DNA from: Gammaproteobacteria bacterium
Lineage (GTDB): Bacteria > Pseudomonadota > Gammaproteobacteria > Chromatiales > Chromatiaceae
Assembly (NCBI GenBank): GCA_030148485.1
Contig: JASBTJ010000042.1
Span: 1 to 64,000, forward strand
Direction of reading: 5' to 3'
Length of the DNA: 64,000 nt
Of this stretch, positions 1 through 64,000 are shown in pieces (the first letter of the stretch is position 1; each line of letters begins with the position of its first letter). The position numbers and the translations under genes are program-made. The notes under the pieces were generated by a model, which was not told where the DNA came from, did not search any database, and saw only the letters and a program-made list of their open reading frames with translations.

Positions 1-70
1 CCTGGTCCACTACCAGCTGCGCTGCCTCGAGTCGAAACTCCGGGCTGTAGTTCCTGCCTCTCTTGCTCAT
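1..70 (-). CDS. IS3-family transposase OrfA, N-terminal fragment (runs off window)
   Basis: The reverse strand from an ATG at 70-68 reads MSKRGRNYSPEFRLEAAQ and continues past the window edge. This is the typical start of an IS3/IS911-type OrfA, whose N-terminal helix-turn-helix binds the element's terminal repeats. A purine-rich ribosome site (AGGTGACA) lies just upstream. Only about 23 codons are present, so the subgroup and the intactness of the element cannot be judged. Family assignment is from sequence recognition. Confidence 0.75.
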   Translation of the reverse strand, partial: MSKRGRNYSPEFRLEAAQLVVDQ

Positions 71-112
71 CTTGTCACCTGTTCCATTCTGGGGGATGGT
101 ATCACCCAGATT
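1..112 (-). mobile_element. End of an IS3-family insertion sequence
   Basis: The first 70 bases encode the OrfA start. The next ~40 bases are a short leader that ends, read on the minus strand, in TGGGTGATACCATCCCCC, which is a plausible terminal inverted repeat beginning with TG. The inner boundary near 110-112 is an estimate because the other end and the target duplication are outside the window. The element abuts the gene that begins at 116 and may have removed its original start. Confidence 0.5.
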
Positions 113-115
113 CAG

Positions 116-550
116 GTGGCCAATCTGACTGTGCCACTACACGACGCGCATCTGAGGCTCGGCAACGCCTACCCCAACGCGATTCGAGACCTCGATCTGT
201 CATCCCTCAAACAGCAGTACCTGGCACCAGTCGACGTGCCGCGCGCACCCAGCGATTGGGGCACTGCAGAAATCGCCTATAGGCGGTTTCTGACCCTGAT
301 CTATTTCTACCCCAACAAGGCCCTGAGCCCGCCGCCAGAAGCAGAGTTGGTCTGGCGCGCCCACATCCTGGACACCCGCGCTTACCGCCGCGACTGCGAA
401 ACCCTGTTCGGACGATTTGTCGACTACCCCGCGGTCGAGGGCGATTCCGCGGCAGACCTGGCGGACAACGCGGCCTGCGCTCGGGAAGCGTTCGAATCCT
501 TGTACGAGAAGCACTTCGGATCAGCCTCCGGGATCCGCGCTAAGCCATGA
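116..550 (+). CDS. Glycine-rich-domain-containing-protein-like (GRDP/DUF1399-type) protein
   Basis: A 144-residue soluble protein with a GTG start. Residues ~55-105 contain the pattern FLTLIYFYPNKALSP, then VWRAHILDTRAYRRDCETLF and GRFVDYP. This matches the W-x-A-H-I-L-D-T...Y..DC..LFGRF..H/YP signature of the plant GRDP-like family (PF07173), which also occurs in bacteria. The family has no settled biochemical role. The gene starts only a few bases after the IS3 end, so the N-terminus may be truncated or re-started. No partner gene is obvious. Confidence 0.6.
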   Translation: MANLTVPLHDAHLRLGNAYPNAIRDLDLSSLKQQYLAPVDVPRAPSDWGTAEIAYRRFLTLIYFYPNKALSPPPEAELVWRAHILDTRAYRRDCETLFGRFVDYPAVEGDSAADLADNAACAREAFESLYEKHFGSASGIRAKP

Positions 551-687
551 GCGACCTGGAAGGCCGTCCCGCCACTCAGTGAGGCTGAAAAATTCACATT
601 TTTCCGCCAACCGCCCGGCTTACAGACGAACACGCACTTGGCAAATTCCCCCTGCCCACTTTCGGGCCACGTACTAGGAGATCGAAC

Positions 688-846
688 ATGGCTAAGAACA
701 CTGGAAAAGCCCCTGCCAGCAAAAGCACCAACGGTAAATCCCGCCCGCCTTCCACACACCCTGACCAGGGCGGTAACTGGCCTAGCACGACAGGTCGGGT
801 GTCCGGCAAAGGACGGGGCAACGCCAAGCCCGGCAGTGGTCAGTAA
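688..846 (+). CDS. Small disordered Gly/Ser/Lys-rich protein
   Basis: A 52-residue ORF opening MAKNTGKAPASKSTNGK and closing with GKGRGNAKPGSGQ. It has a good ribosome site (CTAGGAG, 6-9 bases before the ATG). It contains no hydrophobic core, so it is probably disordered and basic. Similar short proteins with a GGRGNA-type tail occur just upstream of HicA/YcfA-like proteins in other proteobacteria, which is the arrangement here. Function is unknown. It may be the labile partner of the next gene or a nucleic-acid-binding peptide. Confidence 0.55.
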   Translation: MAKNTGKAPASKSTNGKSRPPSTHPDQGGNWPSTTGRVSGKGRGNAKPGSGQ

Positions 847-867
847 CCCCTAATAAGAAGGAGACCT

Positions 868-895
868 GGTGCAGGTGGCCCAAGCCGCCTGCACC
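868..895 (+). promoter_or_regulatory. Stem-loop in the leader of the HicA-like gene
   Basis: GGTGCAGG (868-875) pairs perfectly with CCTGCACC (888-895) around a 12-base loop that can pair a little further. There is no U-run, so it is not a normal terminator. A strong Shine-Dalgarno (AAGGAG, about 858-863) lies immediately before it and would serve a GTG at 869 that opens a 19-codon ORF ending at 928. That ORF runs across the start at 906, whose own ribosome site is poor. This suggests translational coupling or control. Confidence 0.4.
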
Positions 896-905
896 AACAC
901 CAACC

Positions 906-1124
906 ATGCGAAAATATTGCTCAGATAAAGACATCGACAAGCGCGTTCGCCAACTGCTACGCAGGGGCTGCCGATTCAAACGCGGCAGTAAGCATCATGC
1001 CGTGGTTTTCGCGTCGGGCGCCGTGATCCGAATCAGCAGCTCGCCGAGCGACCACCGGGCATTTAAAAACTTTGAAAGCGATGTACGCCGACGAATCAAG
1101 AAGGAACAAGCGCGTGCCAACTAA
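906..1124 (+). CDS. HicA/YcfA-like small RNA-binding-fold protein
   Basis: A 72-residue basic protein. The core GSKHHAVVFASGAVIRISSS followed by PSDHRAFKNFESDVRR resembles the dsRBD-like HicA/YcfA fold, in which a conserved His (here in KHH) is catalytic in HicA mRNA interferases. The usual HicB antitoxin is absent; the neighbours are the 52-residue protein upstream and an ankyrin protein downstream. The stop codon overlaps the start of the ankyrin gene, so the two are translationally coupled. Whether it is a toxin is inference. Confidence 0.55.
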   Translation: MRKYCSDKDIDKRVRQLLRRGCRFKRGSKHHAVVFASGAVIRISSSPSDHRAFKNFESDVRRRIKKEQARAN

Positions 1125-3381
1125 ACCACTGCCCCCCTACCCCACGCCCGCCGAAGTCATCCGTACGCTTGCACAGGCTATTGCATCTAAAAGCGCCACT
1201 AAACGCCTGGAAGATGCCGTGCGGGCGCCAGAAACAGATATCAGGAAACTTGAGGGGCTAATCGACACAGCCATCGTTAACCCGGTCAATCGCTATATAG
1301 GGGCAAAAGCCGGTGGCACCCTACAGCGCAAGCTCAGACGCTGTCTTCGCCGCTACCTCGACACGATTGCCTCGGTTTCGCTTGAGGGCGTGCCGCGGAT
1401 CGAGGCCGTCGCGCTCCTCAACGGAACCTTATTTGTCGAGTACGTTAGCGACCTCCTCATCAATCTGCATGAGCACACCGAGGGGCCCTCTCTCGTCGCA
1501 CTACTCAAAGGTAAATCTGCCCTTGATACGGCCTTTGTTTGGCTGAAAGAAACCAAGGACGGCGCGTCGCACTTGGCACCGACCGATGCCGCATCCAAAA
1601 AGGCACAGGGCGACCTCATCTGGACGTGGCGAAACAATAAGTCTCTTCCAGATCTTCAGGCGATTCAGCGAATGATTCCACCATCGCGGTCCGCGCCCGA
1701 AGACGGGGCGCCATTCCGGACGTTGCTGCTGATCGCCCGGGGCATCGACTGGATCAAAAAGCAGCCCGGTGGCCGTGCCTTCCTGCAACTGATGGTCGAC
1801 CATATGCTCTTGGGATCTCCGGATGTCGCTGACCGCTTCCGGCAAGCGGCGGCAGCGAGCCAGAAGGAGCAGGTATCACGCTTTTCTCCAATGCTTCCTG
1901 CCATTGAAAAGATCCAACACGGGCTGATGCGCACGTCCAAGAAACCGACTCACGCACAGCAAATCACGCGTACAGCATTAGACGAAGCACATCTCGCGAG
2001 TAGGCAGATTGGTGCGTCCTTTGATAACCGCTTTTTCCTCGATTGGCACGAGGCACGATGGCACGTGTTGTCCAACGACAATGTGTCGGCGCTTAGACGC
2101 TACAAAGACGCGTTTGAGGGTTGCCTGTTCCAGGGTGGTGACAACCAGTGGGAGATCATCAAAGAAGCGATGTGCGTTGCAGCGGGTCAGGACAAACCCG
2201 ACATGGTTCTGCTGAAAAACCTCAAGAAGGCTGCGATCCTCCTCAGATATGAACTGCCCGTCGACGTCGACGGTGCCGAAGATCCGAGAAACAAGCACAG
2301 CGACTTCGTTGCACCCTGGGAGATCCCATACTGGCGAGACCAGTTCGACAAAGTCTTCCCGCCAGTCGGGCGCTTTGCCCAAAGCCATACGGAACGAGAC
2401 ACCCGGCACATCGGTCCGCTCTTTATCGCATCACAGCGTTTTGCGAAACCTGATCTAAAGCGCAGGAACAGGGTGATCAAGGTCGGAGACACCTGGCAAA
2501 AGCCCATCCCGCAACTGGTCTGGTTCGCTCAGCAGGGTGACGTGGGCGCCGTAAAAAAGTTATTAGATGCCGGCGCAGATGTCGACCAATTGTCCAAATC
2601 AGACGAATCTGCCCTGTTGATGGCTATTCAGTTGATGGCCCCTGACGTTAACGGGGCAAAACCGGAGGCCGGCGAGGCCATCTTCGATCTGTTACGCCTC
2701 CACCGGCATTCCGTCGTCACCCTCAATGCGCGCACTACGAAGAAGCGCCTTACGTCTCTGATTGAAGCGGTCAAGACCGGTCGCCCTGATATCGTTCGCG
2801 CATTGCTGGACATGGGAGCAGATCCGGACCTGCGTGGCGACACGGACCTGCAGACGCCGTTGAATACCTGCCTAAAACGCATCGCCTCGATTACTCGTCC
2901 AGAATCATTCTTCGCAGACATTGGGCAGCCGCCAACGTCTATCGAAGGACTCGACGGCGTCAGGCGTCATTCGAATGGCCTCCTTGGCCCCGGCCTAGGG
3001 GATATCGCGAAACAGTTGGGCGCTACGGATGAGCAGTGTGGCGCTTGTCTAGGCGTTGCACAGCGTCGTTTAAAACAGCAGATGCAGCGCCACTACTCGC
3101 CCAATCATCTTCGGGAGATCGCTTTGCTCTTGATTGACAGGGGCGCCGACCCCAACGCCACGCATCAGACACCTATCCATGGGTACACCCCATTGATGCT
3201 CGCGGCCGAAATGAACGAAGGGTCGCTTTTCGATGCAATGCTCAACGCCGGTGGGGATTGGAAGAAAACGTACGACGATCCCAAGAGCGGCAAACCGATT
3301 AACTGCGCACTAATCGCTCAGGGGTTTGGGTCGACCACCGTTCTGGCCCGTCTTCGAAAGGAGTTCTCACAAGTTTTCTAA
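1114..3381 (+). CDS. Ankyrin-repeat protein with unrecognised N-terminal domain
   Basis: About 755 residues from a GTG at 1114, which has an AAGGAAC ribosome site and overlaps the previous stop. TTG 1072 and ATG 1081 are possible earlier starts but lie inside the HicA-like gene. The N-terminal ~460 residues are helical and match nothing I recognise. The C-terminal third carries ankyrin repeats: VKKLLDAGADVDQ, VRALLDMGADPDL, LLIDRGADPNA and YTPLMLAAEMNEG. No signal peptide is seen. Ankyrin repeats imply protein binding. Pairing with a HicA-like gene in an island suggests a toxin/effector or defence role, which is inference. Confidence 0.7.
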   Translation: MPTKPLPPYPTPAEVIRTLAQAIASKSATKRLEDAVRAPETDIRKLEGLIDTAIVNPVNRYIGAKAGGTLQRKLRRCLRRYLDTIASVSLEGVPRIEAVALLNGTLFVEYVSDLLINLHEHTEGPSLVALLKGKSALDTAFVWLKETKDGASHLAPTDAASKKAQGDLIWTWRNNKSLPDLQAIQRMIPPSRSAPEDGAPFRTLLLIARGIDWIKKQPGGRAFLQLMVDHMLLGSPDVADRFRQAAAASQKEQVSRFSPMLPAIEKIQHGLMRTSKKPTHAQQITRTALDEAHLASRQIGASFDNRFFLDWHEARWHVLSNDNVSALRRYKDAFEGCLFQGGDNQWEIIKEAMCVAAGQDKPDMVLLKNLKKAAILLRYELPVDVDGAEDPRNKHSDFVAPWEIPYWRDQFDKVFPPVGRFAQSHTERDTRHIGPLFIASQRFAKPDLKRRNRVIKVGDTWQKPIPQLVWFAQQGDVGAVKKLLDAGADVDQLSKSDESALLMAIQLMAPDVNGAKPEAGEAIFDLLRLHRHSVVTLNARTTKKRLTSLIEAVKTGRPDIVRALLDMGADPDLRGDTDLQTPLNTCLKRIASITRPESFFADIGQPPTSIEGLDGVRRHSNGLLGPGLGDIAKQLGATDEQCGACLGVAQRRLKQQMQRHYSPNHLREIALLLIDRGADPNATHQTPIHGYTPLMLAAEMNEGSLFDAMLNAGGDWKKTYDDPKSGKPINCALIAQGFGSTTVLARLRKEFSQVF

Positions 3382-3714
3382 CCCCGCTGTTCGCGCGGAC
3401 ACGCAGGGTGCACGGCTGCTTTCTAGATAGGGCGACCCACCAAGTCTGCAAGTGCTGGCGTTAGCCGGAGGGCTCAATGCACGGCTGCGCCCCTTCTCCT
3501 CGCGGCTGCAATTAAGGTTCTACCCCGTCAAGTGAGCCGACTCTATGCCCAACCGCGTGGTCGTTGCGCGAGCGCTTCCCTCCCACTACGTCCCGCGAGC
3601 ACCGAAAAGTCGCGCCCCTGATAGCCTGCCGCGCCCCACTTCAATGGGTTTCGCCTCGCTGCAGAGCGTGATACCCAGCATAGTGCTGCTACCGCAGCTA
3701 TCGTCAGGTAATGC
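3382..3714. other. Gene-free spacer with short repeats
   Basis: No convincing coding sequence was seen in these 333 bases. TGCACGGCTGC occurs twice (3409-3419 and 3478-3488). The 12-mer ATGCCCAACCGC (3545-3556) recurs at 5024-5035 on the far side of the next gene. A weak inverted pair, TCTAAC near 3378 and GTTAGC near 3464, has the spacing of an integron attC-like site but deviates from the consensus. The spacer lies between convergent genes. Confidence 0.4.
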
Positions 3715-5004
3715 TTAATCAGAAAAAATCTCCGCAGTTTCTCGAACTTGTTGTACATAGTCATTCCACGCCGTGAAGTTTGTCTCTTCAACGTCCATTT
3801 CAATGTATTTATCACGCACCATTTCTATTATCTTGCGAAGACATTCTTTCATGGTTGAATTTGCATTCAATATGGCTTCCCATGCAGCCTCTTGAAGTTC
3901 GCTAAATGGTGCATCTCCAGGGTTGCTGAAGATATATGCGCTTCCGCTATGATTAGCATGATAGTACTGACCGAACGCCACGCTTTTTTCCCATGCAGAG
4001 TGAAATTCCCTCAATAGGCCCTCCAACTCTTTGTCATATAAATTGAACAAACTCCCCGTAACTGCCGAATTGAATCCCTCCCAGAAGTAGAGGACGCTAT
4101 CACTTATCATATACGGAGAGTCCACGACGTGCTGATCTATGGTTGGGATATGGATGGTAGACAAAACTCTCCTTAGCACCTCGACATCTCTGTTTCGTTT
4201 TATATACACGCCTTCGTTCTCAGAGTTACCGTCATCCAAGGAACCGCTCTGCCGCACAGGAGCAAACTTCTCACACAGATGTATTGCAGCGCCAATCTTT
4301 TGGAGTTCCTTCATCATCAGCGCTGCACCAGCGCTAACCAAAAGGCACATCAAAAGGTAGATTTCGGCAGCATGATCTCCTGAAGAGGTTATTCCCGGGG
4401 ATTTATACTCCATTGCCGCTAAAAGAAAACTAGTTATCGCCAGTAGAGGAAAGGCAAGCCACAGCACAAAACCAAAGTAATACCTGAGCTTAAAGAATCT
4501 CCCCTTTAGAGAAAACCAGTTGTCATTGCATTCTATGTTCATGTGACAGAATTGAAACAGAGACAGCGCACCAGCCTGGTTAGTTGGGTGGGAAAGAACC
4601 CGCCTTAAAGCAATAACATCGGGATTTATTATCCCATAATATTTAGCAAAACCCTGCTGCAGCCTTGCATCTCCAATGGACTGGTAATTTTCCAGCAAAT
4701 CCAACCTTTTCTTTGAATTATTACTTTTGCGACTGATTAAATATTTGGAAAAACTAATCAGCAGCCCGAGGAAAAGCAAAAACAACCCCAAACTCTCTTG
4801 CCAACCAAAACTACTCCCGGGAGATTCTACCGCCCTATCAAGGAGATAGGTTTCAATCGTAAAGACGACAACATCCAATAATCCAAAGCTGAGAAATCCT
4901 AGTCCTGCTGTTACCAGGCGACTAACGAGACTTCCGAACAGAAAGTTCAGAAAGCGATCTAGTAGCTTATCAATATCGATGGTCCCCACCAATTTCACTC
5001 CCAA
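3715..5004 (-). CDS. AT-rich orphan multi-pass membrane protein
   Basis: 429 residues from a TTG start with an excellent ribosome site (GGAGGTGATAG). Hydrophobic segments lie at ~20-52, ~69-90, ~171-195 and ~208-230. A mostly soluble C-terminal half (about 240-429) is rich in acidic and aromatic residues. I do not recognise the family. Base composition is far more AT-rich than all neighbours and codon choice differs, which points to recent transfer. It stands alone, flanked by a 12-bp direct repeat. A membrane-anchored phage-defence effector is possible but is inference only. Confidence 0.7.
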   Translation of the reverse strand: MGVKLVGTIDIDKLLDRFLNFLFGSLVSRLVTAGLGFLSFGLLDVVVFTIETYLLDRAVESPGSSFGWQESLGLFLLFLGLLISFSKYLISRKSNNSKKRLDLLENYQSIGDARLQQGFAKYYGIINPDVIALRRVLSHPTNQAGALSLFQFCHMNIECNDNWFSLKGRFFKLRYYFGFVLWLAFPLLAITSFLLAAMEYKSPGITSSGDHAAEIYLLMCLLVSAGAALMMKELQKIGAAIHLCEKFAPVRQSGSLDDGNSENEGVYIKRNRDVEVLRRVLSTIHIPTIDQHVVDSPYMISDSVLYFWEGFNSAVTGSLFNLYDKELEGLLREFHSAWEKSVAFGQYYHANHSGSAYIFSNPGDAPFSELQEAAWEAILNANSTMKECLRKIIEMVRDKYIEMDVEETNFTAWNDYVQQVRETAEIFSD

Positions 5005-5157
5005 CTATCACCTCCGCGAAAAAATGCCCAACCGCAGATATATTTTATTCTGATAGGTTGTACTGCTGGCATCCTGTCCCCGCCTATCGCTTGCCCTTAT
5101 GTCGAGATGCGGACGCCGCCATAAGCCGACAATGACCGATTGTGGCTAGCTGCGCTC

Positions 5158-5310
5158 CTAGGCATCCCCCAGCCACTCATCACCAAGCTCCATTATCTCA
5201 TCTGGCGGATCCACAGCCAGATTCGTCTGAGAGGCCCAGATCACCAACTTATAAATCTCCGGCGCCAGCGCCCCGCTTCCGCCAAGGCGGCGTTGCGCTA
5301 CGAGTACGCC
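5158..5310 (-). pseudogene. Possible C-terminal remnant of a lost gene
   Basis: One minus-strand frame reads about 50 residues with natural-looking composition, including LAPEIYKLVIWASQTNLAVD and a tail MELGDEWLGDA, before a stop at 5158. It lacks a credible start and overlaps the end of the antitoxin gene in another frame. It could be the tail of a decayed toxin or of a second antitoxin. The surrounding bases 5005-5157 hold nothing recognisable. Confidence 0.25.
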
Positions 5311-5729
5311 CCGGCATCGATGCGCCGCAGCAGCCGCTCGACCCGCCCGTACCCTTGGTCGGTGGCCAGGAGATCGACAGGGACCTCGCCACCGAGGGCG
5401 CGGCTTGGCCGGCGCAACCAGGCCACCCCTCGCCCGTAGTCTTCAAAGACATCCGCGGCTAGCGCACTGATCGTAAGGTGTCGGTCCACCTGCGCGAGGA
5501 CGGCGTCGACCAGCGGATCCTGGCTGGCATAGGGTCGTAGCGCCAAGGCCATCTGGGTGAGCTCCGCATGCGCGACGTCCGACGCGGGCAAAGGACAGAC
5601 AACGGCGCCCGCCGGCGCATCTGGATCGACGAGCCCGAACAGGCGAAGCACCCCCGGCCAATCCGGATCCTCGCCCCGGCGCGCACGCTCGGCGGCCTCC
5701 TCGACAACGGTTTCGATCGTCATTCGCAT
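5298..5729 (-). CDS. MbcA/ParS-like (DUF2384) antitoxin, apparently orphan
   Basis: 143 residues from ATG 5729, chosen because GAGGTGGGAC precedes it; a longer upstream reading to 5942 lacks a ribosome site. The C-terminal ~45 residues (GVAWLRRPSRALGG, VDLLATDQGYGRVERLL, RIDAGAYS) match the C-terminal toxin-binding domain of Xre/MbcA/ParS antitoxins, where the Tyr/Arg-rich tail plugs the active site of a RES-domain NAD-degrading toxin. No RES toxin is present nearby, so the antitoxin is either a remnant or acts in trans. Confidence 0.65.
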   Translation of the reverse strand: MRMTIETVVEEAAERARRGEDPDWPGVLRLFGLVDPDAPAGAVVCPLPASDVAHAELTQMALALRPYASQDPLVDAVLAQVDRHLTISALAADVFEDYGRGVAWLRRPSRALGGEVPVDLLATDQGYGRVERLLRRIDAGAYS

Positions 5730-6031
5730 CGTCCCACCTCTCCCGCTCGCGGCCGCGTGCCAGGCACCCGGCCAGATCCGTGGCCACCCCACAAAGATAC
5801 CCCATCGGCGTGACCGATCGTGTGTCGCCGAGGCCAGCTCGATCAGCGCGCCATTCCTTATATAAAGATGCGTATCACGCGTCGAAAGCCGTTCAAGAAT
5901 CGTCGTGCGACGCGCGATTTCAAACACAAACGAAATAGGCAAAAAAATGTAGCCGGAAAGGGCCTGTTCCGGTTTTGGAATGAGTTGCGCTGTTCAACGA
6001 TGAAGGCTCTTAAACACAAAGGAGCTTTCAG
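5730..6031. other. Divergent intergenic region with short palindromes
   Basis: The region lies between the minus-strand antitoxin and the plus-strand secreted-protein gene. A small palindrome, CGTCGTGCGACG (5901-5912), could be an operator. A hairpin, CCGGAA/TTCCGG (5953-5972), is followed by TTTT and could be a weak plus-strand terminator or leader structure. A TATATAAAG stretch near 5858 is a possible -10 region. No gene was seen. Confidence 0.35.
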
Positions 6032-6325
6032 ATGCATAAGTTGATTTCCACCCTGACCCTCTGCGCCGCCCTCGGCGTGACCCATGCCACCGCGGCCGAA
6101 GGCCGTACAAGCTGGGAGCACGACATCGTGTTCAACCCGTCCGAGTCGGTTCTCGCGGCCGAGCGCAAGGGAAAGGTCTGGGTCCTATCCGGGATGTGGG
6201 ACTTCGAGGTGCGCCAGGCCATGCGTGAGCAGTTTAGCCGTCTCGAGCATTTCCTGTTCGTCAACACCAAGCACGTAGCCCCTCCGGGCTCCGGGAGCGA
6301 GATGTGGAAGGACGATGACTGCTAA
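6032..6325 (+). CDS. Small secreted protein of unknown function
   Basis: 97 residues with a clear AAGGAG ribosome site. The N-terminus MHKLISTLTLCAALGVTHAT is a classic Sec signal peptide with probable cleavage around residue 20-22 (ATA-AE). The mature part is about 75 residues, Trp- and Glu-rich, and ends in WKDDDC with a single Cys. I recognise no family. It is first of three plus-strand genes with overlapping or adjacent ends, which suggests an operon whose products act at or outside the inner membrane. Confidence 0.6.
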   Translation: MHKLISTLTLCAALGVTHATAAEGRTSWEHDIVFNPSESVLAAERKGKVWVLSGMWDFEVRQAMREQFSRLEHFLFVNTKHVAPPGSGSEMWKDDDC

Positions 6326-6338
6326 GGAGATGCCAACG

Positions 6339-6761
6339 ATGACAAAACCACTGTCGCACAAACCCACCGTTACCCGGATCCAGGATCTCCTGCCCGCGAT
6401 CCAACCGGGCGCCCACTGGCCCCACCTGACTGTCGCCGGCTTGCTGCGCAGCGCAGGGTCTACCGTACCTGCCGCAGACCCAGTCACTGGGGTCGCGTTC
6501 GCGGTTGCCCTACGACGGGGCTCCGGCGAGTTAGCCATGTCCGTCAGTTACCTCGGGACCTGGCACAAAGGGCCGACCCGGCATGCCCTCGACTACAACG
6601 ACCTTGAGGACTATCTGCATTGCCGTGCGGACGCCCTACCGGTCGGCGGCCGGATCCTGACGACCGTCGCTTTTAATGACGAGGGATACTTCTGGAGCCT
6701 CGACCGGACCCCGGTGGACCAGCGATGCGTCGAGATGATCCGCGCGTTGAAGGAGTTCTGA
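6339..6761 (+). CDS. Hypothetical soluble protein
   Basis: About 140 residues. ATG 6339 is preferred because AAGGAG lies 9 bases upstream; ATG 6315 in the same frame overlaps the previous gene's stop and is the alternative (148 residues). The protein is soluble with no signal peptide or motif I can assign. It contains WPHLTVAGLLRSAG and a C-terminal CVEMIRALKEF. It lies between a secreted and a membrane protein, with one base separating it from the latter. Confidence 0.55.
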   Translation: MTKPLSHKPTVTRIQDLLPAIQPGAHWPHLTVAGLLRSAGSTVPAADPVTGVAFAVALRRGSGELAMSVSYLGTWHKGPTRHALDYNDLEDYLHCRADALPVGGRILTTVAFNDEGYFWSLDRTPVDQRCVEMIRALKEF

Positions 6762-6762
6762 C

Positions 6763-7164
6763 ATGGGAGACGTCGTACCCTTTCGAAGGCCTCGCCACTC
6801 AGCGCCTTCGCTGGCCCCGTCGGCCCGGGGCCGATGGCTGGCCTGCGTGGGGTTGTTGGCCTTCAGCGCTACGGCCTTGACCTTACTGGACGAGGCCTTC
6901 GCCGTGGCACAGTGGCTCGGGATGACGGAGCAGACGCCCGTCTACCGATACGTGCTGGTGCATGCCGGCTTGGTCGGGTGTGCCGCGTCGTGGCTCATGA
7001 TCCCGGCGATCTTAGTCAACTCGTCGCGCGAGTGGCTGGCGACGGTGGCCTTGCTCCTGATTGTGGGCGTAGCAACTGGGGACTACCAACAGACTCTTCG
7101 CGATCCCTGTGGTGCAATCGAGTTCCGGCCGTCGTTGTGTCGACCGCCTTCGATACTCGCATAA
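6763..7164 (+). CDS. Small membrane protein of unknown function
   Basis: 133 residues starting one base after the previous stop. A basic N-terminus (MGDVVPFRRPRH) is followed by three likely membrane segments at about 26-46, 62-85 and 90-107, then a short Cys-containing tail. I recognise no family. It completes the three-gene unit at 6032-7164. The 226 bases after it, up to the convergent Wadjet jetD gene, show no gene or strong terminator. Confidence 0.5.
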   Translation: MGDVVPFRRPRHSAPSLAPSARGRWLACVGLLAFSATALTLLDEAFAVAQWLGMTEQTPVYRYVLVHAGLVGCAASWLMIPAILVNSSREWLATVALLLIVGVATGDYQQTLRDPCGAIEFRPSLCRPPSILA

Positions 7165-7390
7165 ACGGGGTCATGTGCAGCGTCGTCATCACCCAGCCTG
7201 TGTCCGACGTGGTTGTGACCACCTACGCCGGAGTTAACAGAGGACGCCACGTAGCCAAAGAATCTTAGGGGACTACACGCTCACCCTGATTACAGGCGAG
7301 TACTCATGTTAAGCCACAGTCTCCGGCCATTCATCACGCTACGTCGGGCTGGCGCAATTGGGCGCCGCGATAACTCCCGTGCTAAACGGT

Positions 7391-8560
7391 TCAGATGAAC
7401 TCTTGGTCTATAAACGTACCGGTGCCCCGGATCGCTAGCAGGAGTGTTTCGTCTGCGTAGGTGCAGCCCGTAGCACCTGGATCGGCCTGCTCTGCCTTGC
7501 TCGCCAGATCTGGGGCATGACCTTCGCCATTTTGCAGACACGCTAACAGTGGCGCGTAGCCATCCGGCCAGGCCTCGACGTCTCCAAAGCGTTGACGCAA
7601 AGACTTCAGGATGGCCATCCCGGAGTAGTCGAGGTCCCCCCAGAACCAGACAGGCCAGGCTGGCTTATGACCTGCAAACCACCAAGCTTCAAACTGATCT
7701 TGGGCAGCATGATCGGAACCTGCCTGGTAATGCATGCTCGCCCCATTGCGTTCCCTCACCCGCTCGGCACTACCTCGAAAACCCGCGGCATACACCAGAG
7801 CTAGGCCCTCAACCCCATCGGGACGTCCGAATAGGGCCTGAACATAGGTATCCTGATTCTCAATAAACAAGATGCCTTTACATACCGCAGGAAGGAATAC
7901 GTGTATCAGAATTGGTCGGGGCAGGATTTCTAGGGAGGGGTACAACTGACGCAGAAGGTCTTCTCGTGTATCCAAGACCTTAGAGTTTCCCCAGAACACC
8001 CGGGCGCTCAGTTGACGCAAGGTCAGATGATGCTTTGCGCAGGCGGCGATATGCGTGAAGGCCTCGACAACCTCTGCTGCGGTTTTGCCCGGTATTCTGA
8101 CCGGCCTGTCCAGAAGTGACGTCCCCTCATCCGAGAACGCTGCAGACTGTGCTTCGACGGCAGATCTCCATTCTGCTTGGTAGCTCTTTTGGCGAGGCCG
8201 GGATAACCAGGCACGACAGATGTCTTCTGCACCTTCCAGGAATCTGAGTGATGCACCGATATATTCCGGGTCGTAGGGCTGGCGTTTTCGGTTGGTCCGA
8301 ACCTCGAAGATCAGGCCTTCAAGGCTACGCAAAAGCGCCCAAGTCCGGTCTGCAGACTCATCATTCTTATGCAACGCCGGCGCGAGGCCTCGAGTCAGAG
8401 TAATACTCAGAACACGAGTACGCTCACTCATCGGCTTCTGATCCAATTTGTCGAGGAATGCGTTAAGAACCGCGACGACTTCAAGCTCGTCACCGAGCCA
8501 CTCTGGGCGACTGGGAACCTCTTGGCCCGCCTCCGTGCTGAGTAAGCCTACGCCAGTCAT
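7391..8560 (-). CDS. jetD: Wadjet protein JetD (Toprim nuclease)
   Basis: 389 residues. JetD is the nuclease subunit of Wadjet, which cuts small circular plasmids after SMC-driven loop extrusion. The N-terminal half corresponds to the DUF3322 DNA-binding region. The C-terminal half holds a Toprim-like site with Glu234 in ILFIENQDTY and Asp309/Asp311 in FWGDLDYSG, the expected acidic triad. Its ATG overlaps the jetC stop by four bases (ATGA). Last gene of the jetABCD order and of the long minus-strand run. Confidence 0.9.
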   Translation of the reverse strand: MTGVGLLSTEAGQEVPSRPEWLGDELEVVAVLNAFLDKLDQKPMSERTRVLSITLTRGLAPALHKNDESADRTWALLRSLEGLIFEVRTNRKRQPYDPEYIGASLRFLEGAEDICRAWLSRPRQKSYQAEWRSAVEAQSAAFSDEGTSLLDRPVRIPGKTAAEVVEAFTHIAACAKHHLTLRQLSARVFWGNSKVLDTREDLLRQLYPSLEILPRPILIHVFLPAVCKGILFIENQDTYVQALFGRPDGVEGLALVYAAGFRGSAERVRERNGASMHYQAGSDHAAQDQFEAWWFAGHKPAWPVWFWGDLDYSGMAILKSLRQRFGDVEAWPDGYAPLLACLQNGEGHAPDLASKAEQADPGATGCTYADETLLLAIRGTGTFIDQEFI

Positions 8561-11500
8561 CCTGCGGCGAACTCTTCCATGAAATCGAGGTTTGCCTGCT
8601 GATAGACAGACCGCCTATGTGTATCCCACAGCTCTTTGATGCGCTCCTGGTTACACTGTTTACGATCTACAAGGACACGCGTTACCAATTGTCCGCGTAG
8701 CGCTTCACTTGGCACCTTCGCAAACACGAACTCATTGCTTATGAGATCCATGAACGGCCCGCATTTGCTGGTCGGCATAATGAAGATCAACTGCAGGCCA
8801 AGGGATTCGGTCAGGTACTTGATCACCTCGCGGGAGCGCGTCTCATCCATCTTTGAGAAGGCCTCGTCTACGAGCACCATGCGCAGATGCGCCCTACCCT
8901 CCGAGAAACGGAAAGCAGACGTAATGGCAGCCGACCGGATGATATAGGCGGGCGTCTCGAGCTGCCCCCCGGAGCCAGTGCCGTATTCACTCAGCGGAAT
9001 GGGATCCTTACCCTCTACTTCTTTATAGATCTCATAGTGCCGATAGTTTCGATAATCCGCGACGCGCTCCAGTTCGCGCATTGCTCGACCCTCGTCCTCA
9101 TCGAGCAACATATCCATAAGCGCGTCGCGCACCTTCGCTGACCGGTCACTCAGTGAAGCATCAAACAGCGTCACCTCATCCCCGAGACCTGGTGTTTTGA
9201 CCACTTCTTCAAAGAAGCGCGCATAGTCCCGGTACTCCGGCACCCATTCGCTGGCAAAACGGAAAGTCTCTCTATCTGCACCAAACTGGTGGTGCTGAAG
9301 CTCCTTATTCAGCAGCTCGATCTGACGTTTGCCTTCTCCTAGCGCCTGGTAGATCGCATGGCAAAGGTGGGAAACAAAGGCATTGTTGAATGCATCCTTC
9401 AGTTCAGCCAGCGCAGAGCGCTTCTCGACAAGGATATTGTTTTTCAGAATATTGTGAATGCGGTCGATTTCCCGGCTGACATCACAGATTGCTTTGAACA
9501 GCTCTGGCCCATACTCCCCACTGAATTCGGAGTACACAATGGCATCAGACGGCCGGCAATGTTGATTGTGGGCAAGTATTTCGTCTGAGGTTCGGCGCTC
9601 AGCCGCATGAAGCATTTTTTCGACTTCTGCCCGCTGATTCTCTGCAACCTCGATGTTTAGCGACTTTGCCTCTTGGTCTGCCAAATCCAAGCGACCATCT
9701 ACATCGAAATCTGGCCATACCGCGGTGATGCCTTGCAATGTCGCCTCGTGTGCTTCGACCTTTCCGCGATTCTGTTCCTGGAGACGACTCAGTGCATTGA
9801 GGTCTTTCTCTATTCGTTCGAGTTCATTCTTCAGAACCCCTCTCTTAGTATTGAGCCCTGCCTCTCTCTCCTTCAGTGCATCAGCTCTGATCTGAAGCTC
9901 GGTGAGCCTCTCTTCCAGATCTTGATGTTCTGACAGGTCCAGCTGGCCAAGGATGGCAGCGTTCTCCTCGAGCTTACGATGTATCGAAAGCACTTCTTGC
10001 AGGATGTCACCGTATGAGGATGGCCTCACGTTATCCACAGACTGAAGCAACGCCTCGGCTTGTTGCATCAAGTCATTCGCCTGATTCCATTCCAGCTCAA
10101 TAGCGTCTAGTTCAGCTTTCTTAGCAGCAAGCGCACGTTCTCGAGCGGCGACGCCAAATACCAGGTCACTATCGGGCAGGTCGCAGCGCCACATACTGTA
10201 GTTGCCTGACCCCATGCCGTCTTCTGTGACGCCGCGCCGTGTTCTACGCAGCTCGTCAGCAGAGCCAACCCTTTGCACTGTGCCGTAGCTGGCAATGACA
10301 TAATCCCGAGCCACTGCATGGGTAAACTCCAGGACATGGATGATCGAATTCTGATCGAGCACCACTTTGGCAGCGTCTTCAGCAGCCTTTTTGCCCTGAA
10401 TCACCCTGGCGCGGTTATCACGCCCAGGTAGGCTACGAACGATTCTTATCGCCTCTGCTTCGTAGTCCTCAGCAACAAGGATCGAGTAGCGCGCACCACC
10501 GATGTAACCCTCAATGGCCGCTTGCCATCGTGGATCCTTTACCTCCACGTGATCACATAGCACGCGCGCGTCGGCACCAGGACACTGCTGCCGGATGGCC
10601 TTTAAGGCGCGCTCCACGAACCCTGGGTAGGTGACCTGACTGGCGTCAAGTTTGGCTATTTCACGCTTCTTCTCTTCACGTTGTGCCTTGACCGATTCGT
10701 ATCGATTCTTACGGCTATGCGCTAAGTCGCTAACTTGATCGCGGCGACTGCGTTCTCCTTGCCTGTCGTGCCAGAAGCCATGCCAATGATTGTGTGCGGA
10801 CTGGACATTCCGTAGGTCGATGATCCGATCTTCAATGGCCGACACGGCACCCACCGCATCACGCTGTACAAGATTATGTATATCCGACAGGACGGATTTC
10901 CCTGAATCGATAACCGATCGTGCAGCAGCCATCCCGTCGAGGCTAGCCACTTGCGGCATAGCCGATGTCAGCTCTTTATCACCCAGTGCTCGCAATATCT
11001 CTGTGGCACCCTGGATGTTTGCTGTGACTACCTGGTCTTCTTGAAGAACCCTTGTGACGGCTGTCGTCAGCGAATCGTTCAAGTCTTTGGCTTTGCTCTC
11101 TAGCTCATCCTTCTGCTTCAGCGCATCAATGCCCTGACGTTGCGCTTCCAAGGTGATGAGCTGCTGACGTACTGACTTAGCTTCATCATCTGCGTCAGAT
11201 ATCGCCTTTTCCGTCTCAAGCAGCTCTGTACGCTTATCTCTCTGCAGGTCTTTCCCTCGCCGATAATCTTTCTGTCGAATCTCGTATTCGGCTTGGGCCA
11301 GGGTGTAGTCGAGCAGATTCAGTTCAATCCAATAATCGATATAGGATTGTGCATGCCCCTTTGCACTTTCTAGCGTCTCAATAGATGACACCAACTGGGC
11401 AGCGTCACGCTCCATCCCGTGTATGGTCTTCAACTGCGACGAGACTGACCGAATCGCCTCTCCAAGATCTTTTTGCTCAAGAATCTCGTCCGCCACGAAC

Positions 11501-12192
11501 CGGTTAATGCTTTTTACTGGCTTGTAAGCCATGAAGCGGGAAAAGGCCCGCGCTGCGGCAATCGCCTCTAGATCTGAAACGGACTCGGTTTTCCCACGAA
11601 GCGCACCATACAAGCGCCGCAGGTAAGCCTTCTTGGCGTCATAGCGTTCGACGTTCCGTTTCCCGAGTTCTTTAATTAGCTGGGTCTGGAAGTCGGTAAG
11701 AGACACGACTTGCTTTCCCGCGGGCGTCTCCTGAACAAAATGGCTCGGCTCCAGAGTTACACCGGGCAGAACATAAAACTGTGCAGCCTCTTCCCTCGCC
11801 ACCGTATTGCTGCCGGCCAGATCGAGCCATGCCCGCACGGCGATGATGGCGGTAAAGGGTTCTGCTGCCTCTCCCTTATTGGGATGAAAAACTGCAGCAA
11901 GGTAACCATCAGTGGGGTCCAGACGCGCATAACTTCCGTCGTCACATCCGAGCACATAGGAAGCGAGGGTACGGACGCGCTTTCCACCACGCCCACGTTG
12001 CGTCGTTTCATCCTGTCCTGGGTTGTACTGGAACAGGTTTTCATGCGCAGCCGTCATGACAGTCTGGATGGCGTCTGCCGCAGTGGTCTTACCCGACCCG
12101 TTCCCGCCAGAAAATAGATTGATCGGCCCGAACTCGAAATCGATGGTCGGGACATTTCCCCAATTAATGAAGATAAAGCGCTTAAGAAACAT
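8557..12192 (-). CDS. jetC: Wadjet protein JetC (SMC/MukB-like ATPase)
   Basis: 1,211 residues from ATG 12192, chosen because GGAGG lies six bases upstream; an upstream in-frame ATG at 12237 sits inside jetB. Walker A is GGNGSGKT at 29-36. A long coiled-coil central region follows. Near the C-terminus are a signature-like YGTGSGGQLETPAY and the Walker B LRMVLVDEAFSKMDE. This is the motor that extrudes DNA loops to sense plasmid-sized circles. The start overlaps the jetB stop by 11 bases. Confidence 0.93.
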   Translation of the reverse strand: MFLKRFIFINWGNVPTIDFEFGPINLFSGGNGSGKTTAADAIQTVMTAAHENLFQYNPGQDETTQRGRGGKRVRTLASYVLGCDDGSYARLDPTDGYLAAVFHPNKGEAAEPFTAIIAVRAWLDLAGSNTVAREEAAQFYVLPGVTLEPSHFVQETPAGKQVVSLTDFQTQLIKELGKRNVERYDAKKAYLRRLYGALRGKTESVSDLEAIAAARAFSRFMAYKPVKSINRFVADEILEQKDLGEAIRSVSSQLKTIHGMERDAAQLVSSIETLESAKGHAQSYIDYWIELNLLDYTLAQAEYEIRQKDYRRGKDLQRDKRTELLETEKAISDADDEAKSVRQQLITLEAQRQGIDALKQKDELESKAKDLNDSLTTAVTRVLQEDQVVTANIQGATEILRALGDKELTSAMPQVASLDGMAAARSVIDSGKSVLSDIHNLVQRDAVGAVSAIEDRIIDLRNVQSAHNHWHGFWHDRQGERSRRDQVSDLAHSRKNRYESVKAQREEKKREIAKLDASQVTYPGFVERALKAIRQQCPGADARVLCDHVEVKDPRWQAAIEGYIGGARYSILVAEDYEAEAIRIVRSLPGRDNRARVIQGKKAAEDAAKVVLDQNSIIHVLEFTHAVARDYVIASYGTVQRVGSADELRRTRRGVTEDGMGSGNYSMWRCDLPDSDLVFGVAARERALAAKKAELDAIELEWNQANDLMQQAEALLQSVDNVRPSSYGDILQEVLSIHRKLEENAAILGQLDLSEHQDLEERLTELQIRADALKEREAGLNTKRGVLKNELERIEKDLNALSRLQEQNRGKVEAHEATLQGITAVWPDFDVDGRLDLADQEAKSLNIEVAENQRAEVEKMLHAAERRTSDEILAHNQHCRPSDAIVYSEFSGEYGPELFKAICDVSREIDRIHNILKNNILVEKRSALAELKDAFNNAFVSHLCHAIYQALGEGKRQIELLNKELQHHQFGADRETFRFASEWVPEYRDYARFFEEVVKTPGLGDEVTLFDASLSDRSAKVRDALMDMLLDEDEGRAMRELERVADYRNYRHYEIYKEVEGKDPIPLSEYGTGSGGQLETPAYIIRSAAITSAFRFSEGRAHLRMVLVDEAFSKMDETRSREVIKYLTESLGLQLIFIMPTSKCGPFMDLISNEFVFAKVPSEALRGQLVTRVLVDRKQCNQERIKELWDTHRRSVYQQANLDFMEEFAAG

Positions 12193-12853
12193 CGGCCGCC
12201 TCCGCCTCATCAGCCAATTCGGCTGGCAGCGCCTCATCTAATGCCGCCAAAGCATCCTCAGTCACAAAGGTGACGATCATCGGATGAATTTTGAGTCCCA
12301 TCTCTCCGCTATCGAGGTCCGGATCCTTTCGATACTGAATCAACCGCAATTTCCGTAAGCGCTCAAAGACTTGTTTCCGCTCCGTCAATTTCTCAGGCAA
12401 TGTTCTTCCGAGGTGGTTGCGCAAGGCGATACCGATCGACTCAAGGGATTCGGTAACGTAACCGCCATCGTCCAACTGACCTTCTCTCAAGGCCTTGTCG
12501 TAGAGCAGGCGCAAGACAAGCAATAGAGCGATCTCCTCCTGTCGCAGTCGGGATCTAAGACCGGTTGAGAAAGTGCCGTTTTCGGCATCCTCCATCCCAG
12601 GTACTCGAGAACCGGGGGGATAAAGCCGGACATAAGCGAATCGCTTATCGTGGAAAAGACGAATGCCGACGACACCTAGGTATTCATCCACCAATTCAGG
12701 TACTCGGACGTATCTGTCGTAGAGCTGCTGTTCGATCTGGCTCTCATCGCGACACAGCACACCGTAGTTGAGCAGGCGAAGACAGAGCTCCTGATACTCC
12801 TCGAGCGTCACGCCCGCCTTTTCAAGCCGTTCTTCGAGATAATCAACCAACAT
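12182..12853 (-). CDS. jetB: Wadjet protein JetB (DUF4194, KITE-like subunit)
   Basis: 223 residues. JetB is the small winged-helix (KITE/MukE-like) subunit that bridges the kleisin JetA and the SMC JetC. The protein is acidic and helical, starting MLVDYLEERLEKAG and containing EEIALLLVLRLLYDKALREG, typical of DUF4194. Its start overlaps the jetA stop by 11 bases and its stop overlaps the jetC start, so the three are translationally coupled. Assignment rests on size, order and these segments. Confidence 0.9.
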   Translation of the reverse strand: MLVDYLEERLEKAGVTLEEYQELCLRLLNYGVLCRDESQIEQQLYDRYVRVPELVDEYLGVVGIRLFHDKRFAYVRLYPPGSRVPGMEDAENGTFSTGLRSRLRQEEIALLLVLRLLYDKALREGQLDDGGYVTESLESIGIALRNHLGRTLPEKLTERKQVFERLRKLRLIQYRKDPDLDSGEMGLKIHPMIVTFVTEDALAALDEALPAELADEAEAADVS

Positions 12854-14285
12854 CGTCTCGCCTTGTTATCAGTTCGATCGTGAATTCATCGGTCGCGTCG
12901 TAGTAGTCGGTTTTGACCCTGTTGTTCGTAGGGGTCACCTTGAACGCAAACTCACTCGAAGTTATTCCGCCCACTTCAATCGCATGGGCACTCATCAGGA
13001 GCTCTTTTGCATCTCGGATAGGGAGGTTCTGGGAATGGATCCGATGTCCTTCACTCAGCGCAGTAATCACGTAGTCGCGCTGCTTCTGCGTATTGAAGGT
13101 AAATGCCAAATCAACCGCAGACTGGATGAACATCTGGCGTCGTGATTCAAGATCGTGCTCGGCGGGCTCTTCGATACTGCTATTGACCACCCTCGCCTTT
13201 CTCGACGCAATTAAGCGGAGTGCGTCGGCGTCTGGAAGGCCGATCGTCAGTGTCGCAAACGCCTCGCCAGCATTCTCCAGTGCCACTGCCCGCTGGTCTT
13301 CGGATGCTTGCCGGTATCGTTCAAGGAGTCCGTGAAGAAGATTCTGACTCGCGCCACCGGCATAACTGAGCTGCCGCATGATGATGTCAGCACGACGGGT
13401 GAATCCATTAAGGGCCTGACGCAGAGCCGGCAGCATCACCGACGAAGCGTTATGCATGCGCGACTCAATGCCATCTAGGATCGCCATAAGGACGGACTGT
13501 TGCGGATCGCTCACCAGTTCCGGCGCCGTCCGCCGTAAGTCTCGTTCTGCCTGGGCCTTGAACTCCTTGCGCTTACGCTTAACACGGTCAATCAGATCGC
13601 TAATCTCATCGCGGTATTTTTCGACCGAATCCGCAGACAGCATGATTGAAACGTCCGGCTTAAAGCGCTTTTCCATGAAGTCGAAAAACTCATCTGACGC
13701 GCGCTGCACAACCTGCTGCGACTCAACCTCCTTGACAAGCTGTCGACGCCTCTCATCCAGCTCAGCGATAACATCGGAAAAGTCAGAGACAATGCGCTCA
13801 GAGTATTCGTAGGCATCGAGCAGGTCATACACCTCGCCCTTATCCAGGAAGGATTTCAGCGCGTTGCGAGTATTGCGGGTATTCCTATGACGCGTGCGGA
13901 AGCGTCCACCTGCCGCATCGGCCATCGGCTGCGTGAATAGCCGGCCATGCCGTGAGAAGGCATATGTCGCCTGCAAGGTCGCTTCATCGATATGACGTTC
14001 GAGCCAGCCATGCTCTACCAGGAGACCTAGTATCCAATTCGCCTGCTCTCGCTGTGTCCTGTGGCCTACCGAGAACTCGTCACCTTCCTCATCATCAAAA
14101 ACCGGGCTGCGGGCTATCGCCTCCTCGAAGATCTCGATGACTTGGTCACGCGTAAAGCTGCGGCTGTAGTCCGCTAAAGCTCCATACAGGCGCTCGTAGA
14201 ATACGCTGAGGCAATCGGCCACCTGGCCCCGGTATTTTCCATTCAGGGGTCGAAAGAAGTGGGTTCTTGTTTCCGCGAATAGCAT
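12843..14285 (-). CDS. jetA: Wadjet protein JetA (DUF3375, kleisin-like subunit)
   Basis: 480 residues. The start MLFAETRTHFFRPLNGKY matches the characteristic opening of type I JetA (DUF3375). The middle (about 150-290) is coiled coil, with winged-helix regions at the ends, consistent with the kleisin of the complex. It begins 11 bases after the stop of the type III res gene, with no room for a strong independent promoter. Co-transcription with the restriction genes upstream is therefore likely. Confidence 0.92.
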   Translation of the reverse strand: MLFAETRTHFFRPLNGKYRGQVADCLSVFYERLYGALADYSRSFTRDQVIEIFEEAIARSPVFDDEEGDEFSVGHRTQREQANWILGLLVEHGWLERHIDEATLQATYAFSRHGRLFTQPMADAAGGRFRTRHRNTRNTRNALKSFLDKGEVYDLLDAYEYSERIVSDFSDVIAELDERRRQLVKEVESQQVVQRASDEFFDFMEKRFKPDVSIMLSADSVEKYRDEISDLIDRVKRKRKEFKAQAERDLRRTAPELVSDPQQSVLMAILDGIESRMHNASSVMLPALRQALNGFTRRADIIMRQLSYAGGASQNLLHGLLERYRQASEDQRAVALENAGEAFATLTIGLPDADALRLIASRKARVVNSSIEEPAEHDLESRRQMFIQSAVDLAFTFNTQKQRDYVITALSEGHRIHSQNLPIRDAKELLMSAHAIEVGGITSSEFAFKVTPTNNRVKTDYYDATDEFTIELITRRDDVG

Positions 14286-14296
14286 CCCGTCGACCG

Positions 14297-17239
14297 CTAG
14301 CCGTTAAGCGCTTCTTCCAGATTCGTCACCACGTCATAGTCCACCCCAATCGCCTCGAAATGCTTCTTGCCACAGGCGATTTTGTCTTTCTCCTTGTCTC
14401 GTAGCTCAGCCAGGTTGCGGGTGCCCTTGGTTTCCCGGATGAGATAGAGCTTTTCCTCGTTCTCAGTGACGATTGCCCAGTCGGGGTTGTAGGGACCGAC
14501 AGGGGTGTCGACTTTGAACTGCGGGGGTAGCTTGCAGTAGAACTTGACCCTGTCGTCGAGATCGCAGGCCTTAGCGAACTCCTTCTCGACGTCGGAATCG
14601 AATTCGACATAGTTGAACAGGGTCTTGTCGCCGTTCTGCACCTCATAGAGGTTGTTCAGATAACGGGTGATGCCTCGCTCTGCCTCTTCCTCCATGCGGT
14701 GCATCTCGTAGACGACACCAGCGATCTTTTCGTACTCAATGCCGTTGACCGTCACTCGGTGCAGTTCCCGCTGGATGATGTCGGTGACCTGGTTGATGAA
14801 GACTTGCGGATTGAGCAAGAACTCGCCCAGCCGGCCGGACTCCTTCAAGATGCGAACCAACGTATGACGGGTAAGCTCTGTACTGTTCTGCAAATAGGCC
14901 AGGATGTCCGGCAGGACCGGTGATTGCGCCACGTCTCTCACCCCGCCAGAGATCTGCTCGCCCTCGATGCCCGCCTTGGTCATGTTCTGGCGATAGAGGG
15001 CCGTGGTGATCCGTGGTTTGTGGATCTTCGGCATGTCCGCGATCGCTTGCGCGGTTTTCTTCACTAGCTCGTCGGTATCGAAGGTGACCCTATAGCGGGT
15101 CTTCTGGCTGATCTTCTCCCACAGCGCGCGGAAGGTTGGGTCTAACGTGACGTTCTTGCGCAGTTCCAGGTTCTTGCGGTCGCGTGCGTTGACCACGCGG
15201 TTCTTGAAGACGTACTTGTTCAGCTCATCGACAATCTGGGAACGCATGTGCGCCCAGTCGTCGGGCAGAGCCAGCACGAAATGGGGGTTCTTCGGGTCGA
15301 ACTTGTCCTGCACCCTACCCTCGCCATCCAGATAGCCATTGCTAACCAGTGAGTCATGCAGGGCCTTCGATACATCCTGGCCTAGCGGCGTGTATTGCTC
15401 GGCCTCCGGGTTGGCGAGCTTGGCGAACGCTGTGATATCAACCTTGCCGAAGCCGATGCCGTAGTCCTCTTCGTACTCGGTTTGCAGTTGACGGGCGAAG
15501 TCGTCATAGGACTCGTTCGCGACGACCGTCAGTCGGTTGACCGTGGGGTCAAACACGCGCTCTCCATGCTCGTTCACAGGGAGGCGCAGTCCCCGCCCGA
15601 TCTCCTGGCGCTTGCGGTCTTGCGACTTGGTCTCATTGAGAGTGCAGATCTGGAAGACGTTCGGGTTGTCCCAGCCTTCACGCAGCGCGGTATGCGAGAA
15701 GATGAACCGCAGCGGCTCATCGGGGGACAATAATCGCTCCTTCTCCCGCATGATCAAGGCATAGGTATCTTCATCGGCTTGGGTCTTTCCGGAGGTGTCC
15801 TTGGCAACCCCCTTGTCCTGTGAGAAGTAGCCGTTGTGGACCTGCTCCACCGGGAAATCGAGCAGCCCTTTGTAGAGGGACTTTTGCGTCAGCTCCTTGT
15901 ATGCCTCTTCAAACCACTGGCCGATCTTGCCAAGGCTGGTCGCACCGTCGTCATGGTAAATCCGGTAATTGGCCACCTTATCGATGAAGAACAGCGACAA
16001 CACCTTGATGCCCTTGCCGCGTACGGCGTGTTCTTTCTTGAGGTGCTGTTCGACTGTCTCGTAGACCTGGGCGCGCATCAGGTCGTCGCCTAAGCCGCCC
16101 AGCTCTTCTCCGAGGCGGACCACCTGGCCGTTGCTGAATTCAACGTGTTCTAGACCCGGTTCGCAGGAGATATTCGCCACCAGCCAGCCATGCTGGTATT
16201 CCTGGCGGTCTTTCGACTTCAGGTAGAGGTCATCACCCTGCTTGACGGTGACCGCCTTCTTCTTCGGCCCAGTCGTGTCCTCGACATTGATCTGCAGCTT
16301 GGCCTTGATGCCCTTGGTGTTATCGACATTCTTCAGGGCGACGAAGGTACTGTTGAATCCGTCTTCCCCTATCAGGCTGGCGACCTCGATGCGCTTGACC
16401 AGACGCAGGTCATACGCATCGATGGGATTCAGCACATACAGCAGGTTGTAGGGGTTCTTGTGGGTAGCCGAATAGCGCAGCGTGCAGAGCGGGTTAAGGC
16501 CCTCCAGTGCCTGAGCGCGTTTGGTCTGCTCCTTGCGGGTATCGCCTTCCACCGACTGAGGTTCGTCGATGATCATGATCGGACAGGCGGCGCGGATGAA
16601 ATCGATGGGCCGAACCCCGGACAGGCGATCATTCTCCTGGTTCATGATCGCTTTGGCCTTGTCGAAGGCCTGGATGTTGATCACCATCAGCTGGATCTTG
16701 TTGGAGGTGGCGAACTGCCGCACCTGACCCAGCCGCTTAGGGTCATAGACAAAGCTGTCGTAAGGCACCTGGTCGTAGAGTTCCTTGAAGTGATCCCGCA
16801 TGACCTCAAGGCTCTTCTGGACGCCTTCCCGGATCGCGATACTTGGCACCACCACAATGAACTTGGTGAAGCCGTACCGCTTGTTCAGCTCGAAGACAGT
16901 CCGCAGATAGACATAGGTCTTGCCGGTACCGGTCTCCATCTCCACTGAGAAATGCCGGCCGGCGAGTTCCGACTGCTTGGTGATGTTGTTCTCTTCCTGA
17001 ACCTTCTGCAGGTTCTCCAGCAGCAGTTCATCAGTCAGGACCAAGTGGTTAGCGACAGCGGCGATATTCGCGAACTCGTCGTCACCCAATGCCAGCTGAC
17101 TCCCACCTTCCTGCGTACCGACGGAGACCGAGTAGGTCTCGTTCGCCAAGGGCTGCCCGTCGAACAGCCCAGCCACGGAATCGATAGCCCGTTGTTGGTA
17201 GTCGAGGTTACCGTCGAACTTGAACTTGAGGAGAGACAC
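14297..17239 (-). CDS. Type III restriction endonuclease subunit Res
   Basis: 980 residues from GTG 17239, preferred because GAGGGGG lies six bases upstream; a TTG at 17254 is the alternative. An N-terminal SF2 helicase carries Walker A METGTGKTYVY near residue 105 and a DEPQ box (MIIDEPQSVEGD) near 225, the type III variant of DEAD. A C-terminal PD-(D/E)XK nuclease shows NPDWAIV about 916-921 and ETKG at 936-939. It works with Mod, translocating or diffusing between two unmethylated sites before cutting. It directly follows mod. Confidence 0.92.
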   Translation of the reverse strand: MSLLKFKFDGNLDYQQRAIDSVAGLFDGQPLANETYSVSVGTQEGGSQLALGDDEFANIAAVANHLVLTDELLLENLQKVQEENNITKQSELAGRHFSVEMETGTGKTYVYLRTVFELNKRYGFTKFIVVVPSIAIREGVQKSLEVMRDHFKELYDQVPYDSFVYDPKRLGQVRQFATSNKIQLMVINIQAFDKAKAIMNQENDRLSGVRPIDFIRAACPIMIIDEPQSVEGDTRKEQTKRAQALEGLNPLCTLRYSATHKNPYNLLYVLNPIDAYDLRLVKRIEVASLIGEDGFNSTFVALKNVDNTKGIKAKLQINVEDTTGPKKKAVTVKQGDDLYLKSKDRQEYQHGWLVANISCEPGLEHVEFSNGQVVRLGEELGGLGDDLMRAQVYETVEQHLKKEHAVRGKGIKVLSLFFIDKVANYRIYHDDGATSLGKIGQWFEEAYKELTQKSLYKGLLDFPVEQVHNGYFSQDKGVAKDTSGKTQADEDTYALIMREKERLLSPDEPLRFIFSHTALREGWDNPNVFQICTLNETKSQDRKRQEIGRGLRLPVNEHGERVFDPTVNRLTVVANESYDDFARQLQTEYEEDYGIGFGKVDITAFAKLANPEAEQYTPLGQDVSKALHDSLVSNGYLDGEGRVQDKFDPKNPHFVLALPDDWAHMRSQIVDELNKYVFKNRVVNARDRKNLELRKNVTLDPTFRALWEKISQKTRYRVTFDTDELVKKTAQAIADMPKIHKPRITTALYRQNMTKAGIEGEQISGGVRDVAQSPVLPDILAYLQNSTELTRHTLVRILKESGRLGEFLLNPQVFINQVTDIIQRELHRVTVNGIEYEKIAGVVYEMHRMEEEAERGITRYLNNLYEVQNGDKTLFNYVEFDSDVEKEFAKACDLDDRVKFYCKLPPQFKVDTPVGPYNPDWAIVTENEEKLYLIRETKGTRNLAELRDKEKDKIACGKKHFEAIGVDYDVVTNLEEALNG

Positions 17240-17250
17240 TGGTGACCCCC

Positions 17251-19293
17251 TCAAACGACCTTGAAGACCATCTCGGTCTCGGCGCCCTGGGAACGGGACT
17301 TGAACGTCTGGACTGCGTTGGCCTTAAGCTGGTCGTTCCCTTTAAAGGATTTATCCAGGCAAATAAACTGCATTGGCTCTAAATCTGCGACACCGTCCAC
17401 TAGGTCGGCGGTCAATTCCTCTTCCAAACAGATTAAGAGCGCACCATCTGCAATCGAATAAACCTTCTTTCCCCCCAGATTTACTGATTCCACCCTGTCC
17501 GTTGGCTGGAACCCAGATTTAAGAAGAAGTTCCATGAGAAGGTCTTCCTGGGTTGAATGCTGATCAACGTGAGAAACGTGCATCTCAAGCTGCTTTTCCA
17601 AGCTGCTAGTATCCTGTATTCGCTGCCCCCCTCCCCATTGGACAAAGTTAGATTTGTCCAGCTTTAACACCTTAAAGCCAAGATCAATGCTCGAATTACC
17701 AGTAGCGCTATCAGCCCCGTGCAGTTCATCACGAATCTTTTGGGCTGCACGCCTTATCCTTTCCTTGCTTACATCAGAAAGCCTCATATAGCCATTTTTG
17801 TATGGCTCTGATTTCTCGTCACAATATTCTGGCAACTGAACCATTATGTATGGCCTGTTAATCCCATCTTTAGCGTTCAGTCTAAGAACTGCTTCTGCCG
17901 TGGATGACGAGCCCGCAAAAAAATCGAGGACGATGTCTTGTTCAGACTTCGATAGGAACGGCACGAATGCCTGAAGTAGCCTTACTGGCTTGGGATTTGT
18001 AAATGCTTTCTTATACTCTGGGAACAAATCACGCACATCGTACGAGCCGAGGCGACCATCTAGCTCAATGACACTCGGAAGCTTTTCCTGATACTCATGC
18101 GCGTATACTTTAAGTTCTATGATTTTGTTGTGGTCTTCACCAAAAAGAATCTTTCCTTTTTCAAGCAATTCATCCATCGTTTCCCTTGGAAACCTATAAC
18201 CCATAAGCGGCTGCTTGCAGGGCTTTTTTGTCTCTGGATGAATGACGTCATAACGGTAGCCTTCCTTGCCAGGGTTATGGACGCTCTGACTGCCCGTATA
18301 AACCCCTCCCTTGTCGATATATTTGTATCGATCGAGAGGCCATAGCTGTGACTTATTGTCTCTATACCATTCGGTATATGCAGCCTGCAGATCTTCTATA
18401 GAATCGTGCTCTTTATTAAGTTCTATACCTATAGATATCAACAATTCCTTAACATCTGAGACCCCTGACTTCCACTCAGATTCAACACCAGACTTGTTCT
18501 TACAATACACGACGATGTATTCATGCTCGACGGCTACATTTGTTGGATTGTTGTCTGTCGAATTTTTCCACACAATAGTACCAAGGTGGCATTCTTCACC
18601 GTACACCTCATCGCACATCCGTCGGAGATTTTCTATCTCATGATCGGCGATTGAAACAAAGACAACCCCATCTTCTGCGAGTAAGTTCCTGGCCAAGTAA
18701 AGTCGCGGGAACATCATATTTAACCATTTCGTGTGGAACCGACCTTCCGCAGCCGTATTGGTTGAAAATTTCTTGCCTTGATCATCTACTAGTCCTGCAT
18801 AGGCAAGATATGTTTCGAGAGATTCGCTAAATTTGTCCGGATAAATGAACTCCTTACCCGTATTGTAAGGAGGGTCGATATAGATCATCTTTACCTTGCC
18901 GTAGTAGCTCTTCTGCAGGAGCTTGAGCACTTCAAGGTTGTCACCCTCGATAAATAGATTCCGTGTCGCATCGAAATCCACTGACTCTTCTCGGCAAGGC
19001 TTAAGTGTCGCCCGGGACGGCTCCTGGATCACTTTCATACAGTCACGCTTACCCGGCCATTCCATGCCGTAGCGCTCACGCCGCCCTTCATACACATCAC
19101 TGAAGGTGCCCAACTCTGCTTTGAGGCGTTCCCAGTCGATAGTCTCTACAGGCTGCCCGTCTGCACCGGTGGTCTCGGTAAATACGGCCGGCAGCAACTG
19201 CTTTAGCTCCCGGCGCCGCTGCTCAGCGATATCGAGCGACCCGCCATCCATCTTTTCGGGGGCCATTTGTTCCGGTTTCACGCTATCAGTCAT
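17251..19293 (-). CDS. Type III DNA adenine methyltransferase subunit Mod
   Basis: 680 residues. Motif IV DPPY at 140-143 (IYIDPPYNTG) precedes motif I LDFFAGSSSTAEAV at about 455-468. This order defines the beta-class N6-adenine methyltransferases used by type III systems. The central target-recognition stretch, about 17,600-18,700, is visibly more AT-rich than the flanks, as expected for a swapped specificity domain. Mod methylates one strand of an asymmetric site and also guides Res. Its stop overlaps the longest res reading frame. Confidence 0.93.
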   Translation of the reverse strand: MTDSVKPEQMAPEKMDGGSLDIAEQRRRELKQLLPAVFTETTGADGQPVETIDWERLKAELGTFSDVYEGRRERYGMEWPGKRDCMKVIQEPSRATLKPCREESVDFDATRNLFIEGDNLEVLKLLQKSYYGKVKMIYIDPPYNTGKEFIYPDKFSESLETYLAYAGLVDDQGKKFSTNTAAEGRFHTKWLNMMFPRLYLARNLLAEDGVVFVSIADHEIENLRRMCDEVYGEECHLGTIVWKNSTDNNPTNVAVEHEYIVVYCKNKSGVESEWKSGVSDVKELLISIGIELNKEHDSIEDLQAAYTEWYRDNKSQLWPLDRYKYIDKGGVYTGSQSVHNPGKEGYRYDVIHPETKKPCKQPLMGYRFPRETMDELLEKGKILFGEDHNKIIELKVYAHEYQEKLPSVIELDGRLGSYDVRDLFPEYKKAFTNPKPVRLLQAFVPFLSKSEQDIVLDFFAGSSSTAEAVLRLNAKDGINRPYIMVQLPEYCDEKSEPYKNGYMRLSDVSKERIRRAAQKIRDELHGADSATGNSSIDLGFKVLKLDKSNFVQWGGGQRIQDTSSLEKQLEMHVSHVDQHSTQEDLLMELLLKSGFQPTDRVESVNLGGKKVYSIADGALLICLEEELTADLVDGVADLEPMQFICLDKSFKGNDQLKANAVQTFKSRSQGAETEMVFKVV

Positions 19294-19320
19294 TGTTCGT
19301 TACCCACTTCTCTGTTCGCG

Positions 19321-21432
19321 TCAGGCTGAAGCGCCCTCACCCATTTGTTTCTCAAAGGATTGCCGTACCAGCCCCAGCACATAGGGCAGCTCGTCCAGCG
19401 ACGACAGGGCGACCTCCACGTCGCCATTTCCCCAACGGCCAAGGCCGGTGACGTCCTTACATAGCCCCTTCGGGTCATCGATCTCGGGAAAGGCCATGTT
19501 CAGTGAAAGGCGCAGCCGCTTGGCCTGTGGGACTACATCCACAAAATTGGTTTCGGCCTTGTAGGCCACGTAGAGCTTCAGAAATTCTTCCGAGACGCAG
19601 GGATCGATTCCCAGCACCCCCTTTCGGAACGCCTCGAATAGCTCGCGTACCGGACCACTAGCCAAATGCGGATGGTCTTCTATGGCGTAGCCTGCCGGTG
19701 CGGTGCTGACCGGCTTGTAGGCATCCAGAATGGACGCCTCCAGTTTCGGTGCAACCCATACTGCGACGGCTTCACTCGCTAGAGCGTCTGCTCGCGTTTC
19801 GATCGCCTGCTTGTCCCAGACCGAGGCGGTGCGCAGCATCTTGTTGAGCCGCAGCGGGCTGTCGGCAAATCCGCCCTCCATATCCCGCTTCTCAGCGAAG
19901 GTCCGGTTGCTGTATTCGGAGTTGTAGCCAGTGAGGGTCAGGTTGCCGAGGGTGTGGCAATAGGTCTCCCAGACGTTCAGCCAGTCGTCACCCAGCGCCT
20001 CCCGCCAGGCAGCCGGCACCTTGTCCGGATTGTTGTCGCACTGAGGCAAGATGTGTTCGATGGTGAATTCGTCCACCGCCACACGTTCCTTACGGCCGAA
20101 GTTCTCCAGCCGACGCAGCCAGTAGCTGCGGCTCCGGAAGCCATAAAGATCGCGGAGTTTGAGTTCTCGCTTGAACTCGTCGTCCTTCGGGAAGCGCCGG
20201 TAGGAGGGTAATAGCAGGAAGGCGGCTTCGAGGCTTTCCAGATAGCGATCTTTCTTGAGGCTCTTCCCGAGGTTCGCGAACGTCTTGTTCATCGAGTTGG
20301 TCGGGATGGCACAGACCGCGCGGCGGAAGACATAGCTCTCGACGAGCCTGACAGCCTTCAGGAAATCATCAGCTGAGAGCACGCCTGTGGCGAAGTCCTG
20401 GTACAGCTCCAACAGGAAGGGATAGGCGACGTCTACCTTCAGCTCGCGCAGATCGTGGAACGCCCGGCTTAGCTCAGGCTCCGTCTCTTTTCCTAGCGCC
20501 ATGGCGCAGAAGTAGCCGGCATAAGCCCTCACTTCCGCTACCAACGCCTCGACGCCTGCTTCGTTCACCGTCGGTGAGCTGGCGTACTTCTTAAACGCTT
20601 CGTACACCTCTCGCACATTGGGGATCTCGCCCGTCCGCACGGTCAGGTAATGACGCATGAAGGGGTCGAAGTGCGTACTGTAGGCCTCCTGGCCGAAGGC
20701 CAGTTCCATGGGGCGCCAATACTTCTCATAGAGTTTGGTCTGCAACTCTGGCTCGAGCCCCATCAGCACATAGTTGCGGATCAGATCCGCCTGGCTAAGC
20801 TCGCGGCCAGTGGAGTTCATGCTCTCGAAGATCAGCTGCGGGTTGTCCTGGTCGCGGCTGAGCGAGATGTCGACGATCATCAGCTTGGCGACGCCCTTGC
20901 AGATAGCAGGCAGGTCGCCTTTGTGCTTGGCCAACAGGTCCTGGAACAGGCGGAAATTCTCCGTGATGCGGATTGAATAATCGGCTGGCTGCTCGGCCTC
21001 GTTGAGGATGGCGAACAGTGACGGTTTGTCCGTCTGAGAGAGAATCAGTTTGTAGTGGCGCTCTCCGTCTTCCTCGGGATTGACCAGGTAGTAATTACGC
21101 AGCTTGCGTGGCGAGAAATCCTCGATTGCCTCCTCATCCACCAAGGCCTCAGCCAAGGCAGCGATCAGCAGCGTGACGGTGGTTAGGCGTTGCTGGCCAT
21201 CGATCACCAGCAAGGGCGACTGGGAGGAAACCGAGTACAAACCCTGTTCAACGTAAACGACCGAGCCGATGAAATGGGCAGAGATCTCGTCATTCTTGCC
21301 GGCACGCAGGATGTCGTCCCACAGCTGCCGACACTCCTTCTCCGTCCAGCTGTAAGTGCGCTGGTAGATAGGGATAACGAATTGCGGGGAATCCTTGAGA
21401 AACTTTAGTAGTCTCGCCTCGGTAGCTTTCAT
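19321..21432 (-). CDS. DUF262/DUF1524/DUF5655 protein (GmrSD/BrxU-like nuclease)
   Basis: 703 residues. The N-terminal DUF262 domain has QRTYSW at 24-29 and the nucleotide-binding motif IDGQQRLTT at 77-85. A central-to-C-terminal DUF1524 HNH nuclease shows EHILPQ near 460 and the downstream GNLTLTGYNSE. The last ~100 residues resemble DUF5655. GmrSD and BrxU proteins of this class cut modified (for example glucosylated) phage DNA and are NTP-regulated. Placed between a toxin-antitoxin pair and mod, it would cover phages whose modified DNA escapes the type III enzyme. Confidence 0.88.
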   Translation of the reverse strand: MKATEARLLKFLKDSPQFVIPIYQRTYSWTEKECRQLWDDILRAGKNDEISAHFIGSVVYVEQGLYSVSSQSPLLVIDGQQRLTTVTLLIAALAEALVDEEAIEDFSPRKLRNYYLVNPEEDGERHYKLILSQTDKPSLFAILNEAEQPADYSIRITENFRLFQDLLAKHKGDLPAICKGVAKLMIVDISLSRDQDNPQLIFESMNSTGRELSQADLIRNYVLMGLEPELQTKLYEKYWRPMELAFGQEAYSTHFDPFMRHYLTVRTGEIPNVREVYEAFKKYASSPTVNEAGVEALVAEVRAYAGYFCAMALGKETEPELSRAFHDLRELKVDVAYPFLLELYQDFATGVLSADDFLKAVRLVESYVFRRAVCAIPTNSMNKTFANLGKSLKKDRYLESLEAAFLLLPSYRRFPKDDEFKRELKLRDLYGFRSRSYWLRRLENFGRKERVAVDEFTIEHILPQCDNNPDKVPAAWREALGDDWLNVWETYCHTLGNLTLTGYNSEYSNRTFAEKRDMEGGFADSPLRLNKMLRTASVWDKQAIETRADALASEAVAVWVAPKLEASILDAYKPVSTAPAGYAIEDHPHLASGPVRELFEAFRKGVLGIDPCVSEEFLKLYVAYKAETNFVDVVPQAKRLRLSLNMAFPEIDDPKGLCKDVTGLGRWGNGDVEVALSSLDELPYVLGLVRQSFEKQMGEGASA

Positions 21433-21495
21433 CCTCTATCCCCCGTTCTGCTCCATGCAGTTGTTATCGTTATTTCCATATTCAAGAACCCACGT

Positions 21496-22596
21496 CTACT
21501 CATGTGCCCACTGATATCTGACCTTGAGGTCATGGCAATGTGTGTTGGGTAGCAACCCTTTATGTTGAAGCTGCCCAACAACAACGCCAGGAGCCAGGTT
21601 GATGGACTCCGCGAATTGGATGATGGCGGCCTTGCTGAAGGGGGCTTGCTTGGAAAATTCCGCGAAGGCCCGTCGAGGAATCAGCTCTTGCTCAGCGAAT
21701 TGATTGGCCTCTTCCTCTTTCGCTTCATCCATGCCATTACCGCCTTCGATGAAGAGCTCTTTTTTTCCGTGCAGCAGGATATGCCCCGCCTCGTGGAAAA
21801 AAGTGAACCACAGGTGATCGTTGGTTTTGTAACGCAGACTCAGCTGAATGACGGCCTTCTGGGGGTTTAACCACTGAGTAGCTCCACTCACACCCGTTTT
21901 AGGCAATGCAGGCACAAAAACCACGGCCACGCCTGCCTCCGCACAGGATGCCTGCATGGCCGGTACAAATTCGGCGGGATCCTCCACCGCGGTTAATCGG
22001 CGTACCTCGTCCAAGGCTCGACGGAATGCAGCCTTGTCGTAAGGTTCACAGTCGATTCTGGCTGCCTCTAACTCTCCCTGACGCAACCAGGCAGACACCG
22101 CCTCCGGATGGATTTCCTGCTTGTTGTGCTGCCGATATGCGACGGCCAGGCGTGGCCACATGTCATCCCACTGGTCGACGCTAGCTATGCCGAAAAATCG
22201 CAGCACTTCGACCAACTGCGCTTTCTTGTCTTTATGTTTGTTGAGCCAGCCCTGTTGGGCCATCTGATTGACCGGCACTTTCTTCAACCAATCCAAGTCA
22301 CGCTCTAGTTGAGCCTCCTCGGCAAGGCGCGCCTGCGTCTCCTGGAACTGCGCCTCTAGGTTCAGCCAGTACTCCACCGGCATACCCAGGGCGCGCTCCA
22401 GCTTGATGGCCGTCTCCGGTGTGATGGCTGACTTGCCTTTAGCCTTAACGATGGAATTGATGTGCTTCTCGGTGAGACCGGTGCGCTTGGCAAGTTCAGC
22501 CTTACTCATTTGACGGAGTTCGAGCTCATACTCCAGCACCTCACCCGGTGTTACCGCGTAGTCAGGCTGGTAGGTATTTGTTGCTGTCTTACCCAT
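21496..22596 (-). CDS. higA: HigA-type antitoxin with XRE and ImmA/IrrE peptidase domains
   Basis: 366 residues. An N-terminal XRE helix-turn-helix (about 15-75, including KRTGLTEKHINSIVKAKG) binds DNA. The C-terminal half contains FFHEAGHILLHGKK near 265, the HExxH zinc-peptidase motif of ImmA/IrrE proteins. Long HigA homologues of this form pair with HigB toxins and repress their own operon. The start overlaps the end of the toxin gene by eight bases, in the toxin-first order that is diagnostic of higBA. Confidence 0.85.
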   Translation of the reverse strand: MGKTATNTYQPDYAVTPGEVLEYELELRQMSKAELAKRTGLTEKHINSIVKAKGKSAITPETAIKLERALGMPVEYWLNLEAQFQETQARLAEEAQLERDLDWLKKVPVNQMAQQGWLNKHKDKKAQLVEVLRFFGIASVDQWDDMWPRLAVAYRQHNKQEIHPEAVSAWLRQGELEAARIDCEPYDKAAFRRALDEVRRLTAVEDPAEFVPAMQASCAEAGVAVVFVPALPKTGVSGATQWLNPQKAVIQLSLRYKTNDHLWFTFFHEAGHILLHGKKELFIEGGNGMDEAKEEEANQFAEQELIPRRAFAEFSKQAPFSKAAIIQFAESINLAPGVVVGQLQHKGLLPNTHCHDLKVRYQWAHE

Positions 22597-22933
22597 GGGT
22601 ATCTTCCACTACGTGTATCTTGATGGCCGTCACCTGACTCCAATCCAAACCACCCTCTGGTCGCTCCGGCAGCGGGTTGTGTGCCGGCGCCAGAATCAAA
22701 CGGTATGGGCCATCCAAGTCGACGCTCAGTTTTCCTTTACGGTTGCCGGTCAATTCGTGGCAACGGTGCGGCGGACTGTAGGGCGGCGCAAAGATCCCCA
22801 AATTCGGGGCGGCCCGTAGTGCCGTCAGCACGATCTGCAGACGCTTGGCGCGCTGAGGCCCGAAGGCCTGGACCATCGCCCTGCCGTCATTCAGCTGCTT
22901 TTCAAGCCGCCTGCTAGAGAAATCAATATCCAT
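22589..22933 (-). CDS. higB: HigB/RelE-superfamily toxin
   Basis: 114 residues of the RelE/HigB fold, which cleaves mRNA on the ribosome. Visible features are FGPQRAKRLQIVLTALRAAP, then CHELTGNRKGKLSVDLDGPY and RLILAP, the usual basic core with a Tyr-Arg pair. The toxin gene comes first and overlaps the antitoxin gene. It lacks a strong Shine-Dalgarno, which is common for toxins. A perfect palindrome lies just upstream of its start. Confidence 0.83.
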   Translation of the reverse strand: MDIDFSSRRLEKQLNDGRAMVQAFGPQRAKRLQIVLTALRAAPNLGIFAPPYSPPHRCHELTGNRKGKLSVDLDGPYRLILAPAHNPLPERPEGGLDWSQVTAIKIHVVEDTHG

Positions 22934-22941
22934 CTATTTCA

Positions 22942-22958
22942 TTAACCCAATAGGTTAA
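22942..22958. promoter_or_regulatory. Palindromic operator upstream of higBA
   Basis: TTAACC (22942-22947) and GGTTAA (22953-22958) form a perfect inverted repeat around five bases. It is centred 17 bases before the higB start and next to an AT-rich stretch that would carry the promoter. XRE antitoxins bind sites of this form, so autoregulation by the HigA-like protein is likely. It also marks a probable internal promoter within the long defence run. Confidence 0.6.
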
Positions 22959-23064
22959 TACTTTGTTCTTTTTTTTGCTAGAGAAAAAAGATACGGGACG
23001 AACACACCGCGCCCACCGAAACAAACAGGAGGAAAACTTCTATCTCCTTGTTTTTCTTCGCTTT

Positions 23065-25992
23065 TCATGACACATCCCAAGCGAGGTGGAAAAGCGGCTG
23101 ATCCAGGACCTCAATCTGCAGCTTCTCTTCGATCGAATCCAACAGGCCGTCCTTACGGTCCTCGATGTCGCGGGCCTGGCGGTCATACTCGCGCCATTCT
23201 TCGTCCCGTTTGGTCTCGATCTTCCGAGCCTGGCGCTGAAGAGCCAACTTCTCCGGAAGGCTACTGGCCTGACGGATCTGCTTCTTCAGCTCCTTCAGTT
23301 GATCATCGAGCTCCTTGAGGCTGGCTTTTAAGCCCTTTCGCTTGTCGTCAGCCCAGTTGTCGAGCTTTTCCATCTCTTGCTCGAAGAACTGCGCATACCT
23401 GGCCTCGACGGCAGCAAGCACCTCCGCTTTCTGTGCCTCATAGCCCTCCGCAAAGACATCCTCCAGGCCACTTTCAGCCGGACTTGTCGACGCCGGAAGC
23501 GTAAACAGCCGCTGAACTTGCTCTTGGCTCATGGGATCACCTTCATCCGTATTGCCGATGAAGATGAGGTGATCTTCATGATCAGCCCCCTGAATGGTCA
23601 GCTTGTAGAGCGACAAAGCACCGCTCTTGCCCACCAGTGGCTCAATGCTCTTGATCGACTGCGCATGGCCGGTGTAATCGAAATTGACCTTTCCCGGCGG
23701 CAGGTCTTTATCGGCAAACAGTGTGAGCAACCATTGCGCCAGCGGATGACCCACGCGGTAGGTATGAGCGTCTTCTATGTTTTTACCAAGCTCATAGTCA
23801 CCGAGTGGGACGGCAAGGCCTGCATGTGGGCGCCCCGTTAGAGTGAAGCGATAGCGATCATCATGAAACCTGGCATGCGTCTGCAGGCCATGCTGAGTCA
23901 GTTGCCACAGCATCCGGCTGTAGCGATCGAGATATTCTTTACTCTCCTGCAGGTTGACTCTGAGCTTGTCGTGCACCTCCGCGTCAAAGTTCTCCAGGAG
24001 TTGTGCCCGAGTACGGTCCATGGCCTCACTGATTTGGTCGTCCAATTCGAGGCGCAGCTGGGTGAACTGGGCATCAATTTGTTCCGGCTCTCGGCATGTC
24101 TGGTAGATCTCCATGATTCGTTTTTCAAAGTCGAGCCCAGACTCGATCGCACCGAGTACCTCGTCACTGGCACCGAACACGCCATTGAATAACGAGAACT
24201 TCTCGTCGAGTAGTTCGAATACCCGCTGATCAGCTGCGTTTGCCCGGTTAAGGAAATTGATCACTACGACATCGTGTTGCTGGCCATAACGGTGACAGCG
24301 TCCGATTCGCTGCTCGATACGCTGGGGGTTCCAGGGAAGGTCGTAATTGACAAGCAAGGAGCAAAACTGGAGGTTAATGCCCTCAGCCGCCGCCTCAGTG
24401 GCAATCATGATTTGCGCCTGGTCGCGGAAATAATCTACCAGCGCAGCCCGCATATCAGCTGTACGGGAGCCGGTTACTCGGTCAGTCCCCGCATGCTCTT
24501 CCATCCATGCCTTGTAGATGGATCGGCTCTGCGCATCACTATTGCTGCCGTTGAAAAGCACCAGCTCGTCTGCGTAACCGTTGTCACTGAGAAGCTCTAC
24601 CAGGTAGTTCTGGGTCCGGCGTGATTCAGTGAAAATAATCGCCTTGTCAGCCGCACCCAGCTCTGCGGCTTTTCTGAAGCCTGCCTGCAGCCCATCAAGT
24701 AGTGAAAGTCCCTTGGCGTTTTCCGTGATCGATACCGCCAAATCCCGGAAGGTTTCCAGGTCAGCGATCTCTTGCTCAATGGCTGCGATATCTTCTGCAG
24801 CGAGTGGCGCCGCCTCTTCTTCGTCGTCGTCGAGTTCGTCTTCGTACTCCTCGAGTGTTTCGAAGTCCTCTTCCAGGCCTTCCAGTCGCTGCACCCGATG
24901 CGCGTTATCCTGCAGCTGTCTCCTGAGCTTATTGACCAGGGAATCCAACGCCCCGGCGATGGCAAAGGTCGATGAGGCCAGCAGCTTGCGCAGTACAAGC
25001 GTCATCAGCTTACGTTGGGAACTGGGGAGTGCGTTGAGTTCCGGCCTTTGCAGATAGTCTGAGACCATGTCGTACAGGTCTTGCTCATCCTTAGTTGGCC
25101 AGAACTCCTGGGTGATCGCCTGTCGGTTGGTGTATTTGACGTACTCGAGGACCTGGCGGCGCAGTGTGCGGTGGCACAGCGGTTTAAGCCGCCCTTTCAG
25201 CTCGGTGAATTGGTCATCGCTGGTTAGCCGGGCGTATTGGGCGCGGAAGCTCTTCTCATCCCCGAAGGCATATTCGTCGATGAAGCTCACCAACCCGTAG
25301 AGCTCCATCAGACTGTTTTGCAGGGGTGTCGCCGTCAGGAGAACCTTCGGCACGTTGATCAAGGCGGCGCGTAGTGCCCTGGCCGTCTTATTGGCTGTTT
25401 TGTAGACATTGCGCAGTCGATGGGCTTCATCGATAACGACCAGGTCCCACCGGGTGACCATGATTTCTTCGGCATGGCGTGCGGCGAACTGGTACGAACA
25501 CAAAATGATCTTGCCGTCAGGCTCGAAGGGCTGATTTCCAGCCTTAATAGCAGCGTTGTAGCTTTTCGCCTCCAGGACAATCGAGGGAAGAAAGAACTTG
25601 TCTTGAAGTTCCTGCGCCCACTGTTTTCGCAGGCTGGCCGGCATGATGATCATGATGCGCCGCTTGCCCTCAGCCCATTTCTGGGAGAGAACAAGACCTG
25701 CCTCAATGGTCTTACCAAGACCCACCTCATCGGCCAGGATTGCGCCTGATGACAAGGGTGACTTGAAGGCAAACAGCGCCGCCTCAACCTGATGAGGGTT
25801 TAGGTCGACCTGCGCGTCCATCAGCGTTCCGGCAAGCTTTTCCATACTGTCAGCCGCACAGCGCTTAGTAAGCTCGTGGGCGAAGTACTTGGCGTGATAG
25901 TCGGTGATCGCAATCTTTGTGACGATGCCGCTCTCAGTGCCTGTCGGTTTATCCAACACACCTACTCCCTTATTGTTTTTGTATTCACTCAT
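23065..25992 (-). CDS. SNF2-family DEAD/DEAH helicase (RapA/DrmD-like)
   Basis: About 975 residues from ATG 25992, preceded by GAGGGG and overlapping the WYL gene's stop; an in-frame start at 26013 is the alternative. SNF2 motifs are ILADEVGLGKTIEAG (Walker A region, 85-99), VIDEAHRLRN, LTATPLQN and the helicase-C motif VI IEQRIGRCHRYGQ. An acidic insertion (DDDEEEAA) and a C-terminal coiled coil follow. Helicases of this type commonly sit beside type III-like mod/res genes and, as DrmD, in class 1 DISARM. No other DISARM gene is present. Role in the set is inferred. Confidence 0.88.
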   Translation of the reverse strand: MSEYKNNKGVGVLDKPTGTESGIVTKIAITDYHAKYFAHELTKRCAADSMEKLAGTLMDAQVDLNPHQVEAALFAFKSPLSSGAILADEVGLGKTIEAGLVLSQKWAEGKRRIMIIMPASLRKQWAQELQDKFFLPSIVLEAKSYNAAIKAGNQPFEPDGKIILCSYQFAARHAEEIMVTRWDLVVIDEAHRLRNVYKTANKTARALRAALINVPKVLLTATPLQNSLMELYGLVSFIDEYAFGDEKSFRAQYARLTSDDQFTELKGRLKPLCHRTLRRQVLEYVKYTNRQAITQEFWPTKDEQDLYDMVSDYLQRPELNALPSSQRKLMTLVLRKLLASSTFAIAGALDSLVNKLRRQLQDNAHRVQRLEGLEEDFETLEEYEDELDDDEEEAAPLAAEDIAAIEQEIADLETFRDLAVSITENAKGLSLLDGLQAGFRKAAELGAADKAIIFTESRRTQNYLVELLSDNGYADELVLFNGSNSDAQSRSIYKAWMEEHAGTDRVTGSRTADMRAALVDYFRDQAQIMIATEAAAEGINLQFCSLLVNYDLPWNPQRIEQRIGRCHRYGQQHDVVVINFLNRANAADQRVFELLDEKFSLFNGVFGASDEVLGAIESGLDFEKRIMEIYQTCREPEQIDAQFTQLRLELDDQISEAMDRTRAQLLENFDAEVHDKLRVNLQESKEYLDRYSRMLWQLTQHGLQTHARFHDDRYRFTLTGRPHAGLAVPLGDYELGKNIEDAHTYRVGHPLAQWLLTLFADKDLPPGKVNFDYTGHAQSIKSIEPLVGKSGALSLYKLTIQGADHEDHLIFIGNTDEGDPMSQEQVQRLFTLPASTSPAESGLEDVFAEGYEAQKAEVLAAVEARYAQFFEQEMEKLDNWADDKRKGLKASLKELDDQLKELKKQIRQASSLPEKLALQRQARKIETKRDEEWREYDRQARDIEDRKDGLLDSIEEKLQIEVLDQPLFHLAWDVS

Positions 25993-26881
25993 CTTGCCCC
26001 TCGTGGGCCCCATAGCCGGGCGCGATGGTCAGGTTATCCACGCCGTAGAGTGCGGCACGGTTGCGCAACCACAAGTGGTATTCAGGGCCGTTAAGGGTGT
26101 GGTCATCCGTACAGTCCACGTTCCAGCGACGTAGCAGATAGCCCGCGACAGCCGCTCGCACATCGATTCTGAGCACGCCATCTTGGATCCCGTATTCGAG
26201 CTCGATGGTTTCTGGATAAGTCAGGCGTGGGTGCGCGACGATTTCCAGTTGAACAATCCTATTCCACTGATTGTCGGCCTCCTTCGTCTCATGCCGTTCG
26301 ATGGAGCCGCTTTCACCCTGAGAGAGCTGAGAAAACCGGTTTATGACGAAATCGGAAAAGCGTTGCTTCCGGCGATCAAAAGCACGGACGTGCCACCGCA
26401 GGCCGTTATCGATCAGGGCAAAGGGAACGATTTCCCTCTCGGTTCCGCCGGAGGAGAGTGAGTGATAGGTCACCCGAAGGGGCTGTTGCCGGAAAATTGC
26501 ACGGGTTACCGCGGCCAGGGTATCCAGCGAAGGGACGTTGAGACGGGTTGGCGACTCACTCAGTACGGGAGAAGGGGTAGTTCCAATCTGGTCATCCCCC
26601 AAGCCGTCGGTGATTGCTGACAGCGCCTGCTGCCCGCTGAGGTCGAAAACCGGATGATAGGCGTCAGTCGCAAGGTACTGCCTTACCCGGTTGTCGTACG
26701 CCAGGTTTCCCGGCGCTAGCTCTCGGTATAGCGCCAGATCCCGGGTTGCCGCCGCTTCCTTGATCCCGAAGCGCGTAACCAGGTCCTGACGATTGACCGA
26801 GCCCAAAAAGCGCAGGCGAAAGTCGACATGAAACAGTCGCTCCCGCTGGGCTTGAGCAATACTGGCTAGCCGTGGATCCAC
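25985..26881 (-). CDS. WYL-domain transcriptional regulator (BrxR/CapW-like)
   Basis: 298 residues: an N-terminal winged helix (about 1-85), a WYL core containing LRVTYHSLSSGGTERE and LRWHVRAFDRRKQRFSDFVI at about 135-205, and a C-terminal WCX-like part. This three-part layout is that of BrxR/CapW repressors, which head phage-defence islands and sense a ligand through the WYL pocket. It is the first gene of the minus-strand run, overlaps the helicase gene, and is preceded by an AT-rich leader (TTTATATAG near 26,893). Autorepression of the operon is likely by analogy. Confidence 0.85.
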   Translation of the reverse strand: MDPRLASIAQAQRERLFHVDFRLRFLGSVNRQDLVTRFGIKEAAATRDLALYRELAPGNLAYDNRVRQYLATDAYHPVFDLSGQQALSAITDGLGDDQIGTTPSPVLSESPTRLNVPSLDTLAAVTRAIFRQQPLRVTYHSLSSGGTEREIVPFALIDNGLRWHVRAFDRRKQRFSDFVINRFSQLSQGESGSIERHETKEADNQWNRIVQLEIVAHPRLTYPETIELEYGIQDGVLRIDVRAAVAGYLLRRWNVDCTDDHTLNGPEYHLWLRNRAALYGVDNLTIAPGYGAHEGQDE

Positions 26882-27005
26882 GGCGCCTCCTTTATATAGT
26901 TCTTATCTCCTTCCCGAAGGGTACCCGCAAGCGCCACCCTACTCAATATGATTAGGACAGCATGATCTTTTTGAGTCGGCTGAGAATGCTTTTCCCATGC
27001 TGGCG

Positions 27006-28166
27006 CTATGCGTACCGTGAAGCCACAACCCGCAGCGTCGGAGAAGCAAGCTCTTTTGGTGGTTCCGCGATCTTGTCGAGCTGTCTCGCCATATGGGCGA
27101 TCTCTGCGTCCGCGTAGTGGCCTGTGACCCCGCCTGCGGAGCTATGACCGAGAATTGCGGCGATATCGAGTTCGGGGACCTCTGCAGCTCTGGCCCGTCT
27201 AGCGACGGTGTGGCGGATATCATGCACCCGAAGTCTTCGAAACTCTTCCGGGCAAGGCATGCCGAATACCTGTTCGTAACGCTGGGCAGCTCGCGCAACG
27301 GCGTTCAGCCAGCCGTCGTTACGCAGGGTGCACATGGCTCGTCCTTGGTAGGTGAACACGTGATCTCCCTCCCTGCTCTCCCATTGTTCCTGGACGATGC
27401 GCTGCGCAACTGTATTCAAGGCAACGCAGCGTGCCCGTTTGTTTTTCTGTGCGCTGGCCGGGATGAGAAAATACCTAAGACCAGAATCTGGTAACTGACG
27501 CAATTGAGACCAGGTCAACCCGCAGATCTCACTGTCTCTAAGGCCAGTGTTCAGCCCGAAGAGCACCGGCGCCTTCAAGTGTTCCGGTAGCAATGGGAGG
27601 AGCATGCGCTGTTCCGCCCATCCGATTGGATACGGCAACCGAGCGTCGGTAACGCTGTGAAGTGGGATGTGTGGCACCGCTGCAAGCCAATAACGGCCGT
27701 CTGCTTTTTTCCACTCCCGCCCACATTTGCGCAAGATCAGCCCTATCAAGGACAGATATCCATTGATCGTATTGCCCTTGCGACCTTCAACAAGAAGGTG
27801 CTCAACGAAAGGCTGGATTGAAAACGCATCGATGGCGTCGAGTCTCTGATCGGCAAGGAAGGGGAAAATACGCGCCAGCTTACCTGCATCTTTGGTGAGT
27901 TCTTTGCGGGTGCTCGTAAGTAGGTGGCGGACAGCCGCATCCCGAAATGTCAGCTCAGCCGACATATCCAGGACTGGAATCCCTTTAAGCCAGTTTTCAA
28001 GCCAGCGCTCTGCACCCTCACGGGTTTTCTCTCCCGTCGAGTAGTGAACCCTCCGTCCTCGGATCTGCTTGTTGATGTAGTAGTAACCGCTCTTCTTGTG
28101 CTTATACAGGCCTTTGAGACGTTTTTTCGGCACGGGTCGCTTCCTCACGATTGATGAGGACAGCAT
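27006..28166 (-). CDS. Tyrosine recombinase/phage-type integrase
   Basis: 386 residues with a complete catalytic set: Arg in GLNTGLRDSEICGLTW, His-x-x-Arg-His in VHDIRHTVARRA, and His...Tyr in LGHSSAGGVTGHYAD. A basic N-terminus (KRLKGLYKHKKSGYYYI) resembles an arm-binding domain. It is the last gene of a four-gene recombinase operon, ten bases after the 791-residue gene. The spacer to the WYL gene (26,882-27,005) probably contains the operon end and the WYL promoter. Confidence 0.88.
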   Translation of the reverse strand: MLSSSIVRKRPVPKKRLKGLYKHKKSGYYYINKQIRGRRVHYSTGEKTREGAERWLENWLKGIPVLDMSAELTFRDAAVRHLLTSTRKELTKDAGKLARIFPFLADQRLDAIDAFSIQPFVEHLLVEGRKGNTINGYLSLIGLILRKCGREWKKADGRYWLAAVPHIPLHSVTDARLPYPIGWAEQRMLLPLLPEHLKAPVLFGLNTGLRDSEICGLTWSQLRQLPDSGLRYFLIPASAQKNKRARCVALNTVAQRIVQEQWESREGDHVFTYQGRAMCTLRNDGWLNAVARAAQRYEQVFGMPCPEEFRRLRVHDIRHTVARRARAAEVPELDIAAILGHSSAGGVTGHYADAEIAHMARQLDKIAEPPKELASPTLRVVASRYA

Positions 28167-28176
28167 CGCTCGACCA

Positions 28177-30552
28177 TCAGGTTTCCAAAATCTTCACCGG
28201 TCCGCCACTCAGGCGCAGACGCATCAGCTTACCCAGATCCTGCAGTGTTACGTCACGGGTCAGACCAGCGCTTCCAAGCCGTTGGTAGATCTGCGATCGG
28301 CTGATATCGAGGAGATACCCCAATTCTTTCAATGCGAGCGGCCGAGATTCACGCCCAAGGTAGGCAGCGAGAATCAGATCGAGGACATGGAGATAGTGAC
28401 GTAACGTCACATCAGGTCCCGAATGGCCCATGAAGCACGCCAGGTTGTACATGCCCTCGACGCTGTCGGGAATGTCCAGATCACCCGACACATGAACAAG
28501 GCGGGCCAATGCCTGTTGCCGCTCCTGATCGAATTCCGGGCTCTGGAATCCCTTCATGCCATCCAGCAGTGACGGGAGTCGCATGGCCTCTGCCGCGAGC
28601 AGTGACCAATTAGGTGGGCAATGCCGCAGCCAATGAATCACGGCGCGCGGGTCTCCGGTGACCTGTTTCAAGATCGCACCGACGAGATTGGTGGTATGCG
28701 CGTACTTGGCGACTCGGTCGCTTTCTGCGGAGGTCGTGAACAGCAACGCGGTAATCGCGTTTCCCGATTCCTGGCAGCGCCGCTGATACCATGAACGAAG
28801 GATATGCAGCTCTTCCTCACTGAGCCGTGGGAGGGGAACCATTCGGATCGCGTTGTAGGTCTTTAGCGAGTGATTGTGCTCTCGCACCAGCAGCATGGCC
28901 TGACCGTGCCACTGGATATCGCCGATGACCAGGTTCATCAATTCAAAACGTCTTAAGCCGAGAATCGTCGACAGTATCGCGATAACGAGAACCATCTGTA
29001 CCCGGCGGTCATCGTGTCGCAAAGCCGGGTGGACTCTTATTGCCATCTTCAAGCGCGCGTATTCCGCCGGCGTGACAAGCACCGGCCTTCCATTACTCCC
29101 CTCCCGCGTGTAGCCGTCGATATCCGTGTAGTCGATTGCTGGCGCCACGCCCCTGTCGACAAGAAAGTCATGAAACAACCGAATAGTGCGTGATAGGCGA
29201 TGTCTTCGCCCTACAGAGCGTCCGGCCAAGTACCGCTCATAAGCATCTGTCCAGCTATCTTCATCCAGGGTCGATAAAGAAGTCCCCGGTTCCAGCAAAT
29301 CTCCGAGCTCACAAAGGGCGCTCAGTTCACCCGCAATCGTGGCTGCGCCTCGTCCGCGATTGTTCGACCGCATCGTGTCTAGGCGCTCCTTTGCCCAGCG
29401 CAAAATCGCATTGGACAGCGGCACATCGGCATCACCGTGTGTTGACTGGCATGATGCCTCGATCGCTTTCTTTAGCTTGGTCACCGATGGCTTTGGTTGG
29501 TCTATCGCCTTCTGACCGGCGTACGCGATGATGTCTTTAATAGCACGCCAGTCGTCGTGCCGTGCTGTTGCTGGCCCTTTACTCGACACACGGCCTCGCT
29601 TGATAGGCGGCGGACCGCAAGGACAATCCTCGTAGATCCTAACAAGGTTGTACTGATCGACACCCACGCCGAAGTGCCATCGCTGAGCATAGGTAACGAT
29701 GTATGGCGGAATTCCCGAGTGAAGAAGCACATACGCCATCCAGCCACACAGCCTCTTGAATGTGACGCGCGCACCGGTTTTTGTCGGTGATCCGAGGCCT
29801 TTCCTGAGGCTTTTGAGGAGCTTCATGCTGGAGCCATCGCCATCGCGCCCAGGGAACAAACGATTCCCGACGTGCTCCCTCCACAGATCGATCAACAGGA
29901 AAGTCACCGGATGAAGATACACACGCCGGACCGGCTGCTCTAAGAGCACACGGCTGCCTGGATCGCCTGGACTTAGCGGCACATCTAAGAACACCCCTTT
30001 CGCGGTAACGGTGATTTCTCTTAGATCCGCCTGCGCGAGCCGTTTCAGCAGTGCCGCATCTAGCAATCCGCTATGACGCATAATCGAATACACGATCTGG
30101 CTGCACAGAATGTTTTTCCTCCGCGCCGTCCAACGCGTTACCTTGCCTGCGGCCATCGCTTTCCAGAAGGCTCTGTCGAGGGCTTCGAGGTAGACTTTCC
30201 CGGCCGCATTGAACGGCGTATGCGGCGAAGAAGCCCGTCTCAGCGGCACACTGTAGGGTGTTATCGGCATCCACCATGTGCGCAGCTCATTGCCCGTCTC
30301 AATGACACAGGCGAGCACCTTCTCCTGCTGCATGACCGCCAACGCGTCCGGCTGCGCTCGCAAGTGGGAAAGGACTACCTGCCTTTTCTCGATATCATCA
30401 TCAAGCCCATGCTGAAACTTTGCCATTTCTGGCCAATGCGTTTTTAGAAGCGCTCTCACGTTGGTGACGGCCTCTATTGCCGCTGGCTCTTGTCCTGCCT
30501 TTCGGGCCACGATCTCCCACCCGCTCGCCATCGCCATGTTCACGTGCTCCAT
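28177..30552 (-). CDS. Large tyrosine recombinase (GMT integrase GmtZ-like)
   Basis: 791 residues, about twice the size of an ordinary integrase. The catalytic half lies at the C-terminus: Arg in TILGLRRFELMNLVIG (~535), His-x-x-Arg-His in VIHWLRHCPPNW (~640), and His/Tyr in FMGHSGPDVTLRHYLH (~700-720). The N-terminal ~400 residues are unique. It starts two bases after the 855-residue recombinase gene. Size and order are reminiscent of GmtZ of gamma-mobile-trio elements. That subtype call is from memory of the family and is less sure than 'tyrosine recombinase'. Confidence 0.72.
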   Translation of the reverse strand: MEHVNMAMASGWEIVARKAGQEPAAIEAVTNVRALLKTHWPEMAKFQHGLDDDIEKRQVVLSHLRAQPDALAVMQQEKVLACVIETGNELRTWWMPITPYSVPLRRASSPHTPFNAAGKVYLEALDRAFWKAMAAGKVTRWTARRKNILCSQIVYSIMRHSGLLDAALLKRLAQADLREITVTAKGVFLDVPLSPGDPGSRVLLEQPVRRVYLHPVTFLLIDLWREHVGNRLFPGRDGDGSSMKLLKSLRKGLGSPTKTGARVTFKRLCGWMAYVLLHSGIPPYIVTYAQRWHFGVGVDQYNLVRIYEDCPCGPPPIKRGRVSSKGPATARHDDWRAIKDIIAYAGQKAIDQPKPSVTKLKKAIEASCQSTHGDADVPLSNAILRWAKERLDTMRSNNRGRGAATIAGELSALCELGDLLEPGTSLSTLDEDSWTDAYERYLAGRSVGRRHRLSRTIRLFHDFLVDRGVAPAIDYTDIDGYTREGSNGRPVLVTPAEYARLKMAIRVHPALRHDDRRVQMVLVIAILSTILGLRRFELMNLVIGDIQWHGQAMLLVREHNHSLKTYNAIRMVPLPRLSEEELHILRSWYQRRCQESGNAITALLFTTSAESDRVAKYAHTTNLVGAILKQVTGDPRAVIHWLRHCPPNWSLLAAEAMRLPSLLDGMKGFQSPEFDQERQQALARLVHVSGDLDIPDSVEGMYNLACFMGHSGPDVTLRHYLHVLDLILAAYLGRESRPLALKELGYLLDISRSQIYQRLGSAGLTRDVTLQDLGKLMRLRLSGGPVKILET

Positions 30553-30554
30553 CG

Positions 30555-33122
30555 TTAAACCCGCTCGAAGCCCAGCTGCGCCACCATCTGCATGATCTGC
30601 CGACGCATGCGCTCGGCATACTCATCGAGAGAGAGACGGGAATACGGCGACCACGGACCGATATCTGCGGCGACGTGTCCCATGACCCCGAGTATCAAGG
30701 GAAATGGCACTCTGCGGGCATGTAGCCAGGACGCAAGATAATGACGGTGCGCATTCGCCGGGAACGCGAATATTTCGGATAGCATGCTCCTGAAAGCCTC
30801 GACGGAAAGTGGTGACGCGGTGTGCGCACAAAAGAGCGTGAACGCACCGGCGTAGTCCTGCCGCTCGCGTTTCTCGGCCTCTCTGTTCGGGGAAGGGATA
30901 AAGATCGATCCCAGTTCCCGCATGGCCCGCGAGACACCTGTAATGCTCACGATTAGCGATGCGTGTTTTTCTTGCAGTGCGACGAGCTCTTGATGCTGCT
31001 GCGAACAACCCGGTGTGAAAGTGACAATTCGCGCGTGCGAATAGTCCGCGAAGTCCTTATCCGAGATCACACCGACGCCCGTGGCGCTGACCAGATCCGT
31101 GGTGTGCGGGAACATGGCTTTCACCACCCGATACCCGCTTTCCACGACCATTCGGTATCCCATGTAGATCGTCCGCGTGTTCAGCGCCGCAAATACATCG
31201 CCTTCTCGGCCTTCACGCAGACCCTGACGCGCACTTGAGCGCAGCTCATCCACGACGCCCCGTAGCGCAGCCTTTGTCGGCACACGCCGAGATCCCACGA
31301 AGCAGCCGTAATAGCGCTGCTTAACATCGCGCCCGAAAGGAAGTACCGGACCAACATCCACGGTCTGAGGCAGATCGCTAAGCACTTGCTGATAGTCCGC
31401 AACCAGAGACGGGACAGACAGCGCGGCATATGCGGCCGGGACCCGCGTGACAGGATCCAGAGTGCCCACCAAAAAGCTCGCTCGTAAGCGACCGACGGCA
31501 GGCAGCGCTGCGGCGGAACGATAGAGATACTGCTGGATTCGAGATCGTGTCAGGCGCGTCAGACGCTGGTCATTGGCAGCGCGCAAGACCCGTTTGATCC
31601 GGGTTTGCGCCTGTTCCGGCGAGGCGGCAGAAATCGGGAACAATAGCTTCTTATGCGACGACCCTTTCTTACCGGAACCCAGCACGACGGTCTTCAGTCG
31701 CTGAGCGAGAGAGGACGGGACAGGGAGCGGGAGAACACGCGACACGTTTCTCCCCATGCCCGGGGCCACGGCATGACCGAGCGGCGGATGAACGCCAAAG
31801 TCGGCGACGACCAAGAGGGCGTGACTTTCTACGGACCAGTGTATGGTTTCGATTTCGACGGTCTCGCCTGGCAAACCAGCGGTGTAGGTCGCCCTTAAAA
31901 GCTGGTCGATGCTGCGTCCTGTGAGAAAAGACAGCTCAACTAGCGCGGCCAGTTCCGCGGCCTCCTGGCGTTCGCCCGCGCTCCCGCCACCAGCCACCTC
32001 ATCCCACTGGGTTAGAACGTCTTCGTACAGCACGCGAAGGTCCGTCCCTGTCAAACGCTCGTAGCTGAGCGGCGCCAGGCTGAGCTGCTTGGTAAGAGCC
32101 CGTTTTTGCTGACGCACGTGCCATTCGTAGTCACACCGCGAGTAGAACCCCGTGGATAGACCCGCCTTGTCTGCGGCAGCGACATCCTGCGTGGATGCGA
32201 ACTCCCCGCCAGACAGCCCCAGCGCCCTCGACTTCCCGCCCGAATCGGTCGGGTTGGACTCAGTGATCCGAAAAAACGACACCTTAGGACGAGGTTTCGC
32301 TTCCGTCATACCGACCACTGGAATATCGAATGGCACGGCTTCGACGTGCTTGCGCCGCACGCCAACAGGCGCGCTATCTCTGGACTTTGTCGATCCAGAC
32401 GCCCTTCCTGCGCCAAGATGAGGAGTTTTGCATGCGCGGTCGCTTTGATTCTTACCGACCACGATGTCGAAAAACCGCCGCAGCGGGGTCACGAGCTTTC
32501 GGTACGCGCTATGTGCCGTGCTTTTCTCGAGGGCCTGCAATATCGCCTGAAATGCATCAGCCGATCGGCCCGCACCACCCAGCCGCTCACCGATGACCTT
32601 GCGTAGGTCGTCGTACTCGGTGTGTCCCGCGCGTCTGAGCTCTCGCGCCCAGGCATCACGTTGGGATCCAGTGACATCCTCCAGAAGATGAAGAGCTAGG
32701 AGACCATGGGCCTGCAACAGGCGGTATACACCGCATTCGCTCGACGATTCATGGAAGAGCAACGCGTAGATCGGGCGGCTTTGGTATAGATCTGTCACAC
32801 GTGCGTCAGTCCATTGCGGATCGACATAGAACGACTCACTCGTCGCTACGATCGCCTGTTTGCACCCCAGTATTTCAGTAGCAATTGCTAGCCATTCAGA
32901 CACCTCACCGCGGCTTACTGGCCGGCATATCGCGAGGAGCTCGTCGCGTAGACTGACGAGGTTCTGAAGCACATTCAGCAAGCCTCTCAGGTCACTGCGG
33001 TCCGCCTCGATTACGTTCAGAAGCACGTTCAGTTCGTACTCGGTCACCCCTTCCAGGTCATCGTGGACGAGCACTGACTTCACCGTCTGATAGTTCGCAT
33101 CACCGCGTTTAACCTTCTTCAT
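30555..33122 (-). CDS. Very large divergent tyrosine recombinase-like protein (GmtY-like)
   Basis: 855 residues. A possible box I Arg lies in FLTGRSIDQLLRATY (~400). The C-terminal motif block NAHRHYLASWLHARR, LGVMGH and SPYSRL supplies the His-Arg-His...His...Tyr pattern at about 795-840, in a deviant form. The long middle and N-terminal parts are not recognised. It overlaps the upstream 234-residue gene by 14 bases and nearly touches the next recombinase. In gamma-mobile-trio nomenclature it would be the Y protein, which is inference from layout. Confidence 0.62.
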   Translation of the reverse strand: MKKVKRGDANYQTVKSVLVHDDLEGVTEYELNVLLNVIEADRSDLRGLLNVLQNLVSLRDELLAICRPVSRGEVSEWLAIATEILGCKQAIVATSESFYVDPQWTDARVTDLYQSRPIYALLFHESSSECGVYRLLQAHGLLALHLLEDVTGSQRDAWARELRRAGHTEYDDLRKVIGERLGGAGRSADAFQAILQALEKSTAHSAYRKLVTPLRRFFDIVVGKNQSDRACKTPHLGAGRASGSTKSRDSAPVGVRRKHVEAVPFDIPVVGMTEAKPRPKVSFFRITESNPTDSGGKSRALGLSGGEFASTQDVAAADKAGLSTGFYSRCDYEWHVRQQKRALTKQLSLAPLSYERLTGTDLRVLYEDVLTQWDEVAGGGSAGERQEAAELAALVELSFLTGRSIDQLLRATYTAGLPGETVEIETIHWSVESHALLVVADFGVHPPLGHAVAPGMGRNVSRVLPLPVPSSLAQRLKTVVLGSGKKGSSHKKLLFPISAASPEQAQTRIKRVLRAANDQRLTRLTRSRIQQYLYRSAAALPAVGRLRASFLVGTLDPVTRVPAAYAALSVPSLVADYQQVLSDLPQTVDVGPVLPFGRDVKQRYYGCFVGSRRVPTKAALRGVVDELRSSARQGLREGREGDVFAALNTRTIYMGYRMVVESGYRVVKAMFPHTTDLVSATGVGVISDKDFADYSHARIVTFTPGCSQQHQELVALQEKHASLIVSITGVSRAMRELGSIFIPSPNREAEKRERQDYAGAFTLFCAHTASPLSVEAFRSMLSEIFAFPANAHRHYLASWLHARRVPFPLILGVMGHVAADIGPWSPYSRLSLDEYAERMRRQIMQMVAQLGFERV

Positions 33123-33813
33123 GGCGGATCTCCTTTTTTCGGATCCGGCGTGCGTCGTAGCCCGCGCCCGCCTGGTGGGCCGGGAGCGACCCCTTCTTCT
33201 TGTTCCGGTGAGCGATCGCCAGCTGCTTCTTTTTTTCGTTCTCGATCTTTTTATTGAGCGCCCAGATTTGGTTAGGTGAACTACCGACCGCTCGGAAGAG
33301 ATCGCTGATCGTGTCGCCTTCGATGATCATGGTCACCGCTTTTTTGAGGTAATGGCCGACCCTGAGCAGTTGGGCCAAATAGCTTGTCTTGGCACCCCGC
33401 AAGAGATAGTCGCCACAGACGTCGCTGTGCGCCCATGCCTTCTCCTGGGTCTGGGTCACGCCGTCCACCACGAGGACAGGCAGCGTGTTCAGGAGAGGCG
33501 CCAGTTCCGGCGTCGCCGCTCGGTAATCGACCAGCAGCGTCAGGGTGTCGAGATTGAAAATGGGTTGAAAGCGCACTCCGCCAGGCTCGCCCTTCGCCTT
33601 GACCTCAATCACACCGACGGGATGCTTGATCAGCTGTCGGCGAACCTCCGCAATGGCCAGCGTCCCCACGTGGCGCAGCGGTCGCTCCAAAAAGCGTCGG
33701 ATCTTCGCGGCCCGCTGCTGTGCCTCAGAAGCGGGACCGATCTGACTGATCGGTACGAGACGGATAGCCAACTGGCCTTCGTCCGCCTGACCAGGAATTT
33801 TGTTCTTGCTCAT
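33109..33813 (-). CDS. Small helper protein of the recombinase operon (GmtX-like?)
   Basis: 234 residues with a good ribosome site (AGGTGAGGC). A stretch GDTISDLFRAVGSSPNQIWA (~170-190) looks like a helix-turn-helix. The C-terminus (KKKQLAIAHRNKKKGS and on) is very basic, so DNA binding is likely. It is the first gene of the operon and overlaps the next. I recognise no ordinary integrase helper. By order it would correspond to the X protein of a gamma-mobile-trio, a family of unknown biochemical role. Confidence 0.55.
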   Translation of the reverse strand: MSKNKIPGQADEGQLAIRLVPISQIGPASEAQQRAAKIRRFLERPLRHVGTLAIAEVRRQLIKHPVGVIEVKAKGEPGGVRFQPIFNLDTLTLLVDYRAATPELAPLLNTLPVLVVDGVTQTQEKAWAHSDVCGDYLLRGAKTSYLAQLLRVGHYLKKAVTMIIEGDTISDLFRAVGSSPNQIWALNKKIENEKKKQLAIAHRNKKKGSLPAHQAGAGYDARRIRKKEIRHEEG

Positions 33814-33912
33814 GCCTCACCTGCAACTCAGCGACTCAGATCACTTGACTGCAGGGCGGGAAAGGTTCCCGGAAAGTCGGTTGCCATTTGCATCGCATTT
33901 GATGGGCAGGCC

Positions 33913-33928
33913 ATCGAATATTTTCGAT
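33913..33928. promoter_or_regulatory. Palindrome upstream of the recombinase operon
   Basis: ATCGAA (33913-33918) and TTCGAT (33923-33928) are perfect inverted arms around TATT, 100 bases upstream of the first gene. The position suits an operator or a recombinase-binding site. No experimental counterpart is known to me. Confidence 0.4.
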
Positions 33929-34256
33929 ACCCCACTTAGCGAGAGACCGGGTCCAGGGCGCGCCCGGCATATGAGGAATGCGTAAAAGGAAATAAACCGC
34001 CGGTCTGATCAATACAGAAAATCTGTGCTGCGATCGTCCGGCACTGCCCCTAATCCGAAGGTACAGATTATGTGTGCACAGGCTGTCCGGCAGTCACGGC
34101 TCACTCGACGCATGGCCGCCGTGACCCCGACTCGCCATTGCCCATCATCCCGGGTCGCCATCGCTCTGAAAATGTAGGCCGACCCTGAGGATTTACCGAG
34201 GGTAGGTCGCCGTCCCCGGGCACGAACATAATCTCCGGGGTGCACGGGCGGGACGT

Positions 34257-34338
34257 AACATCCAGGGCAAACAAGGACTACCTAAACGCGCGTTTTTTCG
34301 GCGTTTGGTGCCGCAACATCCAGGGTGAACAAGACCCA
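34257..34338 (+). repeat. Pair of imperfect direct repeats, possible recombinase arm sites
   Basis: AACATCCAGGG is followed by CAAACAAG at 34257-34275 and by TGAACAAG at 34315-34333. The two copies are 58 bases apart and share the following AC-rich bases. Spaced, same-orientation repeats beside a recombinase operon are typical of arm-type or transposase binding sites. They may equally be leftovers of a longer array. Confidence 0.45.
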
Positions 34339-34604
34339 TCAAAAGCTGACGTTTCTAGCACCTACCTCAGCCTCTTCCCACGTCAACGCGCGTCGGGATA
34401 GTCGGCCCACCGGGACCGCGTGCGGGCTCCGACAACCCATTAGGATGGCATCTCGAGGTCGTCAATTGGCGGATGGCCTATCCCCCAGTTATTTCCTGTC
34501 CACCAAAAACGAGCGTGGACATAAAAAAATTGTTTTTAGGCCATTTTGGAAATCCTGCACTGGCACTACACATAGGGCATCCACGTAACCACGGAGCCTG
34601 TGCG

Positions 34605-34910
34605 ATGACCGATGAACTGACCCAACAAGTGACCTACTCCGCTCTGCAGACCGTCGAAAAGGTCACCCGCCGCACCCTGCTGCGATTCGCAGTCGGTGAG
34701 CATGGGGGGGACTTCCAGCGGCTCGTCCCCTCGTGGCGCTTCGACAACCACCAGTTCGTCGTCGAGCTGCTGCTAGAAGTCTTCGATATCGAATTCCTGG
34801 CACTGCCTGACATCGAGGAGCGCCTCACAAAGATCGTCACGAACCTCGTGACGATGAGCTGGGCCTACCCGTTCGAACGGACGCCGGGCGACAAGACCGT
34901 TATGCACTGA
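34605..34910 (+). CDS. Small hypothetical protein
   Basis: 101 residues from ATG 34605, with GGAG nine bases upstream. The in-frame reading back to 34473 has no ribosome site. The protein is soluble and mildly acidic, with the segment LLRFAVGEHGGDFQRLVPSW and a tail WAYPFERTPGDKTVMH. I recognise no family. It precedes an excisionase/integrase pair and may be cargo of that element. Confidence 0.45.
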   Translation: MTDELTQQVTYSALQTVEKVTRRTLLRFAVGEHGGDFQRLVPSWRFDNHQFVVELLLEVFDIEFLALPDIEERLTKIVTNLVTMSWAYPFERTPGDKTVMH

Positions 34911-35055
34911 TCGCCGGGCATGGGCCGCGGGGGTTTATGTGACTCAACCGCTAAAAAGTGGCGAAAGATCCGCACTTCGCGTCTCAAAACGCCGCGGTTC
35001 TTTCCCGGCCAAACCTCTTCATGGGCGAAGCATCACGTGATGAGGAGCTTGGCAG

Positions 35056-35328
35056 ATGCAGACCGACACAAATCCCTTGAACTACGTCCTGTTATCGAAG
35101 CTGGCTGAATTGAGCGGGTACAGCGAGAAGGCGCTGCGCCAAAAGATTAGCAAGGGCCAGTTTATCGAGGGCACGCACTACATCAGGTCGCCCGACGGCC
35201 GTATCCATTTTCATCTACAGAGGTATCAAGATTGGCTGACAAACGCCTCCCAAAAGGGATCTCCCAGCACTACGGAAAGCTACGGATTTCCTTCCAATAT
35301 TGCGGATCACGATGTCGTGAAACTCTAG
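35056..35328 (+). CDS. Excisionase-like DNA-binding protein
   Basis: 90 residues with an AGGAG ribosome site eight bases before the ATG. The region LSKLAELSGYSEKALRQKIS, then GQFIEGTHYI and GRIHFHLQRYQDWL, is the MerR-like winged helix of phage excisionases (DUF3850/AlpA-like group). Such proteins bend DNA at attachment sites and bias recombination towards excision. The last ~97 bases overlap the integrase gene, an arrangement also seen in other phage-type islands. Confidence 0.75.
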   Translation: MQTDTNPLNYVLLSKLAELSGYSEKALRQKISKGQFIEGTHYIRSPDGRIHFHLQRYQDWLTNASQKGSPSTTESYGFPSNIADHDVVKL

Positions 35329-36416
35329 ACCTATCACCGACGACAGAGAACATTCGCACCGCCGTGAAGATGCGCGATGAAATCATCGCCAAGATCAAGG
35401 TAGGAGTCTTCAACTACTACGACTACTTTCCGGACTCGAAAAGCGCCGAAAAGTACGGGCCAAAGCCTCACTCGCGCGATGTGACATTTGGCCAAGTCGC
35501 CCAAAGATGGCTGGCCGGCCACGACCATATCGTGAAGTCGACCCGCACCGGCTACAAGAACGTGCTCAACCGATACTGGATGCCCAGGTTGGCCCGCATG
35601 CCTATCCGTGCCATCACAGGAGCCGTGTTAAAAGAAGTCATTGCTTCCTACACATGGCGGAATGCCAAGACGCGCAACAATGCCTTCTCACCGGTGCGGA
35701 TGATCTTTGAAGAGGCTTTCTACGACGGGATCATTGATACCAACCCGGCGGCTCGTGTGCGTTCGTCAAAGACACAAAACAAGCCACCAGATCCACTCAC
35801 GCTCGCTGAGGTCAATCTCCTCCTGGACCACATGGCAGAGCAGCTTCCTCCTGAGATTCATGCTTATTTCGAGGTCGCCATTTTCACCGGACTCCGAACT
35901 TCGGAACAGCTGGCTGTTCTCTGGAGTGACATTGACTGGGTTGCCAAAACCATCAAGATCGACAAAGCGAAGGTGATGAAGGAGGTCAAAGGGACAAAGA
36001 CATGCCAAGTCCGCGACGTCGAACTGAACAGCCGTGCGCTTTCTGCCTTGAAGCGACTGCGTCAGCTCTATCCAGACAATGAGGGCGAGGTGTTCATCGA
36101 CCCGATCACTGGATCTCCGTTCGTAGACGACAAGCCTCCAAGGCTCCAATGGTACGCAGCGCTCGACGCTGTAGGCCTGAGGCGGCGAGTTCCTTACCAG
36201 TGTCGCCACACGTTCGCGACGCTGAACTTGACCGCCGGAGCCAACCCAATGTGGCTAGCACGCCAGCTCGGTCACACGACAATGAAGATGCTACTGAGCA
36301 CATATTCACGATGGATAGACGGGGTGGATGCAAGAAAGGAGCTGTCGAGGCTCGAGACGTATATGTCGGGGCAGTCGTCGGGACAGGCTGGGGACAAGGA
36401 GGAGTCCGAAGAATAG
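35232..36416 (+). CDS. Phage-type tyrosine integrase (DUF3596 arm domain)
   Basis: 394 residues from a TTG with AGAGG just upstream. The N-terminus (LPKGISQHYGKLRISFQYCG, then TLDLSPTTENIRTA) is the DUF3596 arm-binding domain. Catalytic residues are Arg in IFTGLRTSEQLAVLW, His-x-x-Arg-His altered to YQCRHTFATLNL, and His/Tyr in LGHTTMKMLLSTYSRW. It overlaps the excisionase gene. Its attachment site is probably nearby, but I cannot identify it in 34,000-35,050 or 36,417-36,825. Confidence 0.88.
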   Translation: MADKRLPKGISQHYGKLRISFQYCGSRCRETLDLSPTTENIRTAVKMRDEIIAKIKVGVFNYYDYFPDSKSAEKYGPKPHSRDVTFGQVAQRWLAGHDHIVKSTRTGYKNVLNRYWMPRLARMPIRAITGAVLKEVIASYTWRNAKTRNNAFSPVRMIFEEAFYDGIIDTNPAARVRSSKTQNKPPDPLTLAEVNLLLDHMAEQLPPEIHAYFEVAIFTGLRTSEQLAVLWSDIDWVAKTIKIDKAKVMKEVKGTKTCQVRDVELNSRALSALKRLRQLYPDNEGEVFIDPITGSPFVDDKPPRLQWYAALDAVGLRRRVPYQCRHTFATLNLTAGANPMWLARQLGHTTMKMLLSTYSRWIDGVDARKELSRLETYMSGQSSGQAGDKEESEE

Positions 36417-36825
36417 CCACGTCGGCTCTCGCATAGCTCTCTATGCTTCTAGACGCCTCTAGCGAGAAGGATCACTCCCGCCGCTGCACTTGGATCGCGT
36501 CCTGGCGCCGCCGCTGGGTAAAGCGGCCGACAGAGGAATCGACAGCCCCACCCTGAAACATCTGAATGATAGCCTGTAGCCAATCCAGCAGATCTTATCG
36601 ACGCGATGCCCCCAAAACGACAGCCCTATATTCTTCGGACGGCGCCGGTAGTGGCAATGGGCACGCGCCGCCTCCTACGACAAAACGCGCCACCCCAAGA
36701 CGTTCGAGGAATTCATGCCACCGAATTCCGATGTCTGCCCAAAAGCCGCTTTGTCGAGAAGGCTTTTTCGGCTCAAACAGTCTAGGGACCATCACTTTTT
36801 TACAGGCACCTAAATGGCGTCGCGG
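36417..36825. other. Spacer between integrase and Hsp70 operon
   Basis: 409 bases between convergent genes. A minus-strand ORF at 36595-36795 (about 66 residues, MVPRLFEPKKPSRQSGFWAD at its start) follows the Hsp70 gene and could be a small fourth gene, but its ribosome site is poor and I leave it uncalled. No terminator with a clear U-run and no tRNA-like attachment site were seen. Confidence 0.35.
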
Positions 36826-38610
36826 TTAATACGGCACGAGACTTCCACACCTACATAGCGGATCATTCGATGCGCGCCCACAGAGAGAACAAGGATCGTA
36901 GTACAGCTTTTCTTCTTCCTGGATTCTGGGTGGAGTCAGGCGACGATCAAAGTATCCTGGCTTGTACGTGTAGAGTAGCTCGCCAGGGACAAAATAATCA
37001 TCGCTGACTCTGGAAACGTTCGTCCGCATCACGAGGCTTCCGGCCTCGGGCTTGCTTTGTTCGCCGGCAAGAGATTCTGCGTCAACTGCGTCGAAGGATT
37101 CGGAGCTTGACGGAGGGAACAAAAGTCCAAACTCCAAATTGTGCATCTCGGTGGCATCGATTGACTTGATGTTCAATGCCCTGGCAGTGGCATGAAAAAT
37201 TAGGTTGTCGTCAATCCTGACTTCCAACTCCAGACGCTCATGGAATGGCTTTGCTTTGGCGTCAACCGGAACAACTAGCGTCGACAAAGGATTTCGGGGC
37301 TCGTTGGGGAGAACCTTCTTGCCTGCTCGGATTGGAGCTTCGATCTGGAACTTTGCGTGGCCATCTCTGGGGTCGGCGCAGTAGAGGTGGAATTCGTCTT
37401 TCATCACCTCCCCTTCCGTCGGCATTGCGGTCCCAGACGGGACCAGGGTCATGTGAGCATTCCTTGCCAAGAGCAACTCGACGTTCTTCGCAAGGTGCAA
37501 CTGAACCTGGTCGTGCGCGATCCATGCTGCCCCTTCCGCGATCAGTGTCCCGCTTCGATCGGAAACATGAACACGCTGAGCTCCAAACCACTCGTGCAGA
37601 CGAGACTTTATTGCAGGCATATTAGCCATGCCACCGGTCGCAATGCAGGCAGATATCTGCGCAGCGGATACGTCGGCACTTTCCAAGAGCTTTCTGATTC
37701 GGTTTAAACCCTTGTCGAGAAGTGGAGCAACGATCTCCTCAAGAGTCTCGCGCGTGAGCGAATAGTCCAGATCATCGTCATCGACGCCCCGGAAAAAGCT
37801 ATTGACGTAGAGTTCAACCTTCTCGCGTGACGACAAGTCAATTTTTGCTCGCTCACAGCGATGCAACAACCTGGACAGAGCGTCAGGATACTGTTCCACC
37901 GCCTCGTCGTATCCACGCGCCTTCATGACGCGCTTGACCATCTCATTACGGAGTAACTCGTCAAACGCATCGCCACCCACTTCGTCGGTGCCGTCATTTC
38001 GCACCTGTACGAGCATTCCGTCGGCAAGCTGACACAAGGTGAGGTCAAGCGTGCCACCGCCCCAATCAAACACCAGAATCAGCTTCCGGTCATATTGACG
38101 CAGAGTCTGCGGAAGATCCGGCTGCATACGGAAGAAACCGTACAGTGCAGCCAGAGGCTCGTGCACGAATTGCACGATGGAAACGCCTGCCGACCTAAAC
38201 GCATCTCTTAATGCCGCCCGCTTGTTTCCCTGCATATCCACCGGAATAGTTACAACGGCGCGATCCACCGCCCCGAGTTCTCGCCCGCGGCGCCCCTCTT
38301 GAGCCAACTTCGCAACGAAACCGACCACATCCGAAACGATATCGACAGGGTTCTTCTCTACCCCCTCGACGAAAACTGATTCTTGTCCGAGCAAAAACTT
38401 TGGCGACCGGATCACGTTCCCCTTGACGCCAAGACCCGCCTCAGCAAGACGTTCTTTGGCCTCACGACCCACGATCGTTGATACCCCTTCGTAGCAGACA
38501 ACCGAAGGAATCGGCAGTCCTTCGTCATCCAGGTAATTTATCGCCCGCCCTCCTTGGATCGAAGAGATCAGGCTATTTGTTGTTCCAAAATCGAAGCCCA
38601 CGACTTTCAT
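36826..38610 (-). CDS. Hsp70/DnaK-like ATPase with C-terminal zinc ribbon
   Basis: 594 residues. The ATPase domain shows phosphate-1 GFDFGTTNSL (5-14), the catalytic-Lys region SPKFLLG (Lys71), phosphate-2 VFDWGGGTLDL (180-190) and an adenosine motif CIATGGMANMPAIKSRL. A short beta-rich substrate-binding-like region follows. The extreme C-terminus has CSLCGRASNDPLCRCGS, a four-Cys zinc ribbon absent from housekeeping DnaK. It starts one base after the coiled-coil gene's stop. No dnaJ or ordinary grpE is near, so this is a dedicated island Hsp70, not the cell's chaperone. Confidence 0.85.
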   Translation of the reverse strand: MKVVGFDFGTTNSLISSIQGGRAINYLDDEGLPIPSVVCYEGVSTIVGREAKERLAEAGLGVKGNVIRSPKFLLGQESVFVEGVEKNPVDIVSDVVGFVAKLAQEGRRGRELGAVDRAVVTIPVDMQGNKRAALRDAFRSAGVSIVQFVHEPLAALYGFFRMQPDLPQTLRQYDRKLILVFDWGGGTLDLTLCQLADGMLVQVRNDGTDEVGGDAFDELLRNEMVKRVMKARGYDEAVEQYPDALSRLLHRCERAKIDLSSREKVELYVNSFFRGVDDDDLDYSLTRETLEEIVAPLLDKGLNRIRKLLESADVSAAQISACIATGGMANMPAIKSRLHEWFGAQRVHVSDRSGTLIAEGAAWIAHDQVQLHLAKNVELLLARNAHMTLVPSGTAMPTEGEVMKDEFHLYCADPRDGHAKFQIEAPIRAGKKVLPNEPRNPLSTLVVPVDAKAKPFHERLELEVRIDDNLIFHATARALNIKSIDATEMHNLEFGLLFPPSSSESFDAVDAESLAGEQSKPEAGSLVMRTNVSRVSDDYFVPGELLYTYKPGYFDRRLTPPRIQEEEKLYYDPCSLCGRASNDPLCRCGSLVPY

Positions 38611-38611
38611 A

Positions 38612-39871
38612 TCAATGCTCTTCTTCTAATTCTTTGATTGCTGCCTGAAGCCCATCCAATGCTCTCTCCGCATGATCATCCATCACGCGGACCTTTGGAG
38701 GATCTTTTCGCAGCGCCTGAAGCCCTTCAGTCAGCAAGCTGACTTCGCGTTTTAGGCGACGAACGACATTCGATCTCAAATGCTCACGATCATCGCCGAG
38801 GTGTGCTCTGGAATTAGCATGGGCTGACCGCTCCGCCTCTAATGCCTCGGCAATATTCTGGATAGTGTTGTCACGCTCCTGAATCTGTGCTTCGAGATCG
38901 GCGATCACTTGCCGCAATTCCTGCTTATCCGAGAGCAAGGAATCAACCCTGCCTTGCAAATCGGCCGCCCTTAGTGCTCTTTCGTCTGCTTCCGCTTTGA
39001 ACTGCGCACACGCAACGCCGACACTCCGTACTTCAGTTAGGTCTGTCACGGCCTGCAAGGCGGTGTTCTGCGTGACATCGGGCGTCGCCACTACACTCCA
39101 ATACCCATCGTAAAGCCAGCGAATGACCCGACTGACCTGTTGCCCGCGCGAGTCTGATAGCCAAACCGCGAGGCAGTAAATCGCATTGGAACGTAAAGCC
39201 TCTGCGTCCTTAGACTTCGGTTTATCAAGTCCGGTCAGACTTGCTAGGACCTCTTGGCTGAGCGCAGCGAGGACCCGAATCGCTTTCACAGGCTCTATGG
39301 CATCATCCAGGTTCGCGATAACCGGCACGAGATCGTTGTGTTGGTATACCGGGTGCCGCTTTAACACCTCCGCGATGAATCTGCGTGTTTCTTGCCACAC
39401 CAACGGTGGTCCGCCGATGGCCTGTACTGAAAATACAATCAGCCGCGGCACCGCGAGCAACGCATCTTCCTTTGATAAAGCCAACAAGTCCTCGAAGTTC
39501 TCGTCAGAAAGTTTCGAATTCTTATTGATTGCCTTTATTTCTCCTGGCGACAAAGACTTCAAGCTCTGTCCTTTCCGCGAATACGCATAGGCAATAAAGT
39601 CTGCCAATCCATTGATATCTACTTTAGATGCTTTTTTGTTTGGCGCTTTTTTATTTCCAGCCATTTTTTCTTCGGTTTTCCCTGACTTTCCAACATCACC
39701 AGGCGTTGGATCTTGCACATCTTGTGTGACTTGATCGCGTGGCGCACCAGAAGCTTCCACTGGCGCGCCGGACTTCGAGTCCTTCCACTGCATCGCCGCG
39801 CGAGCTGTTTTTCCAGAGGTTACTTTTCCAGTACGTTTGTTCTTAATTTTGACCTTTTTCGACTCAGGCAT
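38612..39871 (-). CDS. Coiled-coil protein of the Hsp70 operon
   Basis: 419 residues from ATG 39871, whose A is shared with the previous TGA stop (TGATG); a TTG at 39886 is less likely. Residues 1-95 are Lys/Thr/Gly-rich and probably disordered. Residues ~95-270 are helical. Residues ~275-419 form a long coiled coil (LQGRVDSLLSDKQELRQVIA and on) ending in KELEEEH. A long N-terminal or C-terminal coiled coil is a feature of GrpE-type exchange factors, but no GrpE beta-wing is seen. I infer a structural partner or adaptor of the Hsp70. Confidence 0.65.
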   Translation of the reverse strand: MPESKKVKIKNKRTGKVTSGKTARAAMQWKDSKSGAPVEASGAPRDQVTQDVQDPTPGDVGKSGKTEEKMAGNKKAPNKKASKVDINGLADFIAYAYSRKGQSLKSLSPGEIKAINKNSKLSDENFEDLLALSKEDALLAVPRLIVFSVQAIGGPPLVWQETRRFIAEVLKRHPVYQHNDLVPVIANLDDAIEPVKAIRVLAALSQEVLASLTGLDKPKSKDAEALRSNAIYCLAVWLSDSRGQQVSRVIRWLYDGYWSVVATPDVTQNTALQAVTDLTEVRSVGVACAQFKAEADERALRAADLQGRVDSLLSDKQELRQVIADLEAQIQERDNTIQNIAEALEAERSAHANSRAHLGDDREHLRSNVVRRLKREVSLLTEGLQALRKDPPKVRVMDDHAERALDGLQAAIKELEEEH

Positions 39872-40983
39872 CAGTGTTCGCCCCAACCCTTAGACGTCTC
39901 GATGACGGAGTCAGCCCAACGCGAAACGCTTGGACTGTTTCTTAACTCCCTCGCATGCGTTAGCACAAGGACTCGGTTCTTCGAAGACAAGCCAATCTCT
40001 GCCAATAGGATGTGCAGCTTCGTTTGATCATATTCCGCGGGATCACTCCTCAGCATCTTTTCTATTTCCGCCTGCTCACAAAGCAGCTCGGAAGGATCTC
40101 TCACTGCCCACCTAATCAGTTGCTCGGTATCCCAATCGGTCAAGAGGTACTCGAGCTGTTCGTCCGAACCGTCGAACTGTCCAACCGACTCCGGCAGTGA
40201 ACTCCCTGACAGCCGCGTAGCAAACGCGTTAGCCGCCCGACCTACGCGTGCCCCAGGTGAAAGCGACGCGGCCTCCGGGAAATGGTTGAAATGGAACTCC
40301 ACCAACCCACCAACTCGGTTGGCGAGCGGACGGTCGAATGTCCTGAGCTTATCCAGCGCACGCGTAAACTTTTCGCGATACGCCTCGTACCGCAGCGATG
40401 ATGTGGGCGAACGCTCTTTGGCAAGAACACCATAGAGGTATTCACAGATGCCATCGCAGTAGGCCGCCGCAGTCTTGTATGGGCTTGCACCGTCAATGAA
40501 CTGCTCTATCGCCCGAACATCCAGCCTGCGATGGTGCGCCACCCGAAAGAAAGCCTGCTCGACCCCCTCCATGTCATCGTCGCTGGCAATTTCTATCCGA
40601 ATCTCGAATGACGCGTTCGCACCTTCACCCTCGAGTACGATTCGAACGGTGTCCTGCTCAATGGATGCTAAAGTCGCCGCCAGGTGATCGACGGGCATGT
40701 GTACGCCGTTCACGATCGCTGATGTGCATGCACCTGTCCCAACGTCCTGGGGAGCAAGAGAACGGGTGATCGTCACCGGCGTGCTCCCAATCTCCATCCC
40801 CCGGATGAACAAGAGCGGTCGTTTGATCGGGTGCGCCTGAAAGCGGTGTTGGCGCAAATCGTCTGCGGTATCGAACTCTTCACCGCAATGCATGCAGCGA
40901 TGAGTCGGTGGTACTGGTCGGCACCAATCCTCGATCCCAGTGGTCTCGTGAAACTCGATGTATCCCGTGTGCCAAAATCCCAT
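39871..40983 (-). CDS. C2H2 zinc-finger protein, first gene of the Hsp70 operon
   Basis: 370 residues. A single classical C2H2 finger lies near the N-terminus: Cys30, Cys33, His46 and His51 in CMHCGEEFDTADDLRQHRFQ. C2H2 fingers are rare in bacteria. The rest includes a beta-rich segment (~60-130) and a helical C-terminal part, with no family I can name. It overlaps the coiled-coil gene by its stop codon. A DNA- or protein-recognition role upstream of the Hsp70 is plausible inference. Confidence 0.7.
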   Translation of the reverse strand: MGFWHTGYIEFHETTGIEDWCRPVPPTHRCMHCGEEFDTADDLRQHRFQAHPIKRPLLFIRGMEIGSTPVTITRSLAPQDVGTGACTSAIVNGVHMPVDHLAATLASIEQDTVRIVLEGEGANASFEIRIEIASDDDMEGVEQAFFRVAHHRRLDVRAIEQFIDGASPYKTAAAYCDGICEYLYGVLAKERSPTSSLRYEAYREKFTRALDKLRTFDRPLANRVGGLVEFHFNHFPEAASLSPGARVGRAANAFATRLSGSSLPESVGQFDGSDEQLEYLLTDWDTEQLIRWAVRDPSELLCEQAEIEKMLRSDPAEYDQTKLHILLAEIGLSSKNRVLVLTHARELRNSPSVSRWADSVIETSKGWGEH

Positions 40984-41167
40984 CGCTGAACCGTATTTTT
41001 CTATTAGGTGGTGACGATAATCAGTAGCGACCTAGACCTACTCCTCGTACTGAGCCTTGCTGACCTGTGGCGTTGAGGTTATCAGGCCACTGGCGTTACA
41101 AACAGGGTGGCAGCTTCGTGATCCCCCACGTCGCTTGACGCCAGAAGATTCCCTAGGCCGTGACGTG

Positions 41168-41190
41168 TTCGAATCCCGCCCTCGCGAGCT
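41168..41190 (+). other. tRNA-like T-loop/acceptor fragment, possible old attachment half-site
   Basis: TTCGAATCCCGCC followed by CTCGCGAG resembles the 3' half of a tRNA (T-loop, T-stem and acceptor strand). The preceding bases do not form the 5' strand of a T-stem, no CCA follows and no acceptor partner occurs upstream. The first 13 bases resemble the ssrA core at 41547. It may be a degenerate attachment site from an earlier integration. Confidence 0.25.
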
Positions 41191-41546
41191 TTTGCACCCG
41201 AAAGCCATCATGCCGCTGTGCCCGTTTTCGCACTGAATAGATCGAAAAAGCTCATCAACGGTGCCTGCAAGCCGAAGCAATACCTGGATTGGCGAAAACG
41301 TTTTGGCATGAACGGCGGTCCGCCGCCAATGGGAAAGCCAGCACGAACCGGGGCACGACAAGCTCAGCTACCCTGTCGCCAAGGAACGCTAGGGATCTTC
41401 CCTTACCCACGGGCTATACGGAGCTCATTCGGGCGCCGCGTTTTCGGGACACTTTTCGGGCCAATGGGGGGTAATCGAGAGAAACGTAGGGGTATAACCC
41501 ATTGTTTTTATTACTCTAGATCCCCCTCCACCCCCCCAATTCTCGA

Positions 41547-41569
41547 TTCGATTCCCGCCGCCTCCACCA
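41547..41569 (+). other. ssrA (tmRNA) 3'-end fragment: attachment site core
   Basis: The sequence TTCGATT, CCCGC, then CGCCTCCACCA matches the T-loop, T-stem 3' strand and acceptor end of a proteobacterial tmRNA, ending in the encoded CCA. The bases to the left do not continue as tmRNA, so only the recombination core is present. ssrA is a classic target of P4-like integrases, and one lies 165 bases downstream in the expected orientation. I read this as an att junction. Confidence 0.7.
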
Positions 41570-41581
41570 ATACGACATTCA

Positions 41582-41605
41582 AAGCCGTCCTAGGACGGCT
41601 TTTTT
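41582..41605 (+). terminator. Rho-independent terminator after the ssrA fragment
   Basis: AAGCCGTCC and GGACGGCTT form a perfect stem with a very small loop, followed by a run of T. It lies 13 bases after the CCA of the ssrA fragment, where the native tmRNA terminator would be. Confidence 0.8.
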
Positions 41606-41733
41606 GTTGCCTAATTTCAACACTTTAAGCAACATCACCGTCCACTAAGAGCCGGGGTGATCCGTTGACAACCGGGGGGCAACAGGGGGCAACCTTCGGG
41701 GCAACACCACTCAGCCTATGAGAAGTTGCCCCC

Positions 41734-42933
41734 ATGCCGCTGACCGACACCGTAATCCGCAGGGCCAAGCCAACTGAAAAGACCCAGCGACTGGCAGACG
41801 GCGGAGGCATGTATCTGGAGGTCGCGCCCAGTGGCGGAAAATGGTGGCGACTGAAATACCGAGTCGGCGGCAAAGAAAAACGGATCTCCCTAGGCGTTTA
41901 CCCCGACATCACCCTGAAACAGGCGCGCGAACGGCGGGACGATGCTCGCAAGCTCCTAGCGAACGGGATCGACCCCAGCGAACACCGTAAGGCTCACAAA
42001 CGAACCGTCAGGATACAGGCTGCCAATAGCTTCGAGGCTGTGGGGCGAGAATGGTTTGCCAAGCACTCACCGAACTGGGTCGCCAGCCATGCAGACCGGA
42101 TCATCCGTCGGCTGGAGCGGGACATCTTCCCCTGGATTGGGGGCAAGCCTATCGCCGAAATCACGGCACCGATACTTTTAGATGTCATCCGTAGAATCGA
42201 GCAGCGCGGCGCGCTAGAAACTGCCCATCGAGCCCTTCAAAACTGTGGCCAAGTCTTCCGCTACGCCGTAGCCACGGGCAGAGCGGAACGCGACCCGTCC
42301 GCCGATCTGCGCGGTGCACTGCCGCCTGTAAGAGGGAAACACTTCCCTGCGGTAACCGAGCCGACCAAAGTTGGCGAGGTACTCAGGGCTATGGACGGCT
42401 ACCAAGGCACTCTCCCCGTCCAATGCGCCCTACGCCTCGCGCCGCTCGTATTCGTTCGGCCCGGTGAGCTACGCCATGCGCAATGGGCTGACATTGACCT
42501 GCACGCCGCGGAGTGGCGTTTCACCGTCACCAAGACCGACACCCAGCACATAGTCCCCCTCTCCCGCCAGGCCGTCGCAATTCTAAACGAGTTGCAGCCG
42601 CTCACAGGCCGGGGGCGATACGTGTTTCCGAGCGCACGAAACCCTCGGGGCGACAAACCGATGAGCGACAATGCAATACTGGCTGCGTTGAGACGCATGG
42701 GGATCGGCAAAGACGAGATGAGCGGCCATGGCTTCCGAGCGATGGCGAGAACCATTCTCGACGAGGTACTGGGCTTTCGCCCTGATTTCATCGAACACCA
42801 GCTTGCCCATGCCGTACGCGACCCCAATGGTCGAGCCTATAACCGCACCGCTCACCTTCCGGAACGACGCAAGATGATGCAGGAATGGGCTAACTACCTG
42901 GATCAGCTGAAAGCAGAACCCAAGGCACCCTAA
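41734..42933 (+). CDS. P4-type integrase (DUF4102 arm domain, CP4-57-like)
   Basis: 399 residues. The opening MPLTDTVIRRAKPTEKTQRL, then ADGGGMYLEV and ISLGVYPDITLKQARERRDD, is the DUF4102 arm-binding domain of P4-family integrases. Catalytic residues include Arg in LVFVRPGELRHAQW, His-x-x-Arg in GHGFRAMARTI, and the His/Tyr tail HQLAHAVRDPNGRAYNRTAH. Its location just after an ssrA 3' fragment and terminator matches integrases that target ssrA. It ends convergently, sharing bases with the stop of the next gene. Confidence 0.93.
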   Translation: MPLTDTVIRRAKPTEKTQRLADGGGMYLEVAPSGGKWWRLKYRVGGKEKRISLGVYPDITLKQARERRDDARKLLANGIDPSEHRKAHKRTVRIQAANSFEAVGREWFAKHSPNWVASHADRIIRRLERDIFPWIGGKPIAEITAPILLDVIRRIEQRGALETAHRALQNCGQVFRYAVATGRAERDPSADLRGALPPVRGKHFPAVTEPTKVGEVLRAMDGYQGTLPVQCALRLAPLVFVRPGELRHAQWADIDLHAAEWRFTVTKTDTQHIVPLSRQAVAILNELQPLTGRGRYVFPSARNPRGDKPMSDNAILAALRRMGIGKDEMSGHGFRAMARTILDEVLGFRPDFIEHQLAHAVRDPNGRAYNRTAHLPERRKMMQEWANYLDQLKAEPKAP

Positions 42934-43781
42934 TCGTTTGCGCTCGCTTTGATCACGTTCGCCTCCACGAGGGCCTTCCGATACAAGCGAATAAACTGAC
43001 TGATCAATCCCCAGGAGCGAGCAGTCATCTCGTTTGTGAGCAACAAAGCGACACACCACAGCAAGTTTCGCAACGTCTCCGAGAATACGTTGTTGAGCAG
43101 ATGTTCAAGTGATTCGCCCATCTGCAAAATTCCGCCATCTTCTGCATATAGGATCTTGTTCCTAAAGTCGGCGCGCGCAGTAATAAATTGGCGCACAGTC
43201 ATACCGTGCTGATCGCGCAGCATCTGTTTTAGGTCGGAGAACAGCTCATCAACCACCTCGTCGTCACTGAGGCCGTCTTTTGAAATCGCCACATTCAGCG
43301 GATTCGGGCGTAACAGGACCTTTCCCGCACCATCTTCGATACGCAGAATAACCTGTCCTTCGTGCACCACCGGTTTAGCGTGCAAATGGATGACATCCTC
43401 CAGGCCATCAAACGTGATGCCATGCCGAACCATGTCACCCAGGATGAACCCCATCCTTGCCAAAATTGGCGAAAAGGCCAGCTTCACGTAGTGATTCTTA
43501 TGTTTTCTGACAAAGTCGCCATGAGCAGGCAAACTCGCCGAGTTTAACTTGAGCCACTCAAAGATGGCCACAACCAGCTCTTCCTCCGCCGCGATGAGGC
43601 GAATGGCCCCCATTTCTTCGTCGACGCCCTGCAGCATTGCTGCTTTGCTGTAGTGATCCAGTGATTTGTGGATTCGGCTAGCCACCTTGGTTGGGGCCTG
43701 TTCAAGGATAACCTCAACAACATCAGCCCCCACTAAAACATCAAAAGGCGCCGTATCCAGTTCTATCGAAGAGGTCGTCAT
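42930..43781 (-). CDS. Hypothetical protein at the end of the type I RM operon
   Basis: About 283 residues from ATG 43781 (an alternative ATG lies at 43787). The protein is soluble and helical with an acidic middle (DGLSDDEVVDELFSDLKQML) and a hydrophobic stretch near 235-255 (LLWCVALLLTNEM). No family is recognised. It follows the metallopeptidase gene by about 70 bases on the same strand, so it may be the last gene of the restriction operon. Role unknown. Confidence 0.55.
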   Translation of the reverse strand: MTTSSIELDTAPFDVLVGADVVEVILEQAPTKVASRIHKSLDHYSKAAMLQGVDEEMGAIRLIAAEEELVVAIFEWLKLNSASLPAHGDFVRKHKNHYVKLAFSPILARMGFILGDMVRHGITFDGLEDVIHLHAKPVVHEGQVILRIEDGAGKVLLRPNPLNVAISKDGLSDDEVVDELFSDLKQMLRDQHGMTVRQFITARADFRNKILYAEDGGILQMGESLEHLLNNVFSETLRNLLWCVALLLTNEMTARSWGLISQFIRLYRKALVEANVIKASAND

Positions 43782-43849
43782 GATCAACGTATTCTCGTGC
43801 TAAGCCCAGGCGCGGCAGATCGGCACATGCAGATTTACCACCAGGGAAC

Positions 43850-44590
43850 TCAATACCCCCAGTCCTCATGCCCAAGCGGCGCCTTGTTCAGCATGTCGCG
43901 GTACTGACGCCATTGCGGCATGTGACTTTCCATCAGCCCGGTAAAGCGCTCATTGTGATGTCGCTCGAGAAGATGGGTCAGTTCATGCACCAGGATGTAT
44001 TCAATGCATTGCACGGACTTCTTGGCCAACTCAAGGTTCAGCCAAATCCGTCTTGCCTGGGGGGTACAACTCCCCCACTTCGTTTTCATTTTCTTGATGC
44101 CCCAGTCGGCAACCTGCACGCCCAGCTTTGGCTCCCATTTAGCGAGTAGTGGTGGGATCAGAGCCTTCAACTGCTCGCGATACCAACGTGACAAGACCTC
44201 TTCCCGTTGTTCAGCCGTACTGCCCGGGCGGACAAACAGATCTAACGAGGCAATCCCCCGTGTCGCCACCTTGGGCGGCGCCACTTGCTCATGCACCCGC
44301 AGGCGATAGCGCCGCCCTAGGAAGTAATGGCTCTCGCCATTGACCATCTCACGCTCTGATTGACGCGGCTGGTTCTCAAATCCTGCCCGCTGCCGTTTGA
44401 TCCATCCCAGCTTGTCGATTACGGCCAGGCGAACGGCCTCATCACTGACCACCAAAGGGGCGGCGACCCGCACGCGGCCGTTGGGGGGATAGACCCCAAG
44501 ATGCAAGTTCTTGATGTCCTTGCGCACGACCTCGACGGTGATCCCGCTGACGACCATCCGACTTTTGGTTAGCTGCTTGCTAGTACTCAT
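43850..44590 (-). CDS. YgjP-like/DUF45 zinc metallopeptidase
   Basis: 246 residues. The zinc site HELTH lies at 202-206 in YILVHELTHLLERHHNERF, with the third ligand His further on. The upstream motif KMKTKWGSCTPQARRIWLNL is typical of the YgjP/DUF45 family. These proteins are very often encoded directly after hsdR, as here, where the start overlaps the hsdR stop by 11 bases. A role in regulated turnover of the restriction complex has been supposed but is not established. Confidence 0.88.
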   Translation of the reverse strand: MSTSKQLTKSRMVVSGITVEVVRKDIKNLHLGVYPPNGRVRVAAPLVVSDEAVRLAVIDKLGWIKRQRAGFENQPRQSEREMVNGESHYFLGRRYRLRVHEQVAPPKVATRGIASLDLFVRPGSTAEQREEVLSRWYREQLKALIPPLLAKWEPKLGVQVADWGIKKMKTKWGSCTPQARRIWLNLELAKKSVQCIEYILVHELTHLLERHHNERFTGLMESHMPQWRQYRDMLNKAPLGHEDWGY

Positions 44591-47500
44591 TCTGGTGCTT
44601 TGCTACGTCCAGAATTCGATCGACCATCGAGTCCAGATCGGCGTCTGACGGGATCTCGCCTCCGTCCTGCACACCCAAATTATCCGGAGGGAACGATGGC
44701 GCCAGGACATGGCGGATCGCGTTGCGGACACGTCTCGTCTTCATGACATTGTCCCGCCAGCCATCCTGTCGCGCTTCATTGACTGCCTGATCGACCGCAA
44801 GGGCCAAGGCCGCGTCCTTGTTCAAGTTGTTGTAGAGAGACCGTTTCGCCGGGGTATTCACGGAGGCTGGGTACGCCTCGGCACCGCCGCCCGGGGTCAC
44901 AACCTTTTTGGCCACATCGGCAATGGTTGCCAAATATTCCTTGTAGCTGACCACACCTTTACGCCGCTGCTCGATCAGTGCATCCAACAACTTCGACATT
45001 TTCTCGTAGTAGGCCGGATCGACTGGCGACTCGTTGATGATGAGCTTGCGGACGTTGTTCTCGATGGTCTCGGCAACCGCTTCCTCACTCGTCTTGATGC
45101 CCTTCGGAAGTGCCTCAATCGCCTCCGGGCCTCGTTCGACAATCAGCTGGATCAGGCTCAGGTCATCGAAGGCCGAAATCTTCTCGCTCTCGTCGGCCCG
45201 GATGTAGGTATCGATCAGGTGACGCATGGCGGGTTCGTAGGCTTTCAGATCGATGTAGTCGCCACTCGCCAGCTTTACCTCGTCCCGCACCTTGCTGTAG
45301 TGGTCGACCTCTTCCTTAATCTTGCTGATCTCGTCCGCCGTATAGCCCGCCTCAGCTAGTTCGCTAGCAATGCTGGCGTAGGCCCGCAGCAGGGCCGCCA
45401 CAAACTTGTAGAGCTTCAGCCGCTTCGGTTCGTTGTCCTTCAGTTGTTCCGCGTTGCCGGAGTCCTTGGCGCAGAAGTAGTGCAGATAGGCCGCTGAGTC
45501 CCTGGGCATGGCAACCGGCTCGCACAGGGCCTTGACCGCCTCACGGGCCTCTTCCAGGTCGTCCCTCCCCTTTTCCAGCCGGTTTTCGAGCAGGCCGGCC
45601 ACGTCTTCCTTGTCGTAGCCATCCAGCGCACCGCTGGTGTAGTCCTCCACCGCGCCTTCCAGGCTTTGAAACAGATCCTTGTAGTCGACGATGTAACCGT
45701 ATTCCTTATCGTCACCATCGAGCCGATTGACCCGACAGATGGCCTGAAACAGGCCGTGGTCGCGCATCTGCTTGTCTATATAGAGATAGGTGGCCGATGG
45801 CGCATCAAACCCCGTAAGTAGCTTATCCACCACGATCAGCAGCTTCATCTGCCCCGGTTCATCGGTGAACTTCTTTTTTACCTGCTGCTCGAACTTCTCG
45901 ACCTTGCGAATCGCCTTGTCCACGGGGTCGTTGAACCAATCGGCCAGCATCTGGGAATACACGCCGTACTTAAGCAGATTATCCGTATCCCCCTCGCCCG
46001 TCGTTTCACTCTTCGTGTCGGCCACGGTCGGCGCATAGCTGGTAACGATCGCGCATTTCCCCTTGAGCCCCATGGTAGAAAACAGCTCGTAGAACTTGCA
46101 GGCCTCAAAGATGCTGCCCGCGACCAGCATGGCATTGCCGTGGCCATCCATCAGTCGGGGTCTGGTATCCAAGTCGAGCACGATGTCCTGAGCGATCCGT
46201 CTCAGTCTGTCCTGACTGGAAAGCACCCGCTGCATGGTGCCCCACTTCTGTTTCAGCTGGGCCTTGGCAAGATCGTTCAAGCCCCGTGTCTTAGCCTCGA
46301 ACCACTGATCGATTTTGGCCTTGTTGGTCAGTTCCTGGTCGATGTCGCGTGCTTCGTAACGCAGGTCCAGCACCACGCCCTCACGCACGGCCTGGTCGAA
46401 CTTGTAGGTGTGAATGTAGCGTCCGAACACCTCGATGCTCTTCTTCTTGTCTGCCTTTAGCAGCGGCGTACCGGTAAAGCCGATAAACACCGCATTCGGC
46501 AGCAACGCCTTCATGGCCTTGTGCAGATCACCCGACTGGGTTCGATGGCACTCGTCCACGAACACGTGGATGTCGCCCTTCGCTTCAAAATCCGCCGGCA
46601 GGTTCTGCAGCGACTCGATGAACGCCTTGGTCCCTTCGTTGTCATCTTGCTCGGAATCGCCACGGCCACCGAACTTATGGACCAGTGAACACAGCAATGA
46701 CTCATCGGCGCGGTTCAACTGGTCAATCAGATCTGCACCGCTCTTGGTGCGATAGATGTCCTCGCTGACGCCCTTGAAGACCTTCTCGATCTGCTCGTCC
46801 AGCTCGGTGCGGTCGGTAATGATCAGTACTCGCGCCTCGGGCCGATGCTCGCCTATCCACTTGGCCAGCCAGACCATGGTGAGCGACTTGCCGCTCCCCT
46901 GGGTATGCCAGATGATCCCGCCTTCTCGTCGTGTGACGAATTCCTGAGCAGCCTTTACGCCGAAATACTGGTTCTGTCGGCACAACTTCTTTATGCCGGC
47001 GTCGAACACCACAAAGTCGTGGATTAGCTCCAGGAAGCGATGCTTCTCGCATACCTGCAGTAGGTGCCGGTCGAGCAGATTGGGCTCGTCGGCAAACTCG
47101 CCGGTTTCCTCCACCCATTTCAGGTAGTACTTCTCCGGGGTTTCGATGGTGGCGTAGCGCAGGCCTTCGCTGTCGTTGCCGGCCATCACCCACTGCATGG
47201 TGGAGAAAAACGGCTGAATGAATTCCTTCTTCTGGTTATCCAGGTTCTGCCGGATGCCATTGGCCACGGACACCGTGGACCGCTTTAGTTCCAGCACCCC
47301 TAGGGCAATGCCATTCACGTACAAAACCACGTCGGGGCGTTTGGTGCTGGCCTTGGCTGCGTTGGCAAGATCCGCGCCCTTGACAGTGACCTCCTCGGCC
47401 ACGGCAAAGTGATTGTTCTCGGGATTTTCCCAATCGATGAGCCACACGGTGACCGTGTTCTCGCCATGCTCTGGCTTCACCTTCACGCCATAACGCAGCT

Positions 47501-47756
47501 TTTCGTACACAGCACGATTGCGATCGTACAGATGCTTGCTGGTGTCTCCCGCCACTTTGCTCAGCTCATGAATGGCGCGGCGGGTCAGGGTGCTATCCAC
47601 ACCCTGCTTGTCCAGCCAACGCTGCAGCAAGGCGGGCTCGATATTGCTGTTGTCCCGATCTATCAGGTCGCCGAGATAGTCGTAACCCAGGCGTTCCCGG
47701 AACAGCGCGACCACACGGGCCTGTGTTTTCCTTTCGATCTGGCCGACGGTGCTCAT
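44580..47756 (-). CDS. hsdR: Type I restriction enzyme subunit HsdR
   Basis: 1,058 residues. The N-terminal PD-(D/E)XK nuclease has RPDVVLY (Pro141-Asp142) and VLELKRS (Glu156-Leu-Lys158). The motor domain shows Walker A HTQGSGKSL at 284-292 and a DECH box at 401-404 (VFVDECHRTQSG), followed by motif VI-like QAICRVNRLDG. HsdR translocates DNA after HsdMS binds an unmethylated site and cuts at a distance. It begins one base after the stop of the nuclease gene upstream, so it is part of the same operon. Confidence 0.95.
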   Translation of the reverse strand: MSTVGQIERKTQARVVALFRERLGYDYLGDLIDRDNSNIEPALLQRWLDKQGVDSTLTRRAIHELSKVAGDTSKHLYDRNRAVYEKLRYGVKVKPEHGENTVTVWLIDWENPENNHFAVAEEVTVKGADLANAAKASTKRPDVVLYVNGIALGVLELKRSTVSVANGIRQNLDNQKKEFIQPFFSTMQWVMAGNDSEGLRYATIETPEKYYLKWVEETGEFADEPNLLDRHLLQVCEKHRFLELIHDFVVFDAGIKKLCRQNQYFGVKAAQEFVTRREGGIIWHTQGSGKSLTMVWLAKWIGEHRPEARVLIITDRTELDEQIEKVFKGVSEDIYRTKSGADLIDQLNRADESLLCSLVHKFGGRGDSEQDDNEGTKAFIESLQNLPADFEAKGDIHVFVDECHRTQSGDLHKAMKALLPNAVFIGFTGTPLLKADKKKSIEVFGRYIHTYKFDQAVREGVVLDLRYEARDIDQELTNKAKIDQWFEAKTRGLNDLAKAQLKQKWGTMQRVLSSQDRLRRIAQDIVLDLDTRPRLMDGHGNAMLVAGSIFEACKFYELFSTMGLKGKCAIVTSYAPTVADTKSETTGEGDTDNLLKYGVYSQMLADWFNDPVDKAIRKVEKFEQQVKKKFTDEPGQMKLLIVVDKLLTGFDAPSATYLYIDKQMRDHGLFQAICRVNRLDGDDKEYGYIVDYKDLFQSLEGAVEDYTSGALDGYDKEDVAGLLENRLEKGRDDLEEAREAVKALCEPVAMPRDSAAYLHYFCAKDSGNAEQLKDNEPKRLKLYKFVAALLRAYASIASELAEAGYTADEISKIKEEVDHYSKVRDEVKLASGDYIDLKAYEPAMRHLIDTYIRADESEKISAFDDLSLIQLIVERGPEAIEALPKGIKTSEEAVAETIENNVRKLIINESPVDPAYYEKMSKLLDALIEQRRKGVVSYKEYLATIADVAKKVVTPGGGAEAYPASVNTPAKRSLYNNLNKDAALALAVDQAVNEARQDGWRDNVMKTRRVRNAIRHVLAPSFPPDNLGVQDGGEIPSDADLDSMVDRILDVAKHQNEY

Positions 47757-47757
47757 G

Positions 47758-48684
47758 TCACACCTTCTGCAGCTTGAAGCTGATCTGGTAGCGGTAGAAA
47801 TCGATGTTCGGCGTCATCGCCAGCGCCCGTTTGATCCGCGGGTCTTCTTCCAGGGCAATGATCACGCCACGAACGGACTGATGCTGCTCAGCCAGCTCCT
47901 GATGGACGTACCCCATGTAGCGCAGCACCTGCCCGACCACCACGTCACTGGCTCTGCCCTTCTTGAGTTCGACGACCAGCAGCTCGGTCTTATCCTTCTT
48001 GACCGCCAGAATATCCAGCGGGCCGGTGTCGGTCGGGTATTGCTGCCCTACCTTCTCTCCGTCTTCCTCGAAGATGTCGTAGTCCTTCCCTAGCTCCGTC
48101 TGAAGCCAGTTCTGAACCAGAAAATCCTCCAAATGCTTTTCCAGCGCGAAGGCAGATGGGTCTTCCACGGTTTCGTCTGTGACAATCAGCGTCGGTGTCG
48201 TGGCGCCGCCGATCAGCTGTTCGATCTCCTCGGCGTGCGTGGTGATCGTGCTAACCGTACCAATGGAACCGGTGGACCGCTTCAGTGGTTCACTCATGTC
48301 AGCACGATCAATGGTTTGGCTGAACCAATGCACGGGACGGCGATGGGGCAGAATATCGTCGGGCTCGTAGTAATATTCGCCGCTGACCTCACCAACGTGA
48401 TAAGTGCCAGATCCGTCGGGACAGAGCACAATGTCGCCGGCCTTTATGCCCTTGGATACTGTCCACAGCGCGCCGCAGGCCAAGCCTGCACCGATCTTGG
48501 TCTTATCTGGGTGGCCCGCCAGAAAGATCGGGATGAACTTTTTGTTGAATAAGCGCCAGTCATCGGGCAAATCAGGCGTCAGGTCTTGGTTGATCTCGAA
48601 ATTGGCCCCGATGAAACTACCTGCAAAACAGGTTTCGGCGTGGACGCTCGCCTTGCCGAGCATGACCCGATAGTAGTTTTTCAT
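47758..48684 (-). CDS. PD-(D/E)XK nuclease-domain protein with PUA-like N-terminus
   Basis: 308 residues from ATG 48684, preceded by GGGGAAAA; a longer frame to 48780 lacks support. The N-terminal ~120 residues (GDIVLCPDGSGTYHVGEVSG) look like the EVE/PUA-like domain found ahead of modification-dependent nucleases. The C-terminal part has GPLDILAVKKDK then LLVVELKKGR at about 245-260, the D...ExK nuclease core of DUF91/NucS-like enzymes. It is inserted between the DUF429 gene and hsdR, so it may extend restriction to modified DNA. That is inference. Confidence 0.72.
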   Translation of the reverse strand: MKNYYRVMLGKASVHAETCFAGSFIGANFEINQDLTPDLPDDWRLFNKKFIPIFLAGHPDKTKIGAGLACGALWTVSKGIKAGDIVLCPDGSGTYHVGEVSGEYYYEPDDILPHRRPVHWFSQTIDRADMSEPLKRSTGSIGTVSTITTHAEEIEQLIGGATTPTLIVTDETVEDPSAFALEKHLEDFLVQNWLQTELGKDYDIFEEDGEKVGQQYPTDTGPLDILAVKKDKTELLVVELKKGRASDVVVGQVLRYMGYVHQELAEQHQSVRGVIIALEEDPRIKRALAMTPNIDFYRYQISFKLQKV

Positions 48685-48712
48685 TCTTGTTTTCCCCGTC
48701 CCTGATCCCTTA

Positions 48713-49444
48713 TTAATCGAACACATCCCTGGGCAACCATATCCACCCCTCACCCCCAGGCACCTCAGCACCGGGCGCATCGAGTTCCGTTCGCCTTTCC
48801 GAGAACAGGTAGGCGATCAATGCACACATCAGCGCGTCTTCTTCATCCTCATGCCGCAGCGGCGCATAACCACCCCGCAACTGCTGGATCGTTGCCGACG
48901 CCTTGCACGGAGACGGATAGGCCTCGATGACCGTTAGCCCCCTACCATCCGTCCAGACGCCACAGCTTAGCGATTCGCGTGCAAACTTGGCCAGAACATG
49001 CATTCCCTTGGTTGCCTGGCTGCCGATCATGTCCTTGATGGCCGATAAGGGTCGCAGGCCGTGCTGGAACAGATAGCGCTCTGTCTGCCGAAAGAGGTAT
49101 GGGTTGGAGTCGGAACCCTCTATCGGCTCCACGCACTTCAGGCCGGTCACTAGCCCCGCGAAAGATTCGGAGAATCCCAGCGGTGTGTCTATGGCCAGTG
49201 TGACCTGAGCCGCCTCGTCGGGCGGCACGCTGGTGCAAAGGGAAAACAGCTCACGAAGACAGTCGCCGCTGGTGGTCGCCGCATTGATCGACGTCCTCAG
49301 ATTTCCCCGCCAGGATTTGCCGACGATGGCCAGATCGGCATCGAGGATGACAATAGCGTCACGGCTCTTGCTGTTCTTGTCGCAGTTCCATCCACCGACA
49401 TCCCAGCCGATGAAGAATGATTGCCCCTGCGACGGGCCGCTCAT
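48713..49444 (-). CDS. DUF429 protein in the type I RM operon
   Basis: 243 residues. The opening FFIGWDVGGWNCDKN, the acidic AIVILDADLAIVG, TLAIDTPLGFSESF and the closing EDEEDALMCALIAYLFSE follow the RNase H-like pattern of DUF429, with spaced acidic residues that could bind metal. Function is not established. Its start overlaps the hsdS stop by four bases (ATGA), so it is firmly within the operon. A nuclease or regulator acting with the RM complex is possible. Confidence 0.72.
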   Translation of the reverse strand: MSGPSQGQSFFIGWDVGGWNCDKNSKSRDAIVILDADLAIVGKSWRGNLRTSINAATTSGDCLRELFSLCTSVPPDEAAQVTLAIDTPLGFSESFAGLVTGLKCVEPIEGSDSNPYLFRQTERYLFQHGLRPLSAIKDMIGSQATKGMHVLAKFARESLSCGVWTDGRGLTVIEAYPSPCKASATIQQLRGGYAPLRHEDEEDALMCALIAYLFSERRTELDAPGAEVPGGEGWIWLPRDVFD

Positions 49445-50703
49445 ATCAGTCGAATCCTTCCGGTCAGCAGTTCCTGCATCATCCCCTGCTTGATGGCACC
49501 GGTTTTGTCGCGGCGTGCTTCCAGGGCTGCTATCTCGGCGTCCATGTCGGCGAGGGCGGCGGCGATGGCGGTCTGTTCTTCTTCGCTAGGCTGTGGGATT
49601 TCCAGCCTAAGAAAGGCTTTTTTCGCAATGTTGTAACGAGTCGCGCCTTGCGCTAATACGGACATGGCCTTCCGCCCATCAGTACTGCGGAACCAGTACG
49701 CAAAAAACAATCCATTAACCTGCGCCGTAGCATTGAAACGAAAGCCGAAACAGAAGCTGTTTAAATACAGGTTATGGATGTCATCCATTAACACCGCACA
49801 GAATCCAACTTCTTCAGGCGTCTCTGACGACCCATTGAAAAACAGGTCACCCTTCTGAACACGATTTTGCGACTCCGTAGGCGCGACATCCACCAGCTCC
49901 AGCCAATTCGGGTCAATCACCACATCCGTCATCACATTCATAAACGGGATGTAGCTAGCGGAGCCATGCCCGAAGTCAACTTTCGTCTTACCAACCAGTC
50001 CACCATAGGTCTGCCCCAGGGAAGCCATTGTAGTCATGCCCCACTCCTCGCTAAACCCCGGCAAGCGGATCTTGCCAGTGAGGAGTTGCTGCATGGCGGC
50101 CTGCTTGAGGTCGCGCTTCTTGGCGATGAGCCGATCCAGCGCGCCGATCAGCGCATCCACATCCGACAGCGCGGTGGCTATGGCGCGTTGCTCCTCCCCC
50201 GAACTCGGCAGCGGAATGCGAACCCTCGACAGAGCTGATGCGCTGATGTGCACTACAGCATCCCCTTGGCCCATGCTCGCCTTCTGGCGTACTACCGGCG
50301 GGGCGTTGAGCAGGTATCCTAGAAACGCTGAATCTCCTCGCGACGGAGTCAGAATGACGATGTCACCACCTGCATAGGCCTCAACGTTGTCAAGAAACGC
50401 AACACACTTTCCAATTTCTGCTTTCGTTTCACCAGAGCCTGCAAAAAGAAGATCGCCTGTCTTAAGTCTCGTGCTTCCTTCCGCGACTTGCTTCGAAATG
50501 CGTGAAATATAACGACGAACATGATCGTTGTGAGATGTATATATTTCCCCATATCTGACGCAAGGAATATCTCCACTTAAGGCTTCGTCCTTTCGAATCC
50601 CTCGCCCCTTGGAGAATGGGCCTAAAGACCCGAGTCGAGCGTCCTCCCAGTCCTCTGGGATCACGCCAATCTCAGTTTGCTTGTAGCCCGGCTTCAGTCC
50701 CAT
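49441..50703 (-). CDS. hsdS: Type I restriction enzyme specificity subunit HsdS
   Basis: 420 residues. The start MGLKPGYKQTEIGVIPEDWE and two internal repeats (LPSSGEEQRAIATALSDVDA and PSEEEQTAIAAALADMDAEI) are the conserved spacer helices that flank two target-recognition domains. The recognition domains are more AT-rich than the helices (for example around 50,350-50,580), as expected for exchangeable specificity regions. The start overlaps the hsdM stop by ten bases. Confidence 0.95.
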   Translation of the reverse strand: MGLKPGYKQTEIGVIPEDWEDARLGSLGPFSKGRGIRKDEALSGDIPCVRYGEIYTSHNDHVRRYISRISKQVAEGSTRLKTGDLLFAGSGETKAEIGKCVAFLDNVEAYAGGDIVILTPSRGDSAFLGYLLNAPPVVRQKASMGQGDAVVHISASALSRVRIPLPSSGEEQRAIATALSDVDALIGALDRLIAKKRDLKQAAMQQLLTGKIRLPGFSEEWGMTTMASLGQTYGGLVGKTKVDFGHGSASYIPFMNVMTDVVIDPNWLELVDVAPTESQNRVQKGDLFFNGSSETPEEVGFCAVLMDDIHNLYLNSFCFGFRFNATAQVNGLFFAYWFRSTDGRKAMSVLAQGATRYNIAKKAFLRLEIPQPSEEEQTAIAAALADMDAEIAALEARRDKTGAIKQGMMQELLTGRIRLI

Positions 50704-53093
50704 ACGAACCCCATCTCCTGCAGGTGTTCGTCAACGCGGGAGGAAAGCTGTGCGACTTCATCGACCTGCATGGGAAGCGGCGTGGCATAGCGTTCGGCCA
50801 GTTCTTTGATACGCCCAGTCAGCGCCTGACTAACCCGATCCAACTCGCCCTGTACGCTAGCCGCCAGCGCGGCCAACCACTTGTCGTCCACCACCAGTGC
50901 CTTGATCTCGGCGTCGCTCAGTTGGCCGTACTTGGTGGCCACCTTGGCATCCAAAGCCTTCTGAGCGCCTTTCACTTTCTTCTTCGCCGCCGTCTCCTTC
51001 TGCATCAGCTGTACGTAGGCTTTCAGCGTCTGCCACTCCTCCGCTGCCTCGGCATCTCCCTCAATAGCTTTGAGGCGGTCCTTGACGCTCTTGGCGGTAA
51101 GCTTGCCCTTGTCAGTCTTGGCTTCATTCAGCAGGCCATCCTCGCCACCGTGTTCTTCATCCATCTCTTCCATCTGGCGGCTGATGGCGTCACGCTCGGC
51201 TTCGTACTGCTCAATGTCGGCCTGCTCGGCGGCAAAGTAGCGGGCGACGACGAGCTCGGTAGGGATCAGATCCGTGTTCGGCTTGCCGTCGATCACCGCG
51301 GTCCATCCTTCGTGGATAATTTGGTAGGCGTCGTCCTGCATGGTCTCGGCCCAGTAGTCCATCAAATGCTGGTACACGTCGTAGGGGTCAATCAGCGGCG
51401 CATCACCAGAGAAACCCTTGCGGAAGGTATCCAGCAGGTCCTCGGCGAGCGTCCAGATCAGCGCCTTGGGCCGGTCGCCCTGCTGGATGCCGGTAAGGCG
51501 CGGGGTGTTAGCCTGCTTCCACGCGCTAAACAGCCCCATTACCCGTTCGTTGAAGGCGGTGAATTCGGGGTGGTCGAAGATGGCGGTCTTGATTTGAGCG
51601 GGCTCAACCTTGAGTTGGCTGTACCCCGGCCGATCGGCCTCGGTGAACAGCGCGCCACGCACGTTGGGTAGCACCTGCCAGTAGGCCGCCAGGCCGTCAA
51701 TGTCGCGGTTGGGGATACCGCCCTTCAGGTGGGCCTCAATGTCCTGCAGGTCTTCCGGCTCGGTGCTGTCGATGTAGCGCGGCAGGTTGAGGTTGAAGTC
51801 GTTGGACGCGATCTCGCCCAGCGGCACCAGGCGCGAATATCGGGTGATCTCCACCTGTCGGGTGAACGTATCGACGATCTTGTGGATGTCCTGGCTGCGC
51901 AGGCGGTTCTTGTTGCCGTCTTTCATGAACCCGCGGCTGGCGTCGATCATGAACACGCCTTTGCGCCCCGCCGCGCCCTCCTTGTCCATCACCAGGATGC
52001 AGGCGGGAATGCCCGTGCCGTAGAACAGGTTGGCTGGCAGTCCGATGATGCCCTTGATGTAACCCTGCTGAACGATGCGCCTGCGTATCGCCGCTTCGGC
52101 ACCGCCGCGGAAAAGCACGCCGTGGGGCAGGATGACCGCCGCCTTGCCGGTGCTCTTCAGGCTCTTGAGCATATGCAGGAGGAAGGCGTAATCGCCGTTT
52201 TTGGCAGGGGGAATGCCGTATTCAAAGCGACCATAGAGGTCGTTGGCCGGGTCCAGACCACTGGTCCAGTTTTTGTTGGAGAACGGCGGATTGGCCACCA
52301 CGTAGTCAAAGGTCTTCAGGCCTTCACCGGTGGTGAAGTGCGGCGCCGACAGCGTGTTGGCCTGCCAGATCTCCGCCGTGGGGCAGTCGTGGAGCACCAT
52401 GTTCATGCGTGCCAACGCCGAGGTGGCGTTATCCATCTCCTGTCCGTAGAGGGCCAGATCCAGCCCGGTGCGGCTCTTGGCTTCGTCGTGTGCTTTCAGC
52501 AGCAGCGAGCCTGAACCGCAGGTGGGGTCGTAGATGCTCTGATCCGCGCTGTGCGCCTTACCCAGATCCAGCACCTGGGCAATAACCCGGGAAACCTCCG
52601 CCGGGGTGTAGAACTGGCCCTTGCTCTTGCCTGACTCCGTGGCAAAGTGACGCATCAGGTATTCGTAGGCGTCTCCCAGCAGGTCGTCGCCCTCGGCCCG
52701 GTTCCGCCCGAAATGCAGCCCTTCAAAAATGGCCACCAGCTTGGTGAGCCGGTCTACCATTTCCTTACCCTTGCCCAGCTTTTCCTCGTCGTTGAAGTCC
52801 GCGACGTTGATGGCGCCCTTCAGGCTTTCGTTGGCACCCGCCAGGCGACCGATGATCTTGTTGATCTTGTCGCCGATCTCCTTATCGCCTTTGGCCGCGA
52901 TCATGTCCGCAAAGCTGGCGCCGGCAGGTACATCGATCAGCGCATTGGGGTCACCCGCGTACTTGTCAGAGACGTACTTAACGAACAGCAGCACCAGGAC
53001 ATAGTCCTTGTACTGACTGGCATCCATGCCCCCGCGCAGCTCGTCGCAGGACTTCCAGAGAGAGGAATAGAGTTCTGATTTCTTAAGCGCCAT
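50694..53093 (-). CDS. hsdM: Type I restriction enzyme methyltransferase subunit HsdM
   Basis: 799 residues. Motif I is DPTCGSGS (189-196) and motif IV NPPF (268-271), the gamma-class N6-adenine methyltransferase order. The HsdM N-terminal helical domain precedes them. The C-terminal ~300 residues extend beyond the ~500 of compact HsdM proteins, include coiled-coil segments and are typical of the long subfamily. HsdM methylates adenine in host sites. It lies 53 bases after a ribbon-helix-helix gene. Confidence 0.95.
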   Translation of the reverse strand: MALKKSELYSSLWKSCDELRGGMDASQYKDYVLVLLFVKYVSDKYAGDPNALIDVPAGASFADMIAAKGDKEIGDKINKIIGRLAGANESLKGAINVADFNDEEKLGKGKEMVDRLTKLVAIFEGLHFGRNRAEGDDLLGDAYEYLMRHFATESGKSKGQFYTPAEVSRVIAQVLDLGKAHSADQSIYDPTCGSGSLLLKAHDEAKSRTGLDLALYGQEMDNATSALARMNMVLHDCPTAEIWQANTLSAPHFTTGEGLKTFDYVVANPPFSNKNWTSGLDPANDLYGRFEYGIPPAKNGDYAFLLHMLKSLKSTGKAAVILPHGVLFRGGAEAAIRRRIVQQGYIKGIIGLPANLFYGTGIPACILVMDKEGAAGRKGVFMIDASRGFMKDGNKNRLRSQDIHKIVDTFTRQVEITRYSRLVPLGEIASNDFNLNLPRYIDSTEPEDLQDIEAHLKGGIPNRDIDGLAAYWQVLPNVRGALFTEADRPGYSQLKVEPAQIKTAIFDHPEFTAFNERVMGLFSAWKQANTPRLTGIQQGDRPKALIWTLAEDLLDTFRKGFSGDAPLIDPYDVYQHLMDYWAETMQDDAYQIIHEGWTAVIDGKPNTDLIPTELVVARYFAAEQADIEQYEAERDAISRQMEEMDEEHGGEDGLLNEAKTDKGKLTAKSVKDRLKAIEGDAEAAEEWQTLKAYVQLMQKETAAKKKVKGAQKALDAKVATKYGQLSDAEIKALVVDDKWLAALAASVQGELDRVSQALTGRIKELAERYATPLPMQVDEVAQLSSRVDEHLQEMGFVWD

Positions 53094-53146
53094 CTGGCTT
53101 TGTGTTCCCGCTGTGATTGTTATTTATGGTTGCCCCCAAAGGCGGC

Positions 53147-53311
53147 CTACTGCTCCGGAATCGTGACGCCGTTACGCTCACAGTACTCCCGGATCATGAC
53201 CTCGATCATGTTGGCCTGGCTGCGCCGCTCGCGCTCCGCCATAGCCTTGAGGCCCTCTTTCACCGCGGGTTCGATCCGCACGGTGATGGTCTCGGTCTTG
53301 ATTGCCGCCAT
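53147..53311 (-). CDS. Ribbon-helix-helix (CopG-like) regulator heading the RM operon
   Basis: 54 residues from ATG 53311 with a strong AAGGAGG site; the longer reading to 53398 is rejected. The sequence TITVRIEPAVKEGLKAMAER then ANMIEVMIREYCERNG is a single ribbon-helix-helix domain: a beta strand with alternating polar residues followed by two helices. It is the first gene before hsdM on the same strand. It probably controls expression of the type I operon, or is an antitoxin without a partner. Confidence 0.7.
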   Translation of the reverse strand: MAAIKTETITVRIEPAVKEGLKAMAERERRSQANMIEVMIREYCERNGVTIPEQ

Positions 53312-53429
53312 CGGGCCTCCTTCGCGTTGCATGGCTTTCGCATGTACTGCGGATATACTACTCAGGAACTTGCTGGACACAACCAGACTTTGACGCACCT
53401 CTCACACAGGGTGCTTGGGACGTTTAGTT

Positions 53430-53777
53430 ATGACCGATAACGGTACGCCCGCGGGGACCAGCTCGGCCTCTAGCGCCGTAGACGAGAGGGAGGCGATTTA
53501 CGAAAGGCTGGCGAAGGCATGGCGGATGGCCCGCATAGATCGCGAGGTAGTATGGCAAGAGGTAGTGTTCGTACCTATTTCTGGCGACTTCGCACAAATT
53601 GGGGCTGCCATTTTTCTTGCTGTCTTGTGTTACCCAGAGGACCGAGCCAAGCGCGATCGGTTCTGCGATGCAATAGGGGCTTCGATCCTCAAGTCCTCGA
53701 CTAAGCCCAAGAGCCACGAAAGGCGCCAGCTAAGGGAGTCGCCGAGAGCTGCCGCCCTGCGGGTTCTACCCCGTTAA
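53430..53777 (+). CDS. Hypothetical protein, possibly truncated
   Basis: 115 residues from ATG 53430. The region REAIYERLAKAWRMARIDRE and GAAIFLAVLCYPEDRAKRD reads like genuine protein. The last ~25 residues are low-quality Arg/Ala/Ser, as if the frame were lost before the following pseudogene. No family is recognised. It is divergent from the type I operon, with about 118 bases between. Confidence 0.4.
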   Translation: MTDNGTPAGTSSASSAVDEREAIYERLAKAWRMARIDREVVWQEVVFVPISGDFAQIGAAIFLAVLCYPEDRAKRDRFCDAIGASILKSSTKPKSHERRQLRESPRAAALRVLPR

Positions 53778-53790
53778 TACGGCCGCTTCG

Positions 53791-54678
53791 GTGCGGGCCC
53801 GCCTGCTCACCCGCGCCCGCGAGACCCGACAAGACTTCAATCTGGTCTTGACCCGCTACGCCCTTGAGCGGCTGCTGTACCGGCTCAGCGTCTCGCCCCA
53901 TGCTGACCAGTTCCTGCTGAAAGGCGCGCTACTGTTCGACTTGTGGTTCGACATCCCGCACCGGCCGACGCGGGATGCGGACTTTCTGGGTTTTGGTTCG
54001 GCCGAGTTGCCGCACCTGGAGGCCGTCTTCAAAGACGCCTGCGCGATGGAGACTGACGACGGCGTTACGTTTCGACCGGACACCGTTCAAGCGGCGCAGA
54101 TCCGCAAGGAGGTCAACTACGCCGGCGTGCGTGTCACCTTGCTCGGACTGATTGATGGAGCACGCTGCCCGATTCAGGTCGACATCGGTTTCGGCGATGC
54201 CGTCACACCAGGGCCGGAAGATGTGCAGTACCCCGTGATGCTGTCGGAGTTCGCGGCGCCGAAGCTACGCGTCTATCCGCGCTACACCGGGGTGGCAGAA
54301 AAGCTGTAGGCATTGGCCTCGCTGGGTATCGCCAACAGCCGGATGAAGGATTACTTCGATCCCTGGATCTTGTCGCAGTACACCGAATTTGACGGCGACA
54401 CCTTGCGACGCGCGATTCGCGCAACCTTCGATCGACGCAAAACGACGGTGCCCCCGGACATCCCCTTTGGCCTGACGGATGGTTTTGCGCAAGATGCGCA
54501 AAAGCAGACGCAGTGGCAGGCGTTCCTGGGAAAGGACAGACTCGAAGCGCTGCGCCTGGAGGACGTCGTGGCGTCGCTTCGAGATTTCCTGCTTCCAGTC
54601 ATCGCGACAGCGAACGCTGAAGCCGACCACCCACAACACTGGCCGGCTGGCGGACCCTGGTCGTCAATGGTGGGGTGA
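53791..54678 (+). pseudogene. AbiEii/AbiGii nucleotidyltransferase toxin, broken by an in-frame stop
   Basis: The frame reads an AbiEii-type protein: LLTRARETRQDFNLVLTRYA, YRLSVSPHADQFLLKGALLF and the nucleotidyltransferase motif RPTRDADFLGFG. A TAG at 54307-54309 follows VAEKL, where homologues continue EAL. After it the same frame resumes ASLGIANSRMKDYFDPWILS and runs to 54678. This is one nonsense change (Glu to stop), not a frameshift. The N-terminus seems shortened too (upstream codons read NTAASVRARL without an ATG). No AbiEi antitoxin gene remains, consistent with decay. Confidence 0.85.
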
Positions 54679-55183
54679 AACGGGCAAAGCCCGACCCGAG
54701 CTCGCTGTTCGTCCCAGAGCGCCGGCGGATCAACTGTCTCAGCCATGGTGTGATCCGTTGATGTAGTCGTTTTCTGGTCTATTGGATTTGTGCTTATCTA
54801 GCGCCCAAGGCGGCTTGCACCTCGGCACTGCGCTTTTCGATAACAAGCAGGATTTTGTCGATGATCCCGCAGGGTCCGTGCTGTTCCCGGAAGGCTACCG
54901 CTTCTTTCGTTGCCACCGCTGGCAGGGACTCGCTTATGCCGAGCAGGGTCTGGCGTATCAGCTTGAAGCCGATCACGCCCAGCGGGCCATGGCGGGCGGA
55001 CACGGTTGGCGGATCGCCACCGGGCTCGAAATTGGACACCCACTCCAGCTGCGTGGACACGACTCACATCCATCAGGGGCAACGGCGCCCACCACAACGA
55101 CAGCACAGCTGCCGCACCCGTATCGCCGACACAAAAAAGCCCCCGACCGGCGAGCCGGTCGGGGGCCAAGTCAGGCGGTCAGC
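54679..55183. other. Island right-hand flank with a possible gene remnant
   Basis: No firm gene. A minus-strand ORF at 54794-55060 (88 residues, including RHGPLGVIGFKLIRQTLLGI and CGIIDKILLVIEKRSAEVQA) has protein-like composition but no recognised family and a weak start, and may be the end of a lost gene. The true boundary between island and core chromosome probably lies here. I could not find a second copy of the ssrA core. A terminator occupies 55135-55168. Confidence 0.35.
55135..55168 (-). terminator. Terminator of the ammonium-transporter operon
   Basis: On the minus strand GGCCCCCGACCGG pairs with CCGGTCGGGGGC around a short loop and is followed by TTTTTTG. It is a strong intrinsic terminator located just after the small membrane-protein gene. 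Confidence 0.85.
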
Positions 55184-55354
55184 CTAGGGCTTCAATTTCT
55201 CGAAGCTTTGTTTTTCGTGTTTGATCATGGCGCCCACCACGCCCACGGTAACCAGTACCGACAGGGTCAGGATCAGGCCAAGCATCATCGGACTGTCAGC
55301 GAAGGTGAAGTAGGCGGTGGCCCCTTCCCAGCTGGTGATCGGACTCGAATTCAT
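55184..55354 (-). CDS. 56-residue single-pass membrane protein next to amt
   Basis: An ATG at 55354 has a strong GAGGAG site. The peptide has a short N-terminus (MNSSPITSWEGATAYFTF), one membrane span (about 22-45, MLGLILTLSVLVTVGVVGAM) and a basic/charged tail KHEKQSFEKLKP. It lies 29 bases after the amt stop and before the operon terminator. Such a partner could modulate the transporter, in place of the usual GlnK. This is inference, as I know no characterised homologue. Confidence 0.7.
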   Translation of the reverse strand: MNSSPITSWEGATAYFTFADSPMMLGLILTLSVLVTVGVVGAMIKHEKQSFEKLKP

Positions 55355-55383
55355 GTCGATTCTCCTCTACGACGTGGGCAGGC

Positions 55384-56706
55384 TCAGGCCTGGATGGGGG
55401 GTACGGCGGCACCGTTCGGCATGGCCGGCGGAGCGACGGATTCCGGGTAGGCCTTGGACGGGATCTCGGCGAGATCCAGACCGGCTTCCTCCGCTTCCTT
55501 CGGCACCCGCAGCAGGCCCATGAGCTTGAGCAGGTAGGAAACCCCGTAGCCGGGGATGAAACCCACCAGCGCCATGATGAAGGCACCGGCCAGCTGGCCG
55601 CCGAAGCTGATGGCCGGACCGTCGACGTTCGGGTAACCGGCAGCGAACACGCCGCAGCCGACCACGCCGATCAGGCCGCCGATACCGTGCACGCTGAAGG
55701 CGCCGACCGCGTCGTCGATCTTGAACTTCTGCAGCAGCTTGTCCACATAGGCGATGGAGCAGCCGCCGACGAAGCCAAGCAGGAAGGCCAGTGGCGGGTA
55801 GTACAGATCCAGGCCGGAAGCGGCGGAGATGATGCCCACCAGGCCGCCGGACATCATCCAGAACGGATCACGGGTGATCAGGTAGGCGCCAATGATGCCG
55901 CCGGCGAAGCCCATCAGGGTGTTGAAGGCAAAGGACGACAGGGTGGCCGGGGTGTTGTAGATGGTCACCCACTGGTCGCCGGTCACGTAGATGATGCAGC
56001 CGCCCAGGAAGCCGAAGAAGCCGACGATGATCATCATGAGGCCGATCAACGACATCGGGGTACTGTGACCGGAGATTGGCATCACGGTGCCATCCGGCTT
56101 GAAGCGGCCGATACGCGGACCCAGGTTGAGCAGCACGCCTAGGGTGAAGAAGCCGGCAACCATGTGCACCACGCCGGCGGCACCAGTGTCGTGGTACCCG
56201 AAGGTCTTGGTCAACCAGCCGTCCGGGTGCCAGCCCCAGGCCGCAGCCAGGATCCACACCACCGAACCCAGCAGTACGGCCAGGATCAGGAAGGCGGACA
56301 TGCGGATACGCTCGATCACCGCGCCGGACATGATGGACGCGGTCGTGGCGGCGAACATGGTGAAGGCCGCCCAGAACACGCCGGTGGCATTGTCGCTGAG
56401 GTTCGGGCCCATGGCCGGATCCCAGGGGATACCGCCAGCACCGGCTTCCATATCGGGCGTGAAGCCACCCGGAAAGGCCAGGTAGATGAACCAACCGAAG
56501 AAGAAGAAGGTCGGTACGACAAAGGCGAAAGCCAGGATGTTCTTCACCCCGGAAGCCAAGGTGTTTTTTAGACGCGAAGCGCCCATTTCGTAGGCCAGGA
56601 ACCCGGCGTGGATGATGACCATCAGGGCCGTGCACCACCAGTAGTACACTTCCATATTGACGGTCCCGGACATCTCGATCAGCTGTTTGAGTTCTTCAGG
56701 ACTCAT
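55384..56706 (-). CDS. amt: Ammonium transporter (Amt/MEP/Rh family)
   Basis: About 440 residues from ATG 56706, which has a GGGG site; a frame to 56772 is less likely. There are eleven predicted membrane spans. Amt features include AFTMFAATTASIMSGAVIER, the pore-histidine region GAAGVVHMVAGFF and VGAFSVHGIGGLIGV with the second His. The family conducts ammonium or ammonia into the cell. It is encoded next to ethanolamine ammonia-lyase, which releases ammonia, and with a small membrane protein downstream instead of glnK. A sigma-54-like site lies about 165 bases upstream. Confidence 0.93.
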   Translation of the reverse strand: MSPEELKQLIEMSGTVNMEVYYWWCTALMVIIHAGFLAYEMGASRLKNTLASGVKNILAFAFVVPTFFFFGWFIYLAFPGGFTPDMEAGAGGIPWDPAMGPNLSDNATGVFWAAFTMFAATTASIMSGAVIERIRMSAFLILAVLLGSVVWILAAAWGWHPDGWLTKTFGYHDTGAAGVVHMVAGFFTLGVLLNLGPRIGRFKPDGTVMPISGHSTPMSLIGLMMIIVGFFGFLGGCIIYVTGDQWVTIYNTPATLSSFAFNTLMGFAGGIIGAYLITRDPFWMMSGGLVGIISAASGLDLYYPPLAFLLGFVGGCSIAYVDKLLQKFKIDDAVGAFSVHGIGGLIGVVGCGVFAAGYPNVDGPAISFGGQLAGAFIMALVGFIPGYGVSYLLKLMGLLRVPKEAEEAGLDLAEIPSKAYPESVAPPAMPNGAAVPPIQA

Positions 56707-56869
56707 GACGCATAACCCCCATAGTCTGGAAACCTTTTCAGAATGAATCGCTTGAGGCAGGCCCAGGTGCATTGGCCGGTCGCGGGACGCATTGCCGGGC
56801 AGACACGCCCGGGTGGGCTACCTCAGCGGAACCGGCCGGAGCAAGTTCCTGCGCCTCAAGTTTTTTTCT

Positions 56870-56885
56870 TTCAAGGAACATGCCA
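56870..56885 (-). promoter_or_regulatory. Sigma-54-like promoter upstream of amt (weak)
   Basis: On the minus strand the sequence TGGCAT, five bases, TTGAA has the GG and its partner at the correct spacing, but GA replaces the -12 GC. It would start transcription about 150 bases before amt. amt genes are commonly NtrC/sigma-54 regulated, which supports the reading. The rest of 56,707-57,014 holds no gene. Confidence 0.35.
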
Positions 56886-57014
56886 TTTCTGTAATTACTT
56901 GTTTTTACCGGATTAGTCGTTTTGTTCCTTGTCGATGTATCACCAAATACCACGTCTGCCATGGGTCCTTGCCCCGCCGCGGTGCAGGTGCGCCAGGGCC
57001 TTGCACGGCGCCGG

Positions 57015-57767
57015 TCATTCCAGCAACTGTCTGTCGTCCTTGAGCGCGACGCCGGACAACTGGCGGGTGAAAGCCATGCCGGCCAGACGCATCAACAGTG
57101 CCGCCGCCTCGGCATGGGCCAAACCACCGTGGCGCACGTTGGATATGCAGTTCCGCTCGCTGTCCTTACGACCCACCCGCGGCCCCCAGGTCAGGTAGAT
57201 GCCGAGGCTGTCGGCAGCGCTCAGGCCGGGCCGCTCGCCGATCATGTTCACCGCCAGGCGCGCGCCCAGGCATTCGCCGACTTCGTCCGCCAACGCCACC
57301 CGGCCCTGGCTGGCCACCACCACTGGCGCCAGTCGCCAGCCGCGCTCCCGGATCAGCGGTAGCAAGGCATCAAGCAACGGCAGGGCATTGCCGTGCACTG
57401 CGGCGGTGGACAGACCGTCGGCGATCACCAGCACCAGCTCCGGCACCGGGTCGTCGGCCGCCACCAACAACCGTTCGCGACTCTCGGCAGCAAGACGTCG
57501 CCCGAGGTCGGGGCGCTGCAGGTAGGTGGCGCGATCGGGCGCCGCGCTGTGTACCGCGATGGCCACCAGCCCGCGCTCGCGCAAGCCGGCTAGCAGGCTG
57601 GCGTGATCGAAGGGCAAGTGGACGGCATCGCGGGCGCGGGCATGGTCACGGTCAAAAGCCAGCATGTCGGCGGTGGCGATGCTCGAGCCGGCGCGAGGTA
57701 GGCCGATGCGCGCCGCGGTGATGGCGCGCAGGGCACGCAGGTCGTCGAGCACCTTAGGCGGCTTCAT
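57015..57767 (-). CDS. eutC: Ethanolamine ammonia-lyase small subunit EutC
   Basis: 250 residues from ATG 57767, with AGGTGG six bases upstream; a GTG at 57773 is the alternative. Sequence features include ITAARIGLPRAGSSIATADM, LVIADGLSTAAVHGNALPLL, VNMIGERPGLSAADSLGIYL and a final CISNVRHGG. These are the EutC cobalamin-binding conserved blocks. With EutB it forms the adenosylcobalamin-dependent enzyme that converts ethanolamine to acetaldehyde and ammonia. It overlaps eutB by 14 bases. No microcompartment genes are nearby. Confidence 0.95.
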   Translation of the reverse strand: MKPPKVLDDLRALRAITAARIGLPRAGSSIATADMLAFDRDHARARDAVHLPFDHASLLAGLRERGLVAIAVHSAAPDRATYLQRPDLGRRLAAESRERLLVAADDPVPELVLVIADGLSTAAVHGNALPLLDALLPLIRERGWRLAPVVVASQGRVALADEVGECLGARLAVNMIGERPGLSAADSLGIYLTWGPRVGRKDSERNCISNVRHGGLAHAEAAALLMRLAGMAFTRQLSGVALKDDRQLLE

Positions 57768-59157
57768 GACCACCCACCTCGGCCAGGGCCGCCAGCAGCG
57801 GCGTCGGCCGGTCGCCAGGCGCTAGTCGCCCGTCTGTGTCGGTGACGCCCATGCGCTGCAGCCAGGCCTCGAACTCGGGCGCCGGGCGGCGGCCGAGCAC
57901 CTGACGCAGGTAGTTGGCGTCGTGGAAGGAAGTGCTCTGGTAATAGAGCATGATGTCGTCCGCACCCGGGACGCCCATAATAAAGTTCACCCCCGCCACG
58001 CCGAGCAAGGTGAGCAGATTGTCCATGTCGTTCTGGTCGGCCTCGGCGTGGTTGGTGTAGCAGATGTCGCAACCCATCGGCACGCCCAGCAGCTTGCCGC
58101 AGAAGTGATCCTCCAGCCCGGCGCGGGTGATCTGCTTGCCGTCGTACAGGTACTCGGGGCCGATGAAACCCACGACCGTGTTCACCAGCAGCGGCGAATA
58201 GGTCCGGGCCACGGCATAGGCGCGGGCCTCCAGGGTCTGCTGGTCGACATCGTGGTGGCTGTCCGCGGACAGCGCGCTGCCCTGCCCGGTCTCGAAATAC
58301 ATCAGGTTGTCGCCGACGGTCCCGCGGCCGAGTTCAAGAGCCGCCTGATGGGCCTCATCCAGCACCGCCAGATCGATGCCGAAGGCGCGGTTGGCGCCCT
58401 CAGTACCAGCGATGGACTGGAATACCAGATCCACCGGCCCACCCCGCGCGATGATCTCCAGAGTATTGGTGACGTGAGTGAGCACGCAGGACTGCATGGG
58501 GATCTCGTAACGCTGGCGCAGTTCGTCCAACAGGATCAGCAGACGGGTGGCGCCCTGCACGTTGTCGGTGGCCGGGTTGATACCGATCACCGCGTCGCCG
58601 GAGCCGTTGAGCAGGCCGTCCAGGGTGGATGCGGCCACGCCCAGCGGGTCGTCGGTGGGATGGTTCGGCTGCAGCCGCGTCGACAGCCGGCCGTGCAGCC
58701 CGACCGTGGTGCGGAAGCGACTGACCACCTCGGCCTTCGACGCCACCAGCACCAGGTCCTGGTTGCGCATCAGCTTGGACACCGCGGCGACCATCTCTGG
58801 GGTCAGACCGGGTGCGAGCGCGGCCAGTGCAACGGCATCGGTGCTGTAGTCCAGTAGCCAGTCGCGGAACTGGCCGACGGTCATGTGCACCACCGGCGCG
58901 AAGGCCTCCGCATCGTGGGTGTCCTGGATCAGCCGGGTGACCTCGTCGTCCTCGTAGGGCACCACGGTCTCATCCAGGAAGGTACGCAGCGGCAGGTCGG
59001 CGAGCGCAAAGCGCGCCGCCACCCGCTCCTCTTCGCTGACGGCAGCGATGCCGGCCAGGTAGTCACCGGACTTGGCCAGGCTGGCCTTGGCCAACAACTC
59101 GCGCAGGTCGGCGAAGTGATGGCGTACGCCATCCAGATCGTATCGGTATGTGGTCAT
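57754..59157 (-). CDS. eutB: Ethanolamine ammonia-lyase large subunit EutB
   Basis: 467 residues, the family's usual size. Conserved blocks include VASKAEVVSRFRTTVGLHGR, RLQPNHPTDDPLG, GDAVIGINPATDN and NFIMGVPGADDIMLYYQ, which build the TIM-barrel active site holding substrate and the 5'-deoxyadenosyl radical. It is the first gene of a eutBC pair and divergent from the demethylase operon. Without eutA or shell genes, this is the short cytosolic form of the pathway found in many environmental proteobacteria. Confidence 0.96.
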   Translation of the reverse strand: MTTYRYDLDGVRHHFADLRELLAKASLAKSGDYLAGIAAVSEEERVAARFALADLPLRTFLDETVVPYEDDEVTRLIQDTHDAEAFAPVVHMTVGQFRDWLLDYSTDAVALAALAPGLTPEMVAAVSKLMRNQDLVLVASKAEVVSRFRTTVGLHGRLSTRLQPNHPTDDPLGVAASTLDGLLNGSGDAVIGINPATDNVQGATRLLILLDELRQRYEIPMQSCVLTHVTNTLEIIARGGPVDLVFQSIAGTEGANRAFGIDLAVLDEAHQAALELGRGTVGDNLMYFETGQGSALSADSHHDVDQQTLEARAYAVARTYSPLLVNTVVGFIGPEYLYDGKQITRAGLEDHFCGKLLGVPMGCDICYTNHAEADQNDMDNLLTLLGVAGVNFIMGVPGADDIMLYYQSTSFHDANYLRQVLGRRPAPEFEAWLQRMGVTDTDGRLAPGDRPTPLLAALAEVGGHEAA

Positions 59158-59522
59158 TCGACAGGGCTACTCCGAATTGATTCGTCCAGCGCTCTCGCAA
59201 GTGCACGTGCCGTCCACTGACCCGGCTTGGTGCCGATCCGCGCCCGAACGGTGCAGGGTTGCGCGTCACCGTCGCCTGCCCGTCCCCGCGGTTCCGGCGG
59301 TAAGGACCAAACTACCCTTTTCCATTCCGTCACTTGCGCGCGAAACGGCGCTGTACCGAACGACTCGTGGCACGACGATTGCTTTCCTGAGGTGCAATAT
59401 TTATTCCTGGTGAAAACTTTTTATGACGGCCACGAACGCCATGATCTGCACCCCGCCGCGACCGGCGCCGCACCCTCACATGCACTGGCTCGGACACCCG
59501 GCGCACTGATCCGGAGACCGCT
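59158..59522. other. Divergent promoter region between eutBC and the demethylase operon
   Basis: 365 bases with no gene. It holds one clear sigma-54 promoter for the plus-strand operon (59368-59383). A near match for the eutB direction around 59,197-59,215 has the wrong spacing by one base. Confidence 0.5.
59368..59383 (+). promoter_or_regulatory. Sigma-54 promoter of the demethylase operon
   Basis: TGGCACGACGATTGCT matches the -24/-12 consensus exactly (TGGCAC, five bases, TTGCT), with ten bases between the GG and GC. Transcription would begin about 130 bases before the first gene. It implies activation by NtrC or a similar enhancer-binding protein under nitrogen need. Confidence 0.75.
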
Positions 59523-60077
59523 ATGTCCAGGATCTTCTACAGCAAGCCCAGTTACAGCCCGGTGTCGCCCCAACCGCACAGCCGCCACCACCTGATCATC
59601 GCGGATGCCAGCGGCGCAGCCCGCGCGGCCAAACTGCAGGCCGCCTGTGCTGGCCCCAACACCGTGCTGCTGATAGCGCCTGCCGATGCCCGTCTGCCGG
59701 AAGCCGAGCTGCGCGAACCCCGCGAGCTGGCGGATCGCCTGTCCGCGCTGATTGCGCAACTGCCAGCCGGCACCAGCTGCTATCTGTTCGGCCGTGAGTC
59801 CTTCATCTGGCCCGCCGCCATTCGCTTGCAGGACCTGGGTACCGCGCGCAGTCAGATCCATGTCGAACGTTGCGGCCCCATGGTGCGCGACGTGCTGTGC
59901 ATACACTGCAAGACACGCATGCACGATGTCACCGACACCCTGGTGTGCTGTGACGGCTGCGACCTGCTGCTATGGAACTACGATCACTTCTCCCGTCGCC
60001 ACGGCGCCTACATGGGTTTCCAGGTGAACGCCGAGCAGGCCGACGATACCCCGGTTGCGGAGGCACTCAGCTCATGA
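59523..60077 (+). CDS. DmmA-like zinc protein of the oxidative demethylase
   Basis: 184 residues with GGAG upstream. The N-terminal ~115 residues form a small alpha/beta domain. The C-terminal part has two Cys pairs, CIHCKTRMHDV and CCDGCDLLLW, a zinc-ribbon seen in the DmmA-like subunit that accompanies haem-dependent amine demethylases, and ends YDHFSRRHGAYMGFQVN. It overlaps the reductase gene by ATGA. Exact function of the subunit is uncertain; electron transfer assembly is plausible. Confidence 0.7.
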   Translation: MSRIFYSKPSYSPVSPQPHSRHHLIIADASGAARAAKLQAACAGPNTVLLIAPADARLPEAELREPRELADRLSALIAQLPAGTSCYLFGRESFIWPAAIRLQDLGTARSQIHVERCGPMVRDVLCIHCKTRMHDVTDTLVCCDGCDLLLWNYDHFSRRHGAYMGFQVNAEQADDTPVAEALSS

Positions 60078-61036
60078 CCCAGACCCGCCATCGCGTACGG
60101 GTGAGCGCCGTGGCGCGCCTCGGCCCGAGCATCCGCGAGATCCATCTCGAACCCCTGGAAGGCGATCACCTGCCGGCCTTTTCGCCGGGCAGTCACGTGG
60201 TGATGGAACTGCCGCTGGGCGAGCACGTGCTGCGCAACGCCTACTCCCTGACCAGCTCGCCTTTCGAACGTAGCCGCTATGCCATCGCGGTACGCCGTCA
60301 GCCCGACTCGCGCGGTGGCTCGCGCTGGATACACGACGAACTCGTGCCCGGGCGCCAGCTCCGCATCGAGGCCCCAAACAACTACTTTCCGATCCGCGCC
60401 CCGGCGGACGGCGCGCCCCTGCTGCTTATCGCCGGCGGCATCGGCATCACCCCGTTCATGTCGCTGCTGCGGGCACGACGACCGGACAGCGGCCCGATGT
60501 CCCTGCACTACGCCTTCCGCGACCGCGTCGACACCGCCTACCTGGCCGAACTGAAACGCCTGCTCGGGTCGGACCTGCACACCTATGAAAGCACGGCCGG
60601 CGAACGCCTGGACCCGGCCAGCCTGCTGGCAGCGCAGCATCTGGGCACCCAGGTGGCCGTGTGCGGTCCGGCGGCCATGATCGAGGCGGTGCGCGCCAAG
60701 GCGGCCGCGCTTGGCTGGCCGGAACAGCGGGTGCTGTACGAGCGTTTCAGCGCACCGGCCGGGGGCACACCGTTCCGGGTGCGGCTGCAGCGCAGCGGCC
60801 GCAGCATTGCGGTGTCCAGCGAAGAGACTCTGCTGGAGGCGCTGGAGCGGGCCCAGGTGCCGGTCCGCAGCCTGTGCCGCGCCGGCGTGTGCGGCGAGTG
60901 CCGCACCGACCTGCTTGGCGGCGAGGCCGAGCATCAGGACCTGTTCCTCAGCGACCAGGAGAAGACCGCCCAATGCGCGGTGATGCCCTGCGTGTCGCGT
61001 GCCTGCGCCGGTGGCGAACTGTTGCTGGACCTCTGA
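60074..61036 (+). CDS. PDR/VanB-type FMN reductase with 2Fe-2S domain
   Basis: 320 residues from ATG 60074 (an upstream reading to 59972 is rejected because the ATGA overlap fits). The flavin-binding motif RNAYSLTSSP lies about residue 56-65 and the NAD(P)H site LLIAGGIGITPFMSLL about 117-132. The C-terminal plant-type ferredoxin has CRAGVCGECRTDL and a later Cys in AQCAVMP. The protein passes electrons from NAD(P)H to the haem demethylase encoded next. Confidence 0.9.
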   Translation: MTQTRHRVRVSAVARLGPSIREIHLEPLEGDHLPAFSPGSHVVMELPLGEHVLRNAYSLTSSPFERSRYAIAVRRQPDSRGGSRWIHDELVPGRQLRIEAPNNYFPIRAPADGAPLLLIAGGIGITPFMSLLRARRPDSGPMSLHYAFRDRVDTAYLAELKRLLGSDLHTYESTAGERLDPASLLAAQHLGTQVAVCGPAAMIEAVRAKAAALGWPEQRVLYERFSAPAGGTPFRVRLQRSGRSIAVSSEETLLEALERAQVPVRSLCRAGVCGECRTDLLGGEAEHQDLFLSDQEKTAQCAVMPCVSRACAGGELLLDL

Positions 61037-61058
61037 CCAAACCCTCGGGACGACCACC

Positions 61059-62072
61059 ATGCTGCAACTGAATCCGGTCCAGACCTTTCGCGACGACTTC
61101 ACCTACCGCAACAGCCCGAGCGCCATCCAGCGCTTCCCGTTCCCCTTCCCGCAGGACGAATACCGCTACTCGGTGAACATCGAGCCGCACAACGGCGGCC
61201 CGGCCGGCAGCGTGTACGAACACTGGTTCGACATCGACGAACACTACCTGTCCGAGATACGTGAGCGCGCCATTGTTCTCAAGCAGGACCCGGCGCGCTG
61301 CCAGGTACGTCCGCACATGCGCCTAGCCGCCTGGGACACCCTGGAGATGCTCATGGAGCACTTCAGCCAGGACTACCCGGAACACTTCACACTGATTCGC
61401 CAGGGCAACGACTGGATGTGGATCAATCGCCCGCTGGAGATCGAGCAGCGCTTCCGCTTCGGCGACGACGACAGTCTGCCGCTGGCGCCCTTCGAGTACA
61501 TCACCCGCCAGGCGCAGGGCGACTGGGCCATGCTGGACCAGCGCGACGGCGACCTGTTCATGGACGGCGGCATCATCACCGGCCCGGCCGACTGGTCGCT
61601 GGACTTCGACCTGGGCATGAGCTTCAAGGAATGGCACGGGCCAGTGCCACTGGCGCACGAGTTGGGCGTGTTCGACCGTGCCTTGAAGTACCTGTGCAAC
61701 ATCCAGGTGGACCGCCCCGCGCGGCGCCTGAACTGGACCATAAGCATCAACCCGCTGATGGACCAGTCGCCGGAGAACTACCACGCCTGGGGCGCCAGCC
61801 GCGCGACCATCACCCCGGACAACGTCGCCCGCAAGGTGCACCTGCGCGTCGAGCTGCAGGGCCTGCACCGGCTGCCGCGCAGCCACGCCCTGCTGTTCCC
61901 CATCCGCACCTACCTGATCAGCCTGCAGGACCTGGTGAGCCAGCCCGGCTGGGGCAAGCGGCTGCGCCGGGTGCTGATGACCCTGCCGCCGGAACTGGTC
62001 GACTACAAGGGACTGACCCGCTATATCGGCACCATCATCGACTGGCTGGAACCCTGGGATAGGGACGACTGA
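61059..62072 (+). CDS. DUF3445 haem-dependent oxidative N-demethylase
   Basis: 337 residues from ATG 61059 (GGGA upstream). DUF3445 proteins are the haem catalytic subunit of enzymes that oxidatively N-demethylate amines such as dimethylamine, giving formaldehyde. Visible segments include FPFPFPQDEYRYSVNIEPHN, RLAAWDTLEMLMEHFSQDYP, NWTISINPLMDQSPENYHAW and LRVELQGLHRLPRSHALLFP, with a YISLQDL-like end. It closes a three-gene operon. Substrate here is unknown; the neighbourhood suggests a methylated ethanolamine or dimethylamine. Confidence 0.85.
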   Translation: MLQLNPVQTFRDDFTYRNSPSAIQRFPFPFPQDEYRYSVNIEPHNGGPAGSVYEHWFDIDEHYLSEIRERAIVLKQDPARCQVRPHMRLAAWDTLEMLMEHFSQDYPEHFTLIRQGNDWMWINRPLEIEQRFRFGDDDSLPLAPFEYITRQAQGDWAMLDQRDGDLFMDGGIITGPADWSLDFDLGMSFKEWHGPVPLAHELGVFDRALKYLCNIQVDRPARRLNWTISINPLMDQSPENYHAWGASRATITPDNVARKVHLRVELQGLHRLPRSHALLFPIRTYLISLQDLVSQPGWGKRLRRVLMTLPPELVDYKGLTRYIGTIIDWLEPWDRDD

Positions 62073-62198
62073 GGGTCGCTTTCCCACCCATGTAACGGCA
62101 CACTCGGCACCCCGCCCCCAGGAGGGAGGCCGGCGATGAGTGAGCCGGACGCAGGCATACTCGTTGGTCCACCGCGTTGCGCCTTCCCCTCACCCTGA

Positions 62199-62219
62199 CC
62201 CTCTCCCGGAGGGAGAGGG
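62199..62219. repeat. REP-like palindrome, possible bidirectional terminator
   Basis: CCCTCTCCC and GGGAGAGGG form a perfect nine-base hairpin with a three-base loop, in the context TCACCCTGACCCTCTCCC that is common as a dispersed repeat in gammaproteobacteria. It lies between convergent genes, so it may also stop or stabilise both transcripts. Confidence 0.65.
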
Positions 62220-62290
62220 GAACAGCAGCGGGCTGCCGCACTCGTATCACGCAACAGAAACCAGCCCCCCCCTGCCACCTCCCCGCCCGC

Positions 62291-62896
62291 TCACTCCTGG
62301 GCGTAAGTGATCACCGACAGCAGCCGGATCGGCACCTGCAACAGCTTCTCGGGTCCGTGCGGCACCTCGCCGTCGAAGGTCAGACTGTCGCCCGGACCCA
62401 TGGTGTACACCTGGTTACCGTGGCGGTATTCGAGCTGGCCTTCCAGGATGTGGATAAACTCCGAGCCCGGGTGGGAGAAGCGCGGGAACACCTCGCTGGC
62501 GTCGTCCATGGTCACCAGGAAGGGCTCGAAACTCTTGCGCGGCCCCTGCTTGTAGCTGAGCAGGTGGTAGGTATGGCCCTTGTCGGTACCACGCCGTACC
62601 ACCTCCAGGCCCTCGCCCGCCGGAATCAATTGGGCGCCGCCGTCGGGGCGGTCGAAGTCGGCGAACAGCTTCGACATGGGCAGGCCGATGGCGTCGCACA
62701 ACCGGCTCAGGGTATCCAGGCTGGTAGAGACCTGGGCGTTCTCGATCTTGCTCACCATGCCCTGGCTGATGTCGGCGATGCGCGCCACGTCGGCGATCTT
62801 CAGACCCTGCCCCAGGCGCTGCCGCTTCACCTGCATCGCGATGTACTGCTCCAGGCGCATCCGCCCGCCTTCTACCACGTCCAACGCCTCGCTCAC
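62291..62896 (-). CDS. XRE-cupin transcriptional regulator
   Basis: 201 residues. An N-terminal helix-turn-helix (about 27-80, including IADVARIADISQGMVSKIEN) is followed by a C-terminal cupin (about 115-195, HPGSEFIHILEGQLEYRHGN and GDSLTFDGEVPHGPEKLLQV) that would bind a small ligand. This PuuR-like layout is typical of regulators of amine or amino-acid catabolism. It sits between the demethylase operon and purU and is divergent from purU, so both are candidate targets. Confidence 0.85.
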   Translation of the reverse strand: MSEALDVVEGGRMRLEQYIAMQVKRQRLGQGLKIADVARIADISQGMVSKIENAQVSTSLDTLSRLCDAIGLPMSKLFADFDRPDGGAQLIPAGEGLEVVRRGTDKGHTYHLLSYKQGPRKSFEPFLVTMDDASEVFPRFSHPGSEFIHILEGQLEYRHGNQVYTMGPGDSLTFDGEVPHGPEKLLQVPIRLLSVITYAQE

Positions 62897-63101
62897 GCTC
62901 TCGCTCTCCCCGGCCAGGTCATGCGCCTTGCCTCAGTGCAACGCCGGGGGCTGTCGCCCCCTGATAGTGCGCCCCCCGCTGACCGCGGTGCGCGCCCGTT
63001 CCGGACCGGCATCCCTGATCCGGACAAAAAACCTTATTGAACAATAATTTGGATAAACATTCACCGGCCTTCAAGCAGCCGCGCCTTCACGGCGCAGGAG
63101 T

Positions 63102-63117
63102 TGGCAAACCAATTGCA
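63102..63117 (+). promoter_or_regulatory. Sigma-54 promoter of purU
   Basis: TGGCAAACCAATTGCA has the GG/GC pair at the correct ten-base spacing, with TTGCA at -12; only the C/T of TGGCAY is altered. It would start transcription about 30 bases before purU. Together with the site at 59368 it suggests shared nitrogen control. Confidence 0.6.
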
Positions 63118-63160
63118 TTCCTGTTGTGAAAGTTTTTTTCACTCTAAGAATAGCCGAATC

Positions 63161-64000
63161 ATGGACCCGAATTACCGCCTGATCATCTCCTGCCCGGACC
63201 AGGTAGGCATAGTAGCCGCCGTCAGTGATTTTATCGCCAAACACCAGGGCTGGATCACCGAGGCCCACCAGTTCGCCGATCCCGAGAGCCAGTGGTTCTT
63301 CATGCGCTACGTGGTACGTGCCGATTCCCTGCCCTTCGGCATCGAGGAATTCAAAGCACGTTTCGCGCCCATTGCCGAGCGCTTCGCCATGCATTGGGAG
63401 ATCAACGACACCGCGGTGCGCAAGCGCGTGGTGCTGATGGCCAGCAAGCAGGCCCACTGCCTGTCGGACATCCTCTATCGATGGCGCAGCGGCGAATTGC
63501 TTTTCGACATCCCCTGCGTGATCTCCAACCACGACGATCTGCGCGGCTACGTGGCGTGGCACGGCATCCCCTATCACCACTTCCCGGTGGACCTGCCGGA
63601 CAAGCGCGAACACTTTGCCGCGGTCAGCGCCCAGATCGCCGCGTCCAACGCCGACGCCGTGGTGCTGGCGCGCTACATGCAGATCCTGCCGCCGGACATG
63701 TGCGAGGCCCACCCTGGCCGAATCATCAACATCCATCACAGCTTCCTGCCGTCCTTCGTCGGCGCCAAGCCTTACCACCAGGCTGCCGAGCGCGGCGTCA
63801 AGCTGGTCGGCGCCACCTGCCACTACGTCACCAGCGAACTGGACGCCGGTCCCATCATCGAGCAGGACGTGGCGCGGGTGAATCATCACAACAGCGCCGA
63901 CGACATGGTGCGCCTGGGCAAGGACGTGGAGAAGACCGTACTGGCCCGTGGCCTGCGCTATCACCTGGAAGACCGGGTGCTGGTACACGGCAACAAAACC
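63161..64000 (+). CDS. purU: Formyltetrahydrofolate deformylase PurU (runs off window)
   Basis: 280 residues are visible of about 284. An N-terminal ACT domain (DPNYRLIISCPDQVGIVAAV) is followed by the formyltransferase-fold catalytic domain with INIHHSFLPSF and GATCHYVTSELDAGPIIEQD, which supply the Asn/His/Asp active-site residues. The enzyme hydrolyses 10-formyl-THF to formate and THF. Next to a demethylase operon it probably disposes of one-carbon units made from formaldehyde, as in glycine-betaine and methylamine gene clusters. Confidence 0.95.
   Translation, partial: MDPNYRLIISCPDQVGIVAAVSDFIAKHQGWITEAHQFADPESQWFFMRYVVRADSLPFGIEEFKARFAPIAERFAMHWEINDTAVRKRVVLMASKQAHCLSDILYRWRSGELLFDIPCVISNHDDLRGYVAWHGIPYHHFPVDLPDKREHFAAVSAQIAASNADAVVLARYMQILPPDMCEAHPGRIINIHHSFLPSFVGAKPYHQAAERGVKLVGATCHYVTSELDAGPIIEQDVARVNHHNSADDMVRLGKDVEKTVLARGLRYHLEDRVLVHGNKT

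Follow-up and report, generated by a model that had tools for sequence, protein, structure and literature searches.

What does an Hsp70 do when its gene is coupled to those of a C2H2 finger protein and a coiled-coil protein, and when all three lie between two integrases? This question is raised by a gene trio at positions 36826-40983 (minus strand) of the window, by which we mean the whole stretch of 64,000 nucleotides analysed here, from a member of the Gammaproteobacteria (contig JASBTJ010000042.1). The preliminary description of this DNA had read the three genes as coupled by TGATG and a one-base gap, in the order C2H2 protein, coiled-coil protein and Hsp70, with an integrase on either side. 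The open reading frame coordinates bear this out: the ATG of the coiled-coil gene overlaps the TGA of the C2H2 gene as TGATG, the Hsp70 gene starts after a one-base gap, and both flanking genes encode tyrosine integrases. The features are as follows.

39871-40983, minus strand: C2H2 protein, 370 aa, with the finger, a small beta domain (aa 57-131) and a helical TPR-like C-terminal region (aa 135-364)
40831-40896, minus strand: C2H2 finger, Cys30 to His51, retained in 11 of 11 intact homologues
38612-39871, minus strand: coiled-coil protein, 419 aa, with a disordered N-terminal tail, a helical domain (aa 89-276), a long helix and a C-terminal hairpin
38708-39031, minus strand: single long helix of the coiled-coil protein, aa 281-388, in the AlphaFold model
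38621-38776, minus strand: conserved C-terminal block of the coiled-coil protein, aa 366-417, candidate docking site, 53% mean pairwise identity
36826-38610, minus strand: divergent Hsp70, 594 aa, PF00012 E 3e-49, hhalign probability with DnaK 99.9%
37513-38610, minus strand: nucleotide-binding domain of the Hsp70, all tested catalytic residues present including Lys71, in 12 of 12 homologues
38161-38172, minus strand: Gln147 and His150 of the Hsp70, replacing DnaK R167 and N170 in 12 of 12 trio Hsp70s
37486-37488, minus strand: Lys375 of the Hsp70, replacing DnaK linker D393 in 12 of 12 trio Hsp70s, with D in all controls
36847-36891, minus strand: four-Cys ribbon C574-x2-C577-x8-C586-x-C588 at the Hsp70 C terminus, in 12 of 12
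35232-36416, plus strand: tyrosine integrase beside the trio, PF12167 and PF00589
41734-42933, plus strand: tyrosine integrase beside the trio, PF13356, PF22022 and PF00589

The junctions between the genes were -14 to +24 nt in all intact homologous loci measured, so the coupling is not due to chance. The integrase at 41734-42933 is 45% identical to an integrase near the trio in another locus (L017). No convincing att repeats were found around the trio, and promoters and terminators at the trio did not rise above chance.

The island around the trio

The trio is surrounded by defence genes, namely a Wadjet type I system, a type III restriction-modification (RM) system, GmrSD-like and PD-Lambda-2-like genes, a DrmD-like helicase with a WYL protein, a type I specificity subunit and two PADLOC candidate families. 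The complete Wadjet set (JetD, JetC, JetB and JetA) occupies 7391-14285 and is adjoined by the type III RM pair at 14297-19293, and one run of genes at 19321-26881 encodes the GmrSD-like protein, whose C-terminal part resembles PDC-S18, a HigA/PD-Lambda-2-like gene, a small gene, the DrmD-like SNF2 helicase and the WYL regulator. Tandem large genes for proteins of 791 and 855 aa, plus one of 234 aa, follow at 28177-33813; the 855 aa protein has a weak phage-integrase match, and this segment together with 27006-28166 resembles a tyrosine-recombinase cassette. On the other side of the trio, a 285 aa protein (42930-43787), convergent with the integrase gene, matched nothing in Pfam, PADLOC or NCBIfam, and type I RM-like genes at 43850-53093 carry inserted PDC-S02 (47758-48780) and PDC-S44 (48713-49444) genes, with a YgjP-like metallopeptidase at 43850-44590. 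The BREX core proteins BrxC, PglX and PglZ were absent among the 20 island proteins of the window that were scanned. McrB and McrC were found neither among the window proteins scanned nor beside the trio in two other loci, L006 and L010.

The Hsp70 and its two partners

HMM searches and structure prediction had been named in the preliminary description as the way to identify the three proteins, and they gave a divided answer: the Hsp70 was placed clearly in PF00012, and the C2H2 and coiled-coil proteins showed no clear family or fold. For these two, Pfam, NCBIfam and PADLOC held no meaningful family beyond a weak C2H2 match, which in the single sequence (E 0.0044) fell below the Pfam cut-off, and no Foldseek hit reached E < 0.05, with only middling TPR and coiled-coil matches. 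The PADLOC 2023 models did not match the C2H2 protein or the Hsp70 and gave only weak coiled-coil hits for the coiled-coil protein. No nuclease, membrane or toxin family was detected in the trio with Pfam, PADLOC or NCBIfam.

The ATPase motifs and the four-Cys ribbon noticed in the window are general features of the trio Hsp70s, as the ribbon and Lys71 are present in all 12 homologues. By DnaK numbering, the residues D8, T11, T12, K70, E171, D194, T199, D201, G341 and G342 are retained in 12/12, and so are P143 and R151 of the proline switch. The residues that are replaced lie elsewhere: R167 has become Q, N170 has become H and D393 has become K in every one of the 12, whereas all three are retained in the relatives used as controls (12/12 DnaK and 9/9 HscA-like sequences); D326 is likewise lost from the trio Hsp70s. 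Their linker is of the LHLAKNVEL type, compared with VLLLDVTPL in canonical DnaK, and their IB loop lacks about 24 residues relative to DnaK. The match to the SBD-beta runs through part of this domain at low confidence in hhalign and HMMER, no helical lid could be reliably aligned, and the sequence beyond the SBD-beta comprises just a brief spacer followed by the Cys ribbon. In the tree the trio Hsp70s are monophyletic and far from DnaK (support 100/100). Triggering by the J-domain and allostery between the Hsp70 domains both depend centrally on R167 and D393 (PMC7289447, PMC6843406). As judged from its residues, the trio Hsp70 has an intact ATP motor with a changed trigger; the replaced relay residues could alternatively indicate weak coupling between the Hsp70 domains.

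The absence of a dnaJ neighbour, stated in the preliminary description, holds for the whole window: J-domain (PF00226) matches were found in this genome only on contigs C82 and C2. The GrpE family (PF01025) had no match in the assembly, which is 91.6% complete. We considered that the trio Hsp70 might be the only Hsp70 of the cell, as the core dnaK is also absent from the assembly, and rejected this, because dnaK and grpE are adjacent in relatives and the genome is incomplete, so that their absence is most likely an assembly gap. The coiled-coil protein was also considered as a GrpE homologue, as an apparent register of LLxEGLxAL with VxDSLELGLxA of GrpE looked suggestive. The hhalign probability was 0.5%, no better than the reversed control, and no coiled-coil member of the trio family matches GrpE in Pfam. 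The coiled-coil protein is thus not detectably related to GrpE, and neither its predicted fold nor its sequence supports a nucleotide exchange factor. A divergent GrpE-family protein does occur in a 384 aa frame (E 6e-7) at locus L032 (genome G057, contig C64), whose genome has a normal grpE elsewhere.

The finger reported in the preliminary description is a genuine family trait, since C-x2-C-x12-H-x4-H is found in 11/11 intact homologues, although the Pfam match is weak. The predicted structure of the C2H2 protein (pLDDT 85) contains the finger, the small beta domain and a helical region that is weakly TPR-like: its C-terminal part resembles many TPR chains with Z of 6-8 (maximum 8.2) at an rmsd of 3-10, with Foldseek E > 0.05. 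The finger helix, LRxHRFExH, is nearly invariant among homologues, and the reading of variable DNA targets is therefore doubted; such a helix speaks against the finger as a variable recognition surface. In the model of the coiled-coil protein, a helical domain is followed by a single helix of about 108 residues and then by a terminal hairpin. Its mean pairwise identity is 53% over the last 52 residues, with the consensus LRxxxxRRLKxEVxLLxEGLxALRxDPPKVxVMxDHAER, compared with 28% in the helical domain and 24% in the coil. The conserved C-terminal end may be a docking site, and the variable helical domain would be the better candidate for a sensor.

Distribution and defence contexts of the trio

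Homologues of the trio were sought in plasmids, genome contigs, viral contigs and sampled genomes. The intact trio was found in the same gene order at 11 loci. Beyond the window it occurs in L005, L006 (Thiocapsa), L007, L008 (an acidobacterial MAG), L009/L011, L010/L012, L015, L017, L065 and L066. Two Paenarthrobacter plasmids (L003 and L004) carry a copy in which an IS3 element interrupts the first gene. The identity to the window proteins was 48-68% for the Hsp70, 34-46% for the C2H2 protein and 24-39% for the coiled-coil protein. Of 210 genomes from the order to which the window belongs, 7 carry the C2H2 gene (four intact copies and three remnants), and the coiled-coil gene is present in all four genomes whose C2H2 gene is intact and in no other; in other genome samples, the trio was found in 2/398 and 2/369 (both including the genome of the window), 1/36 and 1/342. 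Among the viral contigs, a scan with the single Hsp70 sequence gave no match and the alignment scans found two contigs. The trio is accessory, rare and patchy, and not core, its copies are shared by unrelated bacteria, and the possibility raised earlier that its homologues occur mainly in core genomes is contradicted by these counts. Additional genes were observed beside some copies: a 446 aa coiled-coil protein, one base past the Hsp70 gene in L003 (13769-15109), is a possible fourth member and matches no family; a 186 aa protein with no assigned family lies directly upstream of the Thiocapsa trio (L006 7044-7604); and a degraded copy of the latter (L069 7951-8385) precedes a frameshifted C2H2 fragment in genome G1209.

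Whether the trio is conserved as a unit near defence genes had been asked in the preliminary description, and the constant gene order and the nesting in BREX and Hma loci answer in the affirmative. In L010 the order is brxB, brxC, pglX, the trio, pglZ and brxL, with strong PADLOC matches for all core genes; the C2H2 gene follows pglX by 2 nt and the Hsp70 gene overlaps pglZ as ATGA. In L015 the trio likewise lies between pglX and pglZ, genes named here by their resemblance to those of L010 and not by a model search. L010 groups with L007 in the Hsp70 tree (100/99) and L015 with L009 and L003 (86/95), and because they fall in different groups the insertions into BREX in L010 and L015 were probably independent events. 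In Thiocapsa the trio is located between hmaA and hmaB-hmaC of Hma, which is a candidate system according to PADLOC's authors (PMC8565338), and in L017 an hmaA-like N-terminal fragment lies directly upstream of it. DrmD and DrmMI-like genes are found downstream of the trio in L065, type III-D Cas7 genes upstream in L066, and a GmrSD gene 20 bp downstream in L007. In L067 (8018-8314) and L068 (4760-5040), from two genomes of one genus, the C2H2 gene breaks off after 75 codons and passes directly into the final codons of the Hsp70 gene. This fragment follows brxL at a distance of about 50 bp, in a BREX locus where a GmrSD gene is also present; the L068 remnant also contains an in-frame stop. Read at the level of the sequence, these junctions are the scar of a deleted trio. 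Inspection of L009 by eye showed a serine recombinase and ParB-like genes beside the trio and no recognisable defence system, the L005 contig is short, and neither L008 nor L009 has an intact modification system within the stretch examined; such loci mean that the trio may act alone.

The link of the trio to defence is in our judgement likely, because it is based on repeated nesting in defence operons and not only on co-residence in an island. The nesting in BREX and Hma points to an auxiliary module of modification-based systems at least as much as to a stand-alone one.

Explanations of the trio and comparison with known systems

The reading we favour, with a probability of about 0.45, is that the trio is a mobile auxiliary module of immunity whose Hsp70 is driven by its own dedicated partners, and not by DnaJ and GrpE, to remodel a client protein. 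The C2H2 protein and the coiled-coil protein, the latter probably oligomeric, would be the client adaptor and the co-chaperone that substitute for DnaJ and GrpE, and would dock onto a lidless Hsp70 with a rewired inter-domain relay. ATP turnover by the Hsp70 would then remodel a protein client during infection, most likely either a modification-based defence complex (BREX, Hma or DISARM-like) or a phage counter-defence protein attached to such a complex. ATP-driven remodelling through dedicated adaptors is proposed because of the Hsp70 fold and its motifs; we infer the physical association of the three proteins, their co-chaperone roles, the identity of the client and the anti-phage activity.

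The trio might instead be a stand-alone sense-and-act system against phages or plasmids that recognises an invader protein and then disables it or triggers growth arrest, with no need of BREX or Hma, and that is merely inserted in defence loci like BrxU and PARIS. We regard this as possible, if on the doubtful side. It would suit the position of the window trio between two integrases, the absence of the BREX core from the scanned island proteins, the neighbours of the trio in L009 and the constant number of three genes in the intact trio, and there are documented cases of stand-alone systems within BREX (BrxU, PMC8565348; PARIS-like modules, PMC12839542). However, in contrast to BrxU and PARIS, the trio has no nuclease, membrane or toxin family found, and the repeated insertion between core genes and the start/stop overlap in L010 exceed mere co-residence in an island. 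The same insertion between core subunits, together with the Hsp70 itself, could also be expected of a folding or assembly chaperone for large defence proteins that are hard to fold, such as PglX, BrxC and DUF499 ATPases, which would raise the yield or lower the toxicity of the neighbouring system and never meet phage proteins. This appears improbable: BREX and Hma are far commoner than the trio and so do not generally need it, the systems beside the trio (BREX, Hma, DISARM-like, CRISPR III-D and GmrSD) have unrelated subunits, and L009 offers no recognised partner.

Still less probable is an RNA- or nucleic-acid-directed module, as proposed for CnuD of CoCoNuT, with the finger and the ribbon as binders of nucleic acid and the Hsp70 as the detector of aberrant or viral RNA. 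The trio does have two putative zinc-binding motifs, and Hsp70-like NBD/SBD units are present in CoCoNuT defence systems (PMC11090510), but the ATP motifs of CnuD are reportedly degenerate, whereas the tested ATPase residues of the trio are all intact, and the searches found neither McrB/McrC nor a HEPN or cold-shock partner in the trio. That the Hsp70 is an ordinary stress paralogue carried as cargo, with no role in defence, has its family membership on its side and can hardly be reconciled with a monophyletic group far from DnaK that has partners of its own, a patchy distribution and a place within defence operons.

A bolder reading is put forward only tentatively: a class of bacterial immunity driven by a dedicated Hsp70 independent of J-proteins, in which the C2H2 adaptor and the coiled-coil co-chaperone might direct the lidless Hsp70 to stalled defence complexes or to counter-defence proteins of the phage, and so restore BREX-, Hma- or DISARM-type restriction. 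If this is true, protein remodelling by a dedicated chaperone would join nucleases, toxins and membrane effectors as a principle of immunity, and a portable chaperone cartridge would work with unrelated defence systems. A natural Hsp70 whose J-domain relay is replaced would allow alternative Hsp70 triggers to be tested, and there would be a direct experimental way into how BREX loci might withstand counter-defence.

A match to an already described three-gene system, which would have made the trio a known one, was found neither in PADLOC 2023 nor in the literature searched, and within this scope the trio looks like an undescribed candidate system. Only the CoCoNuT papers were relevant to such a trio or to an Hsp70 with BREX, and the main text of the BREX survey (PMC12839542) does not mention Hsp70, DnaK, chaperone or C2H2. 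With DnaK and HscA (PF00012) the trio Hsp70 shares the nucleotide-binding domain with all tested ATPase residues, the P143/R151 switch and, at low confidence, SBD-beta-like strands; it differs from them in R167Q, N170H, D393K, the changed linker, the shorter IB loop, the absent lid and the four-Cys ribbon, and has no J-domain match nearby. The CnuD and CnuCD proteins of CoCoNuT type III (PMC11090510) likewise bring an Hsp70-like NBD/SBD and coiled-coil proteins into a defence locus, but they belong to McrB/McrC systems and CnuD reportedly has degenerate ATP motifs, whereas in the trio the motifs are intact, one partner is a C2H2 protein and McrBC is missing. BrxU (PMC8565348) and the auxiliary effectors (PMC12839542), accessory modules of BREX, are also extra genes among BREX core genes, but these are nucleases or OLD/TOPRIM-type modules. 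An analogy of the slot to that of BrxU was dropped, because brxU lies between brxC and pglX (PMC8565348) and the trio between pglX and pglZ. The nuclease-protease pairs (PMC12799240) resemble the trio as a small gene set repeatedly acquired by unrelated immune systems, but their effector is a pro-nuclease cut by the protease, whereas the trio has a chaperone ATPase and no nuclease was found in it. Finally, bNACHT25 also ties a chaperone to phage sensing, but it relies on the DnaJ of the host (PMC12169576), whereas the trio, with no J-domain match, encodes an Hsp70 of its own.
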